A stretch of 39,629 bases of DNA. Origin: Bacillota bacterium (GTDB lineage: Bacteria > Bacillota > Clostridia > DSM-8532). How positions within the stretch are numbered: the stretch's first letter is position 1; the number at the start of each line of letters is the position of its first letter. Under the pieces are notes generated by a model. It worked only from the letters and a program-made list of their open reading frames with translations. It searched no databases and was not told where the DNA came from. The position numbers and the translations under genes were made by a program. The stretch lies in assembly GCA_022702935.2 (NCBI GenBank), contig JAKIML020000073.1, positions 1 through 39,629 on the forward strand, given 5' to 3'. Of the stretch, positions 1-39,629 are shown one piece after another.

Positions 1-54
1 AAAGCATAAGCTACTTCATTTTACTAGTTCCACCCCAACAATTGACGTAGAACC

Positions 55-82
55 GAGATAAACAGATTTGAGGCTCCGTCAA
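55..82 (-). promoter_or_regulatory. Candidate promoter reading off the left edge
   Basis: On the minus strand TTGACG (82-77) and TATCTC (60-55) are separated by 16 bases. The context just upstream of the -35 (TTAATGC) matches that of the tRNA-His promoter at 612-640, which suggests another stable-RNA gene just outside the window. The -10 is poor, so this is tentative. Confidence 0.35.
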
Positions 83-109
83 GCATTAACCATTAAAGAA
101 CATAGTAAA

Positions 110-145
110 AAGCCCTCGAAAACGCTCTGTTTTCGAGGGCTTTTC
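110..145 (-). terminator. Terminator of the tRNA-Gln/tRNA-Lys unit
   Basis: A 13-bp perfect stem (111-123 with 129-141) with a 5-base loop is followed on the minus strand by a run of T. It starts one base after the tRNA-Lys 3' end, so it ends that transcript. Confidence 0.85.
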
Positions 146-221
146 TGGTGATCCACCGGAGACTCGAACTCCGGACACCTTGATTAAAAGTCAAGTGCTC
201 TACCACCTGAGCTAGTGGATC
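146..221 (-). tRNA. tRNA-Lys (anticodon TTT)
   Basis: The minus strand folds as a complete 76-base tRNA: a GATCCAC/GTGGATC acceptor stem, a D arm with AGCTCAGGTGGTAGAGC, an anticodon loop CTTTTAA giving TTT, a T arm with GTTCGAGTC, and an encoded CCA end. It lies four bases downstream of tRNA-Gln and is presumably co-transcribed with it. TTT reads AAA and, by wobble, AAG lysine codons. Confidence 0.96.
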
Positions 222-225
222 GTAT

Positions 226-301
226 TGGCTGGGATGGCAGGACTCGAACCTACGAATACCAGAGTCAAAGTCTGGTGCCTTACCAACTTGGCGACATCCC
301 A
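226..301 (-). tRNA. tRNA-Gln (anticodon TTG)
   Basis: The minus strand gives a full 76-base cloverleaf: acceptor TGGGATG/CATCCCA, anticodon loop CTTTGAC giving TTG, T loop GTTCGAGTC, discriminator G and an encoded CCA. It is first in the Gln-Lys unit, about 21 bases downstream of a consensus -10 box. Confidence 0.96.
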
Positions 302-322
302 CCATAAAAAGGGGCAACCACA

Positions 323-351
323 ATTATAATGAGGAGCTATCCCTTTGTCAA
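323..351 (-). promoter_or_regulatory. Consensus promoter of tRNA-Gln/tRNA-Lys
   Basis: On the minus strand TTGACA (351-346), a 17-base spacer and TATAAT (328-323) make an exact sigma-A consensus, preceded by GC as at the other tRNA promoters here. It shows that tRNA-Gln-Lys is a separate unit from tRNA-His. The rest of 352-449 shows no gene. Confidence 0.85.
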
Positions 352-449
352 GCAACGAACACAAAAAAATTTAGGCCACAAGCATAGGGTTCACTTGTTG
401 CCTACTTTATGAACCTTGCCCTTAAGAATAATAAAAGCCAGTTTTCGAA

Positions 450-481
450 GTTGGAAACCGATCCGTTGCACAGTTTCCAAC
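450..481 (-). terminator. Stem-loop after tRNA-His, probable terminator
   Basis: GTTGGAAAC (450-458) and GTTTCCAAC (473-481) form a 9-bp stem about 20 bases beyond the tRNA-His 3' end. On the minus strand the T-rich stretch begins only about 12 bases after the stem, so termination may be weak. Confidence 0.5.
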
Positions 482-502
482 CTCTATTCATCTGACTTAA
501 AA

Positions 503-580
503 TGGGGTGAATAATGGGAGTTGAACCCATGACCTCCAGGGCCACAACCTGGCGCTCTAACCAACTGAGCTATACCCACC
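503..580 (-). tRNA. tRNA-His (anticodon GTG)
   Basis: The minus strand gives a 78-base tRNA with the extra 5' G (G-1, at 580) opposite discriminator C73 that marks tRNA-His. The anticodon loop TTGTGGC gives GTG. The acceptor stem GTGGGTA/TATTCAC includes two G-T pairs. The CCA end is encoded (505-503). Confidence 0.95.
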
Positions 581-611
581 ATGTATCATGTCTCAGTTAA
601 AGACAAGGTAT

Positions 612-640
612 ATTGTACGGACTCGCAGAGGGTTTGTCAA
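612..640 (-). promoter_or_regulatory. Promoter of tRNA-His
   Basis: On the minus strand TTGACA (640-635), a 17-base spacer and TACAAT (617-612) precede tRNA-His by about 31 bases. The -35 is flanked by GC as at the other stable-RNA promoters of this window. Confidence 0.8.
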
Positions 641-664
641 GCATTAATTTTATGATATTTCAGT

Positions 665-2005
665 TCAGTCCCGCTCAATAAACGGTATTCCTTCGTTGAT
701 CAGGGTCATGGGGTTGACATATACCTCGTTGACCGAGGCAGCAAGATGAAGATGGGGGCTGGTTGAAAAGCCTGTGGAGCCCACCTTTCCAATGATGTCC
801 CCCTTGGTGACCCAATCCCCGGTTTTGACCGAGAGCTCGCTCATGTGATAGTACCAGGTTTTAAGACCCAGACCGTGTTCAATCACCACAGTATTCCCTG
901 TTTCGATAAGGGAATCGGCAATGAGCACGCGTCCGTTGTTGGCGGCCATGACCGGAGTTCCTGCATCATGCCCGATGTCCAGGCCATTGTGCCTGTAGGA
1001 GGTGGGCGCGTTATTCACGAACCGCCGCTTGCCGAAATCGGCCTCATTAATGCGACCGCCCTCCACAGGAAGAATGAACTTGCCAGTCCAATAGGGTTCG
1101 GGATCTGCAATGGGCTTCAGGGGATGAAGCTTCTGTTCTATCTCCTGGGCGCTCTTTTCGTTTCGGGTTGCTGCAGCCACATTGGCATCAATGGTCATAT
1201 ACTGGGTGGTGAATTCCTTCTCAAGAACCCTGATGGCATAGGAGAGGTTCTCACTGCCCATGGTCACCTTGACCTGATAGACCTTTCCCGGCTCATTGTA
1301 ATAGCTTACCGGGAGGAGGGCCACGCGCTTGCTGCCAAGTTGAAAGGTTGCGGGTTTAAAATCCAGATCGGTCTCAATATCCAATCTTTCACCGATGTTC
1401 AGGTTATGGGCCCGGATCACCAAAAGCTCCCCCGGGTTAACCTCCAAAGCCGAAAGCTCCAGAGTGGGCGGAAAATCCACTGTCAGGCCAAAGGTGTAAG
1501 AAGCTCTTTCCTTCTCTCCCGTATTCCATTTTGCCTCACATACTGCCAGGTACTCCCCGTCTCCGGGAAGCTCTCTGGCACGAATCTCAGCACTCTGGGT
1601 TTTATAGACTGCCTTGTCTTCTTTATATAAAGTGACATCCATAATCTCGGGCATTTTCGAGAACTGCAGCCGAAGAACGGCATGTTGATCCAGGGACAGC
1701 TTTTTAAGGGTTGGCTCCTGAATCTGGGATACATCGGACAGCGAGGCCAGATCCGGAACGGGTTCTAAGGTATGGCTTTCTCCGCCCAAACCAAGAACCA
1801 GGGTTCGGGGACCTATATCGGCAGCAATTACAGCCGTTACTCCGGAATCAGGAGTGCTGCTGATATTCTGCAGAAACGCACTTATCCTGTCCTTATACAG
1901 GATAAAGACCATAATCCCTGAAAGAATGAGGATGGCCACAATCTTGACGGTCACCATCATATTCTGCTTATTCCGGGCAGGGGCTCGGTAACTGTATGGT
2001 TTCAT
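665..2005 (-). CDS. Membrane-anchored M23 (LytM-type) peptidase
   Basis: Predicted zinc endopeptidase acting on peptidoglycan at the outer face of the membrane. A short basic N-terminus leads into one membrane segment (about residues 18-37), a long extracytoplasmic region with beta-rich stretches, and a C-terminal M23 domain from about residue 310. Zinc ligands H339 and D343 (HNGLD) and the closing HLH (H418, H420) are present, so the domain should be active, unlike degenerate LytM factors. A TTG six bases upstream (2011) could also start translation, but the ATG at 2005 is better spaced from a weak GTGAG. It is divergent from the TldD gene. The exact substrate cannot be read, and a sporulation or cell-separation role is only a guess. 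Confidence 0.85.
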   Translation of the reverse strand: MKPYSYRAPARNKQNMMVTVKIVAILILSGIMVFILYKDRISAFLQNISSTPDSGVTAVIAADIGPRTLVLGLGGESHTLEPVPDLASLSDVSQIQEPTLKKLSLDQHAVLRLQFSKMPEIMDVTLYKEDKAVYKTQSAEIRARELPGDGEYLAVCEAKWNTGEKERASYTFGLTVDFPPTLELSALEVNPGELLVIRAHNLNIGERLDIETDLDFKPATFQLGSKRVALLPVSYYNEPGKVYQVKVTMGSENLSYAIRVLEKEFTTQYMTIDANVAAATRNEKSAQEIEQKLHPLKPIADPEPYWTGKFILPVEGGRINEADFGKRRFVNNAPTSYRHNGLDIGHDAGTPVMAANNGRVLIADSLIETGNTVVIEHGLGLKTWYYHMSELSVKTGDWVTKGDIIGKVGSTGFSTSPHLHLAASVNEVYVNPMTLINEGIPFIERD

Positions 2006-2095
2006 CTTCAAAACTCACAGCATATTTATCTGATATATTTTATAAGACTGTCCGCGGCTTTTAGAAGTGAAACTTCAGGAAACATCGGGCAAATA

Positions 2096-2124
2096 TTTAC
2101 AAACCATTCCATCTTGTTTAACAT
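2096..2124 (+). promoter_or_regulatory. Candidate promoter of the TldD/TldE pair
   Basis: TTTACA (2096-2101), a 17-base spacer and TAACAT (2119-2124) lie 30 bases before the chosen start at 2155. The boxes are near-consensus and the placement is sensible. Confidence 0.5.
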
Positions 2125-2154
2125 TAAGCATATAAGATGAAGACGGAGGTATCT

Positions 2155-3492
2155 ATGTATACTTTTCAGAAAGGTTTTTACACCGACGTAAGGATTGAGG
2201 AGGTCTACGAAACCACCATTACATACACACTTGGGCAGCTTGATGAATCCAAAATCAGAAAATACAAGGCGGCCTTCATTCGGGTCTTTGACGGGTCACT
2301 CTGGTACTATGCCGCTACTTCCGATGTTGACCAGGTTCAGAACGAGCTGGATAAGCTCTATGGCTCAGCCCGGCCCAACCCCGATATTGACAATCATCCC
2401 GTGGTCAGGGCCTTTGAGGTCCATCAGGATAACAAGCTCTGCTATGTGGAATCCGGAGTGGACCGGGTGCCCAAGGCCGAGAAGGAAAAGCTTTTGCAGT
2501 CCTTCTTCCCCATTCTCAACGCTCAACCTGCGCTAAAAATGTGGAAGGCCATTTATATTGACGCTAAGAAGATCATGACCCTTTACACCAGCAAGGGCAC
2601 CCAGCTTACCTATGATACCCAGCGGGCGGGCTATGCCCTGCGCATGAATTTCTCGGAAGGCGAAAAGAAGCTCAGTGAGAGCTATCAACAGGCCACCGAC
2701 ACCTTTGAGGGGCTTAGAAAGGATACCGAGCCCTTACAGGAACATATCCAGAAATGCATCGACTTCATGACCCATGCCGTCCCTGTTAAGCCCGGCAAAT
2801 ACACCGTCATTCTCTCGCCCCTGGCCGCAGGCATCTTTGCTCATGAGAGCTTTGGCCACAAGAGCGAATCCGACTTTATGGTGGGCGACGAGACCATGAT
2901 TAAGGAATGGGCCATCGGAAAAAAGGTGGGTTCCGATATCCTCTCCATTGTGGACTGCGGTACCATTCCCGGTTCCGGCTATGTTCCCTATGATGATGAG
3001 GGCACCAAGGCCCGCGAAAATTATCTCATCAAGGACGGCATTTTAACAGGAAGGCTTCACAGCACTTCCACTGCAGCCCTGCTCCAGGAAGGACTGACAG
3101 GAAATGCACGCGCCATCAATTTTGAATTTGAACCCATTGTCCGCATGACCACCACCTATATCAAGCCCGGCAGCCAAACCAAGGAGGAGCTGATTGAAGG
3201 GGTAGAACAGGGCTTCCTCATTGAAACCGTCAACCATGGCTCGGGACTGTCCACCTTCACCATGGCCCCCTCCCTGGCCTATCGCATTGAGAACGGCAAA
3301 GTGGTGGAGCCCGTCAATATCTCGGTCATCAGCGGCACTGTTTTTGAGACCCTTTCCTTGATAGACGGCCTGTCCAATGAGCTTAAGCTGCTCTCCTTTG
3401 TGACCGGGGGCTGCGGTAAAATGGAGCAATATCCCCTGCCCGTCGGCTTTGGCGGCCCCTATGTACGGGTTCGCAGCATGATGGTTCAATGA
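2155..3492 (+). CDS. TldD/PmbA-family metalloprotease, TldD-type
   Basis: Probable catalytic partner of a TldD/TldE proteolytic pair, a cytosolic zinc-dependent complex that in enteric bacteria trims leader peptides (microcin B17) and degrades unfolded peptides. The HExxxH zinc motif is at residues 230-235 (HESFGH). Further TldD-like features are the glycine-rich DCGTIPGSGYVPYDDEG segment and the C-terminal GGCGKMEQYPLPVGFGGP stretch. The length of 445 residues is usual. The start at 2155 was chosen because GGAGG (2145-2149) sits 5 bases before it; an in-frame ATG at 2137 lies upstream of that ribosome-binding site. The TldE-like gene follows after 37 bases. No natural product precursor lies next to it, so the substrate is unknown. 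Confidence 0.88.
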   Translation: MYTFQKGFYTDVRIEEVYETTITYTLGQLDESKIRKYKAAFIRVFDGSLWYYAATSDVDQVQNELDKLYGSARPNPDIDNHPVVRAFEVHQDNKLCYVESGVDRVPKAEKEKLLQSFFPILNAQPALKMWKAIYIDAKKIMTLYTSKGTQLTYDTQRAGYALRMNFSEGEKKLSESYQQATDTFEGLRKDTEPLQEHIQKCIDFMTHAVPVKPGKYTVILSPLAAGIFAHESFGHKSESDFMVGDETMIKEWAIGKKVGSDILSIVDCGTIPGSGYVPYDDEGTKARENYLIKDGILTGRLHSTSTAALLQEGLTGNARAINFEFEPIVRMTTTYIKPGSQTKEELIEGVEQGFLIETVNHGSGLSTFTMAPSLAYRIENGKVVEPVNISVISGTVFETLSLIDGLSNELKLLSFVTGGCGKMEQYPLPVGFGGPYVRVRSMMVQ

Positions 3493-3529
3493 ATTTAAAG
3501 CATAAGCCGGAACTGCTTTTCAGGAGGTA

Positions 3530-4768
3530 ATGAATTTGATTAAGGAATATTATCACGCCACGGTTATAGATACCACGCTGAATGTGGTCAATTCCCGCAT
3601 TGAGTCGGTGCGCAGCAAAAACATCACCAAAACCAGCCTCAGGGTCTACAAGGATCAGCGAATTGGTGTGGCCGGTGCCATTGGCTCCTATAAAGAGGAT
3701 GAGCTCCTTAAGGAAGCCATGGAGGCTTTAGACCGGGGTATCGACTATCCTGTTGCCCCCTCCTCCCAGTTAACCATGACCCAGGATTTAAGAAAGCCCC
3801 TGATTGCCCCCCAGGATTTGGTCACCGAGTTTGGTCAGCTTCTGGAGAGCTTACGGGAGCTTCAGCCCAATTATATCTTCTCCAATAAAATGTCCCTGTC
3901 CGAGCGCAGCAACATTCTGTACAATGATGCGGGCTTAAAGCTGGAGTATGCCGACCGAACTATCTCGGCCGGTCTTATCTTCAAAGAAAAGTCTTCCACC
4001 AGCGTATTTGACGGAGCCGTGGGCTTCAGGGAACGCAAATACGACAGAAAGCTTATTTTAGATGAGTTCAACCTTATCTTAAACGCCTATAGCGAAAAGG
4101 TATCCCTGCCTCCAAACGGCCGTTATCCCGTTGTTTTCCTCACCGAGGACGCCCCTGTAGGCAAATTCATCACTGGTCTTAAGGCCGATGTCCTGGCCAA
4201 GGGCGGCTCCCTGTTCTCGGAGAAGATAGGTCAGCGCCTGTTCAATGAGGCCTTTACCTTTGGTCAATGCCTGGATCCCCAGGAGGTTTACCTCTCCCCA
4301 TTCTTTGATGCGGAGGGCGTGGTCAACAACGGCTACACCTATAACCTCATTGAGGACGGGGTCATCAAAGCCCCCTATTGTGATAAGAAGACAGCCCATA
4401 AATTTGGTTTCGCTCCCTCGGGAAGTGCGGCGGCAGCCTATGATGGGGTTCCTCAAACAGCCCTGCTCCATCCCACCATTAAAAAATGTGGCAAGAGCTT
4501 CAAGGAACTGCTGGGCGGGCAGACGGGCATCTTTGTCATGATGGCTGCAGGTGGGGATTTCACCCCCCAGGGCGAGTATGCCACACCCGTTCAAGTGGCC
4601 CTGCTCACCGATGGCGAGCGCCTTCTGGGAAGGCTGCCCGAGTTCAATCTCTCCTCCCATGTGTATGATATGTTCGGTCAGGGATTCCGGGGCGTCACCG
4701 ACAGGACCTTCCTCCCCTTCAGCGGCGACAGCATGGCAGTATTGGAGATGAACATTGCAGCACCCTAA
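3530..4768 (+). CDS. TldD/PmbA-family protein, TldE-type partner
   Basis: A second TldD/PmbA-fold protein that lacks the HExxxH motif, as expected of the non-catalytic TldE/PmbA subunit that completes the active heterodimer. Its 412 residues show the family's C-terminal region (GKSFKELLGGQTGIFVMMAAGGDFTPQGEYATP is typical in layout). The ATG at 3530 lies only two bases after AGGAGG (3522-3527); an in-frame TTG at 3536 has the more usual 8-base spacing and may be the true start. It is followed by a strong terminator. Together with the upstream gene it forms a two-gene operon, and the two subunits are inferred to act together. Confidence 0.85.
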   Translation: MNLIKEYYHATVIDTTLNVVNSRIESVRSKNITKTSLRVYKDQRIGVAGAIGSYKEDELLKEAMEALDRGIDYPVAPSSQLTMTQDLRKPLIAPQDLVTEFGQLLESLRELQPNYIFSNKMSLSERSNILYNDAGLKLEYADRTISAGLIFKEKSSTSVFDGAVGFRERKYDRKLILDEFNLILNAYSEKVSLPPNGRYPVVFLTEDAPVGKFITGLKADVLAKGGSLFSEKIGQRLFNEAFTFGQCLDPQEVYLSPFFDAEGVVNNGYTYNLIEDGVIKAPYCDKKTAHKFGFAPSGSAAAAYDGVPQTALLHPTIKKCGKSFKELLGGQTGIFVMMAAGGDFTPQGEYATPVQVALLTDGERLLGRLPEFNLSSHVYDMFGQGFRGVTDRTFLPFSGDSMAVLEMNIAAP

Positions 4769-4783
4769 GTCTTTATAAAACCC

Positions 4784-4819
4784 ATGGCGTATCGGCTTGA
4801 AGCCATACGCCATTTTTTG
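4784..4819 (+). terminator. Rho-independent terminator after the TldE-type gene
   Basis: ATGGCGTAT (4784-4792) pairs with ATACGCCAT (4805-4813), with an inner GGCT/AGCC stem, followed by TTTTTG. It closes the TldD/TldE operon 15 bases after the stop codon. Confidence 0.88.
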
Positions 4820-4833
4820 TTCCGGAAAAAGCG

Positions 4834-4862
4834 TTACTTTTTCCGATAGAATAGAGTATAAG
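4834..4862 (+). promoter_or_regulatory. Candidate promoter of the sigma/anti-sigma operon, overlapping an inverted repeat
   Basis: TTACTT (4834-4839), a 17-base spacer and TATAAG (4857-4862) precede the ECF sigma gene. The -35 lies across an 8-bp inverted repeat, CGGAAAAA (4823-4830) and TTTTTCCG (4838-4845), which could be an operator or the remnant of a second terminator. Confidence 0.5.
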
Positions 4863-4893
4863 GGTTAAACGACATCTTGCAGGATGTGAAAGC

Positions 4894-5454
4894 ATGACTA
4901 ATGATAAACTTCTCAAGGAGGCTCAAAACGGCAGTATGGATGCCTTTGCAAGTCTGGTTGAAGCTTGCCAGCCAAGGCTATATGCCTTTGTGCTGAAAAT
5001 GGTCCGCTCCAGAGAGGAAGCAGAGGAAATTGTACAGGAAACCTTTATCCGGGCTTATAAAAACCTTTGGCGCTATGATAACCGGGCAAGCTTTATCACC
5101 TGGTTGTATGCCATTGCCCTCAACCTATGTAAAAGCGCCTTGAAGAAGCTGAAACGCATGCCCCTCAGCCTGGATGATGCAATGCCTGGTAATAAGGCCT
5201 CCCATGAAGCCCAGAGCATGGATCCCTCGGAGCATCTGGCTGACCTGGAATACAGAAAAGAAGCCCACAGACTGATGGCCTTTCTCAAGCCGGATCAAAG
5301 AGCCTGCCTGGTTTTAAAGTATATGGAGGGCTTAAGCTATGCACAGATTGGACGCATCCTGCGTATCAGCGAGGAAGCGGCCAAAATGAAAGTCTATCGC
5401 GCCAAAAAAGAGATTCTGAAGCGTTTCCCGGGAGGTATTAACCATGTCCTGTAA
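4894..5454 (+). CDS. ECF-type RNA polymerase sigma factor
   Basis: Alternative sigma factor of 186 residues with only regions 2 and 4. Region 2 (about 10-80) includes EEAEEIVQETFIRAYKNL and the RASFITWLYAIALNLCKSALK stretch; region 4 (about 125-180) includes the helix-turn-helix YAQIGRILRISEEAAKMKVYRAKK. There is no long N-terminal region 1, which places it in the ECF group. It overlaps the anti-sigma gene by 11 bases, so the two are translationally coupled. By analogy it is held inactive at the membrane and released by an envelope signal. The ribosome-binding site (AGGATG) is weak. Target promoters cannot be identified from the window alone. Confidence 0.93.
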   Translation: MTNDKLLKEAQNGSMDAFASLVEACQPRLYAFVLKMVRSREEAEEIVQETFIRAYKNLWRYDNRASFITWLYAIALNLCKSALKKLKRMPLSLDDAMPGNKASHEAQSMDPSEHLADLEYRKEAHRLMAFLKPDQRACLVLKYMEGLSYAQIGRILRISEEAAKMKVYRAKKEILKRFPGGINHVL

Positions 5455-6931
5455 AGCCTATGAACCTTTAATTATTCGCTATACTGAGGGTGAATTGTCA
5501 CTCAAAGAGCAAAAGGTCCTGGAAGACCACCTCAGGGTGTGTAAGCATTGCTTTGATAAAGTGCAAATTCTCATGGCACTGGCCAAGGAGGCCGAGGCTA
5601 TGCCTTCAGAGCAAATCGATGTGCTGCCGCGGGTCCGGGAGAGCCTTTCCGCATATGACAAAAGTCCCGGAAAGCCTATCAGCCGCGCTTTCTTGGGCAG
5701 GAGTTCCAGGTTGGTTAAACCGGCCTTTCTCTTCCTGTCCCTTGCTATACTGTGCCTGTTCTTATGGCCCCTTCTCTCCAAGGGTGCAGCCTCGCTCTTC
5801 CAGCAACGCTTTGGAGAGGGCTCACCCCATCAAACCGTGACGGGAAGCGAAATGCTGCCCACCCCCGAATCCAAGCCCGCTGTTACTCCACCTGCAACAG
5901 TTCAGCCCGGCTTCAGCCTGAGCTTTTATCGCTCCACCATGACCTATGAGGAAATACTAAGCCTCAGTCGGGAGATTGGAAGGCGAACCCCGCCTTATAG
6001 CAGCATCCCAATAGACAGAATTGCCCTGGAGGAAGAACCCTTCCTTACCGATTCATCCATAAATGCTTTTGTTACAAATACCCAACAAATCAAGGTGGAC
6101 GCAGAGACCCTGGATGTACTCTTTACCGAGCTTATGGACACCAGGCCCATCCCCTTTGTGGTCACCCTGTCCGGCGAACGGCTTTTTTGGGGTGTCTTCA
6201 TCCATCCCCTCTCCTCCATTGCCGCTCCCGATCTTCCCCTACTCACCATACGTTCTGAAGGGGATGTGCAAAGGCTGACCCTGAGCAAGCTGGATAAGGC
6301 TGGAGCAAGTGCTGAGAAGGCCTTCCTTAAGTTCTTCGAGGATAGGTACAAGCTGGCAATCCAGATTAATTCCGAGGTGCTTCCCTATATGGAGGCCCTC
6401 CAATTGGTTAATTTCAACACCCCCGACAATAAAATGGTTGAACTCCCCCTTCCGGAGGGGTGGTATGCCCAGGGGCAGGAGTATGAACTCTCGGGCGGCT
6501 TTACCTGGAACAGGGAGAAAAACAAGAACATAAAAAAGCTTCGCGCCTACACCCTGTATTTCGACGAGAAGCTTGAAGATACCTATTACTGGGGTATAAA
6601 GGGGCAGTTCTCAGGAGAGATTCATTTACAGGGCTTCTATAATGAATACCCCTATCCCGGACTTTCCTTCAACCACGCCAAACCGCTTGAGGCCCCCGTC
6701 AAGAAGCAGACCCTCCTGGGAGAGGCCTGGGTCTATTACCTGGAATGCGACAATTATCCTGCCGCCATGGCCGAGGAATACCCTGATACGCCGCCCACCT
6801 TTGACATGATCTTTGTGGTCATTCCCATTGAGGGGGAAAACCTGGCCTATGCCCTATCCCTGCCCGTGCCCGAGGGCATGGATATAAGAGACTTCTATCC
6901 CTATGCGGAGCAGATTCTTATGCTGAACTGA
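5444..6931 (+). CDS. Transmembrane anti-sigma factor with zinc-finger (ZAS) domain and large sensor domain
   Basis: Predicted membrane inhibitor of the ECF sigma factor encoded just upstream. The N-terminal cytoplasmic part has the zinc-associated anti-sigma motif HxxxCxxC (H29, C33, C36). One membrane segment spans about residues 91-112. The remaining 380 or so residues are outside the cell and match no domain I recognise; a proline/threonine-rich linker (about 130-150) separates them from the membrane. The 495-residue length is far more than the usual 150-250, so the outer part probably senses a ligand or wall state. The start overlaps the sigma gene (ATG at 5444, with GGGAGG upstream). Convergent with the GGDEF-EAL gene. 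Confidence 0.85.
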   Translation: MSCKAYEPLIIRYTEGELSLKEQKVLEDHLRVCKHCFDKVQILMALAKEAEAMPSEQIDVLPRVRESLSAYDKSPGKPISRAFLGRSSRLVKPAFLFLSLAILCLFLWPLLSKGAASLFQQRFGEGSPHQTVTGSEMLPTPESKPAVTPPATVQPGFSLSFYRSTMTYEEILSLSREIGRRTPPYSSIPIDRIALEEEPFLTDSSINAFVTNTQQIKVDAETLDVLFTELMDTRPIPFVVTLSGERLFWGVFIHPLSSIAAPDLPLLTIRSEGDVQRLTLSKLDKAGASAEKAFLKFFEDRYKLAIQINSEVLPYMEALQLVNFNTPDNKMVELPLPEGWYAQGQEYELSGGFTWNREKNKNIKKLRAYTLYFDEKLEDTYYWGIKGQFSGEIHLQGFYNEYPYPGLSFNHAKPLEAPVKKQTLLGEAWVYYLECDNYPAAMAEEYPDTPPTFDMIFVVIPIEGENLAYALSLPVPEGMDIRDFYPYAEQILMLN

Positions 6932-6933
6932 AA

Positions 6934-8298
6934 TCAGACGGCCTTCCCGGTTTCCAGCCCCATCCTGGCATGGAAGGCCATTGAGGCCGTGGCAATAAAC
7001 CGCTCGGCTTCCCTCTGGGGCAGGGGCTTGCTGAAGAAGTACCCCTGTACCTTGGCACATTGATATTGCATGAGATATTCCATTTGGCGCTTGGTCTCCA
7101 CACCCTCTGCCAAAACTGACAGGCCCATCTTTCGCCCGATTTGAATAATCAGGTCCACAATGGAACTCTCGGGCTCCGCTTCCAAAAGGCTGTCCACGAA
7201 GAGCTTGTCTATCTTCAAGGTATTGATGGGAAGCTGTTTTAAGCCGCTTAAAGAGGAATAGCCCCTGCCGAAATCATCCATGGCAATACGCACCCCATGG
7301 CAGCGCAGGACATCCAGCTTGGACCGGATACTCTCATAGGAATCAATCAATATGGTCTCGGTAATCTCCAGCTCCAGATGATGCGGATCCAGACCCGTCT
7401 CTTTAAGAATATCCAGCACGGTCTGAACGAAACCCTCCTGAAGAAGCTGAACAATGGACACATTCACTGAAATGTCCAGGTCGCTGTAGCCTTCCCTGTG
7501 AAGGCGGTGAATGAATTTGCAGGCTTTTCTTAACACCCACTCGCCAATGGGGATGATGAGCTGGGTTTCCTCGGCGATCCCAATGAAGCGGTTGGGCGAA
7601 ACGAAGCCCAGTTCGGGGCTGTTCCACCGTATCAGTGCCTCAAATCCGGATATCTTACCGGTCTCAATCATCAACTGGGGCTGATAGTACACCTCAAATT
7701 CTTCATTTTCCAAGGCCTGATGCAGATATCTTTCTACAAGACGTCTGTCCTTGACGGCCTCCTCCATTTTCCTGTCATAGAGCGCATAGCGGTTTCGCCC
7801 CGATGACTTGGCATCATGCAGGGCCATGTCCGCATGTTTGAGAACCTCTTCCAGGGTCTCACCATCCTCTGGGTAGAAGGCCACGCCCATGCTGAGGCTC
7901 ACATGAATCTTGCTGTTTCCAATAATGAAGGTTTTTTTGAAGCTTTCCTGAAGAGAGTCCAGATATTTGGCGATTTGCTGAGTATTGTTAAAGGTAAGCA
8001 CAGCGGCAAATTCATCACCGCCAAGACGGTAGGCCCTGCCCGGTGCAACCGACCCCCTGAATCGGTGTCCGGCGGCTCTTAAGAGTTGATCTCCAAAGAC
8101 ATGCCCCATGCTGTCATTGATGAGTCTGAAATGGTCGATGTCCACCAGAATGACAGCCGTATGGTGGCCCCTGTTCTTTCGCTTAAGATCCTTCATGAGC
8201 TGAACTCTGTCCAGCAAACCGGTTAATTTATCGTGACGGCAGAAATAGTCCCCCGTCTTTTCTCCCACCTGACGGAGACGATTAATGAAACTCGACAT
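6934..8298 (-). CDS. GGDEF-EAL protein for cyclic di-GMP turnover
   Basis: Cytosolic two-domain protein of 454 residues. The GGDEF domain (about 20-175) has an intact GGDEF at 93-97, so diguanylate cyclase activity is possible. It has no RxxD inhibitory site at the expected place five residues before it. The EAL domain (about 185-440) keeps EAL at 220-222, the SVNVS asparagine, EITE, DDFGRGYSSL, KIDK, EGVE and QGY, the residues needed for phosphodiesterase activity. No membrane segment or sensor domain is visible in the first 20 residues. The start at 8298 has AAGGGTG a few bases upstream; the frame is open for 19 more codons without a better site. Which activity dominates is unknown. Confidence 0.92.
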   Translation of the reverse strand: MSSFINRLRQVGEKTGDYFCRHDKLTGLLDRVQLMKDLKRKNRGHHTAVILVDIDHFRLINDSMGHVFGDQLLRAAGHRFRGSVAPGRAYRLGGDEFAAVLTFNNTQQIAKYLDSLQESFKKTFIIGNSKIHVSLSMGVAFYPEDGETLEEVLKHADMALHDAKSSGRNRYALYDRKMEEAVKDRRLVERYLHQALENEEFEVYYQPQLMIETGKISGFEALIRWNSPELGFVSPNRFIGIAEETQLIIPIGEWVLRKACKFIHRLHREGYSDLDISVNVSIVQLLQEGFVQTVLDILKETGLDPHHLELEITETILIDSYESIRSKLDVLRCHGVRIAMDDFGRGYSSLSGLKQLPINTLKIDKLFVDSLLEAEPESSIVDLIIQIGRKMGLSVLAEGVETKRQMEYLMQYQCAKVQGYFFSKPLPQREAERFIATASMAFHARMGLETGKAV

Positions 8299-8414
8299 CT
8301 TATCACCCTTAATCCAAATTAGCATAGCCATTCGTTGTATCTTTCTGGAATACATCTTACACTAATGCCATTTTTAAGGGGATGTAAAAATTGAGATGTT
8401 ATACCCGAAAAATG

Positions 8415-9506
8415 TCAGCTTATGGTATTTTCTCTGCGATAATCAATGGGGGTAATTCCGGTTACCTTTTTAAAGATCTTGCTGAAATACTCATGATCCT
8501 TAAACCCCAGGCGTTCAGCCACCTCGTAGTTCTTTAGGGCTGTGGTGGTCAATAAGAATTTGGCCCGTTCCACCTTAACCATGGTAATATACTCCAACAG
8601 CGAGATTCCTGTAGACTGCTTGAAAATCTCACTGAGGTAGGCCTTGCTGATGTAGAGCTTCTCGGCAATTCCCTTCACCGAGATATCCTCTTCAATATGG
8701 TTCAGCACCTCCAGGCAGGCGGTTTTTATGGTACTGGCGCCGGGCCTCCAGATAATGAACTTTTTCAAAAAGGCCATGAACTTTTTGAAAGAAAGCAATA
8801 AGAGGCTCCTGAAGTTCTGCCAATCGATATCTTTGGGTATGGTCACTTGCTTGTAGGGTGTGGGATCGATATAGAGGTTTATCCATTCATTGGCCTGTTC
8901 AAACTGCTTAATGATGGTCTCAATGGAGTTCTTGATGATGATGGCGGCCTTTCCCACATCCTCATTCAAAGCTGTGCCCACGGTGGCAATGAGACTGTCA
9001 AAGGCCGCATAGGCTTCGTCCTGTCCGTCGTATAACAGCGCAACCACCTTTTCAATATCCTGGGCCGGTGAAAAGGCTTCGTCGGCCAGATCCTGAAGCT
9101 GCTTAAGCCTTTCTCGTTCGGACTTTCTCTCATCAAGATAGGTTCGTACCCTTCCCAGCAGTTCCACGAGGCTCTGAGGGCTCGCAGGCTTGCCCAAATA
9201 GTCAAAGGCGCCGTGGAGCAGCCCTTCACGGGCATAGGAATACTCAGTATAGTCGCTTAACAGCACCACACAGGTGTTAAGCTTCTCTGATGCGATGGCC
9301 TTTAAAAGCTCAAGGCCATCCATGACGGGCATGCGGATATCGGTGATAACAAGGTCATAGGGCCTTTGTCTCAACAGTTTTAAGGCCTCCAGCCCGTTTT
9401 CGGCTTCAGCCTCAATGATAAAGCCCGATGACTCACCCCAAATATGCATCCTTTTCAGGTCGTAGCGCAGTATCTCGTGATCATCCACGATTAACACCCT
9501 ATACAA
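8415..9506 (-). CDS. Response regulator, receiver plus AraC-type DNA-binding domain
   Basis: Transcription regulator of 363 residues. The receiver domain (about 1-125) has the acidic pair in VDDHE, the phosphorylation site D56 (TDIRMP) and the conserved lysine in YLGKP. A linker of about 130 residues follows, then a C-terminal AraC helix-turn-helix pair (about 260-360, with GIAEKLYISKAYLSEIFKQ and FKDHEYFSKIFKKVTG). This layout matches the YesN-type regulators of sugar and other uptake genes. The start is a TTG (9506) with AAGGGG seven bases upstream. It lies 12 bases after the kinase gene and is the last gene of the four-gene sensory operon, so it is presumably phosphorylated by that kinase. 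Confidence 0.92.
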   Translation of the reverse strand: MYRVLIVDDHEILRYDLKRMHIWGESSGFIIEAEAENGLEALKLLRQRPYDLVITDIRMPVMDGLELLKAIASEKLNTCVVLLSDYTEYSYAREGLLHGAFDYLGKPASPQSLVELLGRVRTYLDERKSERERLKQLQDLADEAFSPAQDIEKVVALLYDGQDEAYAAFDSLIATVGTALNEDVGKAAIIIKNSIETIIKQFEQANEWINLYIDPTPYKQVTIPKDIDWQNFRSLLLLSFKKFMAFLKKFIIWRPGASTIKTACLEVLNHIEEDISVKGIAEKLYISKAYLSEIFKQSTGISLLEYITMVKVERAKFLLTTTALKNYEVAERLGFKDHEYFSKIFKKVTGITPIDYRRENTIS

Positions 9507-9518
9507 AGGAACACCCCT

Positions 9519-11711
9519 TTATGTATTCAGGAGAATATGGAAAGTCGTCTCACCTTTTCGGGATTCGACAGAGATCTCTCCCCCTATTTCATTAACAACC
9601 CGCTTAACAATATCTAAGCCTAAGCCAGTACCCTCCCCCAGCTTCTTGGTGGTGAAGAACGGCTCAAAGATCCTGTCCATAATGGACTCGGGAATACCCG
9701 GCCCATTATCGGTGATGGAGACCCGTACTTTGTCCTCCATCTTAGCCACTGCAATGATAAGCTTGCCCTTGTTGTTCATGGCCTGCAGCGCATTGTTGAT
9801 AATATTCACCCACACCTGATGCAGCTTATCCGGGTAGCATAGCACTGGCGGAACCTCTTCATAACGCCTTTCAATTTCAACACCGTATTTAGTTTGATTA
9901 TAGTAAAGCGTCAAAACAAGCTCAATATCCTTAATCACATCATGGGGAACCAACTGGCCATGGGTTTCATTGTGGCCGTAGATCTTCAAGGCCATGATCA
10001 CCTTGGAGGCCTTTTCGGCTGATATTCTCACCATCTGAGTAGTTCTTTGGAGCACAGACATAACATAGGCCGCCCGGATGGCCTGAGGTGCCTGAGGAAT
10101 GTTGAACAGCGCCAAGAAATCTTGTGTTTCAGCATCGTATCCCATCTCCACAAGATGCTCCACCACCTCGGCGGGAACCTCTGCCTGATGCTCCTTGAGC
10201 GCGGTATAATATCGCCTTTTAATCTCCCGTTTGGTCTGGGAGCTCATATCATCGGTATGGGCCCTTCCCCGTTCAGTCAGTCGCTCATAGAGCTTGACGG
10301 CCATATCCGGGGCCGTGGTGCAGAAATCTATCACCCACTTAATTTCTTCCCTGATGGTCTTTTCCAATATGCCTCCCGCCGAGTTGATGACCCCCAGCGG
10401 TGTATTCAGCTCATGAGCAATGCCTGAAACCAATTGGCCCAGAACGGCCATTTTCTCATGGATAACCAACTGGGATTGAGCGGTTTTCAACGCATCAATG
10501 GTGGCTTCCAGCTCGCAATTGGCCTCCTCAAGCTCATTGGTTCTCGCCAGGACCTTGGCCTCCAGTTCGTCATTGAGTTTGATTATCTCTTGCTCGGCTG
10601 CCTTTTTCGCGGTGATGTCCTGGACAACCATGATTTGTGTGGTAGGCTCCTCACCCTCGGACCAGAGCGGCGTAATGGTTACCTCGGCCCAGACCACTTT
10701 GCCTTCTTTACTGACAAAGCGCTTCTCAAAGGAGAGGCTTTGCTTATTCCCCGACAGAAGCTCCTGCATTTTTTCGCATTGAAGTTCCAGATCATCCTGG
10801 AAGGTAATATCTCTGCAGGTCTTTTGCCTAAGCTCTTCCTCTGTATAGCCTACAATATCGCAAAAGCACTGGTTGACTAGGAGGAAGCGGCCATCCTCAA
10901 AATTGATTTGGGCAACACCCACACCGGCCTGGAGAAAAATGGCTCGGAACAGGTTCTCACTGGCCTTTATTTTGGCATAGGCCGCATCGATCTCCTGGAA
11001 CATATGCTCCAGGTCTGCGGCCATATGGAGGATCTCGACAAAGGCCGCTTTGAAGTTGGCCTCTGACATTTGCTTACGGGCCAAAGCGGGAGAGGACTTA
11101 CCCCCCTCTATCATGCTTTTGCGAATGGATTCCAGGGGCTGTACCAATTTAAGATATGTAGAATAGTTGACAGCCAGCGCCACAATCAGCAGGATAACAC
11201 CTGTGTTGAGAATGTTTACCCCGATTTCCTTGACCAGCAGATTCCGGCTCTCCCGGTGATCATACCAGACCGTAGCATAGGCGATAATCTGTTCTCTTTC
11301 ATCAAAGCGGGTAATGGGTATAACCCGTTTATCGATGTAGGGCCCAGTTGGTTCAAAATAAGCCTCCTGTATCTGGCCATCCCTTGACGACAGCCAGATC
11401 AAGGTTCTTTCCCCCGTACTGATCTTTATGGATGACAGATTCTTATTGTTCAGCTCCATGCTGAGAAGTTTTTTCAGGGTATCAATATCATAATTCCAGA
11501 TGGCCGGCTCAAAGGAAGATTGAATGCGCAGCTCCAGGGACTGCTTATAATCCTCAAGCTCCTCTTTGACTTGGTTCAAATCCGACAAAACCCCGATGAA
11601 AATGATGGGGATGTAAACCAGAAGCACCGTCAATGCCACAAGGCCTGATAGCTTCCAGGCAAGACTTGTCTTACTCGAGATATATGCTTTGATTTTACCT
11701 AACCAAGCCAT
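9519..11711 (-). CDS. Membrane sensor histidine kinase with PAS domain and long insert in the dimerisation domain
   Basis: Sensor kinase of 730 residues. Membrane segments at about 19-42 and 165-187 enclose an outer domain of some 120 residues. Then come a HAMP-like region, a PAS/PAC domain (about 253-368), a coiled coil (370-415), the H box with H433 (IAHELNTP), and a catalytic domain with N box (about 632-643), DNGPGIP (668-674), FEPFFTTK and GEGTGLGL (692-699). Between H box and the second dimerisation helix lies an insert of about 100 residues (452-552), seen in a subfamily of kinases I know mainly from cyanobacteria and other environmental bacteria. Its ATG overlaps the stop codon of the binding-protein gene (TAATG), so the two are coupled and probably form one sensor. 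Confidence 0.93.
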   Translation of the reverse strand: MAWLGKIKAYISSKTSLAWKLSGLVALTVLLVYIPIIFIGVLSDLNQVKEELEDYKQSLELRIQSSFEPAIWNYDIDTLKKLLSMELNNKNLSSIKISTGERTLIWLSSRDGQIQEAYFEPTGPYIDKRVIPITRFDEREQIIAYATVWYDHRESRNLLVKEIGVNILNTGVILLIVALAVNYSTYLKLVQPLESIRKSMIEGGKSSPALARKQMSEANFKAAFVEILHMAADLEHMFQEIDAAYAKIKASENLFRAIFLQAGVGVAQINFEDGRFLLVNQCFCDIVGYTEEELRQKTCRDITFQDDLELQCEKMQELLSGNKQSLSFEKRFVSKEGKVVWAEVTITPLWSEGEEPTTQIMVVQDITAKKAAEQEIIKLNDELEAKVLARTNELEEANCELEATIDALKTAQSQLVIHEKMAVLGQLVSGIAHELNTPLGVINSAGGILEKTIREEIKWVIDFCTTAPDMAVKLYERLTERGRAHTDDMSSQTKREIKRRYYTALKEHQAEVPAEVVEHLVEMGYDAETQDFLALFNIPQAPQAIRAAYVMSVLQRTTQMVRISAEKASKVIMALKIYGHNETHGQLVPHDVIKDIELVLTLYYNQTKYGVEIERRYEEVPPVLCYPDKLHQVWVNIINNALQAMNNKGKLIIAVAKMEDKVRVSITDNGPGIPESIMDRIFEPFFTTKKLGEGTGLGLDIVKRVVNEIGGEISVESRKGETTFHILLNT

Positions 11712-12589
11712 TAAAAATCACACATCCTCCGGGCTTCTTTTTCGCTGAGATATTTCAGAAAAATGTTGTGGAGGGTTCCATCCTTCCGCATCTCATCAAT
11801 GGTTTTCCTGATTTGCTCCACTTCTTCCTGCTTAAAGTGCAGTCTGCTTAATGAAAGGCCTCTTTCCAGGGGGCCTTCCTCGGGGGCCCAGTCATACACA
11901 TTGATGTTCTCGATATTCATGGTCTTGAAGTAATAGCGGTAGCTGGAAGCGATATTGAAGGTCACCTGAATCCAATTGTCCTTAAGGAGTTGGTAGAGGG
12001 CTTCAGTGTCCTTGGCCTCAACCACCATATTCTTAACCTTCAGCTTTTCAATGAGGGCCATATAATGTTCGCCGTAGTAATAGCCCCGGATAATCCCCAC
12101 CCGGATATCCTTCCGGTGAAGAAGATCCTCCTCATGGGTGATCCCGGTCTCACTGCGAACCAGCACATCATTCTTCTGGGTAAAATAGGGAATATAATAG
12201 GCATACTGGGCCCGCTCGGGTGTCTCTACAGCGGAAACGCTGATACAAAGGGTCCCTTCTCGGAGCATATTATCGATTCTTGCCCGGGGCATGACCACAA
12301 TCTCCAGCTCCATGCCCGTTCTTCTGGCCAGTTCCTCCAAAACATCCTTATTAATGCCTTCATCCACACCCTCATGATACAAATACCCGCTGTTATAAAG
12401 GGCGGCCAGCTTTTTGCCTTCCTTCCAGGGTGCGGGCATGGTGGGAGTGGCGCTATCGATTGGCTCAGGAAGATCAACGACAGTGTTGGGTCTGACTTTG
12501 AACTGCTGGTCTATGTAGTGGATAAAAGAGAAAATCATCCCCAAAAGGAGGATGGCACCCAGAAAAAAGCGCACAATAGGTCTACTCAT
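11711..12589 (-). CDS. Membrane-anchored solute-binding protein, family 3 type, sensory partner
   Basis: Periplasmic-binding-protein fold of the amino-acid (SBP_bac_3) type. A single hydrophobic N-terminal segment (about 7-25) has no lipobox cysteine, so the protein is either anchored by it or cleaved. Features of the fold include INKDVLEELARRTGMELEIVVMPRAR and VSAVETPERAQYAYYIPYF, and a closing helix IDEMRKDGTLHNIFLKYL. No ABC permease or ATPase lies nearby. It sits directly before, and overlapping, a histidine kinase gene, so it is inferred to bind a ligand (an amino acid or similar small molecule) and pass the signal to that kinase rather than to feed a transporter. GGAAGGAG lies 9 bases before the ATG. 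Confidence 0.82.
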   Translation of the reverse strand: MSRPIVRFFLGAILLLGMIFSFIHYIDQQFKVRPNTVVDLPEPIDSATPTMPAPWKEGKKLAALYNSGYLYHEGVDEGINKDVLEELARRTGMELEIVVMPRARIDNMLREGTLCISVSAVETPERAQYAYYIPYFTQKNDVLVRSETGITHEEDLLHRKDIRVGIIRGYYYGEHYMALIEKLKVKNMVVEAKDTEALYQLLKDNWIQVTFNIASSYRYYFKTMNIENINVYDWAPEEGPLERGLSLSRLHFKQEEVEQIRKTIDEMRKDGTLHNIFLKYLSEKEARRMCDF

Positions 12590-12605
12590 TGAAGATGGCT
12601 CCTTC

Positions 12606-13778
12606 CTACGGGTGATGCGGCAGGATAAAGCTTACTTGTGTTCCCTGTCCTTCTTGGCTGGTTATACTGACTGTCCCCCCATGCTTTTCTATGATGCGTT
12701 TGACTGTGGCCAGCCCTATTCCCGATCCCTCAAACTTGTCCCGGGAATGCATCCGTTGGAACAAGCCAAAGATTTTATGGGCATATTCCATATTGAAGCC
12801 CACCCCATTATCCTCAACCGTAAAGCAAATTCCCTCAGGAACAGAGGTACACTTGATGTGAATCCTGGCCTTTTCCCGATTTCGGGTAAATTTCACCGCA
12901 TTGGCCAGCAGATTGTATACCACCTGCTTAAGTAAAATGGGATCGCCTTTAACCTCACATAAGGGTGAATCAAGGACGAATTCCACATCCCGTCCCTTTT
13001 CCGACATTATAATCTCGGAGAAGGTCTGTTTAAAAAGGTCCTCCATGGAAACCAATGAAAACTCGGGCTCAGCCTTGGTGGTCACGGCATACTGCAGAAG
13101 CTTGTCTATCATGTCAAAGATTCCGCCGCACACAACTCGGATATTCCTGAGCATATTGACCACATCGGCATTTAAGCTATCCTCGTAGTCCTCAAGAATG
13201 AATTTGGCATAGGTATCAATGGTTCTAACCGGGGATTTAAGGTCATGGGAAACCGTATAAGAAAAAGCCTCCAGCTCCTTGATGGCCTCACTGAGCTGAC
13301 GGGTTCTTTTCTCCACCGTCTTCTCCAATTCCTCATTCATTTTGATAATCTTGCGGGTGCTTTCTTCAAGCTGGTTCTGGGTGCGATACTTATCCAGGGC
13401 ACCGCGAACGGTTAAAAGAAGGTCTTCCCTGTTCCAGGGCTTTTGGATATACCGATATAGTCCCGCATGATTGATGGCAAATTGCACAGCCTCAATGTCG
13501 GTATAACCGGTAAGCAGAATCTTAAGGGCCTTGGGGACAATGAGATTCAGTCTCTGAAGGAGGATTTCTCCTGTCATACCCGGCATCCGCTGATCCGAAA
13601 TAACCAGGGCGATCTCATCCCCTTGACTGAGAGAATCCCGCACAATCTCCAAAGCCTCATCTCCACTTTGGGCTGTCTCTATAATACAGTCTGATGAGAG
13701 GCCCTGCATAAGCTCCAATCTAAGAGCATCCACCACCATGGCTTCGTCATCAACACATAAAATAATCTCTTTGCCCAT
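12606..13778 (-). CDS. Hybrid receiver-histidine kinase without membrane segments
   Basis: Cytosolic protein of 390 residues. An N-terminal receiver (about 1-125) has DDE acids near residue 10, phosphorylation site D62 (SDQRMPG) and the lysine in QKPW. A coiled coil (about 140-170) leads to a phytochrome-type H box with H178 (SYTVSHDLKSP) and an ATPase domain with DNGVGF and GSGIGLATVK. Receiver-first kinases usually act inside a phosphorelay. Its start at 13778 has AGGAG five bases upstream; the open frame runs further up but without a better site. It is the first large gene of the sensory operon; the binding-protein gene begins 16 bases after its end. Its partner is inferred, not shown. Confidence 0.9.
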   Translation of the reverse strand: MGKEIILCVDDEAMVVDALRLELMQGLSSDCIIETAQSGDEALEIVRDSLSQGDEIALVISDQRMPGMTGEILLQRLNLIVPKALKILLTGYTDIEAVQFAINHAGLYRYIQKPWNREDLLLTVRGALDKYRTQNQLEESTRKIIKMNEELEKTVEKRTRQLSEAIKELEAFSYTVSHDLKSPVRTIDTYAKFILEDYEDSLNADVVNMLRNIRVVCGGIFDMIDKLLQYAVTTKAEPEFSLVSMEDLFKQTFSEIIMSEKGRDVEFVLDSPLCEVKGDPILLKQVVYNLLANAVKFTRNREKARIHIKCTSVPEGICFTVEDNGVGFNMEYAHKIFGLFQRMHSRDKFEGSGIGLATVKRIIEKHGGTVSITSQEGQGTQVSFILPHHP

Positions 13779-13786
13779 GCATGCTC

Positions 13787-13831
13787 CTATTCCCTTAACC
13801 TGTACGGTTGGTTTATTGCGCAATTTGGCAT
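13787..13831 (-). CDS. Fourteen-codon upstream open reading frame (possible leader peptide)
   Basis: ATG at 13831 has a perfect AAGGAG five bases upstream and reads MPNCAINQPYRLRE before TAG (13789-13787). The stop codon overlaps the AGGAG ribosome-binding site of the hybrid kinase gene, so ribosomes ending here would stop on that site. It is in a different frame from the kinase. The arrangement suggests translational coupling or an attenuating leader. No run of a single amino acid is present, and no terminator hairpin lies between it and the kinase. Translation is an inference from the ribosome-binding site alone. Confidence 0.5.
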   Translation of the reverse strand: MPNCAINQPYRLRE

Positions 13832-13885
13832 AGTTACTCCTTATATTCCCATTTTCTATGAAATAGTAACACCCTGAACGGTTTT

Positions 13886-13920
13886 CTGAGAAAAAAGAAC
13901 AGGGAGCCCTATGGCTCCCC
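13886..13920 (-). terminator. Terminator after the second prolyl-tRNA synthetase gene
   Basis: On the minus strand GGGAGCC and GGCTCCC (13919-13913 and 13908-13902) form a stem with a 4-base loop followed by TGTTCTTTTTT. It separates the proS pair from the sensory operon downstream. No clear promoter for that operon is visible in the short gap 13832-13885, so some read-through is possible. Confidence 0.85.
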
Positions 13921-13953
13921 GAAATGCATTTTAATCGCTTCGTTTCTCGTTGA

Positions 13954-15390
13954 TTAATAAGCTCTGCCCCAATAAAGCATATGCTTGGCTTCCTTGCCGC
14001 AGCAGACACAGTGGTCACTGATCTTCTCCTGTTCAAAAGGAATGCATCTTGCCGTTGCAGCCATTCTCTCCTTTACTGCCTTTTCACAGGCCTCATCCCC
14101 GCACCACATGGCCTTGATAAAACCCTGTGTGGTATTGAGGATGTTTTCCATCTCATCTAAGGTCGTGGCCTTGAAGGTTCTGGATTCACGATGGGCCAGA
14201 GCCTTGTTGTAAAGGGATGCCTGGATTTCGTCCAGAACCTGGGGTATGCGTGCTTCCAGCTCATCCATGGAGACAAAGATCTTCTCACGATTCTCACGCT
14301 TAACCAATACCACCTGATTCTTCTGAATGTCCTTGGGACCCACTTCAAGACGCAGGGGTACACCGCGCATCTCATATTCGGAGAACTTCCAGCCGGGCAT
14401 CTTATCCGAGTCGTCCAGCTTCACGCGGCAGAAGCGGGAAAGTCTTTCCTTAAGCTCGTAGGCCTTGTCCAGGACGCCCTCCACATGCTGGGAAACAGGA
14501 ACAATAACCACCTGGATGGGCGCCACTCTGGGAGGCAGCACCAAGCCTGAATCATCTCCATGCACCATAATAATGGCGCCAATGAGGCGGGTGCTCACGC
14601 CCCAGGAGGTCTGATGGGCATATTGAAGCTTATTCTCTTTGTCCAGATACTGAATGCCGAAGGCACGGGCAAAGCCGTCCCCAAAGTTATGGGAGGTTCC
14701 GGACTGAAGCGCCTTTCCGTCATGCATCAGGCTTTCAATGGTATAGGTGGCCTTGGCCCCTGCAAACTTCTCTTTTTCGGTCTTCTGGCCCTTTATGACG
14801 GGAATGGCTAGATAATCCTCACAGAAGGAAGCGTAGGTGTTGAGCATACGCAGGGTTTCCTCCTGGGCCTCCTCGGCCGTCGCATGCACCGTATGACCCT
14901 CCTGCCATAAGAATTCTACCGAGCGCAGGAAGGGGCGGGTGGTCTTTTCCCAACGCACCACCGAGCACCATTGATTATACAGCTTGGGCAGATCCCTGTA
15001 GGACTGAACAATATTTGCGTAATGGTCGCAGAAGAGGGTCTCCGAGGTAGGGCGCACGCAGAGCCTTTCAGCCAGTCTCTCACTGCCGCCGTGGGTCACC
15101 CAGGCCACCTCAGGGGCAAAGCCCTCCACATGTTCCTTTTCCTTCTGCAGCAGGCTCTCGGGGATGAACATGGGCATATACACATTTTCATGCCCGGTTT
15201 CCTTAAAGCGTCTGTCCAATTCCTTCTGAATGAGCTCCCAGATGGCATATCCGTAAGGACGTACAATCATGCAGCCCTTGACGCTTGAATACTCTACAAG
15301 GTCCGCCTTCTTGACAATATCGGTATACCATTGGGCAAAATCCTCATTCATTGGGGTAATTGCTTCTACAAATTTCTTTTCCTGTGCCAT
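13954..15390 (-). CDS. proS: Prolyl-tRNA synthetase, archaeal/eukaryotic-like type
   Basis: Charges tRNA-Pro with proline. This 478-residue form lacks the large insertion (editing) domain of the bacterial type and has the C-terminal zinc-like domain of the archaeal/eukaryotic type, with cysteines in CGDEAC and CVCCGK and the ending YWGRAY. Class II features are PTSET, the motif 2 region [22 protein letters not shown] and motif 3 ending [14 protein letters not shown]. It is 17 bases downstream of a second, bacterial-type proS, with GGAGG seven bases before its ATG, so both are on one mRNA. Having both types is known in some Firmicutes. Without its own editing domain it may rely on the neighbour's INS domain or a free-standing editor to clear mischarged tRNA; that is inference. 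Confidence 0.95.
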
Positions 15391-15406
15391 AAATTAACCT
15401 CCAATT

Positions 15407-17101
15407 TTATTCAATGGCCTTTACTTCGGCCGTTATTTTATCAATTGCTTCCTGAACCGTGAGCTCAATGGCCTGGCGGTTCTCCCGGTATTTAAACTCT
15501 ACAAGTCCCTCGGAGGCCTTCTTGCCAATATTAATTCGGATAGGAATGCCGATAAGGTCGGCATCCTTGAACTTGACACCGGGTCTTTCATTCCGGTCAT
15601 CCAGGATAACCTCCACATGAGCCTTCTGAAGCACCTTATAAAGATCTTCGGCCGTTTTCATCACCGTTTCGTCCAGTACATTGACCGGAACGATAATCAC
15701 ATGGTAGGGGGCCACCGCCATGGGCCATATGATACCGTTCTCATCGTTATTCTGTTCGATGATGGCCGCCATGGAGCGGTTTAAGCCTATACCGTAGCAG
15801 CCCATGACCATGGGTCTTTCGGTTCCTGTTTCATCCAGATAGTTACAGCCCAGGGCCCGGGTGTATTTAGTACCGAGCTTAAAGATATGCCCTACCTCAA
15901 TCCCCCGGGTCAGGGAGATGGTCTTGCCGCAGCGGGGGCAGGGATCCTCCGGGGTAATGCTCCGAATATCATGAACCTCGGCCTGAAAATCCCGGCCGAA
16001 GGTCACATTCTTCAGGTGATAATCAGTTTCATTGGCGCCAACAATCAGGTTAACCGCTGCCGCCACCTCATGGTCGGCAATGATTCTTATGCCCAACGCC
16101 ACAGGTCCGGCAAAGCCCACCTGGGCACGGGTTACCTGTTGGACACTCTCAGCATCGGCCATTTCAAGCTCGTTACATTTAAGCGCATTCATGAGCTTGA
16201 TCTCATTAAGCTCCCGATCCCCTCGAACCATGGCCGCCACCAGACTGCCATCGGCCCTGTATATCAACGTTTTGGCAAATTGCTTGGGTGAACAGCTTAA
16301 AAAGGTCGTAAGCTCCTCTATGGTCCTGACCTGGGGTGTGTGGATTCTCTCCACGGGTAGAGCCTCCTGGGTATCGGCCTGTGGCACAGAACACTGAGCC
16401 TTCTCCTCATTGGCCGCATAGCCGCAGGCCTCGCAATAGGCCATGACGGCCTCTCCCACCTCCGAGGTGACCATGAACTCCTGGGAGCCCGAGCCGCCCA
16501 TGGCACCTGTGTCGGCCTCCACCACCTTGTATTTGAGCTTCAGTCGGTCAAAGATGCGATGATAAGCCTCGGCCATCCTCTGATAAGAGGCATCCAGCCC
16601 TGCCTCATCCCTGTCAAAGCTATAGGCATCCTTCATGATGAACTCTCTGGAGCGCATGACGCCAAACCGAGGCCGGCGTTCGTCTCTGTATTTGGTCTGA
16701 ATTTGATAGAGAATCATGGGCAGAGCGCGATAGGAGCGTATGCTTTTCATGGTCTCGGTAAAGATCTCCTCATGGGTCGGACCAAGGCAAAACTCCCTGT
16801 TGTTGCGGTCCTTCAGCCGAAACATTTCGGGGCCGAAAACCTCCCAACGGCCCGATTCCTTATAGCTTTCGGCGGGAAGCAGGGCCGACATGAGAAGCTC
16901 CTGGGCACCCGCCCTGTCCATTTCCTCGCGGATGATCTTCTCTATCTTTTTGAGGGTGCGAAGGCCCAAAGGAAGAAAGGAGTAGACTCCTGAAGCCTGT
17001 TTTCGCATGAGCCCTGCTCTGAGCATGAGCTGATGACTGATAATCTCAGCCTCAGCGGGAACCTCCCTCAATGTGGGTATGAACATCTGTGAAAATCGCA
17101 T
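15407..17101 (-). CDS. proS: Prolyl-tRNA synthetase, bacterial type with editing domain
   Basis: Charges tRNA-Pro and can clear mischarged Ala-tRNA-Pro. The 564 residues follow the usual bacterial order: motif 1 near the N-terminus ([20 protein letters not shown]), motif 2 ([25 protein letters not shown]), the INS editing domain (about 225-380, with [12 protein letters not shown]), motif 3 ([13 protein letters not shown]) and a C-terminal anticodon-binding domain ([10 protein letters not shown]). GAGGTG lies 5 bases before the ATG. It is directly behind a T-box leader, so its expression should rise when uncharged tRNA-Pro builds up. First gene of the two-gene proS operon. Confidence 0.97.
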
Positions 17102-17231
17102 ACATACACCTCTCTGTCAGTCAATATTCCGCTCCGGTGGGAGCCATGGATATCGGGAAGGATCTGGAAGAAGAACCCACCCCAGAGAATCGCAGATTCT
17201 TGGTGAAATCCCTGGAGCCTTTTTTCTTCAT

Positions 17232-17474
17232 AAAAAAACCGTCCCAAAAAATGGGACGGAGTTCTTCCGCGGTACCACCCTTATTGGTCTGACGGCACAC
17301 TCCGTCAAACCCGGCTCTTTAGTCTATATCGCGACAAACGTAAACCTCATCGGTTTAAGTCTCGGGGTTGGGACGATGCATAAGTTGGGAATGAAAGTCT
17401 TCCACCCAAGGACTTTCTCTCTGTGGTCCGCTTATGGCATCATATTCCCGTCATCGACAGGTATTGAATTGTTA
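17232..17474 (-). promoter_or_regulatory. T-box leader controlling the proS pair
   Basis: Untranslated leader that senses uncharged tRNA. The canonical T-box AAGGGTGGTACCGCGG is on the minus strand at 17282-17267. A terminator with an 8-bp stem CCGTCCCA/TGGGACGG (17259-17252 with 17246-17239) and a T run follows. The bases ACTCCGTC just after the T-box can pair with GACGGAGT upstream, giving the competing fold. A long stem I lies at about 17371-17455; a CCC proline codon at 17389-17387 on its 3' side is a candidate specifier. The specifier assignment is my inference, supported by the gene downstream. Confidence 0.92.
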
Positions 17475-17480
17475 CCTCAC

Positions 17481-17510
17481 ATTATATTACACCCGTTTTT
17501 TAAATGTCAA
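17481..17510 (-). promoter_or_regulatory. Promoter of the T-box/proS operon
   Basis: On the minus strand TTGACA (17510-17505), an 18-base spacer and TATAAT (17486-17481) are both exact consensus boxes. Transcription would begin near 17474, just before the T-box stem I. Confidence 0.82.
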
Positions 17511-17555
17511 CGTTCCCGGAAAATCATGCATTCATTACATTAATATCCGCAGTTA

Positions 17556-17585
17556 TTACATTTATTTGCATAGTTTGCATAATAT
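17556..17585 (+). promoter_or_regulatory. Candidate promoter of the exported-peptide cassette
   Basis: TTACAT (17556-17561), an 18-base spacer and TAATAT (17580-17585) sit about 50 bases before the peptide gene, divergent from the proS promoter. An overlapping alternative is TTGCAT with TATTCT a few bases further on. The stretch is strikingly AT-rich. Confidence 0.5.
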
Positions 17586-17635
17586 ATGTTATTCTTTATT
17601 CGGGCCCAATAATATTTTAAAAGGAGGTTTTTTAC

Positions 17636-18010
17636 ATGAGCAAAGCTTCAGCTATTAGGAAAGGAAAAATGTCACGCATTTCTAAGCTACTCATTGTAAC
17701 ATTAATATGCGCTCTTCTTATAGGTGTCACAATATTTACAGCTTTTGCGGATACTTACACAGGATATATTAACGGACTTCCTTATAAATATTGGTTTTTA
17801 AGGGAAAGAACTTCTCAAGACTATCCCTGCATATCTACCACATTCGATTATCCAACTTATCATTATAGTAGTGCAGCAACCTATGTCGGTAGTCAAAGAA
17901 AACATTACAGCGGCAGGGATATTAAGTACGATTCAACAACTTCAAGAGCATATTCTACATATGAGGACTACTTTGCTTATACTTCTGCATATTACGGAAC
18001 TGAACCGTAA
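17636..18010 (+). CDS. Small exported tyrosine-rich peptide, lactococcin-972-like candidate
   Basis: Precursor of 124 residues with a basic N-terminus, a hydrophobic segment (about 17-36) and a signal-peptidase-like site AFA-D at 38/39. The mature part of about 86 residues has 17 tyrosines and one cysteine, and no recognised enzyme motif. The C-terminal half (SSAATYVGSQRKHYSG and AYTSAYYG) resembles in pattern the lactococcin 972 bacteriocin family, which also has a signal peptide and travels with a multi-pass membrane protein and an ABC ATPase, as here. AAGGAGG lies 8 bases before the ATG. Base composition is richer in A+T than the flanking genes. Bacteriocin function is inferred; a secreted signal or wall protein is also possible. 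Confidence 0.6.
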   Translation: MSKASAIRKGKMSRISKLLIVTLICALLIGVTIFTAFADTYTGYINGLPYKYWFLRERTSQDYPCISTTFDYPTYHYSSAATYVGSQRKHYSGRDIKYDSTTSRAYSTYEDYFAYTSAYYGTEP

Positions 18011-18080
18011 TGTAACTTGGACAGGCATGGAGGCTTTCTCCCATGCCTGTCACACTATCGTTCTTAGGAGATTTATTTTG

Positions 18081-19058
18081 ATGAAAATAAGAAAAAAATC
18101 ATCCGATGCAATCATCGCCATTGTTTATTTTCTTACGTCATTAGCCATAAGTATGGCTTCATTCTCAGCCGGGGAGTTGGAGCTTATTCAAAGAATCAGT
18201 AATTCATACTTTTCTGACAGCGCCATGTCCATTGAAAGCAGCGAAATAGCGTCCATTGATTTTTCAAAAGACCTCTTAAGCGGCAACGCCTTGTTTTTTA
18301 AAGAGGCCTACGGCATCTATTCCGTTTATTTCACCGGACATTTCTATATGCCCATGACCTCAGGACGTTTTTTCATGCCCGATGACTTTGAAGACAGTCT
18401 ACCAAAAGCCGTTGTGGGCAAAGATATTCCAACCCATACGTCCTCCGACGGGAAATCCATCTTTACTTATGGAACCACGGACTATGAGGTTATCGGCATT
18501 GCAGGCATTAATAAAAGCAGCCGTCTGGATAACAGCGTTTACTTAAGCATGCCGCCGCAAGCCATCGGTACCAAAACCGGGGTTTTTATTCTGGACGGCC
18601 CAAAGGTCAGAAAAAATATCAATATGCTCAAAGAAAAATATTATCTGTCCTCAAACAAGCTTGAAAACCTGGGAATTCAAAGAATTTTTGAAAGCCACGG
18701 CACCAGTTTTCAAGGTCTATTTAAAGCCATAGGGCTGATCTTCCTAATCTCCATACTCGCCATTACAAGCTATTGGTTCCTTCAAAAGCGCAAGTTGGTG
18801 TTGATCCTTAAATTATGCGGCCTGACCCGGTTGAAAATTCTGGGCATCCTTTGCATGGAATATGCACACTATGCTTTATCAAGCTTTGCCGCAGGTACGG
18901 TATTTGCCTATCTTTTCATTAGCCCCCTCTTTTCATACCCCTTTGATATAACCAATCATCTCACTTATCTTTCGGCAGGCATGGTATTCTGCCTTGTACC
19001 GGCGCTTATTCTGAACCTCCGATGGGCCAATCAATCCATGGGGAGGTATCAGCGATGA
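18081..19058 (+). CDS. FtsX/MacB-type ABC permease, first of two
   Basis: Membrane protein of 325 residues with the four-helix layout of MacB/FtsX permeases: one helix at about 9-30, a large outer domain (about 31-210, with GRFFMPDDFEDSLPKAVVGKDI typical of the MacB outer domain), and three helices at about 213-235, 260-285 and 292-313. The start at 18081 has AGGAG ten bases upstream; a TTG one codon earlier is possible. The open frame extends further upstream across the peptide gene but no ribosome-binding site supports it. Its stop overlaps the next permease start (ATGA). Predicted to pair with that permease and the ATPase to export, or give immunity to, the peptide upstream. Confidence 0.78.
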   Translation: MKIRKKSSDAIIAIVYFLTSLAISMASFSAGELELIQRISNSYFSDSAMSIESSEIASIDFSKDLLSGNALFFKEAYGIYSVYFTGHFYMPMTSGRFFMPDDFEDSLPKAVVGKDIPTHTSSDGKSIFTYGTTDYEVIGIAGINKSSRLDNSVYLSMPPQAIGTKTGVFILDGPKVRKNINMLKEKYYLSSNKLENLGIQRIFESHGTSFQGLFKAIGLIFLISILAITSYWFLQKRKLVLILKLCGLTRLKILGILCMEYAHYALSSFAAGTVFAYLFISPLFSYPFDITNHLTYLSAGMVFCLVPALILNLRWANQSMGRYQR

Positions 19059-20299
19059 TTCTTCAAGAAGCTATCAAGAGCATTAAAGCTTCTAAGATCC
19101 TGACGGCAGTCATTATTCTTCTGCTCATTGCTGCTTCATTGGTATGTAATCTTGTCCTTGACAAGCTGTCCTCCGTACGTCAGAGTCACAATAAGCTCGA
19201 CCAGACCACTCAAAAAAGTTACTTTTGGATTACTGAGGATTTACATGACAATGAGCTTGAACATCGGTTCTGGAACAGTGAAAACAGTTATGATCGCATC
19301 AGAGGTTATTATCAGGAAATGGCCACATCCAATGAATACAAATATCTGGAATTTTGCAAGCAGGTCATTTGGATAAAGGACTCATACGGCAAGTTCATCG
19401 AAAAAGTCAACAGAAGCTTAAACCTTAGTTGCCTTAATGAATTTGGGATCAATGTCATCGAGGGGCGCCTTTTTACTGAGGAAGAAATGAACGTGGATTT
19501 CTCAACGCAAACCATTCCCATAATTTTGGGCTACAATCTGAGAAATCGGCACCAAATTGGCGATACTTTCGAAGGGAAATACATGCTGAGGGATTTTAAA
19601 TTCAAGGTCATCGGTGTTTTGGAACCCAACAGTTATATTATCTTAACCAATATTGGTGATGACGATGTCGGCGATTTCTATCATGAATACCTGGACAACG
19701 CCTATATAACCCCCATGGTCAACTGTATTGATACGCCAAAAAGCAAAGATGAAAAAACCTTTATCCGTGTCCTGTACATGTTTAAGCTCAACAGTATCAT
19801 TGCAGCACCAGCAGACTATAATTCCGGTGAAATAAGAGCTAAAATGGACGATCTTGCCAACAAGTATGATATGTATGATTTTGAAGTTATCTCCATATCC
19901 AAACAGGAATTAAAAATACTGAAGCTGGTATGCAAAGATAGTATAGACATTATGACTGTATTGGCTGCTATTTTGTTTGTGTTTTCCTTCATCTGCCTAT
20001 TTGCCATTATGTCTGTTAAAATGAATAAAAATGTGGAGTATTACGCCATTCATCTCATGGTGGGCGCCAGCAGGCAACGTATTATCTTATATATTCTCAC
20101 CGAGATTATCCTCGTTGTATCGATGGCTCACAGTTTATCGTATGTCATAATCAGAAAATTGATTGGTTCGCAGATCCGCTATACCTTAACATGGCTGATC
20201 GTAAGCCTGTTGGCCTTTATGGCCGCCGCCCTGCCTTCCATTTATCAGATGATGCATAAAGAACTTGATACGCTGTTGTTAGGAGATGCCTATGAGTAA
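19055..20299 (+). CDS. FtsX/MacB-type ABC permease, second of two
   Basis: Membrane protein of 414 residues, same layout as its neighbour: one helix at about 14-33, an outer domain with VIEGRLFTEEEMNVDF and DFKFKVIGVLEPN (MacB-like), and three C-terminal helices (starting near TVLAAILFVFSFICLF, RIILYILTEIILVV and LTWLIVSLLAFMAA). The sequence differs clearly from the first permease, so the pair should form a heterodimer. GGGGAGG lies 8 bases before the ATG at 19055; the gene overlaps both neighbours, four bases upstream and eight downstream, showing tight coupling. It could be the split equivalent of the single large membrane protein in lactococcin-972 loci. Confidence 0.78.
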   Translation: MILQEAIKSIKASKILTAVIILLLIAASLVCNLVLDKLSSVRQSHNKLDQTTQKSYFWITEDLHDNELEHRFWNSENSYDRIRGYYQEMATSNEYKYLEFCKQVIWIKDSYGKFIEKVNRSLNLSCLNEFGINVIEGRLFTEEEMNVDFSTQTIPIILGYNLRNRHQIGDTFEGKYMLRDFKFKVIGVLEPNSYIILTNIGDDDVGDFYHEYLDNAYITPMVNCIDTPKSKDEKTFIRVLYMFKLNSIIAAPADYNSGEIRAKMDDLANKYDMYDFEVISISKQELKILKLVCKDSIDIMTVLAAILFVFSFICLFAIMSVKMNKNVEYYAIHLMVGASRQRIILYILTEIILVVSMAHSLSYVIIRKLIGSQIRYTLTWLIVSLLAFMAAALPSIYQMMHKELDTLLLGDAYE

Positions 20300-20957
20300 A
20301 CTGAGACTGGAAAATGTTAATAAGTATTATCAAAGCGGTTCAGGAACTGTCCACGCTTTAAAAAATGTATCCCTGGAGATTGAGCAGGGAGAGCTGTTGG
20401 CCGTCATGGGCAGAAGCGGATCGGGGAAATCTACCCTGCTGAAGGTTTTAGGCGGTTTGACAGGGATTGATACAGGGTGCTATTACTATGACAATAAGCC
20501 TTTGACCAATAAGGAAAGGCATATGAGCAAGTTCAGAAACCAGCATATCGGGTTTATTGTGCAGAATTATGCCCTGCTTTATGACAGAACCGTTTTTGAA
20601 AATGTTGAGCTGCCCTTGAAATACGCGGGTGTAAGAAAAAAGCTTCGGGAGTCTAGGGTGCTGGAGATCCTGGAGCAGGTGGGCCTTGAGGATTATGAGC
20701 AACGCTTTCCCCATGAGCTTTCGGGCGGTGAATGCCAGAGGGTAGCCATTGCTCGGGCCATTATCAACAATCCGGAGGTCATCCTGGCTGACGAACCTAC
20801 AGGGGCATTGGACGAGGATACGGAAGGGATTATCCTGGATATTTTCAAAGAACTCAACAGGGATGGCAAAACCATTGTCATCGTCACCCACGACCCCGTG
20901 CTTGCTAAAAAGCTTCACCGTGTGGTTTATTTAAATAGAGGGATGATTCATGAGTAA
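20292..20957 (+). CDS. ABC transporter ATP-binding protein, LolD/MacB type
   Basis: ATPase of 221 residues with every motif: Walker A (GRSGSGKST, about 40-48), Q-loop Q91, signature LSGGE (143-147), Walker B ending in E168 (VILADEPTGALDE), and the switch histidine H200. The PTGALD form and short length fit the LolD/MacB/FtsE group, which powers mechanotransmission through FtsX-fold permeases rather than substrate passage through the membrane. AGGAG lies 6 bases before the ATG at 20292; an in-frame ATG at 20286 is closer than usual to it. It overlaps the second permease gene and is the last gene of the peptide cassette. Confidence 0.93.
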   Translation: MSKLRLENVNKYYQSGSGTVHALKNVSLEIEQGELLAVMGRSGSGKSTLLKVLGGLTGIDTGCYYYDNKPLTNKERHMSKFRNQHIGFIVQNYALLYDRTVFENVELPLKYAGVRKKLRESRVLEILEQVGLEDYEQRFPHELSGGECQRVAIARAIINNPEVILADEPTGALDEDTEGIILDIFKELNRDGKTIVIVTHDPVLAKKLHRVVYLNRGMIHE

Positions 20958-21012
20958 CGTTTCATGTCCCATCTCCATAGATTATAAGGTGACGAATTTC
21001 AGGTGAGTTGAC

Positions 21013-21237
21013 ATGAAAACCCTGCGCATGAATCAATCCGTTTACGAAGCCACACAGAGGTATCCCGAACTCATTGATATCATTGCCTCATGTGGGTTTC
21101 CCCAAGTCAGGAATCCTGTCTTAAGGAACACCATGGGAAGGCGGTTCACCATCAGCCAGGCCCTTCATCAATTAGGCCCAAATCAGAATAAAATTTTGGA
21201 AGCCCTAAAGCGTAACGGCTTTCAGCTTATTCCCTGA
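21013..21237 (+). CDS. Small DUF1858-domain protein
   Basis: Cytosolic protein of 74 residues. The pattern YPELIDIIASCGF, then RNTMGRRFTISQALHQLG, matches DUF1858, a short helical domain often found alone or at the N-terminus of hybrid-cluster and DUF438 proteins in anaerobes. The function is not known. AGGTGAG lies five bases before the ATG. It follows the ABC ATPase by 55 bases with no terminator seen, so it may be read from the same mRNA although its base composition resembles the flanks. A second DUF1858 gene lies at 36168-36371, of the cysteine-bearing kind, which this one is not. Confidence 0.75.
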   Translation: MKTLRMNQSVYEATQRYPELIDIIASCGFPQVRNPVLRNTMGRRFTISQALHQLGPNQNKILEALKRNGFQLIP

Positions 21238-21264
21238 AGGTCCATAGAGTCCGAGCTGTCCCCC

Positions 21265-21293
21265 TTGCCGGGGGGCGGAGGGTAAAGTATAAT
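21265..21293 (+). promoter_or_regulatory. Candidate promoter of rlmA
   Basis: TTGCCG (21265-21270), a 17-base G-rich spacer and a perfect TATAAT (21288-21293) lie 30 bases before rlmA. The CCCCC/GGGGG arms at 21260-21275 could also fold into a small hairpin. Confidence 0.5.
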
Positions 21294-21322
21294 CAGTCCT
21301 AGACATCTCAAAGGAGCATGCT

Positions 21323-22165
21323 ATGACTGATTTTCAATGTCTTTCCTGTCCTGTATGCCATAAACCACTTATTCGCCAAGAGCGGGTATTGTGCTGCGCC
21401 CAAGGCCATAGCTTTGATATAGCCGCCAAGGGCTATGTTCATTTGCTTTTAAGCCAGGATATGCACAGCAAGGATCCGGGGGACAGCAAGGAGATGGTCC
21501 AGGCCCGAAAGCGTTTCCTGGACAAGGGCTATTACGCGCCTTTGGCACAGGGGCTCTGTACCCAGTTTGAGAAGCTCCTTCCCCAAGGCATGTCCGAAAG
21601 CCCCCTGTTGGTGGATGCGGGCTGCGGGGATGGTTATTATACCCATACCCTTCATAAGTTCCTGACCGCGCGCCGTTCTGATATTCGCTTCCTTGGGTTG
21701 GACATTTCCAAGGAGGCTATTCGTCTCGCAGCCGGGCGCAATAAGGAGATTGGCTTTATTGTGGCCTCCCTCTTTAAGATACCCTTACAAAGCGAGTCGG
21801 CCCATATTCTCATCAACGCCTTTGCCCCTGCCTGTGACAGCGAGTTTGCCCGCGTTCTTAAGCCAAAAGGGTATCTTATCACCGTCATACCCGGCAGGGA
21901 TCACCTTTTCGAGCTTAAAAAGGTTCTCTATGACAACCCTTATCTGAACGATGAAAAAGAACCTGAGCTCCCCTCTTTTACAAGGGAGAATCAGGTTCGT
22001 GTCAAGCAGGTCATTGACATAAACTCCGCCGAGGATCTTAAGGATCTGGTGCTCATGACCCCTTACTACTGGAAAACGCCCAAGGAAGGCCTTGAGCGTC
22101 TGAGCAGGCTATCAAGCCTGAATACCGGTATTGAGTTTGTCATCAGCATCTATTCCCGCAAGTAG
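21323..22165 (+). CDS. rlmA: 23S rRNA (guanine-N1) methyltransferase
   Basis: Methylates a guanine in hairpin 35 of 23S rRNA (G745 or G748 by subtype) using S-adenosylmethionine. The N-terminal zinc site has the family spacing C9-x2-C12-x12-C25-x3-H29, followed by the family sequence FDIAAKGYVHLL and the GDSKEMVQARKRFLDKGYY segment. The methyltransferase fold follows with the SAM loop LVDAGCGDGYYTH. Length 280 is usual. AAAGGAG lies six bases before the ATG. The subtype, which in Gram-positives bears on tylosin-type macrolide response, cannot be settled by eye. Confidence 0.93.
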   Translation: MTDFQCLSCPVCHKPLIRQERVLCCAQGHSFDIAAKGYVHLLLSQDMHSKDPGDSKEMVQARKRFLDKGYYAPLAQGLCTQFEKLLPQGMSESPLLVDAGCGDGYYTHTLHKFLTARRSDIRFLGLDISKEAIRLAAGRNKEIGFIVASLFKIPLQSESAHILINAFAPACDSEFARVLKPKGYLITVIPGRDHLFELKKVLYDNPYLNDEKEPELPSFTRENQVRVKQVIDINSAEDLKDLVLMTPYYWKTPKEGLERLSRLSSLNTGIEFVISIYSRK

Positions 22166-22173
22166 TGGGCTGC

Positions 22174-22281
22174 GGCTTTTCCATGAGTCACAGCTTTTCC
22201 ATGGGTCACAGCCTTTCCATGGAGTACAGCTTCACCACAAGCTAAAACTTCACCATGCGTTACAGCTTCTCCAACATATCC
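22174..22281. repeat. Degenerate 18-bp tandem repeat, six units
   Basis: Six units in exact 18-base phase, consensus near AGCTTTTCCATGGGTCAC, start at 22174, 22192, 22210, 22228, 22246 and 22264. The first three are close copies; the later ones are worn. The array lies between the convergent rlmA and nadE genes; unit five holds the nadE stop codon and unit six codes for its last residues. Copies are directly adjacent without spacers. Confidence 0.8.
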
Positions 22282-24194
22282 AGCCAGAGACTTACCGAGG
22301 CATCACTGGGCATACGCCAATCACCGCGCGGTGATAAGCTCACCGTACCCACCTTGGGACCATCGGGCAGGCAGGAGCGCTTGAACTGCTGGGAGAAGAA
22401 CCGCTTATAGAAAACCACCAACCACTTTTTCAACTGCTCCCTGCTGTATTCAGCACTGAAAGCCCTTGAGGCCAAAAACAGCAGCTTCTCGGGTCCTGTA
22501 CCAAAGCGGAGCATGTGATAAAGGAAGAAATCATGCACCTCATAGGGCCCCAGAATATCCTCGGTTTTCTGCACAATCTCCCCTGATTGCGAAGGAGGCA
22601 GAAGCTCGGGACTGATGGGGGTATCCATAATATCGTAGAGGATGCCGCGGATCACCTCATTGGCTTCATGATCGGCATACCATTGGATAATGTATTTCAC
22701 AAGGGTTTTAGGCACACTGCCGTTGACACCGTACATGGACATATGATCCCCATTATAGGTGCACCAGCCCAAGGCCAGCTCGGACAGGTCCCCGGTGCCA
22801 ATGACCAATGCCCCTATTTTATTGGCCACATCCATAAGGATCTGGGTTCTTTCACGGGCCTGGACATTCTCATAGGTCACGTCGTGGATCTCCCTGTCAT
22901 GACCGATGTCTTCAAAATGCTGCAAGCAGGCGGCCTTAATGTCCACCACCTTCAGAGAAGCTCCCAGATGCTTTATCAGATTGACAGCATTGTCATAGGT
23001 TCTGCCCGTGGTGCCAAATCCCGGCATGGTAATGGCAATGACATTCTCGGGGGGCAGTCCCAGCTTTTCCATGGCGCGTACGGTGACGATGAGGGCAAGG
23101 GTAGAATCCAAACCGCCTGAAATTCCAATAACGGCCTTTTTAAGTCCTGTATGACGGAAGCGCTTGGCAAGGCCCGAGGTTTGGATGGAGAGAATCTCAT
23201 GGCAGCGCTCATCCCTGACCAGGTTGTTTCCGGGCACAAAGGGATGCTTGTCAATATAGCGCATTAGCTCGCCCTCAAAGGTGTCATTTTTAGGTGCCGT
23301 AAAGGGAATGGCCCGATAGTTCATGGCCCCGAACCCGCCCCTGAAGGTGCCCATAATAAGCCGGTTATAATTCAGGCGATCCAAATCCACATCGGCACAG
23401 ATCCATTGATTATCGAAATAGAAGCGGTCGGATTCTTTGAGCATATAGCCATTCTCGGCTATCATCAGGTGTCCGCCATAAACCATGTCAGTAGAGGATT
23501 CGCCACAATTGGCCGAGGCGTAGACATAACCGGCGACACACCGCCCCGCCTGATTCACAATAAGGCTTCTGCGGTAATCGGCCTTACCCACCAGCTCATT
23601 GCTGGCAGAAAGGTTGAACAATAACTGGGCTCCGGCCTGGGCCAGATAGGAGCTTGGCGGAATAGGTGCCCACACATCCTCGCAAATCTCCACACCAAAG
23701 GCAAGCTGCTCCTTGCCCTCCGCCACAAAGATAAGATCGTTGCCCACGGGTACAAGATCGCTGCCCACCCTCAGTTCTTTGACCTCAAGATGCTGAGCCT
23801 CGGTAAACCAGCGGGTTTCGTAGAATTCATTATAACTGGGGAGATTGGTTTTAGGAACTATGCCCAGTATTTTTCCGCTCTGTATTACTGCGGCGCAATT
23901 GTATAGCCGTCCCTTAATGGACAGGGGCAGACCCACCATTGCCACAAGGGTAAGGTCGCCTGTGGCTTCCACAATGGCCTCAAGGGCTGTTTGCGCGCCC
24001 TCCAAAAGGGTTTCCTGCCTGAAAAGATCGCCGCAGGAATAGCCTGTGATACACAGTTCGGGAAAAACTAAGAACTCAACCGATTGGGCCGCAGCCTCTT
24101 TGATACATTCGATGATTTTGGTTTGATTAAAGGTGCAGTCAGCCACCCTTAACTCAGGAGCGGCGGCCGCAACCCTTGCATAGCCGTATTTCAC
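22260..24194 (-). CDS. nadE: Glutamine-dependent NAD+ synthetase
   Basis: Last step of NAD synthesis: amidates deamido-NAD with ammonia taken from glutamine. The N-terminal nitrilase-fold glutaminase (about 1-290) has the triad E46 (FPELCITGY), K115 (PKTNLPS) and C171 (GVEICEDVW). The C-terminal synthetase has the pyrophosphatase loop SGGLDS at 359-364 and a [12 protein letters not shown] stretch. The length of 644 residues is full for the two-domain form. The start codon is GTG (24194) with only a weak GGTGAT close upstream; no better start is in frame. The C-terminus runs into the 18-bp tandem repeat. Confidence 0.96.
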
Positions 24195-24299
24195 ACTATC
24201 ACCAGCCCATCAGCATACTTTTTATAGATTAATCATATCATACCACGCCTGGCCCGGGTATTCATCATCACTTCTCATGAAAAAACAGGAAGAGCTTAT

Positions 24300-24348
24300 A
24301 AAAAAACAGGCTGAAATGAATATGAATCATTCATTTCAGCCTGTTTTT
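24300..24348 (-). terminator. Terminator of tRNA-Gly
   Basis: A 16-bp stem (AACAGGCTGAAATGAA with its complement) with a 9-base loop lies directly after the tRNA-Gly 3' end and is followed on the minus strand by a T run. It is almost symmetrical and could also act on the other strand. Confidence 0.88.
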
Positions 24349-24349
24349 C

Positions 24350-24423
24350 TGGAGCGGGTGAAGGGAATCGAACCCTCACGGCCAGCTTGGAAGGCTGGAG
24401 TTCTACCACTGAACTACACCCGC
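24350..24423 (-). tRNA. tRNA-Gly (anticodon TCC)
   Basis: The minus strand gives a 74-base tRNA: acceptor GCGGGTG/CACCCGC, D arm AGTTCAGTGGTAGAACT, anticodon loop CTTCCAA giving TCC, T loop GTTCGATTC, and an encoded CCA. It is a single-gene unit with its own promoter and terminator. Confidence 0.96.
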
Positions 24424-24450
24424 ATATTTCTTGCCGTAGCCGCATTGTTT

Positions 24451-24479
24451 ATTATACCGACACCTACTTGGCTTGTCAA
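24451..24479 (-). promoter_or_regulatory. Consensus promoter of tRNA-Gly
   Basis: On the minus strand TTGACA (24479-24474), a 17-base spacer and TATAAT (24456-24451) are exact consensus, again with GC just before the -35, about 28 bases before the mature tRNA end. Confidence 0.85.
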
Positions 24480-24536
24480 GCGCGATTTATGAAGCCTTTA
24501 AATTTCCTGACCAGTACCCGTCATAGTCCATACCCA

Positions 24537-24565
24537 TTCAAGCAGGAAAAAAAGAATGGTATGAT
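24537..24565 (+). promoter_or_regulatory. Candidate promoter of the nitroreductase gene
   Basis: TTCAAG (24537-24542), a 17-base spacer and TATGAT (24560-24565) with TGG before it, an extended -10 form that could make up for the poor -35. Confidence 0.5.
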
Positions 24566-24606
24566 AATGATTAAAGACCTTTATAATTTAAAGGGAGGTA
24601 TCCGGC

Positions 24607-25434
24607 ATGGATATTAAAGAGGTTATCACAACGAGAAAGTCTACGCGAACCTATCGTGATGAGGCCATTACAGCCGATGCGAGGGAAAATCTTGAGGCAT
24701 ATATGGCACAGGTAACATCTCCTTTTGATATAAAAACCCGTTTTGCTTTGATTGATGCAGAAAGGGCGGGGCTTCAGGGCGAAAGACTGGGAACCTATGG
24801 TGTTATCACCGGCGCAAAAAACTATATTGCCGCAATCACCGAGAAAGCCGAGCGCTATGAGGAAAATCTGGGATATGCCTTTGAACAGATTATCCTGTAC
24901 GCAACCTCCCTGGGGCTGGATACCTGCTGGCTGGGCGGAACTTTTCAGAGGGCTGCCGTTGCCAGAGTCCTGGATCTGAAAGACAACGAGGTCCTCCCCA
25001 TCATCTCCCCTGTGGGTTACGCCAAGGATAGTCGGAGCCTCATTGATTCGCTTTTCGTCAAGATTTCATCATCCTACAACCGGAAGGACTGGTCCGAGCT
25101 TTTCTTTGAGGATAGGCTCGGTAACCCCCTTGAAAAGGGGCGTGCCGGACACTATGCAGAGGTACTGGATATGGTTCGCCTTGCGCCTTCGGCTTCCAAT
25201 AAACAGCCCTGGCGAATTGTCAAGTGCGGAGATATGTTCCATTTCTATCTGTGCCGAACCCCCTGGTACAGAAGGATATTGCGCTTCGATTTGCAGCGAT
25301 TGGATATGGGCATTGCCATGTGCCATTTTGACCTGATGGCCCATGCCCGTGGCCTCACCGGAAAATGGGTGGACAAAAATCCCGGCTTACCCACTGACAA
25401 GCATACCCAGTATCTTATCACCTATGCGCCATGA
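24607..25434 (+). CDS. Nitroreductase-family flavoprotein
   Basis: Predicted FMN-dependent oxidoreductase of the nitroreductase fold. The N-terminus has the family's ITTRKSTRTY opening; LGLDTCWLGGTF and NEVLPIISPVGYA are the usual central motifs; PSASNKQPWRIV in the second half is the flavin-binding style stretch normally near the N-terminus. The order resembles the TM1586-like group, in which two half-domains are joined in one chain of about 250-280 residues. The substrate is not known. GGGAGGT lies 7 bases before the ATG. It is a single gene closed by a hairpin at 25466-25496. Confidence 0.85.
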   Translation: MDIKEVITTRKSTRTYRDEAITADARENLEAYMAQVTSPFDIKTRFALIDAERAGLQGERLGTYGVITGAKNYIAAITEKAERYEENLGYAFEQIILYATSLGLDTCWLGGTFQRAAVARVLDLKDNEVLPIISPVGYAKDSRSLIDSLFVKISSSYNRKDWSELFFEDRLGNPLEKGRAGHYAEVLDMVRLAPSASNKQPWRIVKCGDMFHFYLCRTPWYRRILRFDLQRLDMGIAMCHFDLMAHARGLTGKWVDKNPGLPTDKHTQYLITYAP

Positions 25435-25465
25435 CCATACACACATGCCGGGAAGATTATGCATA

Positions 25466-25496
25466 AAAAGCTGTGAGGCACAATCTCACAGCTTTT
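25466..25496. terminator. Bidirectional terminator between convergent genes
   Basis: AAAAGCTGTGAG (25466-25477) and CTCACAGCTTTT (25485-25496) form a 12-bp stem with a 7-base loop and A/T arms, serving the nitroreductase gene on one strand and the CBM-like gene on the other. Confidence 0.85.
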
Positions 25497-25517
25497 ATTG
25501 TTCTACGATATTATCAC

Positions 25518-26039
25518 TCAGTTCTCTTCCTTCTTAGAGGCCTTTCTTGCCCTTGTCTTCTTCACGCCGTCAGCAGCAGATACAGCAGCTTCATCAAAGG
25601 CCTTTTCAGCACGGCTCTTTCTGGTGGATTTCCCTGCTTTGGTCTTTGCAGAAGCGCCGTCCTCCTTCTTGGCCCTGGTGCTCTTCTTCTTTTCAGTGGC
25701 CTTCTTATCCTCTGCAGCTTTTTTGGCTCTGGTTGCAGAGACCTTAAAGCTGTAGTTGGCTCCCGAGTTATTGTCCCAGTTCCCAGCGGGATCCACAAAG
25801 GCGCAATGCAAGGTTCCGGCCTTCTTTAATTGAATACGGGCGCTGAAACAATCCTCAGCAAAGGCCATGTCCAAAGTCTCGGCATCCTCCCAGGCTTCGT
25901 TATAGCCAAGGTGAACCTTAAGCTCACGGGCACCGGCATTTTTCAAAAGCCCAAAATATTTGATTTCAACCTCTTCGCCCGCCTTAATGGCCGCCTTGGA
26001 AAGCACTACGCCGTTATCAATATATGTGCTTTTTTTCAT
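25518..26039 (-). CDS. CBM25-like protein with histone-H1-like basic tail
   Basis: Protein of 173 residues without a signal peptide. Residues 5-100 look like a family 25/53 starch-binding module: a beta-sandwich pattern ending in FVDPAGNWDNNSGANYSFKV. Residues 101-173 form a low-complexity tail rich in lysine, alanine, arginine and serine, as in bacterial histone-H1-like proteins. The domain could bind intracellular glycogen-like polymer and the tail nucleic acid or acidic polymers; both are inferences. AAGGAG lies 8 bases before the ATG. It is a single gene with its own promoter. The pairing of these two parts is unusual. Confidence 0.7.
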   Translation of the reverse strand: MKKSTYIDNGVVLSKAAIKAGEEVEIKYFGLLKNAGARELKVHLGYNEAWEDAETLDMAFAEDCFSARIQLKKAGTLHCAFVDPAGNWDNNSGANYSFKVSATRAKKAAEDKKATEKKKSTRAKKEDGASAKTKAGKSTRKSRAEKAFDEAAVSAADGVKKTRARKASKKEEN

Positions 26040-26087
26040 TATTTTCGCTCCTTAACCTTCTCGTAGTTTCCTTAGTTTTCCAAGTTG

Positions 26088-26117
26088 ATTATAAGTGGAC
26101 AGGCTTCCCATTGTAAA
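26088..26117 (-). promoter_or_regulatory. Promoter of the CBM25-like gene
   Basis: On the minus strand TTTACA (26117-26112), an 18-base spacer and TATAAT (26093-26088) lie about 49 bases before the start codon. Confidence 0.65.
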
Positions 26118-26168
26118 GAGTTGCCCATTATTTTTGGCGAGGTGGTCAAAGGCCTGATACGAATAGAT

Positions 26169-27368
26169 CTAGGATTTATGCATATTTACTGTCTGTTTGA
26201 TGAGCATGGGCTCTGATTCAAGCATTTTCGCCATTTCTCTACAAGCCTCATATTTCCCCGGATGAAATTTCCCAGTGAGAGTGGAGCGAATCAAAAGATT
26301 CTTAGGCGTATCCAGCGGTGAAACATACTCCACAGCCGAGACCATATAGCCAAAGGCCTCCAGGATCATGCATCTTAAGCCGTCGGTGAGCACATCGGCC
26401 AACCTGGCCTTGAACACCCCATGCTTGATGATATCCTTGAAGGGCGCATAATCGTATTGGTTGAGAAGCTCGCTATGACAGCATGGCACACACACTATAC
26501 CCCGGGCCCGATTTCTGATGCCATAGGCCAGGGCATAGTCGGTAGCCACATCACAGGCATGGAGGCTGATGACCAAATCAGGCTGCAGGGTATTTCCGGC
26601 CTCATCCTCATAAAGCAGGGTGCGAATATCCCCCTGAACGAACCGCATATTCCTGTAGTTGAGCCTTCTGGCAATCTCCCTGGAGGACTGGATAACTCCC
26701 TCGGAGATATCAATACCCGTGAAGCGGCAATTGACCTTCATGACTTCTTTGAGATAATAGTTGAGTACAAAGGAGAGATAGGATTTGCCGCAGGCACAGT
26801 CCACAATGGTGAGCTCGTTCTTACCCTGGACCAGTTCTTTGAGCATGGGCTCCAGAAGCTCAACAAAATGGTCAATTTGATTATACTTCCGAATCATGTC
26901 GTTCCTGATCTTGCCGTTCTCAGCCATAATACCAATGGCCTTAAGAAGGTCATCGGCCTTTCCGGGCTTGATGAGATATTCCCGTGAGGATACCGTGCCC
27001 GCCTCGGCGTGGCCCTTGAAAAGCTGTTCCTTATCTTCCTCAAGGCGTTTGGTCTTAACGCCCACATTTTTGTTGTCGGCCTCCAGTATTAAAGCCTCGC
27101 CCCGTGTTTTATAGGTGATGACCACCTTCTCAAAGCGGCCTGCGTACTCGGTGATAAGCTCCGGAAGCGTATCAAAGCCTATGGTGCTGCTCCTGCCTTC
27201 AAAACGTATTTTAAGACCATTGTCTTCAAGGGTTCCTACCAGCGGAAAGGTCTTGGTTCCTGATTTGAACTCCCCGGTCAGCCCCTCAAAAAAGTCCTTC
27301 TCCTCGGTCATGCGATTGACCATGCCCTGAAGCATCAGTTTCAACTTTTGCAATGCCTTATTATCCAT
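26169..27368 (-). CDS. Class I SAM-dependent methyltransferase of unknown target
   Basis: Protein of 399 residues. The N-terminal 170 residues match nothing I know. The C-terminal part has the SAM-binding loop IVDCACGKSYLSFVLNYYL, an acidic loop FTGIDISEGVI, then LVISLHACDVATDYALAYGI and VPCCHSEL, the pattern of the Methyltransf_32 group, which has relatives in eukaryotes (GSTCD, METTL-type) and in Clostridia. It may act on RNA, since two rRNA-modifying genes lie upstream on the same strand, but this is only context. AAGGGG lies about 8 bases before the ATG. It begins 36 bases after the pseudouridine synthase gene and may share its mRNA. Confidence 0.78.
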   Translation of the reverse strand: MDNKALQKLKLMLQGMVNRMTEEKDFFEGLTGEFKSGTKTFPLVGTLEDNGLKIRFEGRSSTIGFDTLPELITEYAGRFEKVVITYKTRGEALILEADNKNVGVKTKRLEEDKEQLFKGHAEAGTVSSREYLIKPGKADDLLKAIGIMAENGKIRNDMIRKYNQIDHFVELLEPMLKELVQGKNELTIVDCACGKSYLSFVLNYYLKEVMKVNCRFTGIDISEGVIQSSREIARRLNYRNMRFVQGDIRTLLYEDEAGNTLQPDLVISLHACDVATDYALAYGIRNRARGIVCVPCCHSELLNQYDYAPFKDIIKHGVFKARLADVLTDGLRCMILEAFGYMVSAVEYVSPLDTPKNLLIRSTLTGKFHPGKYEACREMAKMLESEPMLIKQTVNMHKS

Positions 27369-27404
27369 GACAATTCCCCTTATCCATACTTCTGTGATTG
27401 TTGA

Positions 27405-28130
27405 TTATGAAGGCTTGCCGCCCAATGCCAGAATCTCCTCTTCGGTCAATTCCCGGAATTCCCCGGGCTTAAGTGTATCGTCCAGCCAGACCGTGCCCAT
27501 GCGCAGGCGTTTTAAGGCTGTGACGGTGGCCCCCACCGCCTTGAACATACGCTTGATTTGATGGAACTTACCCTCCACCACCTCCACCCGGGCTATGACC
27601 CGGGGCGACAGAGAGACAAACTCCAAATCTGCCGGAAGCGCCTGATAGCCATCATCCAGAACAACGCCCTGCTTAAAGGCCGCAATGGCTCTGTCTCCGG
27701 GAAACACATCCAATTCGGCCTCATAGAGCTTGGTCACATGCTTCTTGGGGGAAAGAAGTTCATGGGCAAAGATGCCGTCATTGGTCAGGAGCAAAAGACC
27801 TTCGGTATCCTTATCCAGCCGTCCCACCGGGAACAGCTCCCGTCTTTGAAGCTCCTCGGGCAAGAGATCCAATACCGTCTCCTGCTTCATATCCTCGGTG
27901 GCGGTAATAACCCCCTTTGGCTTGTTGAGCATATAGTAGACGAATTCACGATAGCATACGGCATTTCCGTCTAAAAAAACCTGATCCCTGTCGGTGTCCA
28001 CATGGGCGCCCGGGTCCCTCTCAACCCGGTCATTGATTCGCACCCGGCCTTTTTTGATCCATTCCTTGACCTCACTGCGGGAGGCCAGGCCCTGATCCTT
28101 TAAAAACTTATCCAGTCTCATTTTGGGCAT
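27405..28130 (-). CDS. rRNA pseudouridine synthase, RsuA/RluB family
   Basis: Converts a uridine in rRNA to pseudouridine. The 241 residues contain an N-terminal S4 RNA-binding domain (RLDKFLKDQGLASRSEVKEWIKKGRV) and a catalytic domain with aspartate D106 in GRLDKDTEGLLLLTND, and the C-terminal HQIKRMF motif of the family. The start at 28130 was chosen because GGAGG lies eight bases upstream; the frame is open for 21 more codons inside the neighbour. Its ATG overlaps the stop of the m5C methyltransferase gene (TAATG), so both are coupled. RsuA (16S) versus RluB/E/F (23S) cannot be told apart by eye. Confidence 0.92.
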   Translation of the reverse strand: MPKMRLDKFLKDQGLASRSEVKEWIKKGRVRINDRVERDPGAHVDTDRDQVFLDGNAVCYREFVYYMLNKPKGVITATEDMKQETVLDLLPEELQRRELFPVGRLDKDTEGLLLLTNDGIFAHELLSPKKHVTKLYEAELDVFPGDRAIAAFKQGVVLDDGYQALPADLEFVSLSPRVIARVEVVEGKFHQIKRMFKAVGATVTALKRLRMGTVWLDDTLKPGEFRELTEEEILALGGKPS

Positions 28131-29506
28131 TACATCATCCTCCAACCCTTGGGATAGAGATTCTTGAGGGTGCCCGCGTCCTGCTTGGCCCATCCTAAGA
28201 GATGGCTTTCCAGGCAGACCGCCGTATATCCCTTTTCTCCATCAACAAACAGGGTCTCGCCTTTCAGATAGCGTATCAGCCTTTGATCATCCTTACTTAG
28301 CTGAACAACCCTTTTAAAATCCTCGGCCTTAGAGGCCATGAGCAGGGACTGGGAGGGTTCAAACCGACCCTTTTGATACTCACCCACATAGAGCCCCGCC
28401 TTTTCCCACCTGACGGCCGGGATTTCCTGCATCATAGGAGGAAGTCGATAGAGGCTGGTTCCCCTCAGGTGATACACCCCCGCTTTCTGGGTGTTCATAT
28501 TCTCTGATGCAAAGGCCTCAAAGGCCATGTAGGCCTGTTCTGCCTCCTTGGAGGTGAAATGGGTCTTGGGTGCATCCTCAGAAATCCTGGGCAGGCTGCC
28601 TTTCTTCACAAGGCGGCACACAAAATGCCCCTCTCCTTTTGCCCTATGGGGCCACAGCCGAAGGCCGCCTGAGAGCTGCGGATCCTGGGACTGGGTCCAC
28701 TGGCTTCTGGAGGGCTCAAACCCGCCCATCGGGTCAAGCCTGTCCACTTCTAAATCGTAACGGCTCACAAAAAACTCGATATTGCGTTCATTCTCATCGG
28801 GATTAAAGGTACAGGTCGAATACACCAGGGTTCCTCCCGGCTTGAGCATGGCATAGGCCGACTCAAAAATCTCCCGCTGCAGGGCAACACATTCCTCGCT
28901 CTTATACCGGGTATAGCTCTGTACTGCTTCCCGATCCTTTCGGAACATACCCTCTCCCGAGCAGGGTACATCCAGAAGAATCCTGTCAAAAAACTCGGGG
29001 TACACTTGCTGAAGCCGTTGAGGGGATTCGTTGACCACAAAGGTATTGGTCAGGCCCATAAGCTCCACATTCTTTACCAGGGCTTTGACTCTCTTGGGAC
29101 TGATATCATTGGTCACCAATAAACCCTGGTTCTGCATGTGAGCCCCCAACTGGGTGGTCTTGCCGCCGGGCGCGGCGCATAAATCCAACACCCGCTCACC
29201 GGGCCTGGGCGCAAGGGCCTGGGCAGGCATCATGGCACTGGGTTCCTGGATGTAATACAACCCGGCATGGTAGGCAGGATGTTTGCCATAGGACTCCCCT
29301 TCACCATAGAAAAAACCCTGGGGCACCCAGGGAATTGGTTCCAAAGCCTTATCCATCAAACGTAAGAATTCATCGGGACTTATCTTCAAGGTATTGACTC
29401 TTAAGCCATAATACCGTTTTTGATCAAAGGATGCCTTAAATTCCTTGTATTCGTCCTCGGTCATCAAATTTTGAAAACTCTGCTCAAAAAAAAGAGGCAA
29501 ATTCAT
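28130..29506 (-). CDS. rsmF: rRNA cytosine-C5 methyltransferase, RsmF type (NOL1/NOP2/Sun family)
   Basis: Methylates a cytosine of 16S rRNA at carbon 5. In 458 residues the SAM loop LDLCAAPGGKTTQL (about 107-120) is followed by the two family cysteines: C182 in DVPCSGEGMF and C232 in STCTFNPDENE, one the nucleophile and one needed for product release. The C-terminal 170 residues, with the sequence RWEKAGLYVGEYQKGRFEPS and a PUA-like end, mark the RsmF/YebU form rather than RsmB. GGGAG lies 8 bases before the ATG. It overlaps the pseudouridine synthase gene downstream. Divergent from an RsbW-like gene. Confidence 0.9.
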   Translation of the reverse strand: MNLPLFFEQSFQNLMTEDEYKEFKASFDQKRYYGLRVNTLKISPDEFLRLMDKALEPIPWVPQGFFYGEGESYGKHPAYHAGLYYIQEPSAMMPAQALAPRPGERVLDLCAAPGGKTTQLGAHMQNQGLLVTNDISPKRVKALVKNVELMGLTNTFVVNESPQRLQQVYPEFFDRILLDVPCSGEGMFRKDREAVQSYTRYKSEECVALQREIFESAYAMLKPGGTLVYSTCTFNPDENERNIEFFVSRYDLEVDRLDPMGGFEPSRSQWTQSQDPQLSGGLRLWPHRAKGEGHFVCRLVKKGSLPRISEDAPKTHFTSKEAEQAYMAFEAFASENMNTQKAGVYHLRGTSLYRLPPMMQEIPAVRWEKAGLYVGEYQKGRFEPSQSLLMASKAEDFKRVVQLSKDDQRLIRYLKGETLFVDGEKGYTAVCLESHLLGWAKQDAGTLKNLYPKGWRMM

Positions 29507-29583
29507 TCTTTTTTCTCCCGAAAATAGTATATAATAGAATCATAACATTCCACTCAATTTGTGCAATGGTGCATAGGGGGTTT
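29507..29583. promoter_or_regulatory. Divergent promoter region between rsmF and the RsbW-like gene
   Basis: An AT-rich stretch contains TATAAT (29530-29535) on the plus strand with only a weak -35, and on the minus strand TTGCAC with TATGAT at 16 bases. The sites overlap, so the two divergent genes may compete for polymerase. Confidence 0.4.
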
Positions 29584-30018
29584 ATGGAACTTAACAGATT
29601 TAGTGTATCGGCTCGGCTGGAATATATACCCCAGAGCATTGACTCCTTCATAACGCTTTGCGAGGGGTTAATTGCCAGCGTCACCAATGATCCCACCGCT
29701 CAATTCTTTCTTAAAAATGCTATTGACGAATTTACCACCAATGCCATGGAGCATGGGTATTTAAAATCATCGGGTGTGGTCACCGTCAATGTGGAGCGCC
29801 ATGAGAATTATATTACCCTTGAAATTCTGGATAATGGCGTGGGCATTGACCTGTCCAAGGTAAGGTTTGATCGGGAAGCCCGGTCATACCATGATTTAAC
29901 CGCCAGAGGCTGGTCCTTCTCTATTCTCAGTCATATTGCCACCCAGGTATCCATCAAACCCAATGAGCCCTCGGGCACTATTGTAACCCTGGCCATTCCC
30001 TTGCCCTTAAAAATCTGA
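29584..30018 (+). CDS. RsbW-like anti-sigma/serine kinase ATPase domain protein
   Basis: A single GHKL ATPase domain of 144 residues. The N box is KNAIDEFTTNAMEHGY, the G1 box LDNGVGID, and the short G2-type end TARGWSFSILSHIATQVSI is as in RsbW/SpoIIAB-like proteins, which bind a sigma factor and phosphorylate an anti-sigma-factor antagonist. No antagonist (STAS) or sigma gene is adjacent, so the partner is unknown. AGGGGG lies only three bases before the ATG at 29584; an ATG at 29566 is upstream of it. It is convergent with the pyrE-like gene. Confidence 0.8.
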   Translation: MELNRFSVSARLEYIPQSIDSFITLCEGLIASVTNDPTAQFFLKNAIDEFTTNAMEHGYLKSSGVVTVNVERHENYITLEILDNGVGIDLSKVRFDREARSYHDLTARGWSFSILSHIATQVSIKPNEPSGTIVTLAIPLPLKI

Positions 30019-30038
30019 TGGTAATTTATTTATTAAAG

Positions 30039-30908
30039 TCATAGGTTCAGCAAGGACCGGGCTTGATAGAAATTGCTGTCCAACAGCAGTTTGGCCCGCT
30101 CAGCAGTCTTGCCGCCGCTTTCAAGGGCCTCCCTGAGAAACTCGGGATGGGCTTTGAGAAAAGCTGCCATGGAGCCCTCTGAATCCTCCATATAATCCAG
30201 TACCAGCTTAAGCTGCTCCGAATCAATATACCCTTGCTGGCAGGCTTTTTGGAAGACCTCCCTGTCAATGGCTACAAGGGCATGGGACTCCACTTTAAGA
30301 CGCTTTAATATCTCAGCCCCCCCCTGCAGCCTGTCCACCACCACAAGGCTCCATACCATCACGCCGTTGAGCTGGCGGATGGCCGGCACCCAGGCCCTTT
30401 CGTAGCTGGAGGCGGTGGTAATCAGATCGGCCACGTGAAGAACCTTGGCGCCATGCAAGTCCTCAGCCCTTTGGGACTGACCCTTTTCAAAGACCACAGC
30501 CGATAAATCCTTGAACAATGTAATATGGGGCTTATTTAAGATCTCAGCAATTAATAGAGAGAAGAACCAATCCCGTCTCTCCCCTCCGGAAATATAGTCT
30601 ATGCCATCGGGGTTGAGTGTGGTCCGGATATAGGAAACCAGGGCATCAATGGTACCCTTGAAAACAGGATCCTTTTCGTAGTTGGCCCTGGCATAATCCA
30701 GAAAGGCCTGGGAGCAGCCCAGCTTATCATCTTTGAGCCTGTCAATCTCCTCAAGAAAGGCATTGGCCTTTTCCTCGCTGCCAAAGAGGAAATGGGTATT
30801 CACATAGTAGGGACCGATCTTTCCCGAAGTGTACCAGAAAGGCTTATTCTTGGGGCAAACCCGAATGGCGTTTGTTTGAAACAGATAACCAATTAATGCC
30901 TGATTCAT
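30039..30908 (-). CDS. pyrE: Divergent orotate phosphoribosyltransferase-like protein
   Basis: Probably joins orotate and PRPP to give OMP, the fifth step of UMP synthesis. Support comes from the SGKIGPYYVNT stretch (OPRT-type substrate loop), the SGGERRDWFFSLLIAEILNKP segment and, above all, its place after pyrK and pyrD. The PRPP loop is off-pattern: VADLITTASS where the family has VEDVxTTGxS. At 289 residues it is also about 80 longer than usual PyrE, with the extra mostly at the C-terminus and near residues 45-85. AAGGAG lies five bases before the ATG. It begins about 93 bases after pyrD. The symbol rests on context as much as on sequence. Confidence 0.7.
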   Translation of the reverse strand: MNQALIGYLFQTNAIRVCPKNKPFWYTSGKIGPYYVNTHFLFGSEEKANAFLEEIDRLKDDKLGCSQAFLDYARANYEKDPVFKGTIDALVSYIRTTLNPDGIDYISGGERRDWFFSLLIAEILNKPHITLFKDLSAVVFEKGQSQRAEDLHGAKVLHVADLITTASSYERAWVPAIRQLNGVMVWSLVVVDRLQGGAEILKRLKVESHALVAIDREVFQKACQQGYIDSEQLKLVLDYMEDSEGSMAAFLKAHPEFLREALESGGKTAERAKLLLDSNFYQARSLLNL

Positions 30909-31001
30909 AAGAACTCCTTATTCATTACTATAAAATCATGGGCCCCGTCATGGAACCAATCTCAATAACACGGACGCTGAAGCTGTTTCATATTCACTTC
31001 A

Positions 31002-31919
31002 TCAGACCATGAGACCGCCGATGAGCTCGGTAACATTCTTCACACCCTGCTCTTCCATATAGGCCTCAATCCCCTCTACAGTTTCCACCCAGGCCATGGG
31101 ATTGACAAAGCCCGCCGTGCCAATCATTACGGCCGAGGCGCCGGCAAGCAGGAATTCCACCGCATCAATGCCGTTGGAGATACCACCCATGCCGATAATG
31201 GGAATCTTGACAGCCTGTGAAACCTGATACACCATTCTTAAGGCAATGGGTTTGACAGCGGGGCCTGAAAGCCCTCCGGTCACATTGGCCAGAATGGGTT
31301 TGCGCGTATGGGCATCAATGGCCATACCCAGAAGGGTATTAATTAAGGACACCGCATCGGCTCCCGCATCTTCGGCGGCCTTGGCGATCTCGGCAATATC
31401 GGTGACATTGGGGGTCAGCTTGACTATCAGGGGTTTTTTGGCACGGGGCTTGACCCGTGAAACCACCTGGCTCACCCCCTGGGCTGTGCTGCCAAAGGAC
31501 ATGCAGCCCTCCTTCACGTTGGGACAGGAGAGATTGAGCTCTATGGCATCAATATCGGCGGCAGAAAGAATCTCCACCATACTTTCATAATCCTCGACGG
31601 TATTGCCCGAGGCATTGGCAATAATGGCGGTGTCAAACTGACGGATAAAGGGGATCTCCTTTTCTATAAAGGCATGGACTCCCGGGTTTTGAAGCCCCAC
31701 ACTGTTGAGAATGCCCGCAGGCGTTTCAGCAATACGGGGCGGGGGATTCCCCTTCCGAGGCAGGAGGGTCAGGCCCTTAACGGCGATACCTCCCAGGCGA
31801 TTCAAATCAAAATATTCACTATACTCCCTTCCAAAGCCAAAGGCTCCCGAAGCGGCAATCACCGGGTTTTTTAATTTCAAGCCTGCCACATTGACCGACA
31901 GATCCTTTTGTAGACTCAT
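31002..31919 (-). CDS. pyrD: Dihydroorotate dehydrogenase B, catalytic subunit
   Basis: Oxidises dihydroorotate to orotate with FMN, passing electrons to PyrK and then NAD+. The 305-residue barrel has the class 1 sequence NPVIAASGAFGFGREY, the catalytic cysteine in ELNLSCPNVKEG, the substrate asparagines in NSVGLQNPG, and the phosphate loops GGLSGPAVKPIALR and GMGGISNGIDAVEFLLAGASAVMIGT. Class 1B is shown by the cysteine base and the partner gene pyrK 26 bases upstream. AAGGAG lies six bases before the ATG. Confidence 0.97.
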   Translation of the reverse strand: MSLQKDLSVNVAGLKLKNPVIAASGAFGFGREYSEYFDLNRLGGIAVKGLTLLPRKGNPPPRIAETPAGILNSVGLQNPGVHAFIEKEIPFIRQFDTAIIANASGNTVEDYESMVEILSAADIDAIELNLSCPNVKEGCMSFGSTAQGVSQVVSRVKPRAKKPLIVKLTPNVTDIAEIAKAAEDAGADAVSLINTLLGMAIDAHTRKPILANVTGGLSGPAVKPIALRMVYQVSQAVKIPIIGMGGISNGIDAVEFLLAGASAVMIGTAGFVNPMAWVETVEGIEAYMEEQGVKNVTELIGGLMV

Positions 31920-31945
31920 GGAATACTCCTTATCAATGGTTTTGA

Positions 31946-32725
31946 TTATTCTTCAAAAACGACCTCATGGCCGGCAAACACCGGACCGTCCTTGCAGACA
32001 TGGGAGTAATCCCAGTCCTCGCCCTTTTTGGTCTTGCAGGCGCAGACAAGGCAGGCCCCTACACCACAGCCCATGCGCTGTTCCATGGAGACCTCGCAGG
32101 GAATGCCGTACTTGCTTACGATTTCCACGCCCCGCTTCATCATGATGGCGGGCCCGCAGAAATAGACCATGTGGGGCCGTTCTTTTATAAGCATCTGCTC
32201 CAGAAGGGTGGTCACAAAGCCCTTTTGTCCATAGCTTCCGTCATCGGTGGCCATGAGAAGCTCATGGCTATGCTTTTTAAATTTGTCCTCCAAAACCACC
32301 AGTTCCTTGGTTCTGAAACCCAGGATAGCGGTTTTCTTTTTCGCCGGATGATCCTTGAGAAGCTGAAGCAGCGGGAAGGTTCCGATACCGCCGCCCACCA
32401 CCACAATATGCTGATGCTCAGGATTTAGGGTAAAGCCCCGGCCCAGGGGGCCCAGCACATCTATCTGATCCCCGCTTTCAAAGCCGCAGAGGAGGCGCGT
32501 TCCCTTTCCCCGAACCTGATAGACCAGATCAAAGGTATTGTCCTCACGATCGATGGCGCAAATGCTGATGGGACGTCTTAAATAGGCATCCATGCCCTCC
32601 GAGCATCTGATATTGACGAACTGTCCGGCTACGGCTCGCGATGCTATGGCTTCCGACTTAATCCGGATAAGAAAGGTATCCTCATTGAGTTTCTTCATCT
32701 TTTTAATGGTTTCTATTCGGTGCAT
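31946..32725 (-). CDS. pyrK: Dihydroorotate dehydrogenase B, electron-transfer subunit
   Basis: Carries electrons from PyrD to NAD+ through a [2Fe-2S] cluster and FAD. In 259 residues: an FAD-binding barrel with YLRRPISI, an NAD-binding part with VVGGGIGTFPLLQLL, and C-terminal cluster cysteines in GCGVGACLVCACK plus the later one in HVC, the PyrK spacing. GGAGG lies five bases before the ATG. First gene of the pyrK-pyrD-pyrE-like operon, with a good promoter. No PyrR-type leader fits in the short untranslated stretch of about 35 bases. Confidence 0.96.
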   Translation of the reverse strand: MHRIETIKKMKKLNEDTFLIRIKSEAIASRAVAGQFVNIRCSEGMDAYLRRPISICAIDREDNTFDLVYQVRGKGTRLLCGFESGDQIDVLGPLGRGFTLNPEHQHIVVVGGGIGTFPLLQLLKDHPAKKKTAILGFRTKELVVLEDKFKKHSHELLMATDDGSYGQKGFVTTLLEQMLIKERPHMVYFCGPAIMMKRGVEIVSKYGIPCEVSMEQRMGCGVGACLVCACKTKKGEDWDYSHVCKDGPVFAGHEVVFEE

Positions 32726-32764
32726 TCAATCCTCCATTGTACAAAAACCCAAAACATTATACAA

Positions 32765-32793
32765 ATTATAACAATGCCCGTCCTTAAGAGCAA
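32765..32793 (-). promoter_or_regulatory. Promoter of the pyr operon
   Basis: On the minus strand TTGCTC (32793-32788), a 17-base spacer and TATAAT (32770-32765). A second TATAAT lies 11 bases downstream and could serve as an alternative. Confidence 0.65.
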
Positions 32794-32820
32794 GAACCAA
32801 TACGGGAACACATAAATTTC

Positions 32821-33537
32821 TCAGCAAGACCCGTTAAGACAGTCTAAAAGCGCCGGTATGCTTTTTTCGGGAAGTTCAAGACAAACCTCCTGCTCCAGAA
32901 TATCCCATAAAAAATGCGCATCGGAGGAATGAAAGAAGGTATAGGGTAAAAGCTCGGGATGGTCTTTAAGAAATTGATCCAGTTTGCAGTTTTTGGAGCA
33001 TTCAAGAAAATGAAAGCCATATTCGGGAGGAATTGCGCCCAGGGTATTGAGCATGGAAAAGGATTCCCGGTTGATGTGAGCGGGCAGAATAACACCACCC
33101 AAATCCCGGACAAGGCCCATGGCCGTTTCGGTGTCCATGCCGCAGGCTCCCGACAGCATGCGCTCCTCCCGGCCTATCTCCTGATCCAGCGCATCCATCC
33201 TGATTTGGGGGCCGAAAATATCCTCCCGGTTGAAAAATGGCGGAAGCTGTTCATAAACCTTATCCTGGAACGCATGGGCTTTATCCACATCCGAAAAAAG
33301 GCAGAGCATATGGTATTCCTCGGACACACATAGCTCCATGCCGGGGACAACAATGAGCCCGGCCTTGCGTCCCACTTCGATTGCGGCCTCCACATTGCCC
33401 GCGGAGTTATGATCGGTGAGGGCAATGATGTCCAAACCATTCAATAGGGCCATATTGACAATATTATTCGGGGTCATGTCCTCATGGGCACAGGGGGACA
33501 GACAGGAATGGATATGGAGATCCACCCAAATTTTCAT
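32821..33537 (-). CDS. PHP-domain phosphoesterase
   Basis: Metal-dependent phosphoesterase fold of 238 residues. Metal-binding groups are HIHS near residue 9, the aspartate-histidine of LTDHN, a central histidine in ILPAHINRESF, and the C-terminal SSDAHF. The cysteine-containing insert SGACGMDTE and ECSKNC are unusual. The substrate is unknown; related PHP proteins cleave nucleoside or histidinol phosphates. Its ATG overlaps the stop codon of the DRTGG gene (ATGA), so it belongs to the hydrogenase-like operon as its last gene. Confidence 0.85.
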   Translation of the reverse strand: MKIWVDLHIHSCLSPCAHEDMTPNNIVNMALLNGLDIIALTDHNSAGNVEAAIEVGRKAGLIVVPGMELCVSEEYHMLCLFSDVDKAHAFQDKVYEQLPPFFNREDIFGPQIRMDALDQEIGREERMLSGACGMDTETAMGLVRDLGGVILPAHINRESFSMLNTLGAIPPEYGFHFLECSKNCKLDQFLKDHPELLPYTFFHSSDAHFLWDILEQEVCLELPEKSIPALLDCLNGSC

Positions 33538-33878
33538 GACTTCATCCCAATCATCGAAAGAACTTCATGGCATACCTGGGCAGTGGTTGAAGGGCTGGAC
33601 AGAATGACAACCCCTTTTTCGGCCGCTCGCTCAACAGTTTGCGGTTCAACAGCAATACCTTCAGGAATCAATACGCAGGCGGCGTCGGTGAGCGAGGCTA
33701 CGGCCACCACATTAATATTGGTATGGATGGTGATCCATAAATCCCCGCTATTAACTTTAGCCATGGCATGGCTTAAGAGATCACAGGCATAAACGCCCTT
33801 GACGGGATGCTTAAGGTCCTCGGCACTTCCTGTAATGACCTTGTAACCAAAGTCCCGTACTAACTCCTCAATGGTCAT
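33534..33878 (-). CDS. DRTGG-domain protein, second of two
   Basis: Protein of 114 residues consisting of one DRTGG-type domain, a fold associated with CBS domains and with some phosphotransacetylases. The region DLLSHAMAKVNSGDLWITIHTNINVVAVASLTDAACVLIPEGI is typical in layout. It probably binds a nucleotide or small ligand; the role is not known. GAGGGG lies nine bases before the ATG. It is 76 bases after the hydrogenase-like gene and overlaps the PHP gene. The related gene at 35706 opens the same operon, so two forms may work as a pair. Confidence 0.75.
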   Translation of the reverse strand: MTIEELVRDFGYKVITGSAEDLKHPVKGVYACDLLSHAMAKVNSGDLWITIHTNINVVAVASLTDAACVLIPEGIAVEPQTVERAAEKGVVILSSPSTTAQVCHEVLSMIGMKS

Positions 33879-33954
33879 ATGTTTTTTCCCCTCACTCGTA
33901 TAAGTTCATACATTGTATTTTATCTTTTTATCTATATCTTTCCGGTACTCGGAT

Positions 33955-35241
33955 TTAGTCTATCTGATGAAGCTGATTGGCGATATCGCTGACCTTTTCA
34001 CGCAGCTTGAAGATACAGTCGGTTTCTCTGGCGTTTTCTCTGACAATATCCTCTGCCAGGGCCCTGCAGCTCGGTGCGCCGCAAGCCCCGCAATCCAGTC
34101 CCGGAAGACCTTCGGTCAATTCATCGATCATTTGCATCTTTTCCAGGGCCTTCATCATGTCATCATCCAGCTTCATAATGGGCCGATATTCTACCGTGGA
34201 TTTCCATATGAACTCATCCACGCTCTCTATTTTCTTGATCTTATGCGCATCACTCTTTTTGATCTTCTCGATTTCATTTTTGAGATTGACCTTGGCAATA
34301 AAAGGATTTTCTACAGTCAGAGGCCCTCCCAGGCAACCCTCGGGACAGGCCAGAGCCTCTATGAAGTCGATATTGTCCAAACTCTCCTGTACGGCCTGCT
34401 CAAGAATATCGTTGATATTCTTGATACCGTGAACGGCAATACGACGCCCCCTATCCAAGGCATCGCTCTCGCCTCCCGTCCCGGCCCATGCCACGCCAAT
34501 GGCACTGGACAATGAAAAAGGCTCCGGTACCCCGCCTTTCTGCTTCTTCATGAGCTCCAGCAGCGGCAGATAAATATCCTTAATGGCCAGAACACCGTCC
34601 ACCCGGGACTTTTTATTTTCGTAAGGCGCCTTGACACTGGTCACCTTGGCAGCACAGGGGGATAAGAAGAAGGCGCCCATATCCTCATAGGGGATGCCGT
34701 ATTTCTCATGAACCTCCTGCTTAGCCAGCGCCGCAGCCACCTCCATGGGCGATTCTATCTTTAAGAGATTATCGATGAGATTGGGAAAGCGAACCTGAAT
34801 CAGCCGAACGACAGCCGGACAGGCTGAAGAAATGACGGGAGTCTTGATATCATCCGATTGAAGAAAGATCTCCGAGGCCTGAGTAACTATCTCGGCAGCC
34901 CTTGCTACCTCAAAAACATAATCAAACCCCATCTGCAGCAAAGCGCTGATGATGCGCTCCCGGGAATAAGGCGGACCAAATTGTCCATACAGGGAGGGTG
35001 CAGGCAGAGCAATCTTATACTTATAACCTTTCAGGATATCGGGGGAGTCTGTCACAGCTTTCTTGGCATGGTAGGGACATACGCGGATACATTCCCCGCA
35101 ATCGATACACCTTTCCCGAATAATCACCGCTTTATTGCTGCGCACACGGATGGCCTCGGTGGGACAGTGCTTGATGCAGTTGGTACACCCCTTGCATTTA
35201 TCCTTATCCAATGTGACAGAATGAAAATATGCCTGCTCCAT
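33955..35241 (-). CDS. [FeFe]-hydrogenase-like iron-sulfur protein, putative sensory type
   Basis: Protein of 428 residues. Two [4Fe-4S] ferredoxin motifs come first (C16/19/22/26 and C45/48/51/55). The hydrogenase core follows with three H-cluster regions: SSACP (C141) in place of TSCCP, SPCAAK (C196) and ACPEGCLGG (C299, C303). The proton-relay cysteine of the first motif is alanine (A140), so fast H2 turnover is unlikely. The C-terminus has an extra four-cysteine cluster domain (C384, C387, C392, C409). There is no PAS domain. Together with DRTGG, ATPase and PHP neighbours this resembles the putative sensory [FeFe]-hydrogenases (groups C/D). AGGGGG six bases upstream picks the ATG at 35241. 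Confidence 0.85.
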   Translation of the reverse strand: MEQAYFHSVTLDKDKCKGCTNCIKHCPTEAIRVRSNKAVIIRERCIDCGECIRVCPYHAKKAVTDSPDILKGYKYKIALPAPSLYGQFGPPYSRERIISALLQMGFDYVFEVARAAEIVTQASEIFLQSDDIKTPVISSACPAVVRLIQVRFPNLIDNLLKIESPMEVAAALAKQEVHEKYGIPYEDMGAFFLSPCAAKVTSVKAPYENKKSRVDGVLAIKDIYLPLLELMKKQKGGVPEPFSLSSAIGVAWAGTGGESDALDRGRRIAVHGIKNINDILEQAVQESLDNIDFIEALACPEGCLGGPLTVENPFIAKVNLKNEIEKIKKSDAHKIKKIESVDEFIWKSTVEYRPIMKLDDDMMKALEKMQMIDELTEGLPGLDCGACGAPSCRALAEDIVRENARETDCIFKLREKVSDIANQLHQID

Positions 35242-35270
35242 CACAAACCCCCTAGAGTTAATGGTGGGAT

Positions 35271-35702
35271 TCAAATGGCGTTAAAGAACACCGTAATATG
35301 AACTGTGGTTCCCTTGTTGACTTCAGTATCTATCTTCATGATATCCGAATGCTTCTTGATATTGGATAATCCCATGCCAGCGCCAAAGCCCATTTCCCGG
35401 ATACTGTCGGGGGCGGTGGAATACCCCTCCTGCATGGCCAGTTCAAGATCGGGAATGCCCGGGCCCTCGTCGGAAATGCGGATATAGACCTTGCTGCCGT
35501 CAATCTCCACATGGGCCTTGCCGCCGTGCCCATGGATAACGGCATTAATCTCCGCTTCGTACATGGCAATGGAAGTTCGCTTTACTACATAAGGTGATAC
35601 GCCAAGCTGAACCAGAATTTTTCGTACACTGCTTGAGGCTTCCCCCGCTGCCGTAAAATCGTTGGCGGGTATGTCATAGTCTCTCACAATAACATTATTC
35701 AT
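35271..35702 (-). CDS. Anti-sigma-type ATPase (HATPase) in the hydrogenase-like operon
   Basis: A single GHKL ATPase domain of 143 residues with an N box (SIAMYEAEINAVIHG), G1 box DEGPGIPD and glycine-rich GFGAGMGLSNIKK, closest in look to RsbT/RsbW-type serine kinases. It lies between a DRTGG gene (3 bases upstream) and the hydrogenase-like gene (29 bases downstream), suggesting that a redox or H2 signal is turned into protein phosphorylation. The phosphorylation target is not evident in the window. The ribosome-binding site is modest (GGGG, eight bases before ATG). Confidence 0.82.
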   Translation of the reverse strand: MNNVIVRDYDIPANDFTAAGEASSSVRKILVQLGVSPYVVKRTSIAMYEAEINAVIHGHGGKAHVEIDGSKVYIRISDEGPGIPDLELAMQEGYSTAPDSIREMGFGAGMGLSNIKKHSDIMKIDTEVNKGTTVHITVFFNAI

Positions 35703-35705
35703 GCC

Positions 35706-36053
35706 TTATTCCCCGCGTCCGCGTATTCCTTTTGAATAGAGCTTTCCACTGGCGACAAAAAGGGGATAATCGGTGGACAAAAGGACAATGCCTTTTTCCT
35801 CGGCCAGTTCAATCATGGGCGGCTGGGGCTTTTTGCCGCGTACGAAAACAACCACCTTGATATCCATCATCTCGGCGGTCCTCACCACCTGAGGATTGAC
35901 AAGACCCGTTAAAAGCATGGCGTTCTCCTTGGAAAAGGCCATCACATCGCTCATCAGGTCTGCACTGCAGGCCGATAGGATGTCCAAGTCCTGACTGGGA
36001 TCCTTAGTGCAAATTTCAGCTTTGAGAAGTTCGGCAATCTCTGCGATTCTCAT
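35706..36053 (-). CDS. DRTGG-domain protein, first of two
   Basis: Protein of 115 residues with one DRTGG-type domain (ACSADLMSDVMAFSKENAMLLTGLVNPQVVRTAEMMDI and a C-terminal LLSTDYPLFVASGKLY). First gene of the five-gene operon leading into the ATPase and hydrogenase-like genes. Function unknown; the fold suggests ligand or nucleotide binding. GAGGTG lies four bases before the ATG. It differs enough from the one at 33534 that the two are not a recent duplicate. Confidence 0.75.
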   Translation of the reverse strand: MRIAEIAELLKAEICTKDPSQDLDILSACSADLMSDVMAFSKENAMLLTGLVNPQVVRTAEMMDIKVVVFVRGKKPQPPMIELAEEKGIVLLSTDYPLFVASGKLYSKGIRGRGE

Positions 36054-36100
36054 AATTCACCTCATATAAAATGCGACTAAAATTTCAGAAGCTTTATTTT

Positions 36101-36129
36101 ATTATATAATATCCCGTATAGAAAATGAA
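36101..36129 (-). promoter_or_regulatory. Candidate promoter of the hydrogenase-like operon
   Basis: On the minus strand TTCATT (36129-36124), a 17-base spacer and TATAAT (36106-36101), about 48 bases before the DRTGG gene. The -35 lies in the last bases of the upstream terminator stem. Confidence 0.45.
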
Positions 36130-36147
36130 CCGCCTCTGCGGCGGTTC
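36118..36147 (-). terminator. Terminator of the second DUF1858 gene
   Basis: GAACCGCC and GGCGGTTC (36127-36134 and 36140-36147) form an 8-bp stem with a 5-base loop, followed on the minus strand by ATTTTCTAT. It lies 20 bases beyond the stop codon. Confidence 0.65.
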
Positions 36148-36167
36148 AACAAAGTCTGCGTTATTTC

Positions 36168-36371
36168 TTATTGAGCATCAAAAAAAGCATTGAGATCAGC
36201 CACAAGCTTATCGGCATCAATGCCATGCACGGCACAGGCATCCTCAATGCTTTCTCCCGAAGACGAGGGGCAACCCAAGCAATGCATGCCATGCTTTATG
36301 AAAATAGGTGCTGTTGCCCTATCCATCATCAATACGTCCATAATGATTGTATCCTTAGTGATCTTTCCCAT
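36168..36371 (-). CDS. Small DUF1858-domain protein with CxxC motif
   Basis: Protein of 67 residues of the classic DUF1858 kind: ITKDTIIMDVLM, then FIKHGMHCLGCPSS, then IEDACAVHGIDADKLVADLNAFF. The conserved HCLGC cysteine pair may bind metal or act in redox chemistry; the role is unknown. Such genes are common in anaerobes near redox proteins, and this one lies beside the hydrogenase-like operon. The start at 36371 has GGAGGG six bases upstream. Confidence 0.85.
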   Translation of the reverse strand: MGKITKDTIIMDVLMMDRATAPIFIKHGMHCLGCPSSSGESIEDACAVHGIDADKLVADLNAFFDAQ

Positions 36372-36413
36372 TCTCAACCCTCCTGCGCACATACGGCTTG
36401 TCCTCTATAGTTT

Positions 36414-36441
36414 ATTATAACAAAAACCATAAAATGCGCAA
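36414..36441 (-). promoter_or_regulatory. Candidate promoter of the second DUF1858 gene
   Basis: On the minus strand TTGCGC (36441-36436), a 16-base spacer and TATAAT (36419-36414), about 43 bases before the start. Confidence 0.5.
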
Positions 36442-36488
36442 CCTAAACGTCGGGGTCCACTGCCATGGGATTGACGAATGCGCACAAA

Positions 36489-36517
36489 TTGTGGTATTTT
36501 TAACGGGATATTATATA
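36489..36517 (+). promoter_or_regulatory. Candidate promoter of the OadG-like gene
   Basis: TTGTGG (36489-36494), a 17-base spacer and TATATA (36512-36517), 31 bases before the chosen start and divergent from the DUF1858 promoter. Confidence 0.5.
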
Positions 36518-36547
36518 CGGTGAATGGAAATACGGAGGTGGATGAAC

Positions 36548-36826
36548 ATGTCACTGTTTTCCAGACTTTTCGGGAATGATAAATCACAGGATGCTGCTTT
36601 AAAGGAGAATACCTCCAAGGCTGAGAGTGCGGCAGCTTTACAGGACACAGTTCAGGAAAATGTGGATGATGGAGAATTGGTTGCGGTCATTATGGCTGCC
36701 CTGATGAATGTACTTTCAGCCAACGCTGTAAGTGACCTGAAGATCAAGTCCATCCGCCGAGTGGGCAGAAACTCTCCTGTCTGGAATCTTGCCGGTCGTG
36801 ACGAGTATATTGCCGCCAAGCTTTAA
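36548..36826 (+). CDS. Soluble OadG-like (decarboxylase gamma/delta C-terminal) protein
   Basis: Protein of 92 residues. The C-terminal half, ELVAVIMAALMNVL followed by LKIKSIRRV and VWNLAGRDEYIAAKL, matches the cytoplasmic end of the gamma/delta subunit of sodium-pumping decarboxylases (oxaloacetate or methylmalonyl-CoA type). The N-terminal membrane helix of those subunits is missing; in its place is a short SLFSRLFGN stretch and a polar linker. No alpha, beta or biotin-carrier gene is adjacent, so it is a stand-alone member. GGAGG lies nine bases before the ATG at 36548; in-frame ATGs at 36542 and 36524 are less well placed. Confidence 0.65.
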   Translation: MSLFSRLFGNDKSQDAALKENTSKAESAAALQDTVQENVDDGELVAVIMAALMNVLSANAVSDLKIKSIRRVGRNSPVWNLAGRDEYIAAKL

Positions 36827-36831
36827 TGGGC

Positions 36832-36940
36832 TGACGTAATATCAATAAGTTATGGGCAAGGCCTATCGGTCCGTGCCCAGTTTTATAGCGTTCAATAACG
36901 TCAAGGATTAAAGCTGCTTTTTTAAAAGGCAGCTTTATCA
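36832..36940 (+). other. Structured intergenic stretch with two hairpins
   Basis: TGGGCA/TGCCCA (36853-36858 with 36874-36879) is followed by GTTTTAT and is probably a weak terminator for the OadG-like gene. It is enclosed by TGACGT/ACGTCA (36832-36837 with 36898-36903). A second hairpin, AAAGCTGC with GGCAGCTTT (36910-36936), lies just before the apgM ribosome-binding site. No clear promoter for apgM is seen. Confidence 0.45.
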
Positions 36941-36959
36941 GTTAAGGGGGAAAAAAGCA

Positions 36960-38171
36960 ATGAAATATATCCTGGTCCTGGGGGATGGCATGGCAGACTG
37001 GCCCTTAGAAGCGCTCGGGGGCAAAACCCCTCTCCAGGCAGCATATAAACCAACCTTGGACATGTTGAGCAAAAAGTCCACCATGGGAATGGTAAAGACC
37101 GTACCCCAAGGCATGCCTGCCGGAAGCGATGTGGCCAATCTGTCGGTCTTTGGATTTGACCCGAAGCGTTATTATACGGGCCGCTCCCCCCTGGAAGCCA
37201 TCAGCATGGGACTCAATCTCAGCCAGGAGGATACAGCGCTCAGATGCAATCTGGTCACCTTAAGCGCTGAGGAAGACTATGGACAGAAAACCATGGTGGA
37301 TTACAGTGCCGGAGAAATCACCACCGAGGAATCCACACAGCTCATGGAGGCCATTGCACAAGGTCTCAATCGGGAAGGCATCTCCTTCCACCCTGGAATC
37401 AGCTATCGCCATTGTCTGATATGGCATAACGGGCCGCTGGACATTCAGCTCACCCCTCCCCATGATATATCCGGCAAGACCATTGGGCCCTTCCTGCCTA
37501 AAGGACCGGGTGCCGAGCTGGCGCTTAAGCTCATGGAACTAAGCTGTAATATTCTTAAGGAGCATCCCATTAACCAGAAACGGATAGCGAAAGGCCTCAA
37601 TCCGGCCACATCCATATGGCTGTGGGGCCAGGGAAAGAAGCCTTCGGTTCCCCTCTTCGCAGAGAAATACGGTCTTGTAGGATCGGTGATCTCTGCGGTG
37701 GATTTAATCAAGGGAATCGGTATTGTATCGGGTATGCGTTCAGTGGATGTGGAAGGCGCTACGGGCAATATTCACACAAACTTCAAGGGAAAGGCTGAAG
37801 CTGCCCTGGAAGAACTCCGTAACGGGCGGGATTTCGTCTATATCCATATCGAGGCTCCTGACGAATGCGGGCATCAGGGGCTGCTGAACGAAAAGGTCCG
37901 ATCCATTGAGCTCATTGACTCACTGGTAATTGACACCCTGATCAAGGGCCTGGAGGGCCTGGATGATTACCGGTTGATGGTGCTTCCCGACCACCCCACA
38001 CCCATTGCTATTAAAACCCACTGCGCCGATCCGGTGCCCTTCATGATCTATGACAGCCGCCAAAAGGATATCGTCGATGACAAGGCCGTGTATTCGGAGG
38101 CCTATGCTCAATCCACCGGGCTTCATATCAGTCAGGGACACACCCTTATGGATTTGCTGTTGGAACGGTAA
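36960..38171 (+). CDS. apgM: Cofactor-independent phosphoglycerate mutase, archaeal type
   Basis: Interconverts 3- and 2-phosphoglycerate in glycolysis without 2,3-bisphosphoglycerate. The 403 residues belong to the ApgM branch of the alkaline phosphatase superfamily: GDGMADWP near residue 8, the phosphorylated serine in MPAGSDVANLSVFG (S56), and metal-binding HIEAPDECGHQG and LPDHPTPIAIKTH. This branch is common in archaea and also occurs in Clostridia, and its relatives include homoserine kinase-like forms (ThrB-like). AAGGGGG lies nine bases before the ATG. Convergent with the dockerin-bearing gene beyond a pair of hairpins. Confidence 0.93.
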   Translation: MKYILVLGDGMADWPLEALGGKTPLQAAYKPTLDMLSKKSTMGMVKTVPQGMPAGSDVANLSVFGFDPKRYYTGRSPLEAISMGLNLSQEDTALRCNLVTLSAEEDYGQKTMVDYSAGEITTEESTQLMEAIAQGLNREGISFHPGISYRHCLIWHNGPLDIQLTPPHDISGKTIGPFLPKGPGAELALKLMELSCNILKEHPINQKRIAKGLNPATSIWLWGQGKKPSVPLFAEKYGLVGSVISAVDLIKGIGIVSGMRSVDVEGATGNIHTNFKGKAEAALEELRNGRDFVYIHIEAPDECGHQGLLNEKVRSIELIDSLVIDTLIKGLEGLDDYRLMVLPDHPTPIAIKTHCADPVPFMIYDSRQKDIVDDKAVYSEAYAQSTGLHISQGHTLMDLLLER

Positions 38172-38198
38172 ATCGCTTCCCTCAGAAATTAATAAAAC

Positions 38199-38255
38199 AG
38201 CGCCGAGTGATCGGCGCTATGGATTAGGAAGGAGGAGCCTTGGCTCCTCCTTCCT
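38199..38255. terminator. Paired hairpins between convergent genes
   Basis: AGCGCCGA/TCGGCGCT (38199-38206 with 38211-38218) is followed by a 14-bp perfect stem (38226-38239 with 38242-38255) with only a 2-base spacer. Neither has a long T run, but the position between the apgM stop and the opposing gene's stop suggests a shared transcription end. Confidence 0.55.
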
Positions 38256-38301
38256 GCATTATGGGGAGGTCATCCGTATTTCGCGCAACGGGAGGCCCTT
38301 T

Positions 38302-39399
38302 TTACTTGCCCGGCTTCTTGGGATGCACTTTAGGCTTGGGCGGCTGGGGGGCACTGCCCTTCTCATACACCTTAATAACCTTATCAATTTCTTTCAAGGT
38401 TTTCCTTAGCTCCTTAAGCTCTTCTTTGATTTCCTTATAATCCTTGACATCCACCGTTCCATCCCCGTTGATATCCATAAAGGCCTTGTTCTTAAGCTGG
38501 GTTTCCAGGGGCTTAAAAATCAGGATAAAGTCCTTAATATTCACCTTTCCGTCACTGTTTACATCCAGATTGAAGGAGACTGGCACTGTGTTGACGGGTT
38601 TGGCGGGGTTGGCCTTCTTTACAAGCTGAAGATTGATATTGGCGCGATTTCCGCTACTCACATCCACCTTGGCAGCGTCGGAGGCCTTGGTCACCGTTCC
38701 GTTATTCCCGTACCAGCCCTGTTTTTCAAATTGTGCATGCTGGGTCTCATATCGGACGGTATAGCCTGCGGTTGCAGCCGTTCTGGGCACCTTCAGGCTG
38801 TATGAAATGGCCCCCTGGGTCAGGGTCAATTTGGTTTTAGCTTCAAAGTCGTCCTCAGGTCCTTTCAGGCTGCCCGTGGTTTTCGCGCTTATGGTCACCT
38901 CAAAGGCAGGCTGAGCGGGCGTATTGGCAGGAAGACTGACAGAACCGGAAATGATGGAAGCCTTTATGGGTGTGATAACCAGGCCCGATACCGAACCCTC
39001 CGGAAAGCTGGTCTGTCCCTCTTTGTAATATTGCATGCCATTTAAGGTATAATAGCCCTTATCCCAATAGGGAGAGGCCGAGGAGATGGAATAGCCCAGG
39101 GTAAAACGTGCTTTGTCATTGGCTGAAAAGGGAATGTTCAGCGAAAAAGCTGCTTCCCGGCTGCCCTTGAGCAGCACAATCAAAGCCGAGGAGGTATAAT
39201 CGTCCTTTGGGTCCGGCGTTCCTCTGTCGGATCGGTATTCCAGGGTAATGGCCAGATTTCCGTCCGGGGCCACATCATTCCCTGGGAGGACTATCTTCCC
39301 CTCAATCTTGAAGGTGGGCGCTGCAGCAAGGGTTGGTATTGCGGCCAATGAAGCTGTCATGGCTATAGCAATAATCAAGGATAACACTTTCCTTTTCAT
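38302..39399 (-). CDS. Secreted protein with C-terminal dockerin-like calcium-binding repeat
   Basis: Protein of 365 residues. A signal peptide (about 1-28) ends near LAAAP. Two beta-rich domains follow (about 30-140 and 150-260), not recognised but with carbohydrate- or adhesion-type character. Residues about 275-335 hold a type I dockerin pair: two 12-residue EF-hand loops DVNSDGKVNIKD and DINGDGTVDVKD, each followed by a helix. A lysine- and proline-rich tail ends the chain. Dockerins bind cohesins on scaffold proteins; no cohesin gene is in the window, and single dockerins also occur outside cellulosomes. An upstream TTG (39408) is possible; AAAGGGG lies 12 bases before the ATG. No gene is seen in 39409-39629. 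Confidence 0.8.
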   Translation of the reverse strand: MKRKVLSLIIAIAMTASLAAIPTLAAAPTFKIEGKIVLPGNDVAPDGNLAITLEYRSDRGTPDPKDDYTSSALIVLLKGSREAAFSLNIPFSANDKARFTLGYSISSASPYWDKGYYTLNGMQYYKEGQTSFPEGSVSGLVITPIKASIISGSVSLPANTPAQPAFEVTISAKTTGSLKGPEDDFEAKTKLTLTQGAISYSLKVPRTAATAGYTVRYETQHAQFEKQGWYGNNGTVTKASDAAKVDVSSGNRANINLQLVKKANPAKPVNTVPVSFNLDVNSDGKVNIKDFILIFKPLETQLKNKAFMDINGDGTVDVKDYKEIKEELKELRKTLKEIDKVIKVYEKGSAPQPPKPKVHPKKPGK

Positions 39400-39629
39400 G
39401 AGTGACAAAATCCCCTTTCATGGTCAATGATACTGGGTCCCTTCAAGGAACACCAATAAAATATCATAATTTTCCCATTTATGGTTTTTCAGTTCGTTGT
39501 CAAGATTGTGGAAAATATGAGAAAAAGATTTCAATTTATGAAAACGTGCATAAGAAAAGCACCGCTGGTTATATTGAACTGCTCCCTGTCAAGTAGACAG
39601 ATAAGAAAATAAAAATTTAAAGACTGGAT

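Follow-up and report, generated by a model that had tools for sequence, protein, structure and literature searches.

Among described systems, the lactococcin 972 loci come closest to the gene set presented here. As exemplified by lcn972-orf2-orf3, streptococcin scbABC and mediterrocin, these loci encode a signal-peptide precursor of an unmodified peptide of 60-90 residues, followed by genes for an FtsX-like membrane protein and an ATPase. The lactococcin 972 fold is described as a beta-sandwich (PDB 2LGN; PMC11796350), and the locus is reported from an 11-kb plasmid (PMC4055356). Pneumococci carrying scbBC alone, in which the peptide has been lost and the transporter kept, number 157/571 and 150/617 according to PMC11796350, and as far as the account in that source extends, what the membrane protein and ATPase do is without experimental verification in any lactococcin-972 locus. 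MacB, LolCDE, YtrEF and BceAB (type VII) belong to the same permease and ATPase family as the locus described below, and LolCDE likewise has two different half-permeases. Closticin 574, a clostridial bacteriocin that has 82 residues and carries a general signal peptide, resembles our peptide by description, but is cut from a 309-residue precursor (PMC10888436).

Within the stretch of DNA that we analysed (39,629 nucleotides; hereafter, the window), four forward-strand genes encode an exported peptide, two permeases and an ATPase. Our best reading is that they operate in the manner of a lactococcin-972 locus, except that the peptide is of another family and that two half-permeases (325 + 414 aa) replace the single 661-733 aa protein seen in six of eight lactococcin-972 loci. 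The first gene (17636-18010) encodes a precursor of 124 aa; AAGGAGG at 17621-17627 precedes its ATG, an orthologue is present in genome G008, and the product is a member of our family alignment (A13). Its first 38 codons (17636-17749) specify a predicted signal peptide, with a hydrophobic core of mean KD 3.3 near residue 18 and then AFA followed by DTYTG, where cleavage between AFA and DT was placed by eye. The mature peptide (17750-18007) would have 86 residues, including one cysteine, and the core HYSSA...SGR...AYYG. With 17 tyrosines (19.8%) it is about one-fifth tyrosine, as an earlier note on this DNA had stated; this richness holds for the window and G008 species, to which it is peculiar, and not for the system as a whole, since the other ten family members contain 4-10% tyrosine.

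Permease 1 (325 aa; 18081-19058, forward strand) is of the MacB/FtsX type, matching Pfam FtsX at 1.4e-8 and, as a family profile, the solved chains of MacB (9e-14), YtrF (2e-7) and PsdB (2.5e-4). Its start was placed at ATG 18081 rather than at GTG 17871, where the mechanical list of ORFs has it, because AGGAG precedes 18081 and because the resulting spacing from the peptide stop, 70 nt, is close to the 60 nt of the orthologous G008 locus. Permease 2 (414 aa; 19055-20299, forward strand) was assigned to the same type by profile comparison, at 8e-17 against the permease 1 profile and 3e-6 against solved MacB; it alone scores under the Pfam cut-offs, the FtsX match of permease 1 lying above. The ATPase (223 aa; 20286-20957, forward strand) is of the LolD/MacB type proposed in the earlier note, with ABC_tran at 3.4e-35, Walker A GRSGSGKST, signature LSGGE and Walker B. 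Its top NCBIfam model is the lactococcin-972 ABC model TIGR03608 (225.6 bits, under the cut-off of 254.85), followed by LolD at 214.5 bits, also under cut-off, and a PADLOC search gave similarity to defence ATPases only. The genes are indeed overlapping or close, with overlaps of 4 nt between the permeases and 14 nt between permease 2 and the ATPase after the 70-nt gap. The description of two different four-helix permeases stands by hydropathy for permease 2 (four hydrophobic stretches, one plus three); permease 1 has five (one N-terminal, four C-terminal), and four helices there rest on FtsX homology. Together these proteins class as a type VII (MacB/FtsX-fold) ABC transporter, permease 2 by its profile only. 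The cassette differs from MacB and the other type VII systems named above by its link to an exported peptide, and it contains no MacA-like adaptor gene. G008 keeps the gene order, which is more than chance, with identities of 63% for the peptide precursor (70% for its mature part), 47% and 50% for permeases 1 and 2, and 69% for the ATPase.

A hairpin occupies 18020-18051 on the forward strand, in the gap between the peptide gene and permease 1, which folds at -25.8 kcal/mol (z -3.9); there is no T-run behind the hairpin and no terminator is listed at this position. It is not conserved in the corresponding G008 gap (z -0.7). Hairpins with z ≤ -3 occur between the exported ORF and the permease in 7/13 loci and behind the peptide gene in 3/7 folded lactococcin-972 loci, counts that cover such gaps only, without other intergenic gaps as control. 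Upstream, a consensus scan gave a weak candidate promoter, ATTACA - 17 nt - CATAAT (17555-17583, forward strand; 9/12 positions); promoter-like sites in the region number 16, compared with 9.4 in shuffles, and carry no evidence of function.

By its sequence, the window peptide belongs to a family for which neither Pfam nor NCBIfam has a model. We assembled 12 members, sharing variants of HYxRA...SGR...YYG; two of them, L124 and L073, are provisional because a model built without them scores them at E 0.73 and 8, though they share the motif; P0005 scored E 0.011. When the window pair was removed, the other ten recovered it at E 1.9e-4 (window) and 2.7e-4, the best unrelated match among 4,679 small ORFs being at E 5.8 once L045, a cut copy of a member, was set aside. 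In Pfam, the window peptide and its 11 relatives gave no PF09683 at E ≤ 1 and matched six other families, all under cut-off where a cut-off was shown, and NCBIfam gave no model above cut-off for 11/12. Peptide matches at E ≤ 1e-3 were present in 7/299 genomes, all beside a module or a permease-1 fragment, and five of the seven genomes had been in the model. The matches outside it (G496, G583 and G121) are all incomplete copies; permease 1, or in G583 a 77-codon fragment of it, follows about 85-120 nt downstream. Hypothetical protein is the deposited annotation of the four plasmid members for which it was inspected. The exported ORFs that immediately precede modules at L070, L075, L077, L078, L130 and L122 are unplaced in the family, and in G328, G148 and G297 the same slot is filled by exported peptides without demonstrated kinship. 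Several candidates were set aside: early search matches in 10/12 genomes (E 0.08-0.83) as too weak, seven further matches at E 3e-4 to 1e-3 as partial, those in G567, G421 and G450 as weak, and G121 C38 and a second place in G705 because mostly the signal-peptide part aligned.

The peptide-permease-permease-ATPase order recurs in G008, in same-phylum genomes and on plasmids. The locus survey examined the 21 strongest of 38 listed places, the other 17 being at E 7e-15 or weaker. An exported small ORF lay directly upstream of 12/33 modules compared with 3/39 other FtsX operons (p 0.003), the controls being hand-picked FtsX matches, for the most part short frames, from 12 genomes selected largely for peptide-bearing modules, and the cases spanning more genomes than these 12. 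The association persisted without the discovery pair, window and G008 (10/31 modules, p 0.01). One of 34 modules was dropped at a contig edge and one of 40 controls for a shared first gene, and L020, L065, L068, L071, L079 and L133 were excluded for want of an intact permease 1 (missing, cut or broken). Two of the three control positives resemble N-terminal permease pieces; at L066 the automatic rule reached an unrelated gene, and nothing convincing as a peptide precedes its permease 1. A by-eye recount (14/33 vs 1/39, p 3e-5) was set aside, having been made after the result was seen. The earlier note took transporters regularly found without a small exported peptide to speak against its proposal: by the automatic strict rule this is the situation at 21/33 modules and not at the other 12, and the transporter may therefore have a wider job. 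Among the 21 are two modules with incomplete peptide copies and two with exported ORFs failing a filter. At three loci (G121, G496 and Sarcina p1) an intact transporter stands beside a broken peptide, the pattern expected of immunity genes; in G583 and G215 the transporter genes are broken too, which counts against it.

The window gene set has apparently been transferred into its site, as its composition and the comparison of gaps suggest. Between proS and the methyltransferase gene there are 4.2 kb in the window vs 0.45-0.54 kb in the same-genus genomes G009, G011 and G012, and the inserted stretch, comprising the cassette and a DUF1858 gene, extends approximately from 17474 to 21240; the native leader is alignable to 17468-17473, plus one weak piece to 17512. 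The cassette is richer in A+T than its flanks, as first remarked, with GC of 0.36 for the peptide gene, 0.43 and 0.40 for the permeases and 0.47 for the ATPase vs 0.53 for proS and 0.51 for the methyltransferase. The earlier hint of transfer is strengthened by the empty site in the three genomes and by relatives of the set on plasmids of Paenibacillus, Sarcina and Priestia as well as in same-phylum genomes. Permease-2 relatives were found on six plasmid records, five with an intact family peptide gene and one, Sarcina p1, with a 40-aa truncated copy; a plasmid search with the P. polymyxa peptide returned four records, all among these six. The accession of the peptide from P. polymyxa M1 is WP_014600129.1. 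Sarcina p6 (11.3 kb) carries this gene set and replication-type genes (by eye, toprim, Rep and a helicase-like ORF), with little else of ≥90 codons. The window peptide had no match in phage, plasmid and viral sequence searches, nor did P0002 in phages and viral contigs or P0003 in viral contigs; against plasmids, the P0005 peptide matched only itself and the L121 peptide had no match at E ≤ 1, though the family occurs on plasmids.

Could the peptide belong to the lactococcin-972 family as a genuine but very divergent member, the permeases being split halves of a DUF1430-type protein? The locus logic of an exported peptide with a MacB-type transporter, recognized in the earlier note, was upheld, and TIGR03608 is the best ATPase model; in addition, the profiles of both permeases align with the FtsX portion of the membrane proteins from lactococcin-972 loci (1.4e-8 and 1.4e-5), though with the same stretch (positions 140-250) in each case. 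A profile comparison with lactococcin 972 aligns the H...SGR stretch, and mediterrocin, a proven relative, is reported as only 18% identical to lactococcin 972 (PMC12345188). However, the similarity of the peptide itself claimed in the earlier note failed: it matches neither PF09683 nor an NCBIfam model, has another core motif, and hhalign gave E 0.45, 0.15 and 0.34, from small alignments of low power. Lactococcin peptides did outrank background ORFs under the family models (p 1.2e-5 and 7.5e-4), as did new members under the lactococcin model (p 4.5e-8, without shuffled members as control), but we rejected this enrichment as evidence of kinship because composition-shuffled lactococcin peptides score like real ones. 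A PF09683 search of G000 and G008 gave nothing at E ≤ 0.01, while 6/391 class genomes pass the cut-off. Pfam shows no DUF1430 in either permease, and TIGR01654 reaches only 0.085 in permease 1, compared with 3.5e-19 (68.7 bits, itself under the cut-off of 189) in the partner of a true lactococcin-972 member. Membership of the window peptide in the lactococcin-972 family is not detectable by these sequence comparisons, and divergent membership is unlikely. Such membership would concern ancestry, and is compatible with a bacteriocin cassette.

Two AF2 models of the mature peptide, at pLDDT 59.6 and 55.5, confine five strands to its initial 57-58 residues, a five-strand meander predicted at low confidence with no resolved structure at the C-terminus (residues 61-86 in the first model). 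For the first model, Foldseek returned nothing at E ≤ 0.001, the VIA-align rows listed were unrelated proteins at Z ≤ 5.7, and 2LGN and 9HKJ were absent among the listed structural matches. In the structural searches made, the peptide matched no unrelated family; such a match is what the earlier note had named as adverse to its proposal.

We favour, at a probability of roughly 0.57, a mobile bacteriocin-like cassette whose heterodimeric type VII ABC transporter gives self-protection. The precursor would leave the cell by the general secretion pathway (Sec), and cleavage behind AFA would yield an unmodified, beta-rich product 86 residues long. From outside, most likely at the surface of the cells, this product would inhibit related bacteria. 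A heterodimer of permeases 1 and 2 with an ATPase dimer would form the MacB/LolCDE/FtsX-like transporter, which would shield the producer: the peptide, or a complex of the peptide with its surface target, would be pulled off the membrane. The hairpin may allow an excess of peptide over transporter. The computations show the gene order, the peptide's family membership, the homology of the transporter proteins, the association and the insertion; killing, its target, export with cleavage, protection, the heterodimer and peptide excess are inferred. No regulator or dedicated immunity protein is visible beside the cassette, and in the literature found, as far as its text extends, no activity is recorded for any family member. 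Two further features count against a bacteriocin: the window and G008 mature peptides are conserved like the ATPase and above the permeases, atypical for a fast-diversifying toxin, and their net charge is about 0, unlike many cationic bacteriocins.

It is improbable that the transporter instead exports or releases the peptide, Sec moving it across the membrane and a MacB-like pump driving it off the outer face. In favour of this, LolCDE and MacB act on substrates of the outer leaflet or periplasm by releasing them or pushing them out, the permease profiles are akin to MacB-type proteins, and the peptide adjoins the transporter, apparently in one operon. The three intact transporters beside broken peptides suit protection better. 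Sec-exported lactococcin-972-like peptides are also described as presumably able to do without a dedicated exporter (PMC11796350, PMC12345188). We consider it equally improbable that the peptide serves the transporter as a structural or sensory partner, such as an extracytoplasmic accessory subunit or substrate-binding aid, in a complex that resists cell-envelope antibiotics like YtrBCDEF or BceAB. The scores of permease 1 against YtrF and PsdB, and a mature peptide better conserved between species than the permeases, would fit such a partner; but many modules persist without the peptide, peptides without demonstrated kinship fill its slot in three genomes, and Sarcina p6 carries little beyond replication-type genes and this set. 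That the peptide is a pheromone, with the ABC transporter as its sensor or exporter, is very improbable: it is small, exported, conserved and adjoins a membrane complex, but the cassette has no two-component system or regulator, and an 86-residue beta-rich product is long by the standards of Gram-positive pheromones.

Returning to the bacteriocin-like cassette, we tentatively propose, at somewhat less than even odds, that it represents a new bacteriocin class, with Sec-exported, unmodified and beta-rich peptides (HYxRA...SGR...YYG), on chromosomes and plasmids of Clostridia and Bacilli, with a MacB-type heterodimer as immunity. The same transporter type lies behind other exported peptides, and the permease pair would therefore be a search handle for many more bacteriocins. 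If true, this reading adds an exported-peptide family covered by no Pfam or NCBIfam model and provides a transporter signature by which related systems may be located, on plasmids as in genomes. The role of the lactococcin-972-type membrane protein and ATPase would also become testable, with the loci that pair a broken peptide with an intact transporter as natural test cases.

Reading of the ORFs in the window identified all four genes of the cassette that an earlier note had described, namely a peptide gene, two permease genes and an ATPase gene. In the peptide precursor (17636-18010), a strong ribosome site is accompanied by a basic start and a hydrophobic core, and predicted cleavage between AFA and DTYTG would leave a mature peptide of 86 residues that, by sequence count, is indeed tyrosine-rich, with 17 tyrosines. 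Permease 1 starts at 18081 and overlaps permease 2 by 4 nt, which in turn overlaps the ATPase gene by 14 nt. By hydropathy, both permeases open with a hydrophobic segment at the N-terminus and end in a group of hydrophobic stretches (four in permease 1, three in permease 2), with a large outer domain between the two. Their family profiles match one another (E 8e-17), both match solved MacB, and the permease 1 profile additionally matches YtrF and LolF. The ATPase belongs to the LolD/MacB type and, among NCBIfam models, scores best with the lactococcin-972 ABC model TIGR03608, though under the cut-off.

Upstream of permease-permease-ATPase modules in unrelated genomes we identified small exported ORFs, six of which have a C-terminal core in common with the window peptide: HYxRA variants, followed by SGRxW or SGRxY, and then A..YYG. 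The 12 peptides assembled here as the HYxRA-SGR-YYG family constitute a peptide family without a Pfam or NCBIfam model, as none of the 12 passes a cut-off in Pfam and the 11 that were scanned with NCBIfam models all stay below the cut-offs. Membership was examined using models with one group held out, restricted to residues behind 25, with the 4,679 small ORFs in the fetched loci as background. The window peptide was recovered at 1.9e-4, with the next background ORF in that run at 5.8, and the peptide of G008, the second species with a full cassette, at 2.7e-4. L120, L121, L126 and the plasmid-borne P0002, P0003 and P0006 were recovered at E<1e-13, L123 at 3e-4 and P0005 at 0.011, while L124 (0.73) and L073 (8) are provisional members. 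A background ORF from L045 that scored highly in all held-out runs but one is a cut copy of L073. Beyond the members of the model, a search of 299 phylum genomes gave matches in G496 (2.9e-5) and G583 (7.5e-4), and a search of 28 genomes that have a permease-2 relative gave a further one in G121 (2.9e-8); each lies approximately 85-120 nt upstream of permease 1 or, in G583, of a fragment of it. None of the three is complete. The G121 and G496 copies have kept the C-terminal part with no in-frame signal peptide. The G583 match is only 20 codons long; there, the degraded module (L202, 4773-5177, minus strand) consists of a peptide-like piece and then a 77-codon permease 1 fragment. No description of the peptide family turned up in the passages searched of PMC4055356, PMC11796350, PMC12345188, PMC12328743, PMC10731318 and PMC10888436, as judged by text search, which is blind to sequence.

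The full-length window-type peptide is rare, occurring in 2/32 family-level and 2/391 class-level genomes, in both counts an identical pair of congeneric species, and a scan of 84,980 species with the window peptide returned one contig, JAAYAD010000012.1 of the Clostridiaceae MAG AS02xzSISU_79. The earlier note had proposed a search for its gene order in other Clostridia, and G008 has the same peptide-permease-permease-ATPase order amid different neighbour genes. In a third species, G002, permease 2 and the ATPase lie at a contig edge, and the stretch upstream falls outside the contig. The module itself is widely distributed: at E<=1e-10, permease-2 relatives occur in 18/391 class-level and 33/398 phylum-level genomes. 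The order permease 1-permease 2-ATPase was found in 28 of the 40 modules or part-modules read in fetched stretches, two of these 28 carrying a broken gene (L072 and L073); L077 and L130 differ in gene order, and the rest are incomplete or cut at contig ends. In L073 (G215, 1939-3377), permease 2 is in two pieces 3' of the provisional family peptide, and this module may be broken. L121 (G458) contains two alike modules 5 kb apart (4588-7535 and 9578-12525), with equal gene lengths and near-equal profile scores; the intact peptide accompanies only the second, and the space between the two contains an orphan signal-peptide ORF of 46 codons.

Permease-2 relatives are also present on six plasmid records. 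A family peptide adjoins them on Paenibacillus polymyxa pPPM1a (WP_014600129.1) and P. polymyxa NZ_CP133769.1, Sarcina sp. JB2 p6 (11.3 kb), Priestia megaterium plasmid 6 and Terrisporobacter pTVTCOM3 (5.6 kb), and a truncated 40-aa copy does so on Sarcina p1. In the four records whose annotation was checked, the peptide genes were deposited as hypothetical proteins. Sarcina p6 is otherwise made up of replication-type genes, one of them a long helicase-like ORF missing from the gene table, and permease 1 of Priestia plasmid 6 would span the record start. On pTVTCOM3 (L145), permease 2 is the sole transporter gene found, with neither permease 1 nor the ATPase detected on the record; a VanZ-family gene adjoins the peptide and permease 2.

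By an automatic rule, an exported small ORF lies directly upstream of 12/33 modules versus 3/39 other FtsX-containing operons, which were drawn from 12 genomes of the set (p 0.003), and of 10/31 modules when the window and G008 are removed (p 0.01). Two of the three control positives resemble permease fragments. As the same slot also holds exported ORFs not placed in the family (G328 twice, G148, G297, G417 and G734), the transporter accompanies exported peptides in general; the HYxRA-SGR-YYG family is the commonest partner found (8/14, two provisional). In one such locus, L070 (G328, 3206-4358), the permeases are preceded by a pair of dissimilar exported ORFs, of 198 and 105 aa, that flank a small ORF. 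The earlier note held that regular occurrence of the transporter without a small exported peptide would count against it, and this is partly borne out, 21 of the 33 modules having no exported ORF directly upstream by this rule. Among these 21, G121 and G496 hold incomplete peptide copies, as does Sarcina p1, which is outside this test; all three retain full-length transporter genes. Loss of the peptide with retention of the transporter is the pattern expected of an immunity device, and is like that of pneumococcal scbABC, where scbBC is reported without scbA in 157 of 571 genomes (PMC11796350). The other peptide-less modules may have lacked such a peptide from the outset.

The suggestion that the cassette was transferred gained support from its insertion site. 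The distance from proS to the methyltransferase gene is 0.45-0.54 kb in the same-genus genomes G009, G011 and G012 versus 4.2 kb in the window, and the peptide, permease, ATPase and DUF1858 genes are all absent between them; the comparison rests on these three genomes, as proS is outside the fetched stretch in G002 and G013. The DUF1858 gene (21013-21237, plus strand; 4e-13), between the cassette and the methyltransferase gene, is perhaps part of the insertion because it is absent from the same site in these genomes. Similarity of the proS leader between the window and its relatives extends as far as 17468-17473, a weak piece of it reaching 17512, and a search for a repeat pair flanking the window cassette found none. 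The cassette is AT-richer than its flanks in the window, as had been noted, and likewise in G008 (0.326 versus 0.405). Nearby, two adjacent, divergent prolyl-tRNA synthetase genes (13954-15390 and 15407-17101, minus strand), named by eye, are approximately 31% alike over 160 residues, and G009 and G011 also carry this pair. The proS leader (17220-17468, minus strand), which three same-genus genomes share, contains GGTACCGCGG and a terminator-like stem; we take it to be T-box-like, and Rfam at gathering score does not list a T-box there.

The proposed resemblance to lactococcin 972 holds for the logic of the locus and is not supported for the peptide sequence. Among eight loci of the same class with the lactococcin-972 family PF09683 (L080-L087), in six the peptide gene precedes a single membrane protein (661-733 aa) and an ATPase, whereas the window cassette has two permeases; L085 has its membrane protein in two pieces, and the fetched L087 stretch showed neither membrane protein nor ATPase. 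Both permease profiles match the FtsX part of the lactococcin-972 membrane proteins (1.4e-8 and 1.4e-5). As they hit one and the same stretch, division of a lactococcin-type protein into two is one possible origin among others. The peptides themselves gave no match in three profile comparisons, and a rank enrichment of lactococcin peptides against background was rejected, as it vanished under composition shuffles. A profile of L080-L087-type peptides finds PDB entries 9HKJ and 2LGN; the new family profile found neither, nor any other match in PDB. AF2 run with two sequences twice predicted a five-strand meander (pLDDT 60 and 56), the C-terminal third not being modelled with confidence. Mediterrocin, an active gut peptide of the lactococcin-972 family, has 18% identity to lactococcin 972 (PMC12345188), which shows how far sequences can drift within that family. 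Behind the L080 lactococcin-972 locus is a 197-aa ORF (7475-8068) with an N-terminal hydrophobic segment (lactococcin model 0.015), and L082 and L085 have ORFs of like length and place.

A hairpin (18020-18051; z -3.9) lies between the peptide gene and permease 1. The same folding, which covered gaps of this kind only, gave z<=-3 in 7/13 peptide-permease gaps and 3/7 lactococcin-972 loci, and only -0.7 in G008. The window hairpin has no T-run, so that a role in attenuation or in protecting the peptide message is inferred.

By its signal peptide, its locus and analogy, the peptide would be exported by Sec, cleaved, and act on neighbouring cells as a diffusible beta-rich peptide. Most likely, the MacB/LolCDE-type transporter would remove the peptide or its complex from the outer face of the membrane and so protect the producer. 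Against this stand the many modules, a majority, without an intact peptide, and the 70% conservation of the mature peptide, compared with 47-50% for the permeases. We consider it unlikely that the peptide is instead a structural or sensory partner of the transporter. The lack of hairpin conservation in G008 slightly lowers our confidence in the preferred reading. Taken as a whole, the locus is best explained, with a probability of roughly 0.57, as a mobile bacteriocin-like cassette that would pair an exported peptide with a transporter protecting the producer.
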